Assembly: GCA_017506865.1 (NCBI GenBank) | Contig: JAFCMP010000212.1 | Coordinates: 434,001-498,000, forward strand | Direction of reading: 5' to 3' | DNA: 64,000 bases | Source: Tribonema minus | Lineage: Eukaryota > Sar > Xanthophyceae > Tribonematales > Tribonemataceae | Shown: piece after piece, positions 1 through 64,000 of the stretch | Layout: the number at the start of each line of letters is the position of its first letter | How positions within the stretch are numbered: the stretch's first letter is position 1 | Translations under genes and position numbers: made by a program | Notes under the pieces: generated by a model | The model's database searches: none | What the model was told of the DNA's origin: nothing | What the model saw: the letters and a program-made list of their open reading frames with translations, nothing else

Positions 1-1187
1 CATACTTCAACTTCCACGTGATGTTGAACTGGCGTACATAACACATCATTACGATACTTTCGGCACATACGATATACAACTGAAGGCACAGGTTCACGAT
101 TATGGTTCAAGTTGATTCAGCCAGTACGATTGTACGGCCACAGGTACAGCTACGATTACAGTAACCGTACGGTACGTGTACGGCCTAAGGGGTATATTTT
201 GAACAACCTGCAATTCGGTAACTATTACTATATCTCCTTTCCAGCCCCTCGTCACCTGCTTGCTGCTGCTGTGGCATTGCACCTGCACGTTTGACTGCTG
301 CTACTGCTACATCTGCTGGTCCCATTGCTGCAGCTGCTGCAGCAGCGGCAGTTGCTGCCTGTGACGTGGCACCAGCATAACCTACTGAAGGCCCTGTTGT
401 TCGCATAAGCTCTACATTCCGCAGACATATTTCTTGTACTAGCCCCCTTTCTTGAAGTACCATTTAGGTGATAATGAAGCCCAGGGGCGAGGTCTTGCGA
501 GTTCCTCTGCTCTCACATATTGCAGTCCCACCCTGTTTTGGTGCTCACAAAAATGCCCCTTCCTCTTCCTTTTCACCCAGAGTGCACTGCATTCTCTATT
601 GCAACAACACACTGTTCAACTCCCACATTCAACATCAGCTGCTGGTGTTTGCTGCAGATGCTGAGCTGGCCTTTCAGTGCACTAACGCACAGCATACTAC
701 GTCATTTGACTTCTGCACCTCACACAATGATCAGATGGCCTACCGGCAGCGCCACTACGCCATCCCACACCGCCGTGCCTCTTGCCCCAGTACTTGCAGT
801 GTCTTCAACAATTTCAAGGTTTCCACAAAACTCTTGTAGTCCACACGCTCAATACCACGCCTGGTAATGAAGGCTGGTGAGGCATGCCAATCAGGCCACT
901 ACATTACTGCACCCCATTCTTTGTGCAAGCTCACATAAAGGGCATACCAGGCCCCTCTTTCGCATCAACAAAACAATTTCACTTGCCCCATGGGCTTAAT
1001 CATCGATAGTACGGTACTTGATTCTTAGGCTTGATAATGTCCTTGGCAGGCTCATGCCTGCAGACCGTGCCAGCCTAGCCAGAGTCACTTTCCTACACTC
1101 CCTGGATTCCTTGTCCTGAACCATTTGCAATCAATCAGCACGCATCAATCAGCCTGTCGTGCTTTTGTCCTGCTGCGTGCTACACAG
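1..1187. other. No supported gene; probably upstream intron
   Basis: I see no convincing coding segment on either strand. There is a short alanine-rich stretch read on the minus strand near 300-400 and a pocket rich in GTAC/TACGG words near 100-190 that resembles decayed transposon ends. Because the exon that starts at 1188 lies in the middle of its protein family, this stretch is probably an intron of the same gene, and the 5' exons lie outside the window. Confidence 0.4.
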
Positions 1188-4100
1188 GTGAATGTCACAA
1201 GCAAGGTGGCTGTGCTGCAGGCGCTGGCTGGCCATGATCCGGATGTGGACGCTATCTATCGCCTCACCCGGCCTCTGCCGCTGTACTTCAACTTCGAACC
1301 GGAGAAGATCTTGCTGGTCTCGCGGCGCACCCTTTCCCCATACAATGCTCAGGCCACACTGCACTTCAAGGCAGGGCTATTCGCGATGCTTCTCCCGGTA
1401 ACCGTCCACGGCAGGTGAGGCTCGGAATATATGCGTTCAGCATGTGCATGCTGCCTTGCTGTGTTGTTTATATATCAATGACTTACATGTGGTTACCCTG
1501 CTACTAGCAGCATTTTACTTCGTGATTGCGTAATTCAGTGCATGTACCTCTGTACGTCAGCTGAGGTGATTGTGCGAAGTTTTAAGCTTTTTTTTGTTCC
1601 ATCATGAAAGTGAGCTCCCGGAGGCCTCAATTGCCACAGATCAGACCAAGATGGTGCAGGCAGACCGAAACAGGTCCGCACTCAGTGTCAAGAGGAAGGT
1701 TGTACCATCATGCGAAATTCAGCTTGACGGACTGAGCCTGGTACTCACTGTGGCATGTTGGGTGAAGAATTTTCTGTATAAATCGGAAGTTTGTATGTAC
1801 TTCTATGCTACTTCTTTTTGAGTCAGAAAATTGAACTTCTGCTACGGCCACACGTGCTTGAAGTAACTCTGATACTCGCATGTGAAGTTGCGAACGAACT
1901 TTGCGTCAATCGGAAAGAATTTTCAACCCACGTATGCAGCCAATGATGACCTGCAAAATCAGCATAGTCAGTTCGGCTGCATTAGCAAACATCATGGGTA
2001 CAATTGGCAAACTGTTTTTGACCTGCTGCGCAATCCTGGCCTGGTCTACGATAGTGGAGGCCTCCGGGAGCGGGTGAGTGACGGCAGCTCCTTTCTAACA
2101 CTACAAAGCAAACAACCAAGCGAACACCATGCAGTTGTGATCCTAGGCTCATGTTTATAAAACTACAGTGATCGCACCATCATGCGTGCGTGTACTGGTT
2201 ATGTGTGGCAATATGTGCTGTACAGACGTGTGTCGTGGTTGTACATGGCAGCAATACCATTGCATTCTCTCCTTGTTGTCCTCACATATGAAGCGGCCAT
2301 CGATCATGAACTATTCGTATCATGCCACAGAAGCTTGGTTTACAGCCAACTGGTTGAATGTGATGCTTGCCACAGAGCCTCTGGGCAGCCTGAGAGTGCT
2401 GTGAGATGTACTCCCGAGTCTGACCCGACCCTGCTTGATGAATTCAAATGTTTGCCCGTTTTCAGCAGCGACAAAATTCAGAGAGTAATTGCTTCCAAGC
2501 CTAGCCGCTATGGAGCGACTGCGTTCCTGGTGCCGCTGCTGTCCAGGTGGCCAAGTAAACTCAGCTGACAAAAGGTCAGAAGCAGAATGTGGAGCTCACA
2601 CACGTTGTTACATCTCTGTGAACGTGACGAGAAGACATAGGTCACCCAGCAGAAGCAGACTAAGTGTGCGAAGCCTTTTCAAAAGCCAGGTAGGTGACTC
2701 TTTCCTCCTAACATACTATACTTCAAGGCACTACAGCTTCAAATTAGTTGAAGGTCGCACAACTTTCTGACCGAACATCAACAGTTCGCTTCAGCTTGGT
2801 CTGCGGACGATGGTGCAACTCTCAAACTTGAAAGTGAAGACGATGGCTGAGACTGACAGTTCATGTTAAACTTCATCTTAAGGGAAATAATCAGTTGCGG
2901 TAGCATCCCAGTGCTCACATTATAATATAACAGTTGTTGTTGTACCTACATCTGCAGCCCGAACTGAAACAAACTATTGGTGTTCAATCGAATGATTGTG
3001 CGATCTTCAACTCCGAGTCTGTTGGATCGAGCACTGTTTTGTAGCAGTCAGGTTGCACTTGAAGTTGTGCACTTGACGTTGCAGTTTGTTCGAGATCTGT
3101 TCGAGATCAGTTCGAGATCTTTTGCGTTGATGACTCAGCAATCCTGAGCTGGAATGCCCAAGCTTGCTGTGCTTTGTAATATCACTTCCTTTCCTACACA
3201 CTAGCACGTGTGTGTGACTTGTTGCTGTGATGGCTCAAGCTCAGGTTCCTCTGCACGGTGATTTGCGCGATGTCAATATTGCAACGGTTATGAGCCTTAA
3301 GCTCAAGCTGAAGCTAGAGTTATTGACGGCAAGGAGGAGGATTGGCCTATGTTCGCCAACGCGTTCGAGTCGGCACTGCTGTGCGAAGGAGTCCCGGCAT
3401 GCATGGTGCAATGGGGAGAGCAGTTCGAGGTTGGGCTGCGGGTCAGCAACCAGCGCGTCTACGATGAGCTGGACGTCAGGAATTACTCAGCGTTGGTCGC
3501 CTGCGTGTCCCGCAAGGCGACTGACGTTCACTACATCCTACTACGCGACGGGAACAACAGGCACGGAAGGGAGTCCTTCAGGGCGTTGCAGCGGAGGTTC
3601 GAGCCGAGGAGCGTCAGTACGGCCATGGCAATATCGGACCAGCTGCACTCTCTGGAGATGGGGGAGCGCTCGGTGGCGGAGTATTTCGGTCACGTGCGCT
3701 ACCTGCGGTCCAGATTGGCTACGCTGGGCATAGCGATGGCTGATGGCGAGCTGCTGCTGCATTTGTTGCGGGGTCTCCCCAACACGGAAGGTTACTGGAT
3801 GGTGGCTACTAATCTCCGGTGCATGCCACGCATGGACTTGGATGAGGCGGAGCGGCAGCTCAAGGCGCACTGCGACGCGGAGGTCGCAGCTGCGAGGACC
3901 GGCAAGGGCGCGGCAGCCTTTGCAGCACAGGTTCCAGGCAAGGGTCTGGACAGGAGCGTGCCTCAAATTAAGAGTGCGTGTCATTGGTGCGGGCGCGTAG
4001 GTCACTGGGTCTACGAGTGCAAACAGAAAAAGGCCGGCAAGAAGCCGGCGCCAGGGTCAGTTGCGGCAAAGAGGTCCTTGGCGAAGCAGCAGCGTCGTCA

Positions 4101-7100
4101 GCAAGAGGCAGGCGGCGAGGATCCTACACGGGCTTGCATCGCTCGAGTCGGCGAGTCGCAGGGTGAGGGCACTGCTTTAGTAGCAGCGGTGCCTCAGCAG
4201 CAGCAGGCGTCTGGCGATGTCTACATTTACGTCGACAGTGGAGCAAACCGGCACATCATTGACCCTTTGCAGCTTGGGGTCGACTTGAGCTCAGTAGTTT
4301 CAGCATGGCGGCCCGATCGTATCCCGGTGGAGACTGCTCATGCTTCAACTTCTGGGGAGGTCACGGTGTCGGTGGGCGTAGCCGACTTGCACATCAAGGT
4401 GCCAGTCAAGCATGGGCGCGAGGAGCAGCTGCTGGTGCGGGAGGCGGTAGTAGTTCCCGGGCCAGGCCAGTTACTGCTCAGTGCCTCACTTCTGACCAAG
4501 CATGGCGGCAGTGTCATTCTCAGCAAGCATCACTCCAAGTTAATTCTGCCGGGAGAACCTCGCGAGGAGGTACGTTTGGAGCCATACGGAGGCCTTTACC
4601 GCTTCAGGGTGCGTCTGGACAGCGAAGGCGCACAGCTTGCTGGAGGCGGTAAGGAGGGCGCAGCCGCTTATGCAGCGAAGGTCTCTCTGCAGCGATGGCA
4701 TCAGCGGCTGGGGCACCTCAACCTGGCGAACATGCGGAGGCTTGCAGACACGGAGGGGCCGGAGTTCAACTTCCAGTTGGGGAGCTGGAGCCTTGTGAGA
4801 CCTGCCATCTGGGCAAGGCAGCTCACCAGCGCACCCCCCTCAGGCCACACAGGGTGCTACTGCCAAAGGACAGCTTTGGCACTCGGACACGGCCGGGCCC
4901 TACGAGGTGGAGAGCCGCAACAGGAGCCTCTACGCTCGGGTGTTCGTCGACGAGGTATCTCGCTACCATGTAGTTTACTGTCACCGGCACAAGGTTGACC
5001 AGGTGGCAGACGTGGAGCGGTTGCGCGGAGAGGTGCTGGCGCCTGCAGCGGTGCATATGCACGAATTGCACATGGACTGTGCAAAGGAGTTCATTAGCGC
5101 AGATCTTCAAGAGCACGCGCGCTCGGCGGGGTACTTGCTCAGCCACTCTTCGCCGTACACTCCGGAGTCCAACGGCATCGCGGAGCGGGCTTGGCGCACC
5201 ATCAACAGCAAGGCCCGCTGCATGCTGCAGCATGCTTCCCTCCCACTATTTCTATGGGAGCATGCAGTGCAGGCGGCAGTTTACCTCATCAACAGGAGCC
5301 CTCATGCAGCCTCAACCTACTGGCGCGCACGCAGCAGATGCAGCAGACGCAGCAGCAGATGCAGCAGATGCAGCAGATGTGGACGCAGCAGAGCCCGGGG
5401 AGGGCGCCCGAGTAGCACCTGAGGCGTCGCGTACGCGCAGCGGGCGCGGTTACTCGGCTCAGCCTGCCGCGAGATTTGCTGCCTTGGCGGAGCAGGTGCT
5501 AGCAGACCCCAAGTCGTACAGGGAGGCTGTCTCGGGCACTGATGGCGGCAAGTGGCGGGCGGCGTGCGATCGCGAGATGGCGGAGCTGCACGGTTGCAAT
5601 ATTGACATCGCGCAAATCACCGTGCAGAGGAACCTGAGCTTGAGCCATCACAGCAACAAGTCACACACACGTGCTAGTGTGTAGGAAAGGAAGTGATATT
5701 ACAAAGCACAGCAAGCCTGGGCATTCCAGCTCAGGATTGCTGAGTCATCAATGCAAAAGATCTCGAACTGATCTCGAACAGATCTCGAACAAACTGCAAC
5801 GTCAAGTGCACAACTTCAAGTGCAACCTGACTGCTACAAAACAGTGCTCATTTCAACACCCTCCCCCAGTCAAGACGCCCCAGAGCTTGACTGTCAAAAC
5901 TAAAATGACAGCCGTGACAGAGCCTGGTGCCTTACTCTGCGCTGCCACTTAAACAACAACTGCAATCATGCGCTGCCCAAAAGCGCCGCTGTGTGGAAGT
6001 GGTGCTGAACTGCGCCTAGCACTTTGGTCAGCACATCTGCATGCTGCTCCTGTGTGCGCACTGACTCTACTGATACTAGTCCGTTCTGCACTTGCTCGCG
6101 CACATAATGGTACTTTACATCAATGTGCTTAGTGCGCTGCGAGGCACCTGCATCCGCAGCTAAATGGATCGCCGCTGCATTGTCCTCCATAATGCGCACC
6201 ACCCCCTGCTCCGCGCTAAGAAACTCCAGCAGCTGCGCCAAAGGCCGCACCTCCTTGCTAGCGTCGCAAAGCGCCACGTACTCCGCCTCCGTTGAAGAAA
6301 GCGTGACGCAAGGCTGCAGTTTCGAGCGCCAAACTACCGCCGCTCCGCAGAGCAGAAACGTGTAGCCGGTCTAACTGCGCCGCGTAGAGCTGTCGCTGGC
6401 GAACGACGCGTCCGCATAGCCGACCAGCTGCAGCTGCGCTCCCTCCTGCCGCCTGTAGGTGATACCTGTGGGGTGGCCCATCAGGTAATGCAGCACGCGC
6501 TTGGCTGCCTCCATGTGGCACCGCTTGGGCTGCGCCATGTGCCGCTGTAGCTGCGACACCGTAAAGCTGATGTCCGGCCGCGTGCAAGTGGCTATCCACT
6601 GCAGCCCGCCAACCATGCTCTGGTACTCTGCTACCTGAGCTCCCTCCAGCTGCGCTGACTCCTATGCTGCAATAGCCGTTGTCGTTGCTGGGGTGTGTGC
6701 CGGATGCGCGCCTAGCTGGTGGTGACGCTCCAGCAGCGTGTTGATGTAGTCTGGTTGCGAGAGCGTGATGCTGCCGTCGTCGTGGCGCGTGAAGTTGATG
6801 CCGAGGAACCGTGTGGGAAATCCCAGGTCCTTGATGAACTCGCTGGCGATGAGGTCAACGGTCGCCTGCAGCACGCCGCTGTCCGTGCTGCCCGTTGTGA
6901 ACACGTCGTCCATGTAGATGACCACGATGACTCCGTTGCTGCAGTTGCGCAGCACGCAAGCGTCCGCCGGTGACTGAACAAAGCCGTGCTCCAGCAGAAA
7001 GTCGATCAGCTTCCTGTGCCAAAGCGCTGGGCTTTGGTGCAAGACGTAAAGACCCTTGTGCAGCTGCATCACAAGAGGCTCGCCGTCTGCTCCGCGCTGC

Positions 7101-9823
7101 ACGTAGCCCTCCGGCTGCAGCACGAATGTAGGCTTGTCGATGTCGGCTTGGACGAACGCGTTCATGACGTCGCAGATGTGTAGCTGCCAGCCATGATGAG
7201 CAGCTAGCGCCACAACAGACCGTAGTGACTTGATGTCTGCGGTGGGCGCGTAGACGTCGTCGAAGTCGATGCCGGGTCGCTGCTGATCGCCCCGCACTAC
7301 TAGCCGCGCCTTGTGACGAACAACCTTGCCTTGCTCGCCGAACTTGGTCTTGAAGACCCAAGTGCAGCCAAGCACTTTGGCGCCCACCTCCACCTCACTG
7401 CGTGGAATGAGACTCCAAGTGCCCCTGCCCTGCAGCTCCGCAATCTCGCAATCGCACGCCGCCCGCCACTTGCCGCCATCAGTGCCCGAGACAGCCTCCC
7501 TGTACGACTTGGGGTCTGCTGGCACCTGCTCCGCCAAGACAGCAAATCTCGCGGGCTGAGCCGAGTGACCGCGCCCGCTGCGCGTACGCGACGCCTCAGG
7601 TGCTAATCGGGCGCCCTCCCCAGGCTCTGCTGCGTTCACATCTGCTGCATCTGCTGTTGTGTCTGCTGCATCTGCTGTGTTAAAATGTGTGGTACCTTTA
7701 GAAACAGGGGATTTGCGCCAATACTTATCTTCTCGCTACGGGCTTGTTCTCCCCTCATTACGGGCCTGGAGGGCAAGCTGATGATTTGAACACCCGCCCC
7801 ATATTTTGCTCAATATGACTTGCCGGTGCCAGTCGACAAAGCTAGTGCCACCATAGGAATGTGGCCATTGGACAGGGAACATGCAGAGCTGTCTCCAGAT
7901 TAGCTCCTCACGTCTGGTGGAATATTATAGTACCGTCAATTACAAGTTGAAGGCCATCTCATCAACAATACCTATCCCAGCATTGTCACTGCTCATCGAC
8001 AAAAACAAATTTCCTTTGCACTGCTTACTGAACACATCTGATATCCTGGTCAGCTTTTCCATCATCATCCACCGCTAGCCATCGCTTTAATGATTCACTC
8101 CTCTTGCTGTTGTTGACTTTGGAAACGGAGGCCTAAGAAAAGCAATCCATTAAACTGTTGCCTGATTTGCCGTCTGCTTTTTCATGCCGACTCTGCATGT
8201 AGGATTGCTGACATCTGGAGGTCCTACTTCTCACAGCCTCTCTTCTGGGCGGCAGATCTACGAGTGGGGTTCATGGGCCAGTACGTGGAGCAAGTGCGTA
8301 ACGTGCACGACTACATGGGGGATCTACTCGCCGAAGCCGACCTCTATTACAAAGCGGAAGCCCTTGTGAACCTCCTCAGCAGCTGGTCCAGCCATCACAC
8401 CACCATGCAAGGCATGATGGAGGCCCTGTGGGCAGACATGTACATGCGCGGATACATAGAGCTCTTCGATGTCGAGCTCGTGCAGCTTTGGTTGCAAGAG
8501 CTGACAGCAGCGGGGCTATCATTCCCTTGCATATCATCACAGCATGTGGCACATCCAACGAGGCAGGTGACAGTGCCCTTCGGTCATAGTACATCCGAGT
8601 TCAGTGTACCGAGCCGGGCAACCCCCATGCTAGCCGGCTTTTCCCTTGCTGGCGGGGAAAGGAGCACTGCCAGTCTGCTGCCCGCTGCTGGCGGCACCAA
8701 CATGGTAGCAATCCGGGCTCAGCAATGCCTGCAGATCTGCGGCAGCAACGCCGCCTGTGTCGCGTGGTCCTTGACTCCTCTAGCAGCTGATAGCACTGTC
8801 GCAGGCAGCGTCCCCTGCTTTGCCAACAACAAGCGGCTGCAGTGCTTGTGCTCTCTGCATTCAAGGCCACTTGATAATCAGGAGGACAGTCGGGAACGTG
8901 ATATTTTTGCGGTAAGGGCATCAGAAGAGGACCGTAACTTCACCTTTTCTGGCGTCATCCATCGCGACGTGATAATTTACAAGGGCAAGCCAGTCGCAGA
9001 AAACGGCAACAGGGTGCTGATGATCATCCACTTCCACCACAGATTCTCACAGGCTGCGGCAGATTTCATAACAACCGAGATGCTGCCGCTGTGTTTGCCA
9101 GCGGGCTTTGAGGTCGTTCTGACTGGGCCGTTTTCGGCAGTAGAAGGTGTGCTCTTCAACCCGTGGGTTCTCGATGGGTACTTGGCTACCCTGGCTCCTG
9201 CATTGGCTTACTTTCGGTTTCCCGGATACGACGGGTATCTATTGGTGAATGATGATTACATGATCAACTTCTTCAAGCTCAGTGTCAATGCAGACTTTAC
9301 GTCTGTGCCATGGGGCAACTTCCCGCTGACCGCCAATGAGGTAGACCACCTCGACGCTTTTACAGAGGCGGATGTGTCAGCTTGGTGTTGGTGGACAACA
9401 AGTCTGACAGACACTCTAGCAGCTGTCAAAGAGGTGGCTGACCACTGGCCGCTGCTGATCAAGGACGGCTCAGCCCTGGCAGGCAAAACAGCATCTGCCT
9501 TTCACAGGTCATATGGCTGCGACGGGTACTATCTGCCAGCCTCCGCCATGGCTGATTATGCGACGCTGTCCATGATTTTCACAAGTAGCAACGTCTTTTT
9601 GGAAATTGCGGTGCCAACAATATTCGGCATGCTTTTCGATGAGACGACGTATAAGTTTCTTGAAATGTGCGGTCAAGGATATGTGGACCCATCCCAGTGC
9701 ACATTTGCTCATCCCATCAAGTTCAGCGATCCTGAGAACCGGGCCAGGGCACTAAACATTTTCGGTGAGCAGTGTGGCATGTTTGCTGTTGGAGGACCCC
9801 TTGTCCGACACAGATTTTCATGA
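1188..9823 (+). CDS. STELLO/DUF288-like putative glycosyltransferase, 3' part, two exons (1188-1414, 8203-9823)
   Basis: Two exons join cleanly in frame. The first starts after a pyrimidine-rich ACACAG and ends at GGCAG|GTGAGG. The second starts after GCATGTAG and runs to TGA at 9821. Across the junction the protein reads ...LLPVTVHGR-IADIWRSYF..., which matches the DUF288/STELLO core, as do DPDVDAIYRLTR upstream and the acidic, aromatic segment around ADLYYKAEALVNLL downstream. The C-terminal half has LLVNDDYMINFF (near 9240-9270), IAVPTIFGM and AHPIKFSD, in the order I recall for the family's second domain. In Arabidopsis STELLO proteins sit in the Golgi and act with cellulose synthase; the reaction here is unknown. 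About 614 residues are visible, and the N-terminal part including any membrane anchor lies left of the window. A Cys-rich PAN/Apple-like segment splits the two conserved halves. The 6.8-kb intron carries retroelement pieces, yet the last exon is fully open, so the gene may still work. Confidence 0.75.
1415..3019 (+). other. Left part of the large intron
   Basis: This stretch follows the GTGAGG donor and ends where the Copia LTR begins. It contains only short, biased open frames and no protein motif that I recognise. Without the retroelement pieces the intron would be about 2.1 kb. Confidence 0.5.
3020..3285 (+). repeat. Copia LTR plus leader, left copy
   Basis: The segment 3029-3285 recurs in inverted orientation at 5593-5849 with 2 differences in 257 bp. 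It begins TGTTG and contains a tandem TTCGAGATC motif. The LTR proper probably ends near CCTACACA around 3200, and the remainder is leader and the first codons of gag. The exact LTR end is uncertain because no second direct copy is present. Confidence 0.7.
5593..5858 (-). repeat. Copia LTR plus leader, inverted right copy
   Basis: This is the reverse complement of 3029-3285. On the minus strand it follows a GGGGGAGGG polypurine tract and begins TGTTG, as expected for the 3' LTR of the piece that carries reverse transcriptase and RNase H. It runs on past the LTR into leader and gag start, so an LTR is shared between an upstream 3' end and a downstream 5' end. This is typical of tandem or circular (one-LTR) intermediates. 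Confidence 0.7.
7677..8202 (+). other. Right part of the large intron
   Basis: This runs from the edge of the Copia piece to the acceptor GCATGTAG. A short open run near 7775-7905 (containing SATIGMWPLDREHAEL) looks protein-like, but it matches nothing I recognise and ends in a stop. The last 100 bases are T-rich, as expected before an acceptor. Confidence 0.45.
8690..8875 (+). other. PAN/Apple-like cysteine-rich segment within the STELLO-like protein
   Basis: The segment encodes QQCLQICGSNAACVAWSL, then about 20 residues, then two further cysteine clusters (VPCF and QCLCSLH). The spacing C-x3-C-x5-C-x2-W followed by later cysteines is that of PAN/Apple modules, which fold in the secretory pathway and bind proteins or sugars. 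It sits between the two conserved halves of the protein, where plant members have only a linker. The assignment is by pattern alone. Confidence 0.4.
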
Positions 9824-10153
9824 GCATCAGTTTTATTGATTAAATTGCGCACACTGTTTCATTGAGTTTTCATTTGCTCTGCAAACGGCTTGCTCTGGGA
9901 AGCCATCGGATTGCCTTGATAATTGGCGGTTACGTGTTTGCAGGCTCGACCTTTGCCATTGCCTGCATGTTGTCTACGGCCGGGCGCTGCATCGTTGCAG
10001 CTTATGGATCTAGTAGTCACGATGGGGCCCTGCCAGTGTGTGCATGCATGCGACGTTGTGAGATTTACTGCTGATGTGTGTGTGGCGCGAATGCAACACT
10101 TGATGCCACTCTGCAATCATTGCATGATGATGATCAGTAAGACAGTATGTGAT
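9824..10153 (+). other. 3' flank of the STELLO-like gene
   Basis: This stretch holds the 3' untranslated region and spacer, with AT-rich ATTGATTAAATTG just after the stop. I see no other gene here. Confidence 0.4.
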
Positions 10154-10784
10154 CCTCCTTGTTAGTTACGGCACATCGCGGTAGTTACTTCCGCGTAAGT
10201 ACGTCCGTAACTCGGTAAGACTGACTTACGGCATTGACGGCTACGGCCAACTTAGAGCGACTGTAGTAGAAGTTTAACTTCAACACCTTTATCAACTTCA
10301 ATGGTTTGAATCTTCAACTTGTGTTTTTCGTGCAGCGCGCCCTCGCTGCACTAGTGTGTCTGCCGATAGCAATAGAATCAGTATCTGGCATGCGTACACC
10401 GTGACTGTAGCTACTGCTGGCGTGGAGAAGTGAAGTGGTGGCGACGAAGTTCTGTGCAAGCACTCTCTCGCGAGGTGGGCTGCACCTCGCTGAGGTTGGC
10501 CTGCAGATATGATTCATATGTACTTGCAGAAAGCATTCAATATGCTTTCAAGATCTGCAACAATGATGATGCTCTTTCTACAGATGAGTGTTCTGCCCTG
10601 GAGGCCGATACTCCTTGGCACTCGATGCTGGATGATGCGGAGGTGGAACCTCCTCAGGGGTGGCGGTCTTGCTTAAAGACCTTGAGACTTGTGGAGTGAG
10701 AGACCATGAGCTGATGCCAGTTGAGGGTATCCATCTGACTCAGACCAGAGTTCATCAATGAATCATGAACATGATCCACAGTCA

Positions 10785-10800
10785 AACCCTAACCCTAGGG
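10785..10800 (+). repeat. Short interstitial telomere-like tract
   Basis: The run AAACCCTAACCCTAGGG holds two CCCTAA units. It is too short to have meaning on its own, but it agrees with the longer tract at 23118. Confidence 0.3.
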
Positions 10801-10811
10801 CATGTGTCATA

Positions 10812-11515
10812 CCGTAGGAAACGGATTATAATACCCCCCTCTTGTATAAGACCCCCCCCCTGTATAATACCCCCCCGTCTTGTTGTTTTGTGCTTCTCGT
10901 TGCTAAGACAGGGGCCACTTTGTATAAGACCCCCCCCCTTCTTTGCAAGCTGATGCAGATGACCAGAAACCAGTCAATATGGAGTGTTATGTTGTCTCCT
11001 CTTGAACTTTTTCCACGATCAGCCAAATTCAAGTTTTTGTTGAAGTTCGTGGCGCGAGGTTTCGTTTGGCCTGTGCCGATACTTGCATGCGGTCCCAGCG
11101 CAGCGAGCTCTGATCAACGCGCAGCTATGGCATAGGTTGTGCTGTGCGCTTGCTGCGCACAGCCTATTTGGCTCAGCCAGGCTAGAGCACCTCTGAATCT
11201 GAGTACGTGCGGTGAGCTGAATGCCGCGATTGTGCTGCACGATGCTGCAGATATACGTGAAAAACAGAAGGGTGGTGTTCCCACCATCACCATCGCTTGA
11301 TTGACCAGCAGATGAGGCTATTGCTGCCTGCTTCAGAGCAAATTGAGTAGATACATCTGCCGAGGACGGGGGGTCTTGTCAACACGAGGCTTGGAAGGAT
11401 GCTAAGACAGGGGGAACTCTGTATCAGAGGGGCTACTTTGTATAGTCCCCCCCCGTCTTAGCAACAAGGGCCTGAAACTGCAAGACGGGGGGGTATTATA
11501 ATCCGTTTCCTACGG
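10812..11515. mobile_element. Pogo/Tc1-like non-autonomous DNA element (704 bp)
   Basis: Terminal inverted repeats begin CCGTAGGAAACGGATTATAA and run into ACCCCCC at both ends, flanked by TA on each side. Inside, copies of TATAATAC or TATAAGAC followed by 7-9 C occur near the left end, and mirrored G-runs occur near the right end. No transposase is present. TA target sites with AT-rich words next to C-runs resemble Pogo/Tigger-type ends, so I place it in the Tc1/mariner superfamily by that likeness only. Confidence 0.65.
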
Positions 11516-11867
11516 TATATCAATCTGATTCACAGTGGTGCACAGAGCTCCTGCGTAACCAAGCGCGAACAATGCATCTGTCCTCGGCCATTGCACAGTC
11601 AACGGTTACTACGCTAGTTACAGCAACTGCGAAGCGCATTCAGTTGTACTTCGAAGTATACAAAGGCATTGTGCATGCAGTGCCACTTTTTCTGCATCTT
11701 GATGGTAATACTTTCAACAGAGCATCAGCATAAGACGTGGTGTTGAATTGAAGTACGAAGCTCACCTTGAAGTCTGCCGTCATTTGCCGTACTTTATGAA
11801 TTTGCAGCAACTAACTTACGTACTTACTCTGACGTAATTTGGCGTCATTACGTCATTAACAACCCTG

Positions 11868-12134
11868 CTGTTGTCCACGAATCCTTAAGGAGCACATTGT
11901 CACCATTAAAACAACATACTGCGAGACCTCCACGGATTGCAGCGCTTGTAATGCCAAACCTGCGTGTGTCGCAGGTGGACTCAATCGGGCTGATGGACAG
12001 CATGGCTCCTAGTTTGTGATGCAAAGAGTAGTCTAAGATAGTTGTGCAGTTGCGATGACTCGGTGCATCAACTGCCAAGCATTGTGCCACATTGGCATGC
12101 TTAAGCAATTGATGTAGCACTCTGCAGTACAGTG
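11868..12134 (-). pseudogene. Open coding-like exon fragment, unknown protein
   Basis: On the minus strand, after an AAATTTGCAG acceptor-like site, a frame stays open for about 89 codons until it meets the inferred edge of the DNA element. It has a balanced composition (for example GAMLSISPIESTCDTRRF and GGLAVCCFNGDNVLLKDSW) unlike the low-complexity frames around it. It may be an exon cut off by the transposon insertion. I do not recognise the family. Confidence 0.25.
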
Positions 12135-13569
12135 CTGCAAATTTCAAATATTGCAGATAGGGGACACTACGGCATTGTGAGCCCAACCAAGAAAGATGAC
12201 ATTGATCACCCTGACAGGTCATTCAATGAGGGCACTGCTTCAGCGCACGAGCAATTCCTGAAACACAGATAAATGCATGTCAACAGCTGCGCAGCCCATA
12301 TGAAATTTCCCTTGCAATACACGAGCTGCACCGCCAGCAACAAGCACATGCGTGCCTGCTAAAAACTTGACGTATGGTAGTGACACGGTTTGATATATGT
12401 ATTGTTCACAATGAATCACTTCGCGGTATATGCTGAGCAGTTTTTGGTATCCGGTCATGCTCAAGAGTTCAGAAAGCAGCGATTAGACATGGCTTGAGGT
12501 TTCAAGAGGAACAAGTTCAAGACCTCCCCTAGGGGTTTGAACTTGGGACCTGGGGAAGTTCAGTTGTTCTGATCAGAGCGGTACTGGAACCTTGGAGACT
12601 GAGAGAAAAGCACGGAAGCTGGCCCTATTACTAGCCCAACAGACCAAATGGCTCCCCCCGGGCCAAGTAAGCACAGTCTCAACTATAACCACCAAACGTC
12701 TCAGTAGGCTTCTGCAGCTGCATTCAATTAGCTGCTGTGACTCTAAGTTCCATAGCTAGGAGCGCCCAGCTGCGCCTACTTCGCAATGCTCCACAGTTTT
12801 CCGAAACAGACGAACTGCGCCCAATGGTCACTGCTGAGAAGTCAGCCGCCATGGCCGCGAAGCTGCTAGTCCTTCAAGAGAGAGGAAAGCCAAGCATGCT
12901 CATTGCTCGCAAGCTCAAAAATAAACTTCCCAGGAAAATTCATTTGTCGAAGGACAGACTATGGGTCGCCTTCCCCAGCACCTACGCGCACCCGCGCGCG
13001 GCCTAAATTCTCGCTCTGCTCGGCAAGGCCAGGGGCCCTGCTGCGAGCTTCGCTCGCAGATTATGCCACTGCCGGATTTTGCTGACAGACTGAGTGTCAT
13101 GTGTTCGCCTCGGGGTTCAGCATCGGCCTCGCACACAGCCACCATCAAGTGGGCCACTACCGGTGCCATGCGCCTCGCAGCCGACAGTTTGCCTTGGTGC
13201 TTGCTGTCCTCTTTCTGACCAAGCTGCCAGAATGCCAGTGTGCCAGTGCACAGTGGACACCTCAGTGACTCGGGCTGCAGTGCTGTATGTAGTACAGAGT
13301 ACTTTAGTACTTGTGCAGTGCAGATCTGCAGCTGGGTAGCTGTAGCACGCAGCACCATGGCGTCGCAGAGACCATGAGAAGAACATCACGGCGGCGGCGG
13401 GAGGACTGTACTGCACCTCCTGCCAACTCTGAAGCAGCGCAGAAACGCAAGCCTTAGGAATCCGATCTGGCGTGCGCACAAGCGCAGGACACCAGCACTG
13501 CAGTGCTGCAGATGGTAGTGGCGCTTGTCAACAGGATGATGGCACGAGGGCAGCAGCAAAGCAGCTGGA
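12135..13569. other. No supported gene
   Basis: Several overlapping short frames are present on both strands (for example 12737-13006 + and 12915-13358 -), but none shows a known domain. At 12512-12545 there is a near-perfect palindrome with arms CAAGTTCAA and TTGAACTTG around CCCCTAGGGG. Confidence 0.4.
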
Positions 13570-16050
13570 GACGAACGCGCAGCGCACAAATGCAAGAGGG
13601 TACAGAATGACGGTTGGCCAATTTCCGATGAAAATGCAAAGGGGAGCTAACGGGCAGGCAAAGCGCACTGCAGTCAAGCGCTCTAGAACAGGTCATAACA
13701 GTCTGGAGCAGCAACGTCTGATGCTAGACAACGAGGCTGGAGGTGGAGGCAGTGCGGACCCGGAGTACAAGTGCAACCTACGCAAGCTCGTGGTGAGGAA
13801 GGGCATATGTCGCTGCTCTCGTTACAACGGAGTCTCAACGCCCACATGGTGGCGAAGCACCAGCGCACACACCACAGTGGGACAGCAACAATGTTCCTGG
13901 AGCGCTCTGACCTCAGCACCTCGCACTTGCAAACCACTTACGCAGAGTGTGCTTTGTGCAAAGACCTGTTTCATGCAACTTGAAGCAAGACATTCAGGGT
14001 GGACATCAGCAGTCCCAGCGCGGGTAAGTGCTGTTACAACTGCAGGCCTATCACCTCATCCGCTGCAGCAGTGTCAACTTTGTCAACGACAGCATCAGCA
14101 GCGCCGCCAGCACTTGATGCATCGACAGCAACAGAGACCACGTCGCTGCCACAGCCGCAACCGGCGTGCACAGCCATCGGCAACCCGTATGCAAAGGGGT
14201 CAGCGCACGCGCAGCAGGCACCTGCTGCTCAGGCTGGGGGCAGCAGCTCCTCCGGCAGCTCAAAGAGGCCGGAACGTGGGGGCAGCAGTGCTGCACGAGG
14301 GGATCGGGGTCGCAGTGGAGGGCGCGGACGTGGCAGTGGAGGACGCGTTCACAGCGGCAGCAATGATGAGCCTGAGGCATCAGCAGTAGCAGAGCGACTA
14401 GCGGCGGCAGAACCGGAGGCGGCAGCAGCAGCGGCGCCGGCGGCGGCAGTGCAGCCCGTGCTAGGGACAGCGCCGCTGGCAGCGGCCGCAGCAGTGACTG
14501 CTGCGGCCGCAGCGGCGGTGCTAGCAACAGCGGCAGTGGCGGGCGAACTCAAATTGCCACGGTGGCCGTCACTGACTCACAGCGGCCCCAGCAGCGGCAG
14601 CAGTGGACGAGGCGATGGTCGTGGCGGCCGCGGCGGTGGCGGAGGGGGCCTTCGAGCGGCAGGTGCAGCGACAGCAGCAGCAGCGCCTGCAGGCGCCGCA
14701 GGTGGGGCAGGTGGGCTTTTTGCGTGGACCATCTCAACCCCCGCAGTCGCAGCAGTGCTTGACAGCATCAGCCTAGAGGACTCGGAGCTGTGCAAGCTGC
14801 AGTTTGCGACAACTAGAAGCCTTGCAAGATTACGCAATCGCCGCTTTGTGGGAGCTGCACTGGAGAACGCAGCAACACATCTGTAAGCACACACAATTAC
14901 GATGTTCGTCAATACGGCGCGTGAGCCAGATTCCGCAGGGCGGGTGCAGCGACTGCAACAAGCCACAATTTTACACCACCTCATGCCATCACTCATCACC
15001 TCCACCGATGGCGCACCTGGCATCACTCGCTCTGACAGAATCATAATGTTGGCATGCGGTGAGCTTGACCGGTTGGTGCCAGCGCTCCTCGCACACACGC
15101 GTGCGCACCGGCGGTCACGCGCGCGCCAGCAAATGGAGGCAGCGATCAACGCCTGCGTCCTACAGTGCATGGGCACACGGGGGGGGCTGCTGCAGCAGGC
15201 AGCGCGATTCCTTCAGCCCAAAACGGCGGCGGTACCTGATGATGACTGCTTTGCCGCCATGCAGTCCAAACACCCCCCCGCTGCGCCGGGGGAACAACTA
15301 CATGAGGTATCCAGCATGGTCAATCAGCTTGTGGCGAAAGCAGCCGATATGCCAGCACAACTCAGCCTGTTACAGGGGGAGGGCATTGAGCCAGAGACGG
15401 TTGCCAAGCTCATCCAGCGAGCAAGCCCTCAGGCTTACAGTGGATCCACGAGCAGGCCCATCGGAGCTGCGCTACAGTCACCTGCAGGACGCACTACGCA
15501 CAAGCTGGGGACGGCATGAGTTTGCTGCCGTCCTCACACGGTGGCTTCAGCCCCTTATGCGGGAGGCCGCGCGGATGCCTTCTGGCAGTTGCATGGCGCG
15601 GGGTGCCTAACGCCACTTGCAGAACAGCAGGAAGATGCCACAGCTAAGCAGCGGCCCATCGTTTGCGGCGAGGCGCTGCAGCGACTTTGCACTTTGGTGT
15701 ACGTGGCAGACCGCAAAGACTTCCTGGCGGAGCTCCTTGAGCCAGATGGGCAGTATGGGGTAGCTATCTCAGCAAGAGCGGAGAAAGCGGCCATGGCTGG
15801 CAAACTCGCGTATGAGCTTGGTCACTGGCAGTTCATGCTGGACCTCAAGAATGCCTTCAACATGGTGTTCGTGCTGGCGGCAGCAGAATGGGCAGAAGCA
15901 CAGCTGCCGGACTGCCTCAACTACTTCATCGGCACATACGTGCGCACTTGGCCACGCCTGCTGTTCCAGCACATCGACGGCTCCACGCGCGTCATCATGT
16001 CTCAGCGCGGGCTTAAGCAGGGGCACCTGGCGGCACAGCATGCAGGACAC
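13570..16050 (+). mobile_element. LINE fragment (RLE-type non-LTR retrotransposon), broken
   Basis: Parts lie in the order of an R2/CRE-like LINE. First comes a degenerate C2H2-type finger (YKCNL near 13767, then LNAHMVAKH in another frame near 13830). Next is an Ala/Gly/Arg-rich spacer, then a reverse transcriptase with GPSELRYSHLQDAL, KQRPIVCGEALQRL, QYGVAIS, DLKNAFNMV and SQRGLKQG. It stops just after the palm box that normally reads QQGDPLG, before the FLDD/YADD box, so the 3' half is missing. At least three frame changes lie between the finger, spacer and RT pieces. The loss at about 16050 coincides with the start of the Gypsy-like region. Confidence 0.65.
13999..14886 (+). pseudogene. 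LINE N-terminal Ala-rich/RGG spacer
   Basis: A 295-residue frame is dominated by alanine, serine and glutamine, with two RGG-type tracts (GDRGRSGGRGRGSGGR near 14300 and SGRGDGRGGRGGG near 14600). It ends in a more ordinary segment (SISLEDSELCKLQFATTRSL) that resembles the lead-in to a LINE RT. RGG tracts commonly bind RNA; here that is inference. Low complexity makes other readings possible. Confidence 0.45.
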
Positions 16051-16053
16051 TGA
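14902..16053 (+). pseudogene. LINE reverse transcriptase, N-terminal and finger-palm part
   Basis: Two overlapping frames (14902-15519 and 15541-16053) carry successive RT blocks. The first ends before GPSELRYSHL, which is read in the next frame. The second holds GCLTPLAEQ, KQRPIVCGEAL, QYGVAIS and MLDLKNAFNMVF; the aspartate in DLKNAFN is the first metal-binding residue. The box expected to read QGDPLGP is replaced by QGHLAAQHAGH and a stop. The catalytic xxDD box is absent, so this copy cannot be active. Confidence 0.6.
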
Positions 16054-16502
16054 GCACGCTGGCGGACTACGTCTCCCTCTTGCGAAGACGCCTCGAGATC
16101 AACACTGCACATCACGGCGCCGACGCCGCCCTCTTCGTCACCGAATACCTGCAACTGGCCGCAGCAGTAGCCACGCAGTACAGTCATCCCGACGTACTGG
16201 CAGCGCCAGCCACCTTTGACTTCTCCACAGTCATCACCGCCACCGCCATGCTCGACCTACCCCCAGCAACACTAGTGGACGTGTTCGACATCGGCACCAT
16301 CATCGACGCCTCTCACGCCGCCGCCACGTCTCGCTTGACACCAGACGAGGCGCAGGTGGAAGCTGTGCATCCCGACCACGCACTCGCCGAAACTACAGCA
16401 GCGATCAGCCGCGCCATCGCACGCAGCAGGCCTATCCAGCTTAGCCAGCAAGCTTTATCGGCAGCACAATCTCCCACTGCTCGCACTGTTCAGCCTGGAA
16501 CG

Positions 16503-16600
16503 CCCCGGCGGCGTCTTCATCTTCACCAGCGCCCCCGGTGGCATCCTCGTCGTCACCAGCGCCCCCGGTGGCATCTTCATCTTCACCAGCTCGCACTGTT
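16503..16600 (+). repeat. Short 45-bp-scale minisatellite
   Basis: Imperfect copies of a unit containing CACCAGCGCCCCCGGTGGCA and CATCTTCATCTT/CTCGTCGT follow each other about three times. It lies inside the low-complexity part of the Gypsy-like region. Confidence 0.5.
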
Positions 16601-17520
16601 CAGCCTGCACCAGCGCACCTACGCAGCGCGGGGTCCGACGCCACTGCCATCACCTCCCAAGGACTCTCGCGCGCAGCCACAGACCCAGCATCTCCAGCAC
16701 GCCCTCCACAGCGCCGCCGGCTAGCCACCTACTATCAGCCGCACGAGCGCAGCGAGGAGCTGGAGCCAGGCGAACTACCTGAAGATTGGCTTCTCACGCA
16801 GCCAAGCCGCACATCATCGCCAAACAGACGCGCAACTTCAACTTGAAGACCCGCCACGCACCCTCGAGAGCTTCAGCGCGCAGCAGCCGATCCAGGGCGC
16901 AAGCTCAGGAGAGGCAGCGCAGCCAGCCCCTGCACTTCAACCAGCTCCACCTGCGTGGCAGCAGGGTGAGCGCTCTCAAACCCCGTCCACGCTTGTCTCG
17001 GCACTTGTCAGTAGTGGTCACTATGACCGACTTGCGCCAGTAGCAGAGACACAGCTTGATTCTGAGGCCGATGAAGAAGTAGCGGTCATGAACTTCCACG
17101 CCTCACCACGCCCAACTCCATCTCCACTCAGCCGTCGGATCGAAATGTATGCTCGTGAAGAAGCCGGCATGACAGCGTATGCACGCCAAGTGGCACACTA
17201 CATGCCACACCTCAACTTGCAAGACCGGTTTGCCTTTGCACGCCAACAGGCCGAACTTGACTCTGACTCCGAGTCTGACTCTGTAGACGTAGCAGTGATC
17301 AACACTCCCCGCCAACGCCACCAATATCACCATGACCAGCCTACCGAAACCTCACACCGTGGAAGTAGTAGTCATGACCACCCGCAACATTGCCCTTCCT
17401 AACACCTCAAACGCCATCCCCCAGTCGAGGCACTCTATGGTGACTCGTGCTGGCGGCAGCGCTCCGGATAGCCGGAACGTTGCCAATCCTCCTCGAGCAC
17501 CGGCCCGCAGGCCTGCTCGC

Positions 17521-18303
17521 TAGAGACCCTGATCGAAACTGTCCGAACACTTTTCGAACGAACAAAAAAATTCGATCGAACGTCCGAACATGTTCGAACT
17601 CAGTATTCACCAATTACTGCCAAAACACCCACACATAACCCAGACACACTGCAACATCAGTCCCTGCAAGTAAATGAGTGCTGTGCAAAGAGAAGCCAGA
17701 TCTATGTTCACTTCTGGCCCTGGCTCCTCTCCGCTTGCAAGTGAAGATAAACCTGCTGTTCTGTCCTTTCGTGTAGGACAACGAGCACTGCACGCGCTTC
17801 AGCACTGCTTCACGAGGCAACCAGCTGCGTCGTCACCAGCTTTCGCTGCTGCTGCTGCCGACCGTGGTGCACACGGACAAAAGCGATGTTGGTGCTTTTG
17901 CGGTTCGTGTACACATGTCCGTGAGTGATGTGGCTACTTTGCAGAGATCACGTGCCGCGCTGAAGTATAGAATGGTGGTATATACACTGCTGTAATCGCA
18001 ACAAGCCCCCAGCGGCCACGATCGCATTACGTGCACCTTTTGGACCAACTGCAACTAGCCGGCAACTTCAACCACGATGTTCGATGCGTTCGAACATGTC
18101 CGAACATTACGAACGCATTATTCGAGTGTGCTCGAACATGTTCGAACGTGTTCGAATTCGTTCGAACACATTGTTCAAGCATGTTCGGACATAATCGTGT
18201 TCGACTGTTTGGGATCGCGAACGAACCGGGAATTTCGAACAAACTTTCGAACCGAACGAACACATCGAACGTTCGAGTCATTTTCGATCGATCAGAGTCT
18301 CTA
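17521..18303. mobile_element. hAT MITE (783 bp) with perfect 8-bp target duplication
   Basis: The ends are TAGAGACCCTGATCGA and the reverse complement of TCGATCAGAGTCTCTA. The 8-bp sequence CTGCTCGC flanks both ends (17513-17520 and 18304-18311), which is the signature of hAT transposition. The subterminal regions are full of GTTCGAAC words in both orientations, the usual layout of hAT transposase binding sites. No transposase is encoded. It is inserted in the Gypsy-like region, so it is younger than that. Confidence 0.8.
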
Positions 18304-19603
18304 CTGCTCGCGCTGCACCTGGTCCAGCAGCACCGTGACCGCGGCCGCCTGACTCGCGTAAGCGTAACGGTAACCGCTTTAGCCAGACTGCCTCGGCTGT
18401 CCAGCCTGTTGTTTTGACAACACGCTCGCCCCCCCTCACCCAACATGCCAATCAACCATCAATCATTCAGCAGTTACCTGAACGTAATGTAGCGACTGCG
18501 CCCTCAAGGCAGCAGGAGATACCCAGCAGCGGCTTTAGTGCTGGCGCTACAAGGCCCTTACAAGTCGCAACTCGCTCAACCGCAGTTTGGCCGACACAGC
18601 GCCCCCGCGCTGCAAAAGCCTTGCCTGCACCCCCACGTCAAAAAGTGTCGAACGCTAATGCCTCTGGACTTCGGTTTGGAGGAGGGCCCTTAGCGGCGCA
18701 TTCAGCCCCAATGCAAGCTCCCAGTAGATGTAGCAATAGCCTCCAGACTGCCTCACCACACCCCCGTGGAGCGAGGCAGCCACAACACGCTCGTTCAACT
18801 GTCCCCCTCAATCACACGCCACCGCGCCTCAGCGCGCCCTTGCTGCCGCCATCTGTCTTTGACAACATGCCGCCAGCAACTCCAGCTTCGGCTGGTGCTG
18901 CTGCCGCCGCACCTCACTCCGGCCGGGCGCGGCGGCGCAGCATGCGCAGGTCGTGAGCGGCGGGTGCCTTAGGTACCCCGCCGCCACTTGCGCACGCTGG
19001 TCCTGCTGCGGCACGCTCGCTGATGGGGCCTCACCTCGGTGAATCTCCACAGCAGCCTATAGCAATGACCTATGCCAACTCACATGCGGGATTGACCGCG
19101 GCAACGCCTCGCTCGCGCGTTGCACCGCTGCAGTCTCCCTATGGGATTGATGCCAACATGCAGGCTGCTCCGACGGCAGCAAGGTCACGCTCGCGCGTGG
19201 CACCGCTGCCGTCCAGCGCCACTGTTGATGCCGGTTTGCCTGTTGCCATGACCGCGGCAGCGTCGCGCTTTCGTGCGGCGCCGCTGCAGTCTAGCACAGA
19301 TGGCAGCATTGCGGCGGAGGGTGCATCGCTCAGGACTCTCTCTGGAGTTTCCTCGCACCTCTCTGCCGCTCGGTCTGCAGGTGCTACAGCGGCAGCAGCG
19401 GCGGCCCGCATGCCGCCGCCGCTTGCTCGCGCTGTCACCGCCATCCCGCCTGCTCCTCCTGCCGCCGCCATCTCCGCCCCCCATCAAACGCCTTCGCCTC
19501 GCCAACTTCAACGTCAACATCAACATCAACTTCAACACGGACTTCAACTGCTGCCACCCGCACCTCAATCGGCAAGCTGCCGTCCATTGCCTCGATCACC
19601 ACC

Positions 19604-20760
19604 ATGTTCCACCTTGGGATCAGCAACATCTCCGCAGCCGACTGGGCTTCAGCACAGCTCAGCGACCCCGAGATTGGCAGCCTACTTCGGCACGTTGACA
19701 CTGGCGAGTGGCCGAGCGACGCGGCACTGTGCACTTGCGTACGGCGCCACGTACAGTCTTGCCGCGTCTTCAATGTTGCGGCGTGGCAGTGCTCATGCAC
19801 TCGGTCGCTACTCAGGCGAGCGACAATCGCGTAGCCAGCTGGCAGCTGGCTTGCCCAAAAGTTCATCGCAATGCGATACTTCATGCTATGCACGGCACTG
19901 CATGGGCGGGGCATCAGGGTGTTGAGCGCACTATGCATTTGGTGCGCACTGCGGCGCAGGCATGCTTGGTGGCCGTCTTGGGTCCCTGACACGAAGTGGT
20001 GGGTGCAGTATTGCACAACGTGTCAGGCGCGTAAGATCACTGGTCTCGGTAGGCAGTTGCCCATTGTTTTCAAGGAACTGCCCAGCGGACCATTTGACTG
20101 TGTCGCCATGGATGGCTTTGGCTCCCTGGTCTTGACCAAGGAGGGGTTCTTGTATGTGCTTGTGGTGCAATGCCTGTACAGCCGCTGGTTAGAGTTATAC
20201 CCGCTTCGTGCCGACGAATACAATAGCGTCGGCATCGCGCTTTGCCTGGTTGACTTTACATCACAAGGCATGGCACCATGCGAACATTGCTTAGCGATCG
20301 CGGTCCCCAGTTTGCCTCTGCTGTTGCACGCGAGGGTTACAAGCACATGGGTACTCGCAAGCTGTTTGCAACCGCATACCACCCCCAGGCCAATGGCACT
20401 ACTGAGCGCGCCATGAAACCCATTGCGCAGCTTCTAGCTGCGGTCGTCAACGATGCGCATGACGATTGGGCGGAATGGCTGCCTCATGTGTGCTTTGCAT
20501 ACAATTGCCAACTCAACCGAAGCACCGGCTTCAGCCTTTTCATGCTCGCCTTCGGCAGGGAGGCCCGATTGGGGCTCCAACTCATCCACGGCAGCACGGT
20601 TCAGCTCGCGTCATCGCCCACACCGCTCAGCGCGCAACAAGCAATCGACGCCATCTTCGAGCGCCAGCGGCGCGCGCACGCCCTCGTTCAACACCGCCAC
20701 GAGCTCCACTGTGCTCAAGTCGCCCGTGACAACGCTCGCCTCGCCGACACCCTCCACTAA
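19604..20760 (+). pseudogene. Gypsy integrase region (fossil)
   Basis: Recognisable parts are the zinc-finger region (about 19870-20030), the DDE core with its conserved D, D and E surroundings (about 20095-20420), and the downstream region with the conserved Asn-Pro-Gly-like neighbourhood typical of Ty3/Gypsy pol ends. It is broken and cannot encode a single product. Confidence 0.7.
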
Positions 20761-21829
20761 GCCCCCATCGCAACATGCGACGCAGTGTACCTCTACCTTG
20801 AGCCTTACACATACAACCTGACAAATTTCAATGGCGTAGTAGAGGGTCCTAGGCAGTCACGGCGTATTTCGCGCAAGTTTCTCAACCACTACCACGTTCA
20901 ATGGGCGGCCGGTTCAGTCGCACAACCTCATCATTGACTATGATGGCCGCGTTTGCCATGTAGCCGCAGTACGTTGCAAACTGTTCTACGACGCGGCTCA
21001 CCCACAAGTCACCACCCACGGGTCTACCCACCGGATTTGCCCAGTTCCTGCTGTCTCGCAACCCTGCTATGCCACCTCGCTCAGCAATAGACGATGGGAC
21101 CCTCATCTCCACCCCTGCTTGCCATGGGGTGAAGTCCATCATAAGCCATAGAGTTGTCAGGCAGGCTCGCGGTAGGGTGTCTCACTTGCAATACCGTGTT
21201 CATCAGGAAGGCGAGGGTGCTGTTGACTCTTGGGTCAGCGACACGCTTGTTGAGCCATGTGTTGAGCAGGTTCACGAGTACTGGTCGCAGTTGCTCCATT
21301 GGAGCAGGGCTCAGAACAAATCGGTGCCTGGCGCTCACACGCCCTTCGTCCGCGAGCGGCTCAGGCGCGCGCGCGAGCAGCTCGCCAGCTCCGCTACTGT
21401 CGCCGGCCATTACTACTACAAGCTCCCCTCTGGCGTTGATGTTTCTGAGCGTTGCCCTATCCGCAGCATGTTTACCAGCCCCATGATCACAGACTTCCAG
21501 CTAGCCATGGTCTGGGGCCACCCGCAGACTGGCGCGCCCACCTGGATGACCGGCGACATCCTGCGCCCTTTCCGGGCTCCAACTGCGCGCAGCCGCCGCC
21601 ACTTCGACAGCATCCGCATCCGCTTCCACGACACCCCCGAGGTGACGGACGAGATCCGCCCGCTGCCGGAGTACTACGACACGGCCCAAGACGCGCCCCT
21701 GGGCTCTTGGTTCATCTACGGCCGCTCCATCCTCATCAACAAGCTCTGCAGCGGCGTCACCTTGCTCGTGTGCGAGCCGCGCAGCCTCCACTGGTGCTCA
21801 CTGTGAGGCGCCCCGCGGCGGTGCCTCGT

Positions 21830-22075
21830 GCTCTCTGCTGGTAGCGACGCGTGACGCGCTGTCATCGCTGTCGCTCAAGCGGATCGGGCCGGCGCTGCTG
21901 CAGGCGACTCCTTCTGCTCTCTGCTGGTAGCGACGCGTGGCGCGCTGTCATCGTCGTCGCTCTAGCGGATCGAGCTGGCGCTCCTTCGGCGACATCTTCC
22001 GCTCTCTGCCGCTAGCGGCGCGTGGCGCGCTGCCATCGCCGCCGCTGCAGCAGAGGAGCCGGCGCCCCTCCGGCC
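21830..22075 (+). repeat. Three tandem copies of an 85-86 bp unit
   Basis: Copies start at about 21830, 21916 and 22001, each with GCTCTCTGCTGGTAGCGACG or a close variant followed by CGCGCTGTCATCG. The third copy is the most diverged. It lies directly after the last frame of the Gypsy-like region and may belong to its 3' end. Confidence 0.6.
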
Positions 22076-23340
22076 GCGTGACTGTTGCGGCGCACAATGC
22101 TCATGTGCCGCATCACTCAGTCATGCAGGCTACTGAGGCACTTGGTTTTGGCTTCTTCATACATGGGGACACGCATCAAGCCTAGGAGAGGCAGCTGTCA
22201 CGGTGGTGCCCCCATATTCTGCCCCCTTTGACTGGGGGTAGAATCAGCCTACCTACCCCCTTGTACTGCTGAGATACCTACCTAGCCACATGCACGTTCA
22301 CGCGCATGCAGTGGTTGGCTTCTGTCACTACATTAGTTTTATGCCAACCTTCCACCACATCGCTTTAGTTACATAGTGGTGGGGGATTAGCCCTGAGCAT
22401 TTGGTCATTGCGGGCACGGGTGGTGTTCTAGATGCGAGCACGGCCCCACTCTGCTCTATGCCAACAGCATGGTGGGCGATTTTGCTAGTATTTGCAGTGT
22501 CACTACAGCCCAGCATTGTAGCGCATCTCACAGGAATCTCCCACCAATCATCCATATTGGCTCTTGGCTCACACAGGGCGTTTTCTAGCCAGTTCTGTGT
22601 GGAGCCTATGTCCCATGATCACTGGAGATGCCCATTTCCATGCCAGTTCATCTGCCTGTTGATATTTGGTAGGGAAATTGCAAGGGGCAGTCCTCTCCAC
22701 CCGCATATGCCTTCTTTGCAAAAATATGATTTACAACTCCTCTGTGGCACGTTAGCCTGGCCTGATCAGCCAGAGTGTGGCCTTCCTGCTCCTAGCCTGC
22801 TCACCATGGTAGCATTGCCTTAGTCAGGACTACCACATTGCCCTAGCATCAGATTCCATCGAGCAGCTGTGCAATCTGCTTCTGCAAATGCTGCTATTTC
22901 ATTAGATGTGCAATGTAAATTAGAAAAGCACATAAAGGTTTTGTGCAAATGCTTCTCAACGTGATGAGCAGCGATGTGCGTAAATGTGGCACGATCGCGC
23001 TGCTTTTACATGAACGCTGACCAGCCAACGGCTGCTACATGCGCTGTGCTGCACATCTTCAAATCTGCATAGTAGATGCGCAAAAACAATGCGAGCCGGC
23101 AGCTGCGCGCAGCTGCAGGGTTAGGGTTAGGGTTAGCACACCCGGCAGCGAATTTAGCCAAAATCAAAATCTCCCTCCCCCTTCCCTTTGTTTCCCTCAC
23201 AGGCCGTCTTTTATGGCGTTTCAAAAGTCCCGGTCACGGATCGGCGGCACTTTTTGCCCGAAATCGCTCGAGGGCCTCATTTCAGCAAATCGGCAGTCGC
23301 CCCACTACTTGTTAAAGAAAAATTTGCCGAATAGACTGTA
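22076..23340. other. No supported gene
   Basis: This is ordinary spacer with only short open frames. It holds a three-unit telomere-like tract near 23118 and a CT-rich patch near 23170. Confidence 0.45.
23118..23136 (+). repeat. Interstitial TTAGGG tract
   Basis: The run GGGTTAGGGTTAGGGTTAG carries three TTAGGG-type units. TTAGGG telomeres are known from brown algae and other stramenopiles, whereas most green algae use TTTAGGG or TTTTAGGG. It may mark a healed break or be chance. Confidence 0.5.
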
Positions 23341-23667
23341 CAGGTAATGCCCGGCGGCACTGTCTGCACAGCGCAGGGGTGGCAGCGACCGCCGGGCCCG
23401 CTGGGAGCGGCAGGCCTGCCCTCGAATCGGGCCAGGCGCATGATCACAGCGATAGGCCTGGGCATGCTGCCAGCGCAGGCGGACGGCGCCTCGAAGTGGA
23501 GGCAACAGACATACTGTTGACCTTGTTCGCAGCAGGGGCGGGGAAGGCAGGAGGGCTGGACGGGCTACGCTATGAACACCTCTTGATGGCCGCTGGGCCT
23601 GGTGCACCAGTGAAAGCAGCCACCCGCTCTGGACAGTGCCTCGCCAGGGCTAGCTGGTGATTCAGAA

Positions 23668-24273
23668 TCAGATGTGATGAAACCGGCATTCGCCCATCAC
23701 CTGGCCCAGGTGTTCACAACGCTGCTTGTTGAACCTGAACTGCTGCCGGAGCAATCGCAACGGCTTCTCCGCGCCGCGGCCCTCTCAGGCATAGGACAGA
23801 AGCGGCGTACGATCGCCTGCTCCAGTGTCTGGCGCAGGCTCCTCGGGTCTACATCGGCACGGAGCGTCAAGGGCAAGATATCGGGGCTGCTGGCCTCCAT
23901 GTCGCAGTTTGGCGTAGGTTACCGGTCTGGCGTCGAGCATGTGGCAGCGCGCGCGCGCGTGTGGCACGAGCTGTATGGCACCACAATCCAGCTGGACTGT
24001 GAGAACGCATTTAACAGTGTGGAAGGCGCCGCCATTGTGCGGGGGCTTATGCTCTTCTGTCCAGAGCTGCTCCCGCACTTTGAGTCCGTATACTGTGGTG
24101 ACACTGCCCCAGAGATGCGAGTGCAGGTGAACGGCGAAGCTCGCATTACCTGCCCCCACCTAGGGTGCCAGCAAGGGGATCCTCTAGGGCCGCTAAACTT
24201 TGCAGTGACAGCGGCCTTCCTACTCTTCTACCCTGATGGAGTGAATGCGACGCCCGGCAATATGCCGGCCTAA
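23668..24273 (+). pseudogene. LINE reverse transcriptase, palm part
   Basis: One open frame carries LSGIGQKRRTIACSSVWRRL, SQFGVGYRSGVEH, IQLDCENAFNSVEG (first catalytic Asp) and CPHLGCQQGDPLGPLNFAV. These are RT blocks in correct order. It ends at a stop shortly before the catalytic xxDD box, which follows in another frame. Confidence 0.7.
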
Positions 24274-24297
24274 GGGCACAGCACAGCGGAACCGCCA

Positions 24298-25308
24298 GCC
24301 CCGCACTGCGCTTTCCTGGATGACCTCAATGTGCTGCAACCTGCCTATCTCGACGACGCAGCGGCCGCTGGGGTGGCAGAGGTGATCCGCCGGCTGGCGG
24401 CAGGGGGCCTACGCGTCCGACCAGACAAGTTGTTGGCCATCGCCATGCGCGGCACAGTGTTTGATGAAGCGGCCAGAGCACGCCTGCGCGCCCTTGACAT
24501 GCCGTTTGTGGACGCCACCATGCCAGAGTCCAGTCAGGGCTTTACATCGGTCGGGGTACCGGTAGGGCACCCGGCCTATGTGCATGCTGCCATGAGCAAG
24601 CATCTTGTTGACGCAGGGACATGGCGATTGTTGTGGCATGCAGCTGGCTGGAATGGCGCGGCATCACTTACAGGCAGCACAGTTCATGAATGCATTCTGT
24701 GCAGGTCACTGACGAAGCGCATGGGCTTCTTAGCTCGGGTCGTTGACACGGCTTTGAGTGACACATGGCTGCACGCATGTGACGGGTTCTGTGCATGGAC
24801 GCTCGAACGCATGCTGCACCTGCGCGGCTGCGTTACCGCGGCGGCCATGAAGTCACACCTGCTGGCCGCCTGCACTGCTGGTGACAATTGAGGAAGCCAG
24901 CAGACTGAGTGGCTGGGCAGCGTGCTGGTTTTGCCGCGCTTGGGCCCGCCAGAACTCACGGACATCGCGGTGCCGCTGCGGGCATTACGGTTGCCGGAGC
25001 GACGAGGCGGTCTACTAGGCATGCCGCTCCTGGGGCTACTGGCAGCAGCCGCATACACGGCCCAGGCATGCACAACACTGCGGCCGGCGATAATTCATGC
25101 CAGTGTGGCAGCAGGGGCCCTGAGGCCTGGTACTGACGAACACGGCGCAGTCACCTGGTTCGCGCAGCGCTCATGCGCAATACGCGGGGACCAGGGACTG
25201 CCGCCAATCATCGAGGCTGTGGTGCCACTGGGTTGTGTCACCTGCTTCAACTCTCTGTTTCCCCAGGATTGGGACAGTTCTGCTCAGCCAGAGACAGTTC
25301 TTGGTTGA
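24298..25308 (+). pseudogene. LINE RT catalytic box and thumb-like region
   Basis: CAFLDDLNVL near 24306-24335 is the RT box C with FLDD in place of YADD. GLRVRPDKLLAI follows at the usual distance, then GFTSVGVPVGHPAYV. An in-frame stop at 24889 divides this part from 24922-25308, which continues with LPERRGGLLGMP. Both Asp of the DD pair are kept. Confidence 0.65.
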
Positions 25309-25533
25309 CGGTTACAGGAAGTTGAGTTTGTTGGTTGTTTTCTGTCACTTTCGGAGTGAGCGATAGCCTGTTAACACACACACACTTGCTTGAGTGCTGC
25401 TGTGGGTGTCAGTGTGCTGTCTACTCTGTCTGTCACCGCTCTGGTTCGTCAACGTGTAGTGGAACCACCTCAAGGCCGTGCGACGCTCTACACGAGCGCT
25501 GACAGCTGATGCGGCGAAAAATCACGCACAGCT

Positions 25534-25965
25534 GTGGCCGAGCAGCTCCCAGCATCGTTACTACGGTGGGCAGCAGATACGACGGCCGCAGCGTCGACGC
25601 TCCCCGCTGCGGTGCAAGCGATCTACGCCGCAACCGCCGTCACGGAGATGGTGACCACTGAGCCAGCCCCACACACACACGGCATTGCGCCCAGCGCCAA
25701 GGCGGCCGCTGCGGCGGCGACCGTACCTGGCCCTCAAGCCGCTGCCGCAGCTGCCTCTTCCACGCCCGCTCAAGCACAAACTAGTGCGGGAGAAAGCAAC
25801 TGCAGCGGCGGGCAGGAGGACGACGACAATGACGACTGGGAGGCCTATGCTGACAAGGTCTGCAGGAAGGTAGTGCCCGCCGCCGGCGCGGTCACTTCAC
25901 GCACGGACTACAGGCCGGCCTTTCAAATGTTCTTCGGCGTCAATATGAAAATTGCCTCAGGCTAG
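25534..25965 (+). pseudogene. LINE spacer between RT and endonuclease
   Basis: A frame rich in alanine and proline, then very acidic (GGQEDDDNDDWEAYAD), ends in DYRPAFQMFFGVNM. Its place between the thumb and the endonuclease fits the linker of RLE-type LINEs. No domain is recognised. Confidence 0.45.
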
Positions 25966-26226
25966 TGAAGGACCTAGAGGCTGCCTCGGCTGGTGCCGTG
26001 GGCGGGCCGACGCAGGCTGCACCTATTGGTGTCTCGCGACACCAGCCGCCGCCGCCAACAGGCTAGCGCGCGGGTCATGGCGCAGCTGCGCAGTGTGCAG
26101 CCAGCGTGCGTCCGGGGCCATGGCGTGGATGAGCGTGCCACCCACTGCCAATGACCGCCCGGGTGCGGCGCCCATGTCCAGTATGGCAGCAGCCACGATG
26201 ATTTTGATTGCGATCTTCATGGACGG

Positions 26227-26931
26227 GTGGGGCATACCGTAGTACAGGGCGAGGTGTGCCCATGGCGGTGCAGTGACGTGAGCCCCACCGCCACGCATGC
26301 GATCAGCTGCCCCAGCCAGCACATACGGGGGCACAACGCGACACACACTGCCCAAAAGCGGTGCCTCCAGCGCATCTTGAGACAGCACCATGTCTCTATG
26401 GTCCGCAATGAGGACTCTAGCGTCTTCAAGGTACCGGGGTATCGGGCAGACACAGTCATTGCCCCAGGGTGTCTGCACTTTAGCAGTGCATACCGTAACA
26501 AGGGAATAGTGCTTGACACCAGTGCGCGTGCGCCCACAGCAAGCTCGTACCTGACAGGCAAAACAAATGCCTCGAACACGGACGGCTATGCTGCTGGGGT
26601 GGGGGAGGACGCGAAGCTCAAGCACCACACCGGCACCTTGACGTCATCTTGGGCTTTTGTGCCATTCGTGCAGGAGTCATACGGACGGCTGTACAAGCAG
26701 ACAAGACTTTTTGTCAAGGAGTTGGCAATGCACTCAGCACTGTGCTCAGGGGGGGGGAAGGCAGATGTGTTACGCAAGGCCGGGTTAGCTAAGCGTCAGA
26801 TCCTCATTGAGCTGAGCATATCGCTGGCGCGGGAGTTGGCGGAGCGCGTTATGGCGTACACACGCGGAGCGCGAATGCTGGGCTGTGTTGCAGCGCCGGT
26901 ATCCAAGCTCCTAGGGCACAGCGCAGACTAG
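26227..26931 (+). pseudogene. LINE restriction-like endonuclease (RLE) with CCHC motif
   Basis: CPWRC, then HAISCP and a basic QxHIRGH segment, match the CCHC motif that precedes the RLE. The PD-(D/E)xK-type core follows as GYRADTVI, GIVLDTSARAP, then a lysine in DAKLKHH and FVPFVQESYGRL. The order and spacing are those of R2/CRE-like endonucleases; the usual RPD is RAD here. The frame is open for 234 codons and ends in TAG. Confidence 0.65.
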
Positions 26932-26935
26932 GCTG

Positions 26936-28030
26936 CTGCGTTGACGCAGCTTTTCGCATAGGCAACCCGGCCTCCCTTGGGCCTTTATAAATACAAGTCC
27001 ATACGTACCGCACCGGGCTGCTGCTTCTTCCTGCTGCGCGCGCCTACTCTTGAGCTAGCACAACCACTTGCTTCTGCTCATGATCCTCTCCTCTGAACAC
27101 ACATGAGCACTCTTGCTCGTCGAGCCAGCGGTGATCCATGACCGTGAATACCGGCGATTGGTATCGGTTTAACCCCGAATTAACCTTACAAGTCTTTGAA
27201 GCCTTGTAATCACCCACAGCATTTAAAAACAAATGGTCTCCTACAGATCTGTTGCATCATCACTTTACCTAACAGTATACGCCATGTACCCTGCACAAAC
27301 CAGGATGAGAACAAGGGTTCTAGTCCATAAGTTGTTGCGATTTAGAGACGTATTTTGCACGATGTGCAAACGGAGACCTAGTAACTTCGTCCCTAGGAAC
27401 CACAATGGACCAAACTGAGCATGACAGCAGACAAGGCAGAGGCATAATCCAGAGCAGAAATGTCGAATGGTGACACCAAAGCCGTCCATGCATTATGCAG
27501 TGAACAGCAGTAACATCAGCCTGAGAGGGCGAGCACACAATTACGGCCCTTGGCACCACCAATACCCTATGCTTTTCTGACTGCCAAGAAGGGAAGCTGC
27601 ATTAAATCAAAACTTAAAGTGTCGAACATGAGACCGCTGATGCCATTGCAAAATGGCACAGTGACGCAACAAGAGACCAGCGCTGCGGTTTCGCTTCTCT
27701 CAAGTGGCAACAAATTAGCAGTATGTGAGGAAAGACTGCTGAACGCGCCATGCAGTATTCGTGCAACTCGTGCCATCGACGAAGAAAATGCAAATTATGT
27801 CCGACTCAACGATAGCAGCTGGTGAGGTGCCACTGTGTTGTCGTGTGTGGGTTGGCTGTTCAGTCGCCACGGGAATGCGTTTACTGCCACAAGCGCCTGA
27901 GCACTGGTTGCACGGTCCGTTTGGTGGCACCCTGCAGCAATATAAAGCAGCACCAAAGCGAGCGTAAAAGCACACCTGTGGGCACCTTCCCTTGCATGCA
28001 GCAGCTTGAATGAATATTTGAAGTACATAT
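26936..28030. other. No supported gene
   Basis: Short frames occur on both strands but without motifs. A TATA-like TTTATAAATA at 26991 lies just after the LINE. The 3' end of the minus-strand PT-repeat gene might lie here or in the next gap, but I cannot identify a terminal exon. Confidence 0.4.
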
Positions 28031-28038
28031 ATTGTACT

Positions 28039-28495
28039 CAGGCTGGCGGCTCAACCATATGGGCATAGGCGCATGGTATTTAGCTCCTGACCAAAGGCTA
28101 AACCAGGTTTAGGCCCGAGGCGCAACGTGCTCAACCGTGGGGGGACTTTGGGGGGGACTTCGCAGTGTAGCGCGTGGTGAACCGTCGAATGAAGAGTCAC
28201 ACATGCTGACTTTTTCGAGTCTGTGGATTTCTTGCTCCAAAACAAGCCAAAAACAGCCAAAACAGCATGCTGTGACGTCACACGAGGGCTTTCGCTGGGG
28301 GTGCAAGGTGTTTAGCCTCCCCTGTCCTGAGGCTAAACCCAGTTTTGCCTGAGGCGCAACGTGCGCAACCTCTTCGGGTCAATTCAGTTACGCCTCTTGC
28401 GCCTTGGCCCGATATGCTCAGTCGGGGCGCAAATGGCGCGAATGGCAGGGCGCAACCGCCTCGGCGCAAGGGCGGAGGTTTAGCCGCCAGCCCTG
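28039..28495. mobile_element. hAT MITE (457 bp)
   Basis: Ends are CAGGCTGGCGGCTCAACC and, reverse-complemented, CAGGGCTGGCGGCTAAACC. The flanks are ATTGTACT (28031-28038) and ATTGTCCT (28496-28503), an 8-bp target duplication with one mismatch, typical of hAT elements. The interior repeats GGTTTAGCC/GGCTAAACC and GAGGCGCAACGTGC in both orientations. There is no coding capacity. Confidence 0.75.
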
Positions 28496-28888
28496 ATTGT
28501 CCTATTTGTTCAAGCGTTTCAAGCTGTGAATCACAACAACAGGTCTGCTGTCATGTCACTCAAGAAGCTTTACAACCATGCATGGTCACACATGACAATG
28601 TAGTATAACTTCGAAGTAGCAGGTTAGCAAATTAACGCTAGGACAATAGCAGACATCTTGAATTAAGCACAACAGTAAGCACTGTTGCACCAGGCTTATG
28701 GTAACATCTAAAAGTAACTGGTGCCATAATCCTCAAGACAGCTAATAAGCTCGTCTTCTTTCCAGAGCATCTGTCACACTGTGTGTCATAAAGCCAGAAA
28801 TGAAGTTCATGCATGCAAGTGCATTTCACATCATGTACGGTAACTTTAGGGTGCCTCATACAGTGCAGCAACATAAGTCATGACTGAC
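28496..28888. other. Flank of the PT-exon arrays
   Basis: From about 28738 this contains a diverged copy of the spacer that recurs at about 30420-30510 and 31740-31850 (GACAGCTA...GCTCGTCTTCTTTCCAG). It is therefore an older edge of the duplicated block. No exon was recognised. Confidence 0.45.
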
Positions 28889-31800
28889 CTGCTCAGTAAG
28901 CGTGGACCTGCTCAGTAGGCGGCGGGTAAGGGGGGCCTCAGTAGGCGTGGCAGTGGGCTGCATAGAAAATTGCATGGTAGGCGGTTTGAGGCATTGTATC
29001 GCTGAGCTGAAGGCCCCGGAGTCAAATTAAAATCATGTTTGCACGCCAGCGAGTGAACATGTTTCATCACACACATGAGATATCTATATATATGTTGCAG
29101 ACCGACCGCACAACAGTTACTGTACCATGCATCTGCATCTTCATTTGCAAACGGTCACACTCAGGCGCATCATGTACAGCAACTTCAGGGTGATTCATCC
29201 AGTGCAGCAACATAATTCATGACGGACCTGCTCAGTTGGCGTGGCAGTTGGGTCCGCAGTTGGAGTCTCGGTGGGCAGGGCAGTGGGGCGCGCAGTGGGC
29301 TGCATAGAAATTGCATGGTACGCGGTTTGAGGCATTGTATCGCTGAGCTGAAGGCCCCGGAGTCAAATCAAAATCATGTTTTCACGCCAGTGAGTGAACA
29401 TGTTTCATCACACACATGAGATATCTATATATATGTTGCAGACTGACCATACAACAGTTACTGTACCATGCATCTGCATACACAACCTTCTTCATTTGCA
29501 AACGGTCACACTCAGGCACATCATGTACAGCAACTTCAGGGTGATTCATACAGTGCAGCAACATAATTCATGACGGACCTGCTCAGTAGGCGTGGCAGTT
29601 GGGTCCGCAGTTGGAGTCTCAGTGGGCAGGGCAGTAGGGCGCGCAGTGGGCTGCATAGAAAATTGCATGGTAGGCGGTTTGAGGCATTGTATCGCTGAGC
29701 TGAAGGCCCCGGAGTCAAATCAAAATCATGTTTTCACGCCAGTGAGTGAACATGTTTCATCACACACATGAGATATCTATATATATGTTGCAGACCGACC
29801 GCACAACAGTTACTGTACCATGCATCTGCATACACAACCGACTTCATTTGCAAACGGTCACACTCAGGCGCATCATGTACAGCAACTTCAGGGTGATTCA
29901 TACAGTGCAGCAACATAATTCATGACGGACCTGCTCAGTAGGCGTGGCAGTTGGGTCCGCAGTTGGAGTCTCAGTGGGCAGGGCAGTGGGGCGCGCAGTG
30001 GGCTGCATAGAAAATTGCATGGTAGGCGGTTTGAGGCATTGTATCGCTGAGCTGAAGGCCCCGGAGTCAAATCAAAATCATGTTTTCACGCCAGTGAGTG
30101 AACATGTTTCATCACACACATGAGATATCTATATATATGTTGCAGACTGACCGCACAACGGTTACTGTACTATGCATCTGCATACACAACCTTCTTCATT
30201 TGCAAACGGTCACGCTCAGGCGCATCACACCCAGTCGCTAGCAGCACTTCAACACCAAGTGAGTGTTAGCTCCACGCCATGCAGTGCATGCGCAGCATAC
30301 TTTCTCCATCTCTAACAGTTATCTTCACCAAGCTTCAAGCGCGACCTCACCAATCATTTCCTACAAACCCATGCAACCACATTATTCATAACACTCAGTC
30401 TGTCACACCATCATCCTCCTGACAGCTAGCGAGCTTGTCTTCTTTCCAGAGACTCTGTATCATCAAGTCCAAAATAAACTTTAAGCATGCAAGTGCATCT
30501 CACATCATGAACAGCAACTTCAGGGTGATTCATACAGTACAGCAACATAATTCATGACGGACCTGCTCAGTAGGCGTGGCAGTTGGGTCCGCAGTTGGAG
30601 TCTCGGTGGGCAGGGCAGTGGGGCGCGCAGTGGGCTGCATAGAAAATTGCATGGTAGGCGGTTTGAGGCATTGTATCGCTGAGCTGAAGGCCCCGGAATC
30701 AAATCAAAATCATGTTTTCACTCCAGTGAGTGAACATGTTTCATCACACACATGAGATATCTATATATATGTTGCAGACCGACCGCACAACAGTTACTGT
30801 ACCATGCATCTGCATACACAACCTTCTTCATTCGCAAACGGTCACACTCAGGCGCATCATGTACAGCAACTTCAGGGTGATTCATACAGTGCAGCAACAT
30901 AATTCATGACGGACCTGCTCAGTAGGCGTGGCAGTTGGGTCCGCAGTTGGAGTCTCAGTGGGCAGGGCAGTGGGGCGCACAGTGGGCTGCATAGAAATTG
31001 CATGGTAGGCGGTTTGAGGCATTGTATCGCTGAGCTGAAGGCCCCGGAGTCAAATCAAGATCATTTTTTCACGCCAGTGAGTGAACATGTTTCATCACAC
31101 ACATGAGATATCTATATATATGTTGCAGACCGACCGCACAACAGTTACTGTACCATGCATCTGCATACACAACTGTCTTCATTTGCAAACGGTCACACTC
31201 AGGCGCATCATGTACAGCAACTTCAGGGTGATTCATACAGTGCAGCAACATAATTCATGACGGACCTGCTCAGTAGGCGTGGCAGTTGGGTCCGCAGTTG
31301 GAGTCTCCGTGGGCAGGGCAGTGGGGCGCGCAGTGGGCTGCATAGAAAATTGCATGGTAGGCGGTTTGAGGCATTGTATCGCTGAGCTGAAGGCCCCGGA
31401 GTCAAATCAAAATCATGTTTTCACGCCAGTGAGTGAACATGTTTCATCACACACATGAGATATCTATATATATGTTGCAGACCGACCGCACAACAGTTAC
31501 TGTACAATGCATCTGCATACACAACCTTCTTCATTCGCAAACGGTCACACTCAGGCGCATCACACCCAGTCGCTAGCAGCAGTTCAACACCAAGTGAGTG
31601 TCAGCTCCACGCCATGCAGTGCATGCGCAGCATACTTTCTCCATCTCTAACAGTTATCTTCACCAAGCTTCAAGCGCGACCTCACCACTCATATCCTGCA
31701 AACCCATGCCACCACATTATTCACAACACTCAGTCTGTCACACCATCATCCTCCTGACAGCTAGCGAGCTTGTCTTCTTTCCAGATAATCCGTGTCATCA

Positions 31801-31943
31801 AGTCCAAAATGAACTTTAAGCATGCAAGTGCATCTCACATCATGTACAGCAACTTCAGGGTGATTCATACAGTGCAGCAACATAATTCATGACAGACCTG
31901 CTCAGTAGGCGTGGCAGGTGGGTCCGCGGTTGGAGTGGAGTGC
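28870..31943 (-). repeat. Array of ~352-bp units, each with a 72-nt PT exon
   Basis: Seven units plus one truncated unit are present, with exon starts spaced 339, 351, 352, 632, 352 and 351 bp. The 632-bp step and the last step include an extra spacer of about 280 bp, so the higher-order pattern is four units plus spacer, then three units plus spacer. Each exon follows TTTCTATGCAG on the minus strand and reads PTARPTALPTETPTADPTAT plus PTEQ. The first (leftmost) copy at 28889-28957 is the most diverged but keeps the frame (69 nt). Confidence 0.85.
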
Positions 31944-34900
31944 AAGCGCTGAACAAGCACTCCGATTGATGAGACAAACACATGACTTCATCTTGTCAAA
32001 GCTCATGCGGGAACGGTCACTACATGTACAGTTACCAGACGCACTGCTTACCTCCGCTGTTGGCTCTGCGGTCGGCTTGGCAGTGGGCTCTGCGGTGGGT
32101 TCAGCGGTGGGCTTGGCAGTGGGCTCAGCTGTGGGCACTGCAGTCGGTTCCGCAGTGGGCTTGGAAGTAGGCTCAGCAGTTGGCTCAGCGGTGGGCTCCG
32201 CAGTTGGCTTGGCGGTGGGCTCAGCAGTGGGCTCAGCGGTGGGCTTGGCCGTGGGCTCAGCAGTCGGCTGTGGCGGCACCACAGTGGCAGCAGTTTAATG
32301 TGAATCAATGACAGCAGTCATTCAGTACCTGCTGATGGGGCCTGGCATCAGAGCAGGATGTTCTCTCCTTGAAAGCTTTGGTGTCAGAGAACTTGCAAGG
32401 TGACAAGAGAGCTTGCTGAATAGCAGCCAGTCATTTCTGACGCCACTGCAAGCGCTGAACAAGCACTCCGATTGATGAGACAAACACATGACTTCATCTT
32501 GTCAAAGCCCATGCGGGAACGGTCACTACATGTACAGTTACCAGACGCACTGCTTACCTCCGCTGTTGGCTCTGCGGTCGGCTTGGCAGTGGGCTCTGCG
32601 GTGGGTTCAGCGGTGGGCTTGGCAGTGGGCTCAGCTGTGGGCACTGCAGTTGGTTCCGCAGTGGGCTTGGAAGTAGGCTCAGCAGTTGGCTCAGCGGTGG
32701 GCTCCGCAGTTGGCTTGGCGGTGGGCTCAGCAGTGGGCTCAGCTGTGGGCTTGGCCGTGGGCTCAGCAGTCGGCTGTGGCGGCACCACAGTGGCAGCAGT
32801 TTAATGTGAATCAATGACAGCAGTCATTCAGTACCTGCTGATGGGGCCTGGCATCAGAGCAGGATGTTCTCTCCTTGAAAGCTTTGGTGTCAGAGAACTT
32901 GCAAGGTGACAAGAGAGCTTGCTGAATAGCAGCCAGTCATTTCTGACGCCACTGCAAGCGCTGAACAAGCACTCCGATTGATGAGACAAACACATGACTT
33001 CATCTTGTCAAAGCCCATGCGGGAACGGTCACTACATGTACAGTTACCAGACGCACTGCTTACCTCCGCTGTTGGCTCTGCGGTCGGCTTGGCAGTGGGC
33101 TCTGCGGTGGGTTCAGCGGTGGGCTTGGCAGTGGGCTCAGCTGTGGGCACTGCAGTCGGTTCCGCAGTGGGCTTGGAAGTAGGCTCAGCAGTTGGCTCAG
33201 CGGTGGGCTCCGCAGTTGGCTTGGCGGTGGGCTCAGCAGTGGGCTCAGCGGTGGGCTTGGCCGTGGGCTCAGCAGTCGGCTGTGGCGGCACCACAGTGGC
33301 AGCAGTTTAATTTGAATCAATGACAGCAGTCATTCAGCACCTTCTGATCGGGCCTGGCATCAGAGCAGGATGTTCTCTCCTTGAAAGCTTTGGTGTCAGA
33401 GAACTTGCAAGGTGACAAGAGAGCCTGCTGAATAGCAGCCAGTCATTTCTGACGCCACTGCAAGCGCTGAACAAGCACTCCGATTGATGAGACAAACACA
33501 TGACTTCATCTTGTCAAAGCCCATGCGGGAACGGTCACTACATGTACAGTTACCAGACGCACTGCTTACCTCCGCTGTTGGCTCTGCGGTCGGCTTGGCA
33601 GTGGGCTCTGCGGTGGGTTCAGCGGTGGGCTTGGCAGTGGGCTCAGCTGTGGGCACTGCAGTCGGTTCCGCAGTGGGCTTGGAAGTAGGCTCAGCAGTTG
33701 GCTCAGCGGTGGGCTCCGCAGTTGGCTTGGCGGTGGGCTCAGCAGTGGGCTCAGCTGTGGGCTTGGCCGTGGGCTCAGCAGTCGGCTGTGGCGGCACCAC
33801 AGTGGCAGCAGTTTAATTTGAATCAATGACAGCAGTCATTCAGTACCTTCTGATCGGGCCTGGCATCAGAGCAGGATGTTCTCTCCTTGAAAGCTTTGGT
33901 GTCAGAGAACTTGCAAGGTGACAAGAGAGCCTGCTGAATAGCAGCCAGTCATTTCTGACGCCACTGCAAGCGCTGAACAAGCACTCCGATTGATGAGACA
34001 AACACATGACTTCATCTTGTCAAAGCCCATGCGGGAACGGTCACTACATGTACAGTTACCAGACGCACTGCTTACCTCCGCTGTTGGCTCTGCGGTCGGC
34101 TTGGCAGTGGGCTCTGCGGTGGGTTCAGCGGTGGGCTTGGCAGTGGGCTCAGCTGTGGGCACTGCAGTCGGTTCCGCAGTGGGCTTGGAAGTAGGCTCAG
34201 CAGTTGGCTCAGCGGTGGGCTCCGCAGTTGGCTTGGCGGTGGGCTCAGCAGTGGGCTCAGCTGTGGGCTTGGCCGTGGGCTCAGCAGTCGGCTGTGGCGG
34301 CACCACAGTGGCAGCAGTTTAATTTGAATCAATGACAGCAGTCATTCAGTACCTTCTGATCGGGCCTGGCATCAGAGCAGGATGTTCTCTCCTTGAAAGC
34401 TTTGGTGTCAGAGAACTTGCAAGGTGACAAGAGAGCTTGCTGAATAGCAGCCAGTCATTTCTGACGCCACTGCAAGCGCTGAACAAGCACTCCGATTGAT
34501 GAGACAAACACATGACTTCATCTTGTCAAAGCCCATGCGGGAACGGTCACTACATGTACAGTTACCAGACGCACTGCTTACCTCCGCTGTTGGCTCTGCG
34601 GTCGGCTTGGCAGTGGGCTCTGCGGTGGGTTCAGCGGTGGGCTTGGCAGTGGGCTCAGCTGTGGGCACTGCAGTCGGTTCCGCAGTGGGCTTGGAAGTAG
34701 GCTCAGCAGTTGGCTCAGCGGTGGGCTCCGCAGTTGGCTTGGCGGTGGGCTCAGCAGTGGGCTCAGCTGTGGGCTTGGCCGTGGGCTCAGCAGTCGGCTG
34801 TGGCGGCACCACAGTGGCAGCAGTTTAATTTGAATCAATGACAGCAGTCATTCAGTACCTTCTGATCGGGCCTGGCATCAGAGCAGGATGTTCTCTCCTT

Positions 34901-37900
34901 GAAAGCTTTGGTGTCAGAGAACTTGCAAGGTGACAAGAGAGCCTGCTGAATAGCAGCCAGTCATTTCTGACGCCACTGCAAGCGCTGAACAAGCACTCCG
35001 ATTGATGAGACAAACACATGACTTCATCTTGTCAAAGCCCATGCGGGAACGGTCACTACATGTACAGTTACCAGACGCACTGCTTACCTCCGCTGTTGGC
35101 TCTGCGGTCGGCTTGGCAGTGGGCTCTGCGGTGGGTTCAGCGGTGGGCTTGGCAGTGGGCTCAGCTGTGGGCACTGCAGTCGGTTCCGCAGTGGGCTTGG
35201 AAGTAGGCTCAGCAGTTGGCTCAGCGGTGGGCTCCGCAGTTGGCTTGGCGGTGGGCTCAGCAGTGGGCTCAGCTGTGGGCTTGGCCGTGGGCTCAGCAGT
35301 CGGCTGTGGCGGCACCACAGTGGCAGCAGTTTAATTTGAATCAATGACAGCAGTCATTCAGTACCTTCTGATCGGGCCTGGCATCAGAGCAGGATGTTCT
35401 CTCCTTGAAAGCTTTGGTGTCAGAGAACTTGCAAGGTGACAAGAGAGCTTGCTGAATAGCAGCCAGTCATTTCTGACGCCACTGCAAGCGCTGAACAAGC
35501 ACTCCGATTGATGAGACAAACACATGACTTCATCTTGTCAAAGCCCATGCGGGAACGGTCACTACATGTACAGTTACCAGACGCACTGCTTACCTCCGCT
35601 GTTGGCTCTGCGGTCGGCTTGGCAGTGGGCTCTGCGGTGGGTTCAGCGGTGGGCTTGGCAGTGGGCTCAGCTGTGGGCACTGCAGTCGGTTCCGCAGTGG
35701 GCTTGGAAGTAGGCTCAGCAGTTGGCTCAGCGGTGGGCTCCGCAGTTGGCTTGGCGGTGGGCTCAGCAGTGGGCTCAGCTGTGGGCTTGGCCGTGGGCTC
35801 AGCAGTCGGCTGTGGCGGCACCACAGTGGCAGCAGTTTAATTTGAATCAATGACAGCAGTCATTCAGTACCTTCTGATCGGGCCTGGCATCAGAGCAGGA
35901 TGTTCTCTCCTTGAAAGCTTTGGTGTCAGAGAACTTGCAAGGTGACAAGAGAGCCTGCTGAATAGCAGCCAGTCATTTCTGACGCCACTGCAAGCGCTGA
36001 ACAAGCACTCCGATTGATGAGACAAACACATGACTTCATCTTGTCAAAGCCCATGCGGGAACGGTCACTACATGTACAGTTACCAGACGCACTGCTTACC
36101 TCCGCTGTTGGCTCTGCGGTCGGCTTGGCAGTGGGCTCTGCGGTGGGTTCAGCGGTGGGCTTGGCAGTGGGCTCAGCTGTGGGCACTGCAGTCGGTTCCG
36201 CAGTGGGCTTGGAAGTAGGCTCAGCAGTTGGCTCAGCGGTGGGCTCCGCAGTTGGCTTGGCGGTGGGCTCAGCAGTGGGCTCAGCTGTGGGCTTGGCCGT
36301 GGGCTCAGCAGTCGGCTGTGGCGGCACCACAGTGGCAGCAGTTTAATTTGAATCAATGACAGCAGTCATTCAGTACCTTCTGATCGGGCCTGGCATCAGA
36401 GCAGGATGTTCTCTCCTTGAAAGCTTTGGTGTCAGAGAACTTGCAAGGTGACAAGAGAGCCTGCTGAATAGCAGCCAGTCATTTCTGACGCCACTGCAAG
36501 CGCTGAACAAGCACTCCGATTGATGAGACAAACACATGACTTCATCTTGTCAAAGCCCATGCGGGAACGGTCACTACATGTACAGTTACCAGACGCACTG
36601 CTTACCTCCGCTGTTGGCTCTGCGGTCGGCTTGGCAGTGGGCTCTGCGGTGGGTTCAGCGGTGGGCTTGGCAGTGGGCTCAGCTGTGGGCACTGCAGTCG
36701 GTTCCGCAGTGGGCTTGGAAGTAGGCTCAGCAGTTGGCTCAGCGGTGGGCTCCGCAGTTGGCTTGGCGGTGGGCTCAGCAGTGGGCTCAGCTGTGGGCTT
36801 GGCCGTGGGCTCAGCAGTCGGCTGTGGCGGCACCACAGTGGCAGCAGTTTAATTTGAATCAATGACAGCAGTCATTCAGTACCTTCTGATCGGGCCTGGC
36901 ATCAGAGCAGGATGTTCTCTCCTTGAAAGCTTTGGTGTCAGAGAACTTGCAAGGTGACAAGAGAGCTTGCTGAATAGCAGCCAGTCATTTCTGACGCCAC
37001 TGCAAGCGCTGAACAAGCACTCCGATTGATGAGACAAACACATGACTTCATCTTGTCAAAGCCCATGCGGGAACGGTCACTACATGTACAGTTACCAGAC
37101 GCACTGCTTACCTCCGCTGTTGGCTCTGCGGTCGGCTTGGCAGTGGGCTCTGCGGTGGGTTCAGCGGTGGGCTTGGCAGTGGGCTCAGCTGTGGGCACTG
37201 CAGTCGGTTCCGCAGTGGGCTTGGAAGTAGGCTCAGCAGTTGGCTCAGCGGTGGGCTCCGCAGTTGGCTTGGCGGTGGGCTCAGCAGTGGGCTCAGCTGT
37301 GGGCTTGGCCGTGGGCTCAGCAGTCGGCTGTGGCGGCACCACAGTGGCAGCAGTTTAATTTGAATCAATGACAGCAGTCATTCAGTACCTTCTGATCGGG
37401 CCTGGCATCAGAGCAGGATGTTCTCTCCTTGAAAGCTTTGGTGTCAGAGAACTTGCAAGGTGACAAGAGAGCTTGCTGAATAGCAGCCAGTCATTTCTGA
37501 CGCCACTGCAAGCGCTGAACAAGCACTCCGATTGATGAGACAAACACATGACTTCATCTTGTCAAAGCCCATGCGGGAACGGTCACTACATGTACAGTTA
37601 CCAGACGCACTGCTTACCTCCGCTGTTGGCTCTGCGGTCGGCTTGGCAGTGGGCTCTGCGGTGGGTTCAGCGGTGGGCTTGGCAGTGGGCTCAGCTGTGG
37701 GCACTGCAGTCGGTTCCGCAGTGGGCTTGGAAGTAGGCTCAGCAGTTGGCTCAGCGGTGGGCTCCGCAGTTGGCTTGGCGGTGGGCTCAGCAGTGGGCTC
37801 AGCTGTGGGCTTGGCCGTGGGCTCAGCAGTCGGCTGTGGCGGCACCACAGTGGCAGCAGTTTAATTTGAATCAATGACAGCAGTCATTCAGTACCTTCTG

Positions 37901-40900
37901 ATCGGGCCTGGCATCAGAGCAGGATGTTCTCTCCTTGAAAGCTTTGGTGTCAGAGAACTTGCAAGGTGACAAGAGAGCTTGCTGAATAGCAGCCAGTCAT
38001 TTCTGACGCCACTGCAAGCGCTGAACAAGCACTCCGATTGATGAGACAAACACATGACTTCATCTTGTCAAAGCCCATGCGGGAACGGTCACTACATGTA
38101 CAGTTACCAGACGCACTGCTTACCTCCGCTGTTGGCTCTGCGGTCGGCTTGGCAGTGGGCTCTGCGGTGGGTTCAGCGGTGGGCTTGGCAGTGGGCTCAG
38201 CTGTGGGCACTGCAGTCGGTTCCGCAGTGGGCTTGGAAGTAGGCTCAGCAGTTGGCTCAGCGGTGGGCTCCGCAGTTGGCTTGGCGGTGGGCTCAGCAGT
38301 GGGCTCAGCTGTGGGCTTGGCCGTGGGCTCAGCAGTCGGCTGTGGCGGCACCACAGTGGCAGCAGTTTAATTTGAATCAATGACAGCAGTCATTCAGTAC
38401 CTTCTGATCGGGCCTGGCATCAGAGCAGGATGTTCTCTCCTTGAAAGCTTTGGTGTCAGAGAACTTGCAAGGTGACAAGAGAGCTTGCTGAATAGCAGCC
38501 AGTCATTTCTGACGCCACTGCAAGCGCTGAACAAGCACTCCGATTGATGAGACAAACACATGACTTCATCTTGTCAAAGCCCATGCGGGAACGGTCACTA
38601 CATGTACAGTTACCAGACGCACTGCTTACCTCCGCTGTTGGCTCTGCGGTCGGCTTGGCAGTGGGCTCTGCGGTGGGTTCAGCGGTGGGCTTGGCAGTGG
38701 GCTCAGCTGTGGGCACTGCAGTCGGTTCCGCAGTGGGCTTGGAAGTAGGCTCAGCAGTTGGCTCAGCGGTGGGCTCCGCAGTTGGCTTGGCGGTGGGCTC
38801 AGCAGTGGGCTCAGCTGTGGGCTTGGCCGTGGGCTCAGCAGTCGGCTGTGGCGGCACCACAGTGGCAGCAGTTTAATTTGAATCAATGACAGCAGTCATT
38901 CAGTACCTTCTGATCGGGCCTGGCATCAGAGCAGGATGTTCTCTCCTTGAAAGCTTTGGTGTCAGAGAACTTGCAAGGTGACAAGAGAGCTTGCTGAATA
39001 GCAGCCAGTCATTTCTGACGCCACTGCAAGCGCTGAACAAGCACTCCGATTGATGAGACAAACACATGACTTCATCTTGTCAAAGCCCATGCGGGAACGG
39101 TCACTACATGTACAGTTACCAGACGCACTGCTTACCTCCGCTGTTGGCTCTGCGGTCGGCTTGGCAGTGGGCTCTGCGGTGGGTTCAGCGGTGGGCTTGG
39201 CAGTGGGCTCAGCTGTGGGCACTGCAGTCGGTTCCGCAGTGGGCTTGGAAGTAGGCTCAGCAGTTGGCTCAGCGGTGGGCTCCGCAGTTGGCTTGGCGGT
39301 GGGCTCAGCAGTGGGCTCAGCTGTGGGCTTGGCCGTGGGCTCAGCAGTCGGCTGTGGCGGCACCACAGTGGCAGCAGTTTAATTTGAATCAATGACAGCA
39401 GTCATTCAGTACCTTCTGATCGGGCCTGGCATCAGAGCAGGATGTTCTCTCCTTGAAAGCTTTGGTGTCAGAGAACTTGCAAGGTGACAAGAGAGCTTGC
39501 TGAATAGCAGCCAGTCATTTCTGACGCCACTGCAAGCGCTGAACAAGCACTCCGATTGATGAGACAAACACATGACTTCATCTTGTCAAAGCCCATGCGG
39601 GAACGGTCACTACATGTACAGTTACCAGACGCACTGCTTACCTCCGCTGTTGGCTCTGCGGTCGGCTTGGCAGTGGGCTCTGCGGTGGGTTCAGCGGTGG
39701 GCTTGGCAGTGGGCTCAGCTGTGGGCACTGCAGTCGGTTCCGCAGTGGGCTTGGAAGTAGGCTCAGCAGTTGGCTCAGCGGTGGGCTCCGCAGTTGGCTT
39801 GGCGGTGGGCTCAGCAGTGGGCTCAGCTGTGGGCTTGGCCGTGGGCTCAGCAGTCGGCTGTGGCGGCACCACAGTGGCAGCAGTTTAATTTGAATCAATG
39901 ACAGCAGTCATTCAGTACCTTCTGATCGGGCCTGGCATCAGAGCAGGATGTTCTCTCCTTGAAAGCTTTGGTGTCAGAGAACTTGCAAGGTGACAAGAGA
40001 GCTTGCTGAATAGCAGCCAGTCATTTCTGACGCCACTGCAAGCGCTGAACAAGCACTCCGATTGATGAGACAAACACATGACTTCATCTTGTCAAAGCCC
40101 ATGCGGGAACGGTCACTACATGTACAGTTACCAGACGCACTGCTTACCTCCGCTGTTGGCTCTGCGGTCGGCTTGGCAGTGGGCTCTGCGGTGGGTTCAG
40201 CGGTGGGCTTGGCAGTGGGCTCAGCTGTGGGCACTGCAGTCGGTTCCGCAGTGGGCTTGGAAGTAGGCTCAGCAGTTGGCTCAGCGGTGGGCTCCGCAGT
40301 TGGCTTGGCGGTGGGCTCAGCAGTGGGCTCAGCTGTGGGCTTGGCCGTGGGCTCAGCAGTCGGCTGTGGCGGCACCACAGTGGCAGCAGTTTAATTTGAA
40401 TCAATGACAGCAGTCATTCAGTACCTTCTGATCGGGCCTGGCATCAGAGCAGGATGTTCTCTCCTTGAAAGCTTTGGTGTCAGAGAACTTGCAAGGTGAC
40501 AAGAGAGCTTGCTGAATAGCAGCCAGTCATTTCTGACGCCACTGCAAGCGCTGAACAAGCACTCCGATTGATGAGACAAACACATGACTTCATCTTGTCA
40601 AAGCCCATGCGGGAACGGTCACTACATGTACAGTTACCAGACGCACTGCTTACCTCCGCTGTTGGCTCTGCGGTCGGCTTGGCAGTGGGCTCTGCGGTGG
40701 GTTCAGCGGTGGGCTTGGCAGTGGGCTCAGCTGTGGGCACTGCAGTCGGTTCCGCAGTGGGCTTGGAAGTAGGCTCAGCAGTTGGCTCAGCGGTGGGCTC
40801 CGCAGTTGGCTTGGCGGTGGGCTCAGCAGTGGGCTCAGCTGTGGGCTTGGCCGTGGGCTCAGCAGTCGGCTGTGGCGGCACCACAGTGGCAGCAGTTTAA

Positions 40901-43900
40901 TTTGAATCAATGACAGCAGTCATTCAGTACCTTCTGATCGGGCCTGGCATCAGAGCAGGATGTTCTCTCCTTGAAAGCTTTGGTGTCAGAGAACTTGCAA
41001 GGTGACAAGAGAGCTTGCTGAATAGCAGCCAGTCATTTCTGACGCCACTGCAAGCGCTGAACAAGCACTCCGATTGATGAGACAAACACATGACTTCATC
41101 TTGTCAAAGCCCATGCGGGAACGGTCACTACATGTACAGTTACCAGACGCACTGCTTACCTCCGCTGTTGGCTCTGCGGTCGGCTTGGCAGTGGGCTCTG
41201 CGGTGGGTTCAGCGGTGGGCTTGGCAGTGGGCTCAGCTGTGGGCACTGCAGTCGGTTCCGCAGTGGGCTTGGAAGTAGGCTCAGCAGTTGGCTCAGCGGT
41301 GGGCTCCGCAGTTGGCTTGGCGGTGGGCTCAGCAGTGGGCTCAGCTGTGGGCTTGGCCGTGGGCTCAGCAGTCGGCTGTGGCGGCACCACAGTGGCAGCA
41401 GTTTAATTTGAATCAATGACAGCAGTCATTCAGTACCTTCTGATCGGGCCTGGCATCAGAGCAGGATGTTCTCTCCTTGAAAGCTTTGGTGTCAGAGAAC
41501 TTGCAAGGTGACAAGAGAGCTTGCTGAATAGCAGCCAGTCATTTCTGACGCCACTGCAAGCGCTGAACAAGCACTCCGATTGATGAGACAAACACATGAC
41601 TTCATCTTGTCAAAGCCCATGCGGGAACGGTCACTACATGTACAGTTACCAGACGCACTGCTTACCTCCGCTGTTGGCTCTGCGGTCGGCTTGGCAGTGG
41701 GCTCTGCGGTGGGTTCAGCGGTGGGCTTGGCAGTGGGCTCAGCTGTGGGCACTGCAGTCGGTTCCGCAGTGGGCTTGGAAGTAGGCTCAGCAGTTGGCTC
41801 AGCGGTGGGCTCCGCAGTTGGCTTGGCGGTGGGCTCAGCAGTGGGCTCAGCTGTGGGCTTGGCCGTGGGCTCAGCAGTCGGCTGTGGCGGCACCACAGTG
41901 GCAGCAGTTTAATTTGAATCAATGACAGCAGTCATTCAGTACCTTCTGATCGGGCCTGGCATCAGAGCAGGATGTTCTCTCCTTGAAAGCTTTGGTGTCA
42001 GAGAACTTGCAAGGTGACAAGAGAGCTTGCTGAATAGCAGCCAGTCATTTCTGACGCCACTGCAAGCGCTGAACAAGCACTCCGATTGATGAGACAAACA
42101 CATGACTTCATCTTGTCAAAGCCCATGCGGGAACGGTCACTACATGTACAGTTACCAGACGCACTGCTTACCTCCGCTGTTGGCTCTGCGGTCGGCTTGG
42201 CAGTGGGCTCTGCGGTGGGTTCAGCGGTGGGCTTGGCAGTGGGCTCAGCTGTGGGCACTGCAGTCGGTTCCGCAGTGGGCTTGGAAGTAGGCTCAGCAGT
42301 TGGCTCAGCGGTGGGCTCCGCAGTTGGCTTGGCGGTGGGCTCAGCAGTGGGCTCAGCTGTGGGCTTGGCCGTGGGCTCAGCAGTCGGCTGTGGCGGCACC
42401 ACAGTGGCAGCAGTTTAATTTGAATCAATGACAGCAGTCATTCAGTACCTTCTGATCGGGCCTGGCATCAGAGCAGGATGTTCTCTCCTTGAAAGCTTTG
42501 GTGTCAGAGAACTTGCAAGGTGACAAGAGAGCTTGCTGAATAGCAGCCAGTCATTTCTGACGCCACTGCAAGCGCTGAACAAGCACTCCGATTGATGAGA
42601 CAAACACATGACTTCATCTTGTCAAAGCCCATGCGGGAACGGTCACTACATGTACAGTTACCAGACGCACTGCTTACCTCCGCTGTTGGCTCTGCGGTCG
42701 GCTTGGCAGTGGGCTCTGCGGTGGGTTCAGCGGTGGGCTTGGCAGTGGGCTCAGCTGTGGGCACTGCAGTCGGTTCCGCAGTGGGCTTGGAAGTAGGCTC
42801 AGCAGTTGGCTCAGCGGTGGGCTCCGCAGTTGGCTTGGCGGTGGGCTCAGCAGTGGGCTCAGCTGTGGGCTTGGCCGTGGGCTCAGCAGTCGGCTGTGGC
42901 GGCACCACAGTGGCAGCAGTTTAATTTGAATCAATGACAGCAGTCATTCAGTACCTTCTGATCGGGCCTGGCATCAGAGCAGGATGTTCTCTCCTTGAAA
43001 GCTTTGGTGTCAGAGAACTTGCAAGGTGACAAGAGAGCTTGCTGAATAGCAGCCAGTCATTTCTGACGCCACTGCAAGCGCTGAACAAGCACTCCGATTG
43101 ATGAGACAAACACATGACTTCATCTTGTCAAAGCCCATGCGGGAACGGTCACTACATGTACAGTTACCAGACGCACTGCTTACCTCCGCTGTTGGCTCTG
43201 CGGTCGGCTTGGCAGTGGGCTCTGCGGTGGGTTCAGCGGTGGGCTTGGCAGTGGGCTCAGCTGTGGGCACTGCAGTCGGTTCCGCAGTGGGCTTGGAAGT
43301 AGGCTCAGCAGTTGGCTCAGCGGTGGGCTCCGCAGTTGGCTTGGCGGTGGGCTCAGCAGTGGGCTCAGCTGTGGGCTTGGCCGTGGGCTCAGCAGTCGGC
43401 TGTGGCGGCACCACAGTGGCAGCAGTTTAATTTGAATCAATGACAGCAGTCATTCAGTACCTTCTGATCGGGCCTGGCATCAGAGCAGGATGTTCTCTCC
43501 TTGAAAGCTTTGGTGTCAGAGAACTTGCAAGGTGACAAGAGAGCTTGCTGAATAGCAGCCAGTCATTTCTGACGCCACTGCAAGCGCTGAACAAGCACTC
43601 CGATTGATGAGACAAACACATGACTTCATCTTGTCAAAGCCCATGCGGGAACGGTCACTACATGTACAGTTACCAGACGCACTGCTTACCTCCGCTGTTG
43701 GCTCTGCGGTCGGCTTGGCAGTGGGCTCTGCGGTGGGTTCAGCGGTGGGCTTGGCAGTGGGCTCAGCTGTGGGCACTGCAGTCGGTTCCGCAGTGGGCTT
43801 GGAAGTAGGCTCAGCAGTTGGCTCAGCGGTGGGCTCCGCAGTTGGCTTGGCGGTGGGCTCAGCAGTGGGCTCAGCTGTGGGCTTGGCCGTGGGCTCAGCA

Positions 43901-46900
43901 GTCGGCTGTGGCGGCACCACAGTGGCAGCAGTTTAATTTGAATCAATGACAGCAGTCATTCAGTACCTTCTGATCGGGCCTGGCATCAGAGCAGGATGTT
44001 CTCTCCTTGAAAGCTTTGGTGTCAGAGAACTTGCAAGGTGACAAGAGAGCTTGCTGAATAGCAGCCAGTCATTTCTGACGCCACTGCAAGCGCTGAACAA
44101 GCACTCCGATTGATGAGACAAACACATGACTTCATCTTGTCAAAGCCCATGCGGGAACGGTCACTACATGTACAGTTACCAGACGCACTGCTTACCTCCG
44201 CTGTTGGCTCTGCGGTCGGCTTGGCAGTGGGCTCTGCGGTGGGTTCAGCGGTGGGCTTGGCAGTGGGCTCAGCTGTGGGCACTGCAGTCGGTTCCGCAGT
44301 GGGCTTGGAAGTAGGCTCAGCAGTTGGCTCAGCGGTGGGCTCCGCAGTTGGCTTGGCGGTGGGCTCAGCAGTGGGCTCAGCTGTGGGCTTGGCCGTGGGC
44401 TCAGCAGTCGGCTGTGGCGGCACCACAGTGGCAGCAGTTTAATTTGAATCAATGACAGCAGTCATTCAGTACCTTCTGATCGGGCCTGGCATCAGAGCAG
44501 GATGTTCTCTCCTTGAAAGCTTTGGTGTCAGAGAACTTGCAAGGTGACAAGAGAGCTTGCTGAATAGCAGCCAGTCATTTCTGACGCCACTGCAAGCGCT
44601 GAACAAGCACTCCGATTGATGAGACAAACACATGACTTCATCTTGTCAAAGCCCATGCGGGAACGGTCACTACATGTACAGTTACCAGACGCACTGCTTA
44701 CCTCCGCTGTTGGCTCTGCGGTCGGCTTGGCAGTGGGCTCTGCGGTGGGTTCAGCGGTGGGCTTGGCAGTGGGCTCAGCTGTGGGCACTGCAGTCGGTTC
44801 CGCAGTGGGCTTGGAAGTAGGCTCAGCAGTTGGCTCAGCGGTGGGCTCCGCAGTTGGCTTGGCGGTGGGCTCAGCAGTGGGCTCAGCTGTGGGCTTGGCC
44901 GTGGGCTCAGCAGTCGGCTGTGGCGGCACCACAGTGGCAGCAGTTTAATTTGAATCAATGACAGCAGTCATTCAGTACCTTCTGATCGGGCCTGGCATCA
45001 GAGCAGGATGTTCTCTCCTTGAAAGCTTTGGTGTCAGAGAACTTGCAAGGTGACAAGAGAGCTTGCTGAATAGCAGCCAGTCATTTCTGACGCCACTGCA
45101 AGCGCTGAACAAGCACTCCGACTGATGAGACAAACACATGACTTCATCTTGTCAAAGCCCATGCGGGAACGGTCACTACATGTACAGTTACCAGACGCAC
45201 TGCTTACCTCCGCTGTTGGCTCTGCGGTCGGCTTGGCAGTGGGCTCTGCGGTGGGTTCAGCGGTGGGCTTGGCAGTGGGCTCAGCTGTGGGCACTGCAGT
45301 CGGTTCCGCAGTGGGCTTGGAAGTAGGCTCAGCAGTTGGCTCAGCGGTGGGCTCCGCAGTTGGCTTGGCGGTGGGCTCAGCAGTGGGCTCAGCTGTGGGC
45401 TTGGCCGTGGGCTCAGCAGTCGGCTGTGGCGGCACCACAGTGGCAGCAGTTTAATTTGAATCAATGACAGCAGTCATTCAGTACCTTCTGATCGGGCCTG
45501 GCATCAGAGCAGGATGTTCTCTCCTTGAAAGCTTTGGTGTCAGAGAACTTGCAAGGTGACAAGAGAGCTTGCTGAATAGCAGCCAGTCATTTCTGACGCC
45601 ACTGCAAGCGCTGAACAAGCACTCCGATTGATGAGACAAACACATGACTTCATCTTGTCAAAGCCCATGCGGGAACGGTCACTACATGTACAGTTACCAG
45701 ACGCACTGCTTACCTCCGCTGTTGGCTCTGCGGTCGGCTTGGCAGTGGGCTCTGCGGTGGGTTCAGCGGTGGGCTTGGCAGTGGGCTCAGCTGTGGGCAC
45801 TGCAGTCGGTTCCGCAGTGGGCTTGGAAGTAGGCTCAGCAGTTGGCTCAGCGGTGGGCTCCGCAGTTGGCTTGGCGGTGGGCTCAGCAGTGGGCTCAGCT
45901 GTGGGCTTGGCCGTGGGCTCAGCAGTCGGCTGTGGCGGCACCACAGTGGCAGCAGTTTAATTTGAATCAATGACAGCAGTCATTCAGTACCTTCTGATCG
46001 GGCCTGGCATCAGAGCAGGATGTTCTCTCCTTGAAAGCTTTGGTGTCAGAGAACTTGCAAGGTGACAAGAGAGCTTGCTGAATAGCAGCCAGTCATTTCT
46101 GACGCCACTGCAAGCGCTGAACAAGCACTCCGATTGATGAGACAAACACATGACTTCATCTTGTCAAAGCCCATGCGGGAACGGTCACTACATGTACAGT
46201 TACCAGACGCACTGCTTACCTCCGCTGTTGGCTCTGCGGTCGGCTTGGCAGTGGGCTCTGCGGTGGGTTCAGCGGTGGGCTTGGCAGTGGGCTCAGCTGT
46301 GGGCACTGCAGTCGGTTCCGCAGTGGGCTTGGAAGTAGGCTCAGCAGTTGGCTCAGCGGTGGGCTCCGCAGTTGGCTTGGCGGTGGGCTCAGCAGTGGGC
46401 TCAGCTGTGGGCTTGGCCGTGGGCTCAGCAGTCGGCTGTGGCGGCACCACAGTGGCAGCAGTTTAATTTGAATCAATGACAGCAGTCATTCAGTACCTTC
46501 TGATCGGGCCTGGCATCAGAGCAGGATGTTCTCTCCTTGAAAGCTTTGGTGTCAGAGAACTTGCAAGGTGACAAGAGAGCTTGCTGAATAGCAGCCAGTC
46601 ATTTCTGACGCCACTGCAAGCGCTGAACAAGCACTCCGATTGATGAGACAAACACATGACTTCATCTTGTCAAAGCCCATGCGGGAACGGTCACTACATG
46701 TACAGTTACCAGACGCACTGCTTACCTCCGCTGTTGGCTCTGCGGTCGGCTTGGCAGTGGGCTCTGCGGTGGGTTCAGCGGTGGGCTTGGCAGTGGGCTC
46801 AGCTGTGGGCACTGCAGTCGGTTCCGCAGTGGGCTTGGAAGTAGGCTCAGCAGTTGGCTCAGCGGTGGGCTCCGCAGTTGGCTTGGCGGTGGGCTCAGCA

Positions 46901-49900
46901 GTGGGCTCAGCTGTGGGCTTGGCCGTGGGCTCAGCAGTCGGCTGTGGCGGCACCACAGTGGCAGCAGTTTAATTTGAATCAATGACAGCAGTCATTCAGT
47001 ACCTTCTGATCGGGCCTGGCATCAGAGCAGGATGTTCTCTCCTTGAAAGCTTTGGTGTCAGAGAACTTGCAAGGTGACAAGAGAGCTTGCTGAATAGCAG
47101 CCAGTCATTTCTGACGCCACTGCAAGCGCTGAACAAGCACTCCGATTGATGAGACAAACACATGACTTCATCTTGTCAAAGCCCATGCGGGAACGGTCAC
47201 TACATGTACAGTTACCAGACGCACTGCTTACCTCCGCTGTTGGCTCTGCGGTCGGCTTGGCAGTGGGCTCTGCGGTGGGTTCAGCGGTGGGCTTGGCAGT
47301 GGGCTCAGCTGTGGGCACTGCAGTCGGTTCCGCAGTGGGCTTGGAAGTAGGCTCAGCAGTTGGCTCAGCGGTGGGCTCCGCAGTTGGCTTGGCGGTGGGC
47401 TCAGCAGTGGGCTCAGCTGTGGGCTTGGCCGTGGGCTCAGCAGTCGGCTGTGGCGGCACCACAGTGGCAGCAGTTTAATTTGAATCAATGACAGCAGTCA
47501 TTCAGTACCTTCTGATCGGGCCTGGCATCAGAGCAGGATGTTCTCTCCTTGAAAGCTTTGGTGTCAGAGAACTTGCAAGGTGACAAGAGAGCTTGCTGAA
47601 TAGCAGCCAGTCATTTCTGACGCCACTGCAAGCGCTGAACAAGCACTCCGATTGATGAGACAAACACATGACTTCATCTTGTCAAAGCCCATGCGGGAAC
47701 GGTCACTACATGTACAGTTACCAGACGCACTGCTTACCTCCGCTGTTGGCTCTGCGGTCGGCTTGGCAGTGGGCTCTGCGGTGGGTTCAGCGGTGGGCTT
47801 GGCAGTGGGCTCAGCTGTGGGCACTGCAGTCGGTTCCGCAGTGGGCTTGGAAGTAGGCTCAGCAGTTGGCTCAGCGGTGGGCTCCGCAGTTGGCTTGGCG
47901 GTGGGCTCAGCAGTGGGCTCAGCTGTGGGCTTGGCCGTGGGCTCAGCAGTCGGCTGTGGCGGCACCACAGTGGCAGCAGTTTAATTTGAATCAATGACAG
48001 CAGTCATTCAGTACCTTCTGATCGGGCCTGGCATCAGAGCAGGATGTTCTCTCCTTGAAAGCTTTGGTGTCAGAGAACTTGCAAGGTGACAAGAGAGCTT
48101 GCTGAATAGCAGCCAGTCATTTCTGACGCCACTGCAAGCGCTGAACAAGCACTCCGATTGATGAGACAAACACATGACTTCATCTTGTCAAAGCCCATGC
48201 GGGAACGGTCACTACATGTACAGTTACCAGACGCACTGCTTACCTCCGCTGTTGGCTCTGCGGTCGGCTTGGCAGTGGGCTCTGCGGTGGGTTCAGCGGT
48301 GGGCTTGGCAGTGGGCTCAGCTGTGGGCACTGCAGTCGGTTCCGCAGTGGGCTTGGAAGTAGGCTCAGCAGTTGGCTCAGCGGTGGGCTCCGCAGTTGGC
48401 TTGGCGGTGGGCTCAGCAGTGGGCTCAGCTGTGGGCTTGGCCGTGGGCTCAGCAGTCGGCTGTGGCGGCACCACAGTGGCAGCAGTTTAATTTGAATCAA
48501 TGACAGCAGTCATTCAGTACCTTCTGATCGGGCCTGGCATCAGAGCAGGATGTTCTCTCCTTGAAAGCTTTGGTGTCAGAGAACTTGCAAGGTGACAAGA
48601 GAGCTTGCTGAATAGCAGCCAGTCATTTCTGACGCCACTGCAAGCGCTGAACAAGCACTCCGACTGATGAGACAAACACATGACTTCATCTTGTCAAAGC
48701 CCATGCGGGAACGGTCACTACATGTACAGTTACCAGACGCACTGCTTACCTCCGCTGTTGGCTCTGCGGTCGGCTTGGCAGTGGGCTCTGCGGTGGGTTC
48801 AGCGGTGGGCTTGGCAGTGGGCTCAGCTGTGGGCACTGCAGTCGGTTCCGCAGTGGGCTTGGAAGTAGGCTCAGCAGTTGGCTCAGCGGTGGGCTCCGCA
48901 GTTGGCTTGGCGGTGGGCTCAGCAGTGGGCTCAGCTGTGGGCTTGGCCGTGGGCTCAGCAGTCGGCTGTGGCGGCACCACAGTGGCAGCAGTTTAATTTG
49001 AATCAATGACAGCAGTCATTCAGTACCTTCTGATCGGGCCTGGCATCAGAGCAGGATGTTCTCTCCTTGAAAGCTTTGGTGTCAGAGAACTTGCAAGGTG
49101 ACAAGAGAGCTTGCTGAATAGCAGCCAGTCATTTCTGACGCCACTGCAAGCGCTGAACAAGCACTCCGACTGATGAGACAAACACATGACTTCATCTTGT
49201 CAAAGCCCATGCGGGAACGGTCACTACATGTACAGTTACCAGACGCACTGCTTACCTCCGCTGTTGGCTCTGCGGTCGGCTTGGCAGTGGGCTCTGCGGT
49301 GGGTTCAGCGGTGGGCTTGGCAGTGGGCTCAGCTGTGGGCACTGCAGTCGGTTCCGCAGTGGGCTTGGAAGTAGGCTCAGCAGTTGGCTCAGCGGTGGGC
49401 TCCGCAGTTGGCTTGGCGGTGGGCTCAGCAGTGGGCTCAGCTGTGGGCTTGGCCGTGGGCTCAGCAGTCGGCTGTGGCGGCACCACAGTGGCAGCAGTTT
49501 AATTTGAATCAATGACAGCAGTCATTCAGTACCTTCTGATCGGGCCTGGCATCAGAGCAGGATGTTCTCTCCTTGAAAGCTTTGGTGTCAGAGAACTTGC
49601 AAGGTGACAAGAGAGCTTGCTGAATAGCAGCCAGTCATTTCTGACGCCACTGCAAGCGCTGAACAAGCACTCCGATTGATGAGACAAACACATGACTTCA
49701 TCTTGTCAAAGCCCATGCGGGAACGGTCACTACATGTACAGTTACCAGACGCACTGCTTACCTCCGCTGTTGGCTCTGCGGTCGGCTTGGCAGTGGGCTC
49801 TGCGGTGGGTTCAGCGGTGGGCTTGGCAGTGGGCTCAGCTGTGGGCACTGCAGTCGGTTCCGCAGTGGGCTTGGAAGTAGGCTCAGCAGTTGGCTCAGCG

Positions 49901-52900
49901 GTGGGCTCCGCAGTTGGCTTGGCGGTGGGCTCAGCAGTGGGCTCAGCTGTGGGCTTGGCCGTGGGCTCAGCAGTCGGCTGTGGCGGCACCACAGTGGCAG
50001 CAGTTTAATTTGAATCAATGACAGCAGTCATTCAGTACCTTCTGATCGGGCCTGGCATCAGAGCAGGATGTTCTCTCCTTGAAAGCTTTGGTGTCAGAGA
50101 ACTTGCAAGGTGACAAGAGAGCTTGCTGAATAGCAGCCAGTCATTTCTGACGCCACTGCAAGCGCTGAACAAGCACTCCGACTGATGAGACAAACACATG
50201 ACTTCATCTTGTCAAAGCCCATGCGGGAACGGTCACTACATGTACAGTTACCAGACGCACTGCTTACCTCCGCTGTTGGCTCTGCGGTCGGCTTGGCAGT
50301 GGGCTCTGCGGTGGGTTCAGCGGTGGGCTTGGCAGTGGGCTCAGCTGTGGGCACTGCAGTCGGTTCCGCAGTGGGCTTGGAAGTAGGCTCAGCAGTTGGC
50401 TCAGCGGTGGGCTCCGCAGTTGGCTTGGCGGTGGGCTCAGCAGTGGGCTCAGCTGTGGGCTTGGCCGTGGGCTCAGCAGTCGGCTGTGGCGGCACCACAG
50501 TGGCAGCAGTTTAATTTGAATCAATGACAGCAGTCATTCAGTACCTTCTGATCGGGCCTGGCATCAGAGCAGGATGTTCTCTCCTTGAAAGCTTTGGTGT
50601 CAGAGAACTTGCAAGGTGACAAGAGAGCTTGCTGAATAGCAGCCAGTCATTTCTGACGCCACTGCAAGCGCTGAACAAGCACTCCGATTGATGAGACAAA
50701 CACATGACTTCATCTTGTCAAAGCCCATGCGGGAACGGTCACTACATGTACAGTTACCAGACGCACTGCTTACCTCCGCTGTTGGCTCTGCGGTCGGCTT
50801 GGCAGTGGGCTCTGCGGTGGGTTCAGCGGTGGGCTTGGCAGTGGGCTCAGCTGTGGGCACTGCAGTCGGTTCCGCAGTGGGCTTGGAAGTAGGCTCAGCA
50901 GTTGGCTCAGCGGTGGGCTCCGCAGTTGGCTTGGCGGTGGGCTCAGCAGTGGGCTCAGCTGTGGGCTTGGCCGTGGGCTCAGCAGTCGGCTGTGGCGGCA
51001 CCACAGTGGCAGCAGTTTAATTTGAATCAATGACAGCAGTCATTCAGTACCTTCTGATCGGGCCTGGCATCAGAGCAGGATGTTCTCTCCTTGAAAGCTT
51101 TGGTGTCAGAGAACTTGCAAGGTGACAAGAGAGCTTGCTGAATAGCAGCCAGTCATTTCTGACGCCACTGCAAGCGCTGAACAAGCACTCCGATTGATGA
51201 GACAAACACATGACTTCATCTTGTCAAAGCCCATGCGGGAACGGTCACTGCATGTACAGTTACCAGACGCACTGCTTACCTCCGCTGTTGGCTCTGCGGT
51301 CGGCTTGGCAGTGGGCTCTGCGGTGGGTTCAGCGGTGGGCTTGGCAGTGGGCTCAGCTGTGGGCACTGCAGTCGGTTCCGCAGTGGGCTTGGAAGTAGGC
51401 TCAGCAGTTGGCTCAGCGGTGGGCTTCGCAGTTGGCGTGGCGGTAGGCTCAGCAGTTGGCTCAGCGGTGGGCTTCGCAGTTGGCTTGGCGGTGGGCTCAG
51501 CGGTGGGCTTCGCAGTTGGCTTGGCGGTGGGCTCAGCAGTTGGCTCAGCTGTCGGCTTGGCTGTAGGCTCAGCAGTTGGCTGTGGCGGCACCACAGTGGC
51601 AGCAGCTCAAATCAATGACATCAGTCATTCATTCAGTACCTGCTGATGGGGCCTGGCATCAGAGCAGGATGTTCGAGACCGTCGGGGGCACACACGGCTG
51701 CTCTGCTGCGTGATACTTGAATGTCAGGCCTCACAGCAAGACTTGGTGCGTGTCCTGACCAGCCAAAGCATTGTGACCAGTGTTGCCCCGTTAAATGGTT
51801 ACACTGGTATCCGTATCATTTTTTGTACCAGTTTGAACCGGTGACTGGTCGCCGCTGGTTAACCCGTACGCATCACTGGTGGTGCAAGGCAACCCATCAA
51901 ACACCTACTTCTTAAGCTCAGCTGTGTAGCTGGCATTCCGAATGAGACCTGGTGGCACATGTTTCACGTCAACGTTGTCATGAGTCGGCCATCACGTGTA
52001 CATCATGCAATCATAGCAGCAGCAATGAAAGGGAGGATCTGTAATCGTCCCCTTAGTACCGGTCAACTGACCGTGAGAGTGGGCTTCGATGTGGGTGTGT
52101 GTGTGGGGCTGCGCGTGGGCTGTCCAGTTGGTGTGGCAGTTGGCTGCAGAAATTCACGCAGATTGGCATGGGGCAAAAATGTTGGCACACAATAGCATAC
52201 TGAAGAACTAGAGGTGGGTTCAACTTGTCAGCTTACAATTGCGCAGGTTATCAGCACATGCGGCCCTGCAAGATGCAGCTGCTACAAGGTTTGATTCAGT
52301 GGTTATGTAGCATGCATCAGCAGAGTCCTTCTCGCTGCGTTCAGCAGATGACACAGGCATGTTTATGCGCTCCAGCAGTTGTAGGAGACGCAAGTGAACT
52401 TCATTCAAAGTACCAACCATTGAGTGTGACGCTTCAATGTCGAAATTGAGCGAGCATTGTCTGCCAAGCTGGACATCTGACGAACATGATGCAACCAATA
52501 CGAAGTGAATTGTGTGTGAATTGTGTCAACAGTGAGCAGCGAAAGTAGCCTGCACGAAGAGCTTGACACAGCGTCATGTGCTGTTACAAATGCCTGTCAA
52601 CCTCAAGGGGTGAGGGGCGTGTCACACAGGCTGTTGCAAGCTTCCAGTGTGGACGTCACCAAGGTACCTGATAATCATGAATGTGCTTCAACTTCAATTA
52701 TGCAAGTTCAATTATGCAACACCACATCTTAGGACTCAGCTGAGGCAGCATGCTCCACCACAACATAAGGCCACCTGGTTTTCCACAACACGGTTTTCAG
52801 TGCGAGTTCTAGGTAGTGGGCAAATGACGGAGAAATTGATGGTGCAATGCATTCGGGCAGGAGGCAATTGTATTCATGATGCCTCTGTGATCCATTTGCT

Positions 52901-55900
52901 GTATTTCTCATGTTCTCTGACACATTTCTGATGCACTTCTGCCACAAATTAGATGTAAGATTTCTCAAACGCTGGAAAATGCTTTGTGGCTGACTTCGAG
53001 TCGATTTGTGTTTCAGATGTTCCTTGCAACACCATTTGCCTTCAATTGCATTTCCCCATGGTCTAGACGTAGGGGCCGTGCTCAAACTGCTGCAAAGAGT
53101 ATGTTTGCACAAGGATTTGCTGATGAATTCAACGACCATCAGCACCACCAATTTGCGAGATTTTCGACAGCACCACCACAGATCAGCTGCTGTGCACACT
53201 GTCAAATTCGACCGTTGTTTGTGCTTCAGTACAAGCGAGCACACAATGATACCTTAGCAGTGGGCTGAGCAGTTGGCTCAGCAGTGGGCTCGGCGGTGGG
53301 CTTGGCTGTTGGCTCAGCGGTCGGCGTAGCAGTGGGCTTCGCCGTAGGCTGCAACAGGAAAGCACAGGCATAACTGTGGGGAAAGGCCCAAAGCACCTCA
53401 AATGTTCAACCATGGTGCACTCATGCAAGGATTTCAGTATTCGTGCCCACTTGCCTGATGCAAGACAGCAATGAACGACTCGGAGCACAGTGCACAGCGG
53501 CTGCAATGTGAACATCTGCATCAGGACATGTTCGTTATGGCACTGCCTGCAGTTTCTGACCTGTATTTGGCTGAGTCCGAGTCTGTTCTAGGACCCTGTC
53601 TGACCATTGCGTCAATCTCAACTGCACCACACAGATTGTCGGGATCGTTGCTTAATTGTTGGTCCGGGAAGTGACAAGTTAAACGCGAACCTTAGCCATA
53701 CACATAGACCTCACTTTGTAAGCAGCAATATCTTTACCATATACTCACTGTGCGACATCACAAGATGGCTTGCGCAGGCTGCAAGCACTCGTAGCGCGAA
53801 TGACTGCTCTGTGCACAAATGATGTCCTGAACCTGCTCAAGCGACTATTGGCAGTTTTACGAGGGCACCGATCCCTGTAGGATTGCCATCAGGGTCTCCT
53901 TCTTTGCCGCTGTGGCTGTTCGCTGCTGGCGAATGCGGTAGGTAGCATTTCATCGGAAGCATTTACAATACTGTGCTTTGAGACTAGGCCGACATGAAAG
54001 AATCAGGTGTGTACCGGGCACCTCTCCTTCAAGTTCTTACGCTTACTTCTTAAGCTCAGCTGTTTAGCTGGCATTCCTAATGAGACCTGGTGGCAAATGT
54101 TTCACGTCAACTTTGTCATGAGTCGGCCATCACGTGTACATTATGCAATCATTGCAGCAACAATGAAAGGGAGGATCTGTAATCGTCCCCTTAGTACCGG
54201 TCAACTGACCGTGAGACTGGGCTTTGATGTGGGTGTGCGTGTGGGGCGGCGCGTGGGCTGTCCAGTTGGCGTGGCAGTTGGCTGCAGAAATTCACGCAGA
54301 TTGGCATGGGGCAAAAATGTTGGCACACAATAGCATACTGAAGAACTTGAGGTGGGTTCAACTTGTCAGCCTACAATTGCGCAGGAATCAGCACATGCGG
54401 CCCTGCAAGATGCAGCTGCTACAAGGTTTGATTCAGTGGTTATGTAGCATGCATCAGCAGAGTCCTTCTCGCTGCGTTCAGCAGATGACACAGGCATGTT
54501 TATGCGCTCCAGCAGTTGTAGGAGACGCAAGTGAACTTCAAGGTACCAACCATTGAGTGTGACGCTTCAATGTCGAAATTGAGCGAGCATTGTCTGCCAA
54601 GCTGGACATCTGACGAACATGATGCAACCAATACGAAGTGAATTGTGTGTGAATTGTGTCAACAGTGAGCAGCGAAAGTAGCCTGCACGAAGAGCTTGAC
54701 ACAGCGTCATGTGCTGTTACAAATGCCTGTCAACCTCAAGGGGTGAGGGGCGTGTCACACAGGCTGTTGCAAGCTTCCAGTGTGGACGTCACCAAGGTAC
54801 CTGATAATCATGAATGTGCTTCAACTTCAATTATGCGAGTTCAATTCACGCATTATATGTCTTGCTTGGAACAGCGCCTGCAGCATCTCAGGACTCACGC
54901 AGAGGCACAGCATTCCCCACCACAACACTAAGCCGCTGCATCCTGGTTTAAGAAAACGCCACAACACGGTTTTCCCTGGTGCGAGTTCTAGGTAGTGGAG
55001 CAAATGAAGCGGAGAAATTGAGTGCAGGTATTTTTTTGCAATGCATTCGGGCAGGAGGCAATTGTATTCATGATGCCTCTGTGATCCATTTGCTGTATTT
55101 CTCATGTTCTCTGACACATTTCTGATGCACTTCTGCCACAAATTAGATGTAAGATTTCTCAAACGCTGGAAAATGCTTTGTGGCTGACTTCGAGTCGATT
55201 TGTGTTTCAGATGTTCCTTGCAACACCATTTGCCTTCAATTGCATTTCCCCATGGTCTAGACGTAGGGGCCGTGCTCAAACTGCTGCAAAGAGTATGTTT
55301 GCACAAGGATTTGCTGATGAATTTTGGCAACGACCATCAGCACCACCATATTTGAAACCAGATCAGTGCTGACTCGTTTCCACAGACAGCTGCTGTGCAT
55401 TCACTGTCAAAAACCGACCGATTGTTTGTGCTTCAGTACAAGCGAGCACACAATGATACCTTAGCAGTGGGCTGAGCAGTTGGCTCAGCAGTGGGCTCGG
55501 CGGTGGGCTTGGCTGTTGGCTCAGCGGTCGGCGTAGCAGTGGGCTTCGCCGTAGGCTGCAACAGGAAAGCACAGGCATAACTGTGGGGAAAGGCCCAAAG
55601 CACCTCAAATGTTCAACCATGGTGCACTCATGCAAGGATTTCAGTATTCGTGCCCACTTGCCTGATGCAAGACAGCAATGAACGACTCGGAGCACAGTGC
55701 ACAGCGGCTGCAATGTGAACATCTGCATCAGGACATGTTCGTTATGGCACTGCCTGCAGTTTCTGACCTGTATTTGGCTGAGTCCGAGTCTGTTCTAGGA
55801 CCCTGTCTGACCATTGCGTCAATCTCAACTGCACCACACAGATTGTCGGGATCGTTGCTTAATTGTTGGTCAGGGAAGTGACAAGTTAAACGCGAACCTT

Positions 55901-58900
55901 AGCCATACACATAAGCAGCAATATCTTTACCATATACTCACTGTGCGACATCACAAGATGGTTTGCGCAGGCTGCAAGCACTCGTAGCGCGAATGACTGC
56001 TCTGTGCACAAATGATGTCCTGAACCTGCTCAAGCGACTATTGGCAGTTTTACGAGGGCACCGATCCCTGTAGGATTGCCATCAGGGTCTCCTTCTTTGC
56101 CGCTGTGGCTGTTCGCTGCTGGCGAATGCGGTAGGTAGCATTTCATCGGAAGCATTTACAATACTGTGCTTTGAGACTAGGCCGACATGAAAGAATCAGG
56201 TGTGTACCGGGCACCTCTCCTTCAAGTTCTTACGCTTACTTCTTAAGCTCAGCTGTTTAGCTGGCATTCCTAATGAGACCTGGTGGCAAATGTTTCACGT
56301 CAACTTTGTCATGAGTCGGCCATCACGTGTACATTATGCAATCATTGCAGCAACAATGAAAGGGAGGATCTGTAATCGTCCCCTTAGTACCGGTCAACTG
56401 ACCGTGAGACTGGGCTTTGATGTGGGTGTGCGTGTGGGGCGGCGCGTGGGCTGTCCAGTTGGTGTGGCAGTTGGCTGCAGAAATTCACGCAGATTGGCAT
56501 GGGGCAAAAATGTTGGCACACAATAGCATACTGAAGAACTTGAGGTGGGTTCAACTTGTCAGCCTACACTTGCGCAGGTTATCAGCACATGCGGCCCTGC
56601 AAGATGCAGCTGCTACTTTGAAGTACTAGATTTGATTTAGTGGTTATGTAGCATGCATCATCAGAGTCCTTCTCGTTGCGTTCAGCAGATGACACAGGCA
56701 TGTTTATGCGCTCCAGCAGTTGTAGGAGGGGCAAGCGAACTTCAAGGTACCAAGCATTGAGTGTGACGCTTCAATGTCAAAATTCAGCGAGCATTGTCTG
56801 CCAAGCTGGACATCTGACAAGCTGGACATCTGACGAGCATGATACAATCAATGCGAAGTGAATAGTGTCAACAGTTAGCAAAGAAAGTATCTTGTGCAAA
56901 GAGCCTGAAACTAGTTCATGACAGTTGCTTGCCAACCTCAAGGGATTTAAGGGGCGTCACACAGGCTATTGCAAGCTTGCAGTGTTGAAATCAAAAGTCC
57001 TGATAACCCTTTGCGGAAAGCAACAGCAAACATGCGAGTGCAATTCGCACATCTTGTGTCTTATTTGTAGTATTACAGATTGGCCAACCATTAACTTGAA
57101 GTTGATGCGCCAAATCCACGATGTCAACTGAATGACACAAGCGGACGGTATTCCGCCCTTGAGCTTTGAATGCTGCTGTACCTCGGCGTTAAACTATGTT
57201 GTTAGTAAAAGTGTCGCCCACTTTATTGCCAACCAACACTGACTTACATGCAACTACATGTGCTGCCTCCTACCATTATGATAGCCATGGCAAGAGAGTG
57301 CACATGAGAGCTCGTGACCTTTTTTTGGCAAACATCATTTACCAGTGTTACTGAGTAATGGTGCTGAAGTGCGCTTCCTCGCTACACTCAGTGAGAGACT
57401 GCATCACATTCAATGATGCAAGCTTGCACCGTGGTGGTCGATACCGCAGTGGGCTGCGCTCACGGACAACGGAACTTGTGTAAGCAAAAAATGCACAAGC
57501 CGACATGGCACAGCAGACGTCTCTGGTGACTGGCACTGATGTTTGTGGTTCGATGGAATCTTGGACGACACAAAATGTCTTGAGATTGTCTTGGTGTAAT
57601 CGTCAACTGAATGCTCGCGCAGGAGGGACTATGCTAGTGTTCTGAGCCGAAGTCCTCTAGGCTGATTGATGCCTTCAGCTGAAAAAAGAAAGTCGAAAAG
57701 CCGGCCGATTGCTCAGTCGATTTTTTCATTGTTTTCTTTGGATGTGCCCATCATGCCTAATCAAGTACTGTAGTCTAGTAGTGAGGCCCTTTCCCACCCT
57801 TACCCATGCCCTCTGCATGCCTGCAAGCGATGCTGCAGACGGTAGTTAGTTTGAAGCTGCTGCGGCACCCAGCGGTACCATAGCTCAACTTTGACGCTAG
57901 GTTGCTGTGCCAGGCATACTTAAGCTTGAGAAGCAAAGCACGACAAGTGGACTGGTGATGGATATGGCGCAGCAAAGAGCTATGCGTTCTGGTTTCTGCG
58001 GTTGTGGACAGTTACTGTCAGGCTGTTGTCGGTGCATGTTGGAGCAGCACGGGTAGGCATCGACACAACTAATAAGAATTTACCAAACACAGGAATTGTG
58101 GTTCAGGATGTTGTCAGCGAGCAGTCTGACATGTACACTTGATGTTGCCAGTGTTAGTACTGTTACAAACAGTACGGAGACAAGAGTGCTCGCCGATGGG
58201 GCCTACACTCCGCACGGGGATCTGTTCAAAAAGCCCATTCAAAAGCCGGTTGTGGCAAAAAGCCAGCCAAGAAGCAGACAAGCCAATGACAGCAGATGAA
58301 GCCAAAGTAGCAAGAAAAAAACGGCTTCTACATATCTGCAAAGCCGAAAAGCCGGCCGATGGCATTGGCTCAGAACAGTAGACTATGCATACGAGGGCTA
58401 CTTTGGTATTCGGGTCGTTGACTTCCCACCATTCTCAGCAAGCGCCTGCTGCTACAATTGCACATACTTTGCTTTTGCGCAAAGTGCCCAACACAAGGAG
58501 GTCTTCTTTTGCAAGCCTTGACACAGGACATGATAATGGGACAGTGTCATGATTCCCTCTGGTATTGGTTGACTGACCTTGAGTGTGGGCTGCGTTGTAG
58601 GTGTGCGCGTGGGGAAGCGCGTGGGCTGTCCTGTTGGCGTGGCAGTTGGCTGCAGGATTTCCAGCAGGTTGGCATGGGACACACATGTCAGCATGCGGCA
58701 GCATGCTGAAGGACTTGAGGTGCCACAGTGTGTCGTCTGACTCAGCACACACTCAAGCAGTATAACAGCGCATGCAACCCTGCATCATGTTGCAGCTAGC
58801 TCTACTCAATAACTTGTGATTGGTATGCATCAGCAGAGTCCTTCTCACTGCGTTTGGCAGATGAAACAGGCATGTTCTTGAATTCCAGCAGAGCAGGTGT

Positions 58901-61900
58901 AGTAGGTACCAGTGACACTTGACGGTTAAGGGTGACGCTTCCATATCAAAATTCAACAAGTACTCTGTGCCAAGCTGGACATCTGACGACTCGGACCATG
59001 ATACACTTGTTACCTGGATTGTGTCTGCAGTGCAAGCAACTACAAGTTGTATGAAGCGACTGACACTCAGCCAATGACACGTACTGCTACAAACGTCCGT
59101 CAACTTCTAGGGGTCACAGGGCGTCATACAGGCTGTTGCAAGCTTCAGTGCGGATGTCAAAGAACCTGCAAATTATCAATGTGATTCAGCTACAAACATG
59201 CAAGTGCAGTTTGCACATCATGTGTCTTGCTTAGAGTAATTTACAGGTTGTCCAACAAACAAAATGCCATGCCGAATTGACAAATCCAAATGCTGACACA
59301 AGCAGGCAACGGTCCTTGCTTGCGCTCTGAAGGTGCTTTACCTCATGTCAGGTTATTGTGGACCAACACAGACTTAACTGCAACTTGACTTATGCACAGT
59401 CTACGGCGCAGCCACAGAAAGAGAGCGCACATCTTGACTTTCTTTTGCAAAAAGGCATATACCGTATTATCGATAATTAATGCCCCGGGACGCTATTTTG
59501 ATCTTCAAGTTGGCATAAAAGGGGGGGGGGGGGGGCGGGTGCTTTTTGTGAGGCGAGTTCAAAAGGGGGATGCTGATTAAAGTTAGTATTATGATCAGGT
59601 CCTCAGCACTTGATTCCTGTTCGGTTGCGTCGCCGGGGCTGTGCTCCGCGAGAATTCTGCCAGTCACCGATTTTGCCAGGGACACGCTTGAAGTTGTTTG
59701 AAGGTTCTCGAACCTCGAGCCCTCCTGGAGCTGCTGTGAGGTTCTGTGGGATCTGACAAATGGAAGGCGGCTGCCACAATTGCTCGCTACTCGTCATAGG
59801 CAACTGCGAGGCTCTTATCTAGCTGCTAGCTGCATCACAACATGCATTCCGCGCCCTGCTTAGGCTGAAAAAAGGGGGGGGGAGGGGGGGGCGCCACTTT
59901 ACTGCAGCCGATTAAAGGGGGGACGTGTTTATTGTTGCTGCAGTAAAAACTAACCAAAAACCCATCCCGGGGCCTTAATTATCGACAAGCCAGTATAAAT
60001 GTTACTGAGCTCTAAAGCACAACTCAGTGCACTCGCTGAGAAACTGCATCAAATCGAATGCGCTGTGGTAATCAATACTGCATTGGGCTGCGCTCATTGA
60101 TGATCACATTCATGTAAGAAGGAACACACAAGCCACACACAAGCCAACATTGCACACTGTGCAGGAGATGTCTTTTATGACTGGCACTGACGTTTATGGT
60201 TTGATGAGATCTTGGACGACGAGAATGTCTTCAGATTATCTTGGTGTGACTGTAGACTGAATGCTCGAGCACTGGCAGGCGGGACTATGCATAAGAGGGC
60301 CAATTTGGTATTCGAGTCATTGACTTCCCACCACTCTCAGCAAGCGCCTGCTGCTGCAATTGCACATGCTTTGATTTTGCGCACAGTGCCCAACGCAACG
60401 AGGTTTTCATTCGCAAGCCTTGACACAGGACATGACAATGGGGCAGTGTCATCATTCCCTTTGATATTACTTGACTGACCTTGAGTGTGCGCTGCTTTGT
60501 AGGTGTGCGCGTAGGGCGGAGCGTAGGGCGACTCGTAGGTGTGCGTGTGGGGCGGCGTGTGGGTGCGGTGGTCGGCGTGCGCGTGGGGCGGCGCGTGGGT
60601 GAGGTCGTCGGCGTGCGTGTGGGGCGGCGCGTAGGGCGGCTCGTAGGTGTGCGTGTGGGGCGGCGTGTGGGTGCGGTGGTCGGCGTGCGCGTGGGGCGGC
60701 GCGTGGGTGCGGTGGTCGGCGTGCGCGTGGGGCGGCGCGTAGGGCTGCTCGTAGGTGTGCGTGTGGGGCGGCGTGTGGGTGCGGTGGTCGGCGTGCGCGT
60801 GGGGCGGCGCGTGGGTGACGACGTCGGCGTGCGCGTGGGGCGACGTGTGGGTGCGGTGGTTGGCGTGCGCGTGGGGCGGCGCGTAGGGCTGCTCGTAGGT
60901 GTGCGTGTGGGGCGGCTCGTGGGCTGTCCTGTTGGCGTGGCAGTTGGCTGCAAAATTTCCAGCAGATTGGCATGCGACACACATGTCAGCATGCGACACG
61001 CTGCATGCTGACGAAGAAACAAAATATTCTTAAAAGCATTCATGGGTTCCAACAGCCCGAAATATTGTGATAGGAGGTGCCACCGATGCTGTTGGGTGAT
61101 GGTCGCCTGTGATGCTTCAAAGGTCAGTGACATCACTAAAACGGACAACCAAACGAGCCTTCATATCACATCAAGTAGATAGTTGCAACAGTGACGAAAG
61201 CAGCTTCAAGTTGTTTGAAGTCCGAAATTTCAGAACTATCACGAGGTTTCGGCAGGCGGACAAGGGCACGCCCTGAGAAATCCGTAGGGTGAGTACAAGT
61301 TGATCTCCTTCCTTCAAGTTTGTCCAATTTTGAATTGCAGCATCGTCTCCGCAATCTGAGCAAACTTCGCATCTCAATTCATTCCCAGCAATCTCAGGCT
61401 GATGAACTTACGAACCTCAATTTGAGTTCAGAATCAAACTAAACTGCACCGCTGCAATGCTCAGATATCCACAGTCACAGTGCCTGATTCACTCAGTTCA
61501 ATGCATCAATTTGGTAAGCCGCTGGCAATTATTATTCAGCGCACGCATGTCTGCAAAAACCTCAGGGCGTTTTTGAAAATTGCACATGACATAATGTCAC
61601 ATTATGTATTCAAAGAAATTTCGCATTGATTGAATTCAATGCAAATTGTCACATGGTGCTGATCCATGATATTGCAGTGCTTGAGGTGGTATGGTGACGA
61701 TGCAATACGATGCAATCACCAACATGGTGTGCATACAGTAAGTAATCCGGTTAGTCCCTTACTTGCTAAGTAATAGTTTCTGACAAAACTAACCTATAAA
61801 TGGCTATGTATTGTAATCCAGAACCACTAGTACGGCATCAGAGTTATTTGTGGCTACTATTACAGTAGCTAGCTGCATTGAACATCATGAGCTCTGACAT

Positions 61901-62214
61901 ACCGTGACTGCTTGCAGCTTTCGTCCGTGAGGCCATGCATCAGGTGGTGTTGCTGATGCTGCCGCAGCGGCTGTGCCAGTATTTACGGTGGTTGAGACTG
62001 GCAGAGTGTTCAACCGCCCAGCCGCCACATCGTCATCACTGCCGACCACCCGGCCACGGGTTCCAAAAGGGCTGAATCGCGATAGGCTCGCAGTAAGCAG
62101 GTGCCTTAGTGAGCCCTCTGCACTGGCACCCTTACTGACAGTCTGCAGTGGTATCTGGGCAGCTTGAGCCAGCCTCAGAGACGGCAGCGCCAAAAGAAGG
62201 CGGAGGAGCCTCAT
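28889..62214 (-). CDS. Giant secreted PT-repeat protein, at least 54 exons, 3' end not found
   Basis: The model has a signal-peptide exon (61903-62214), then PT exons at 60480-60947, 58578-58649, 56403-56474, 55460-55555, 54210-54281, 53253-53348, 52072-52143 and 51280-51579. Next come 38 exons of 216 nt at 32052-32267 plus multiples of 506, then 31266-31337, 30915-30986, 30563-30634, 29931-30002, 29579-29650, 29228-29299 and 28889-28957. Every exon is a multiple of 3 nt, begins after CAG with a PT codon pair, and ends at a phase-0 GT (GTAAGC, GTCAGT, GTATCA, GTATGT or GTCCGT). The product would be about 3,420 residues, nearly all PTxx tetrapeptides, probably O-glycosylated, rod-like and extracellular (inference). 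Similar PT repeats are common in stramenopile surface proteins. No C-terminal domain, anchor or stop exon was found. Transcription is not shown. Confidence 0.65.
31944..51674 (-). repeat. Array of 39 near-identical 506-bp units, each with a 216-nt PT exon
   Basis: The period is exactly 506 bp across 37 consecutive steps, with no indels seen, and units differ by only a few bases. Each holds, on the minus strand, an acceptor GCCGCCACAG, 18 tetrapeptides (mostly PTAE and PTAK, with single PTSK and PTAV), and a donor GCGGAG|GTAAGC, with a 290-bp intron. The rightmost unit carries a longer exon (51280-51579, 25 tetrapeptides). The two or three units at the left edge and the unit at the right edge are the most diverged, as expected when unequal exchange homogenises the middle. 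Confidence 0.95.
51907..56640 (-). repeat. Tandem ~2.2-kb duplication carrying 72-nt and 96-nt PT exons
   Basis: Copies begin at 51907, 54045 and 56238 (steps of 2138 and 2193 bp); the third is partial. Each full copy holds a 72-nt exon (PTATPTGQPTRSPT..., donor CACG|GTCAGT) and a 96-nt exon (PTAKPTATPTAE..., donor CTAAG|GTATCA). They are about 97% identical outside a diverged patch near 52700-52800 / 54840-55030. The 96-nt exon resembles the tetrapeptides of the 506-bp array, whereas the 72-nt exon resembles those at 58578 and 60480. Confidence 0.85.
56640..60480 (-). repeat. Older duplicated exon-intron blocks
   Basis: Sequence around 57340-57650 recurs at about 60005-60290, 58390-58577 recurs at 60285-60479, and 56925-57350 recurs at 59100-59460. 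All are clearly diverged. Together they show that the block from one PT exon to the next (about 1.9-2.2 kb) was duplicated before the 2.2-kb tandem copies further left. Other than the PT exon at 58578-58649 I see no supported exon here. Confidence 0.6.
59462..59993. mobile_element. Pogo/Tc1-like MITE (532 bp)
   Basis: Left end CCGTATTATCGATAATTAAT then GCCCCGGGA; right end, reverse-complemented, CTGGCTTGTCGATAATTAAG then GCCCCGGGA. Both ends are flanked by TA. Long G-runs near 59520 and 59875 and AT-rich words recall Pogo/Tigger-type ends. The related block at about 57335-57350 lacks the element and acts as an empty site. It lies in an intron of the PT-repeat gene. Confidence 0.65.
60480..60947 (-). 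CDS. PT-repeat exon of 468 nt
   Basis: The acceptor is AAATTTTGCAG and the donor ACTCAAG|GTCAGT. It encodes 156 residues: PTATPTGQPTSRPT followed by many RPTRTPTxxPTR units and ending TLK. Unlike the 506-bp array it is Arg-rich, not Lys/Glu-rich. Internal repeats of about 60 bp show that it grew by short-unit duplication inside the exon. The 72-nt exon at 58578-58649 starts and ends with nearly the same words and looks like its unexpanded relative. Confidence 0.65.
61171..61398 (-). CDS. Possible second exon with a Cys-rich ectodomain-like segment
   Basis: After TTCATCAG the frame opens in phase 0 and reads PEIAGNELRCEVCSDCG, then NWTNLKEGDQLVLTLRIS and LSACRNLVIVLKF, before a stop at 61171. 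The composition is that of an extracellular beta-rich domain with paired cysteines and an NWT glycosylation site. I cannot place the donor; weak GTGATA and GTACTC sites lie in phase 0. It could instead be a chance frame. Confidence 0.3.
   Translation of the reverse strand, partial: PEIAGNELRCEVCSDCGDDAAIQNWTNLKEGDQLVLTLRISQGVPLSACRNLVIVLKFRTSNNLKLLSSLLQLST
61903..62214 (-). CDS. Exon 1 of the PT-repeat gene: signal peptide
   Basis: It starts with ATG at 62214 and encodes a basic, then leucine-rich N-terminus (MRLLRLLLALPSLRLAQA) with a likely signal-peptidase site after AQA. About 80 residues rich in Ser, Ala and Thr follow. It ends GTCACG|GTATGT, exactly 104 codons, phase 0. This is the only stretch on the minus strand right of the PT exons with both a clear ATG and a signal peptide, which is why I take it as the start. 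Confidence 0.6.
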
Positions 62215-64000
62215 CTGCGCGGATACAAGAATTTCAAGACGGGAATGTTTGGTTCAGCACCTAATAGTAGTTGTCCAGACTGAAACGCACCTGAAGGGGT
62301 CAAGTGCTACTAGAAATTCAAGGACTCCGGTTCCAAGATATCGAGCGTGGTGTTGGGCAGCAGCGAATCCAACGGCTTCAACTTGAAGTCACTGGCAGAT
62401 TTAAATACTCTCTGACTAACTGGCAGACTGATTGATTCAGAAGTGGGAGTTTATGTGTGCATCGATGCCATCAGTGAGCGCACCGTCGTCACAGTGACAT
62501 GCCATCAGTGACTCAGTCTGGTGAACACCATGTGCTTGTTAGTACTAGTGGTCCTTACCGTCTACTTTATGTCTAAATCATCTAGTGAGTCACAGCTACA
62601 TTAACTGTGGAGTGCATGTCACTGAGCTGAGCTGTGCAGAATACAATCTGCGGCATTCAATTTGGCAGGGGCAAAGCACGTCACAGCTGATTGTTGCCAA
62701 TTGTCGGACGACCATGCAGTGTTCACAAGAAACTTTCAAAGTGCGCGCATCGCAAGGAGCACTGAGTATACTAGACTATTAGTGAGTGCAACTGCCAGTA
62801 AGCGCTGTGCAGTGAAGTGAAGGATTGAATGCGAAAACAGGACCTGAATGGGAAACATGACCCAGCATCAAGCCACTTTGGCGAAGTCTGCTTGAACCCT
62901 GCTACGCTGAGCGTTTGCTGCTTAATTTAAACATGATGTTGAGGTCGTTAGGTGAAGTGACCAATGGTCAGCATTCCATGATCAGCACTGAGCACTTTCA
63001 ATTTAGAGTTGAACTTGTGTACTAAGCCACCAAAGTACATGGTTGAGTTAATGTCTAAGTCCAAGTGCACATGATCCTGAGCGTTGAATTTGCTTTTTGC
63101 TACATTATTTATTGACCAGCACACCCACATCATCACAACTGAGATATTCCATTTGCAAATTTCACCCTGTTGCTCCGTTTTGAATAATTCAGGTCCCGGC
63201 CCGGGGTTTTTGAAATCACAATCTACGCTGTGGTGCTTCCGCCCAGACTCGGTGTGATCATGATGGCAGCAGTTTTAATTACAATTGAGTGGTGGAGTTT
63301 GATGCATTGGAGGCCACTGGCCAGTCAAGCCAGTCTGAAGCACTCAGCTGCTGCTGTGCGCATACCTTATAACCCACTAGTATCATAACAGTTACTGTTA
63401 CAACACCGTGAACGTTAAAACTCTATAGCATTGCAGTTAGCACAGTCCTACAGCAATAGTCAACATGAGATTCCTGAAGACTGAAGGCAACAAAGACTGG
63501 CCCTCCATGAATCAGAAGTAAGCTTCAATATCGGCTGCCTGCCGCAAACAAATTTTATTTGCGGGAGGCAAAAGCATGACAGCATGACGATCATGACACC
63601 CTACATGAAATGGCTTAGCGCACCGCCGGCGGCGGAGATCACGGCAGTACCCGACGATAGATAACGAAGTTAACCGGCGTCAGTGACTGATAGTCAGCTT
63701 GCTTATTGGCCTTGTCAGCTTCTTGACCTTCTGCCTTTGCCTTCGTGGGAGCAAGGCCGTTTTGCTGGCGGCAGGCAGCAAACAAACTTTTTGGAACAAA
63801 CATGACGCAACGTATGACGACCTACTGCCGAACTTGGAGCATTGAGCGACTGTGCAGCATGAGGCTGCGACTATGCGATATGCAGCAGATGACAACCAAC
63901 GAGAAGGATATTCTACGGCTGTATCCACTAGCTTTGCATCTGAGATACTGTTGCAAAAGCAAAAATTGTGTCGCGTGAAGACTGTGACCTGTGACTTGCT
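62215..64000. other. Upstream flank; no supported gene
   Basis: Only short frames without motifs are present. At 63537-63569 an inverted repeat forms a hairpin with a perfect 11-12 bp stem (GCCTGCCGCAAA against TTTGCGGGAGGC) around an AT-rich loop. Related words recur near 63765-63785, which suggests a small, undetermined repeat element. Confidence 0.4.
62400..62412 (-). promoter_or_regulatory. TATA-like box upstream of the PT-repeat gene
   Basis: On the minus strand the sequence reads GAGTATTTAAATC, about 190 bp upstream of the ATG at 62214. It is the only TATA-like word in the proximal 300 bp that I noticed. No start-site data support it. Confidence 0.25.

Follow-up and report, generated by a model that had tools for sequence, protein, structure and literature searches.

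We asked whether the long run of 506-bp tandem units in the stretch of Tribonema minus DNA analyzed here (64,000 nucleotides of contig C212, hereafter the window) encodes part of a protein or is a repeat of another kind. From the sequence, a large minus-strand gene of this yellow-green alga was judged probable, with the array at its middle and a secreted Pro/Thr-rich (PT) protein as its product; the units would be spliced as 72-residue blocks, and the length of the protein would be adjustable. Light-harvesting proteins encoded in the 158-Mb genome accorded with a position near Tribonema: they matched plastid proteins of the red lineage, which spoke against a green alga, and matched Tribonema minus at 95%.

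Architecture of the 506-bp array

The array (31944..51674, minus strand) contained 39 exons (38 of 216 nt and one of 300 nt) separated by 290-nt introns. The donor GCGGAG|GTAAGC was found 39 times on the minus strand, from 32,046 to 51,274, and all successive gaps were exactly 506 bp. The acceptor CTGTGGTGCCGCCACAG|CC was also found 39 times on this strand, with a spacing of 506 bp in 37 of 38 cases and 590 bp in one; all donors and acceptors fell between 32,046 and 51,596. These counts confirmed the 39 minus-strand units described in the initial annotation, which had also assigned a 216-nt exon to each. That length held for 38 units, including the one with the final exon (32052..32267), and failed for the first transcribed exon (51280..51579), a longer variant of 300 nt. 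The 38 short exons were open in phase 0, as had been proposed, with no stop and one identical translation, and the contribution of the array to the protein was computed as 38 × 72 + 100 = 2,836 residues, in agreement with the earlier figure of about 2,800. Read through, the intron would close the frame: its 290 nt are not divisible by 3, and a stop is reached at the 58th in-phase codon, so an open frame requires that the intron be removed. Chance was excluded as the origin of the array by the exact spacing and by the identical build of exons at other loci.

Among the 38 full-length units there were only 9 variable columns, of which 2 were exonic (both synonymous) and 7 intronic. The units comprised 7 distinct sequences, one pattern being shared by 26 identical copies, and the longest run of identical consecutive units was 16 (8.1 kb). 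Recurrent unequal exchange or gene conversion might keep the units, introns included, nearly identical. Such a run also bears on the assembly: the order and count of up to 16 identical units are not derivable from the assembly alone, so that a real array could have an inflated or collapsed copy number. We regard this as unlikely, because marker bases differed between the two ends of the array (one variant in five of units 2–8, another in four of units 25–35), and because elsewhere we found a second array with a different period as well as a diverged relative.

The near-identity of introns and exons bears on two further explanations. The observed introns, nearly as uniform as the exons, would fit retention of the unit on account of a non-coding RNA or intronic element, with the exon incidental. 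However, no Rfam family reached the gathering threshold in 28,000–64,000, paralogous arrays retained the PT exon but had different introns, and the exon carried the third-position signature described below; this explanation is very improbable. The same uniformity would suit an array that arose from a coding exon but has since become a passive satellite, or belongs to a dead gene, expanding by recombination and untranslated. Against this, splice sites were retained in 39 of 39 units. The absence of decay inside the array is in itself weak evidence, because the array is young.

A predicted gene around the array

In-phase exons could be placed on both sides of the array. The predicted minus-strand gene extended from 62,214 to 29,228 and comprised 53 in-phase exons with 3,400 codons and no stop on translation; its PT exons all started and ended at a codon boundary. 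The predicted first coding exon (61903..62214, 104 codons) had a signal-peptide-like start (MRLLRLLLALPSLRLAQA), with an acceptor-like CAG directly 5' of the ATG and a phase-0 GTATGT donor. By hydropathy alone, its Kyte-Doolittle 9-residue means reached 2.1. Exon 2 (60480..60947, 156 codons) consisted of PTRT/PTRR/PTTA repeats assigned to PF04886 (PT disordered repeat; cut-off 26.2 bits), and the ORF at 60,285–61,148 scored 64 bits. Among the matches listed, the first array exon also exceeded this cut-off (38.4 bits at 51,445–51,546, C212:485445-485546). PF04886 is a composition-type repeat, and membership is no proof of common ancestry or function. Exons 3 (58578..58649) and 4 (56403..56474, weak donor GTCAGT) were 72 nt long and in phase 0. 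Exons 5 (55460..55555) and 7 (53253..53348), both 96 nt, lay in the outer and inner copies, respectively, of a 2,207-bp duplication, and exons 6 (54210..54281) and 8 (52072..52143, weak donor) were 72 nt.

Downstream of the array, 352-bp units (28829..31562, minus strand; 4.0 and 3.0 copies by TRF) contained six clean 72-nt exons followed by a weak GTCCGT donor. Five of the six encoded PTARPTALPTETPTADPTATPTEQ and the sixth differed by one residue; an additional altered exon was recognized by eye at approximately 28,889–28,957. At the junction (31900..31944, read from the sequence), the 506-bp array cut into a 352-bp unit, leaving a partial exon without its own acceptor. As the final 506-bp unit meets this broken unit near 31,944, the following acceptor is missing; the intron at this point would extend to 31,337. 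A repeated element occupied 23.3–27.0 kb, downstream of the predicted gene, and Copia-type elements were also nearby.

A 3' end, a stop, or a Cys-rich C-terminal domain was searched for downstream of the array and none was found. The Cys-tailed PT genes found in this genome (C434, C56, C212:970k, and C468) end in such a domain, with CCP..ARR.L at the terminus where read, and the predicted window gene appeared to lack it. Nine pieces were run by tblastn; for the seven that were Cys-rich and came from other loci, the best match in the window had an E of only 0.016. The ORF at 27,718–28,050 was considered as a Cys-rich C-terminus of the window gene and rejected, since tblastn of a piece of it gave no convincing match elsewhere. 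In searches of a public protein database among proteins of similar length, neither a 93-aa Cys-rich domain query (1 candidate) nor region 400–559 of a 559-aa model (507 candidates) gave a match at E ≤ 0.001.

The C-terminal exon that tblastn did not find, the broken 352-bp exon at the junction, and the nearby repeated and Copia-type elements would all fit the passive satellite or dead gene set out above. However, the 53 exons were free of stops and the signal exon was intact.

Splice sites and codon changes in PT-repeat exons

PT-repeat exons of matching build also occurred on other contigs with different introns, and for this reason a bare satellite was rejected as the main reading. We collected 125 PT runs from the window (two of the 39 array exons kept, the 37 inner ones left out) and 20 other loci, dropping runs that ended within 60 nt of a locus end (12–14 nt in a companion count). 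An AG lay flush before 115 of these runs, a GT flush after 100, and both flanked 99; the runs included near-identical copies from contig C553 and were thus partly non-independent. At control offsets, GT was found in 0–9 of the 125 runs, except for 17 at +12, and AG in 0–6, except for 72 at +12, which is inside the repeat. On the reverse strand the flush AG/GT pair was found in 0 of 125, and a plus-strand gene was rejected on this basis. Whole PTXX tetrapeptides and lengths in multiples of 12 are inherent in the search pattern and were not counted as evidence. Approximately one-fifth of the runs lacked a flush site on at least one side; in most of these the repeat was interrupted and continued in frame, or the donor was GC. 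Exceptions at other loci were a stop within one run (L016) and an apparent frame shift in another (L011).

A splice-site profile was built from 71 exons of other loci; it includes PTAE-biased exon bases. The array donor ranked first in the unit and at the 77th percentile of the training set, and the array acceptor also ranked first in the unit, yet was weak (10th percentile). Eight other exons of the gene model were scored, and in seven of them the donor was at or below the 7th percentile, a result that counts against the predicted gene. Two of these exons (at 56k and 52k) scored below all 71 training sites, and predicted exon 1 was at the 1st percentile for both splice sites.

Codon changes were compared between neighboring 12-nt units of the array exon, which was taken whole from splice site to splice site. 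Changes by codon position were 0/0/10 for Pro and 0/0/13 for Thr; that is, they were confined to the third position. The other exons in this comparison had been chosen as PT runs, so their few changes at positions 1 and 2 (0–2 per exon) partly reflect selection by pattern. Between the array and five relatives on C553, which are partly mutual copies, exons diverged by 4.6–6.2% and aligned introns by 24–44%, the latter counting non-homologous stretches and thereby overstating the contrast. Codon differences between the array exon and one C553 exon were 8 non-synonymous and 4 synonymous; therefore, selection there is not tight.

The flush splice sites at other loci, the third-position variation, and the splice-site profile together strongly support the earlier reading of each unit as an exon plus an intron. 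Weak acceptors and donors would also suit a passive array that is not translated, whereas the array matches that reached into the intron, among those listed, adjoined PT exons on C553 and C201 and were not dispersed. On balance, we consider a passive satellite or dead gene improbable, and the best reading of the sequence is that an exon-intron unit was recently amplified within a predicted cell-wall or surface PT-protein gene.

Related loci and a second giant array

The initial annotation had called exon arrays of this kind rare, a statement tempered by a second giant array on the same contig. Among the matches listed, this array comprised approximately 30 exons in units of approximately 741 bp, 49 kb beyond the window and approximately 61 kb from the first. 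Its donor was GTAAGC, as in the 506-bp array, and its acceptor context was closely similar; its exons were 147 nt, not multiples of 12. A signal-like exon lay approximately 1.5 kb upstream of it, although this exon was missed by the paralogue search with exon 1, and its kinship was judged from its place and an alignment by eye. No convincing Cys-rich domain was found downstream of the second array by tblastn (best E, 0.033). A paralogue of exon 1 was present at C553:93118-93423 (47% identical), on the same strand as the C553 array and approximately 26 kb upstream of it.

These loci tentatively suggest a secreted PT family built for length change, with codon-boundary exons of mostly whole PTXX tetrapeptides that are copied along with their introns. 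Protein length may then be a trait that changes fast, determined by the number of exon copies and perhaps also by skipping past weak acceptors. The two giant arrays (39 units of 506 bp; approximately 30 exons at approximately 741 bp) would have been amplified separately, each with a longer first exon and a signal-like exon at its head.

Proposed mechanism and comparison with known systems

In the predicted gene, each 506-bp unit would be spliced as one block of 72 residues, or 18 PTXX tetrapeptides. Since every exon has 0-0 phase, the length would change in 72-residue steps, with the frame intact, whenever units underwent unequal crossing-over or any one exon was skipped; the gain and loss of copies proposed earlier follows from this phase. 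Less surely, the PT stretch may form an extended cell-wall or extracellular rod, probably hydroxylated and glycosylated, the length of which the array may set. Taken as a whole, the earlier interpretation appears to be partly supported.

With tandem, near-identical units of a whole exon and intron in symmetric phase, the array appears to have the build of a coding VNTR, and by analogy it may work like LPA KIV-2 and spider-silk genes. Human LPA kringle IV-2 is described as tandem exon-plus-intron units with little variation, the copy number of which (1 to >40) varies in populations and alters protein length (PMC4378929). The near-identical units are common to both; the LPA unit spans 5.5 kb with two exons and encodes a folded kringle (PMC4378929), whereas that of Tribonema is 506 bp with one exon, encodes a low-complexity PT block, and is known from one assembly. 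Multiple introns almost identical within a gene are described for the repetitive extracellular protein genes spider silk Flag and Argiope MaSp2 (A. trifasciata), with up to six introns per sequenced part of a spidroin gene (PMC3522626). The likeness is one of gene build, not descent: spidroins are arthropod proteins of unrelated sequence, with fewer introns described and with conserved N- and C-terminal domains.

PT-repeat proteins of the diatom Thalassiosira pseudonana are described with XPT/SX tetrapeptide repeats, many being silicon-responsive and some silaffin-like (PMC5501833). They resemble the Tribonema product as stramenopile proteins with tetrapeptide repeats, compared at the tetrapeptide level only, and differ in being tied to the silica walls of diatoms. 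A surface-protein role for the putative product is plausible because of the signal-peptide-like first exon, the PT composition, and this link of diatom PT-repeat proteins to walls. By title or abstract start, no description of such a PT-exon family was found among the open-licence PMC papers listed.

The hydroxyproline-rich wall glycoproteins of volvocine green algae are secreted Pro-rich proteins of the extracellular matrix; they belong to another lineage, and the likeness lies in being Pro-rich and, for the Tribonema product, putatively secreted. To our knowledge, few genes have exon-level copy-number engines, LPA and some silk genes being those we can name. A protist gene family apparently uses such an engine repeatedly, with very uniform one-exon units, and it may well escape gene predictors and short-read assemblies. 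The array would offer a clean system for measuring unequal exchange inside a gene and a test case for how splicing handles 39 identical exons, and it would allow us to ask whether the length of a wall protein is under selection.

Organization of the predicted exon array

The window corresponds to C212:434001–498000. On its minus strand, between 31,944 and 51,674, the donor GCGGAG|GTAAGC occurred 39 times, spaced by exactly 506 bp; the acceptor CCACAG|CC also occurred 39 times, with a single spacing of 590 bp. These counts agreed with the initial annotation, which had claimed 39 units of 506 bp with a GTAAGC donor. The 216-nt exon it assigned to every unit was found in 38, all coding for an identical 72 residues; the first transcribed exon in the predicted order was instead 300 nt. 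The claimed phase 0 was borne out by the uniform 0-0 phase of the exon units. The array intron was 290 nt long and had a stop at the 58th in-phase codon. The 38 full-length units showed 9 variable columns and 7 distinct sequences, with 26 identical copies, and pairwise differences in units 3–37 averaged 0.47 base per 506. This near-identity indicates that amplification or homogenisation of the array was very recent.

Coding test of PT runs

PT loci, coding for Pro/Thr-rich PTXX tetrapeptides (PF04886), were numerous in the genome (158 Mb, 554 contigs), with at least 155 DNA matches and at least 169 Pfam matches. All runs with five or more PTXX units were taken in the window and 20 fetched loci, two of the 39 array exons being kept, and the 125 runs with 60 nt on each side were counted. 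AG was flush before 115 of the 125 runs, GT flush after 100, and both were flush in 99, although these runs are not all independent, those of contig C553 including copies of one another. A looser end rule gave 100/127, and reversal gave flush splice sites in 0/125. When adjacent 12-nt units within the array exon were compared, differences at codon positions 1, 2, and 3 numbered 0, 0, and 10 for Pro and 0, 0, and 13 for Thr. Pro and Thr codons of nine other exons, most of which had been chosen as PT runs, showed 0–2 differences in total at first and second positions versus 11–30 per third position. Such third-position variation is the trace expected from translation as PTXX and not from DNA drift.

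In a splice-site profile trained on 71 exons of loci L016–L028, of which L028 shares contig C212 with the window at a distance of ~480 kb and the others lie on different contigs, the proposed donor and acceptor ranked first within the array unit. The donor was typical (77th percentile) and the acceptor weak (10th percentile). The array exon differed by 4.6–6.2% from five C553 relatives, and the aligned intron by 24–44%, a value inflated by non-homologous stretches. Counting against the exon reading, comparison with one C553 exon gave 8 non-synonymous codon changes against 4 synonymous ones, and in 7 of 8 other model exons scored the donor reached no higher than the 7th percentile, with two of these seven donors scoring below every one of the 71 training sites. 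Judged by flush splice sites, the third-position pattern, and the splice profile, the proposed reading of the unit as exon plus intron is well supported.

Predicted gene around the array

Sequence reading and translation suggested a minus-strand signal-peptide-like exon of 104 codons at 62,214–61,903, with a hydrophobic start and a phase-0 end at GTATGT. By sequence reading, seven further minus-strand PT exons were placed upstream of the array, from 60.9 to 52.1 kb; a 2,207-bp tandem duplication with PT exons lies in this part of the gene (53191–55935). Downstream of the array, repeat search and sequence reading identified 352-bp units on the minus strand with six clean 72-nt exons, the final exon of this type being altered; the 3' end of the predicted gene was looked for downstream of the array, where a repeated element takes up 23.3–27.0 kb, and not found. 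The gene model comprised 53 exons and 3,400 codons with zero stops, and the modelled part of the protein (T 26%, P 24%, A 22%, E 14%) would be ~341 kDa prior to any processing or modification.

Related PT loci

Contig C553 holds a diverged relative of the array in two facing copies (C553:28450–35564 and 60833–70311; L011, L014, and L015), mostly 97–99% identical, introns included. The two copies may stem from a large inverted duplication or, alternatively, from a fold-back in the assembly. A signal exon at 93.1–93.4 kb of C553, 47% identical to that of the window, lies ~26 kb upstream of the minus-strand array copy on the same strand. Introns of other PT loci had for the most part diverged, apart from one pair on contig C56 that was nearly identical (99.6%), which indicates that duplication of whole exon-intron units recurs at different ages. 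Some PT genes carried Cys-rich modules of two kinds (L027:7500–7904, L019, L020, L024, and L028; L016, L023, L025, and L026): kind one is C-terminal (CYI...GLC; CCP..ARR.L), and kind two (C..TC.YL.IPY.S..QC) was found in other PT loci. A public-protein search with these modules, restricted by length class, gave no match, and none of the literature searched, judged by title and opening of the abstract, described the PT family with its signal exon and its Cys-rich modules in other members.

A second giant array of regularly spaced PT exons, detected by Pfam search, lies 49 kb right of the window on the plus strand (C212:546988–568657; L035 and L036), where both ends were read and Pfam matches lie between. 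It opens with a 264-nt first exon (546,988–547,251); later exons are 147 nt (15 nt plus a 132-nt run), and the last variant ends at 568,657. Steps were 665 bp once and then 740–741 bp where read, giving ~30 exons (12 read and 18 Pfam matches in the middle at steps of 740–749 bp). Both arrays share the GTAAGC donor and a closely similar acceptor context. A signal-like exon ~1.5 kb upstream of the second array (about 545.2–545.5 kb; L037/L035) showed some likeness in alignment to that of the window gene, and was absent from the results of a protein search with the latter. PTRR/PTRT exons lie downstream of the second array (L036 and L038) and upstream of the array in the window; these opposite positions indicate that the order of exon blocks has changed between the two.

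Other features of the window and genome

Copia-type pieces occupy 3029–7678 of the window, with a plus-strand gag/zinc-knuckle ORF (3349–4998; scores below curated cut-offs), a minus-strand RVT_2 ORF (6662–7639; 174 bits), and inverted repeats (3029–3288 and 5590–5849; 98.8%). An ORF at 8264–9823 matched STELLO glycosyltransferase (PF03385; 34.8 bits, cut-off 27.8). A repeated element (23349–27009) was 91–96% identical to C553 and C56 stretches, and just outside it a telomere-like short run, CCCTAACCCTAACCCT, lies on the minus strand at about 23106–23135. Light-harvesting genes were present in the genome (92 exon-level matches). One exon matched a Tribonema minus protein with 95% identity across 253 residues, which places the genome with the yellow-green algae (Xanthophyceae), within Tribonema or close to it.

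Proposed mechanism and role

Misaligned exchange would gain or lose whole units and keep the units alike in both exon and intron, and splicing would link 72-residue blocks of identical sequence. Exon skipping would be frame-neutral too, every exon being symmetric (0-0 phase), and we speculate that the weak array acceptor makes some skipping likely. Published accounts describe systems that would work in a like manner, for which we do not claim common descent with the array: the LPA KIV-2 unit of 5.5 kb with two exons in 1 to >40 copies (PMC4378929), and silk genes, which contain near-identical introns (PMC3522626). A further study describes PT tetrapeptide repeats in diatom proteins responding to silicon, with hydroxylation suggested (PMC5501833). 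From these diatom proteins, the signal-like exon, and the composition, we infer that the PT protein may have a wall or surface role.
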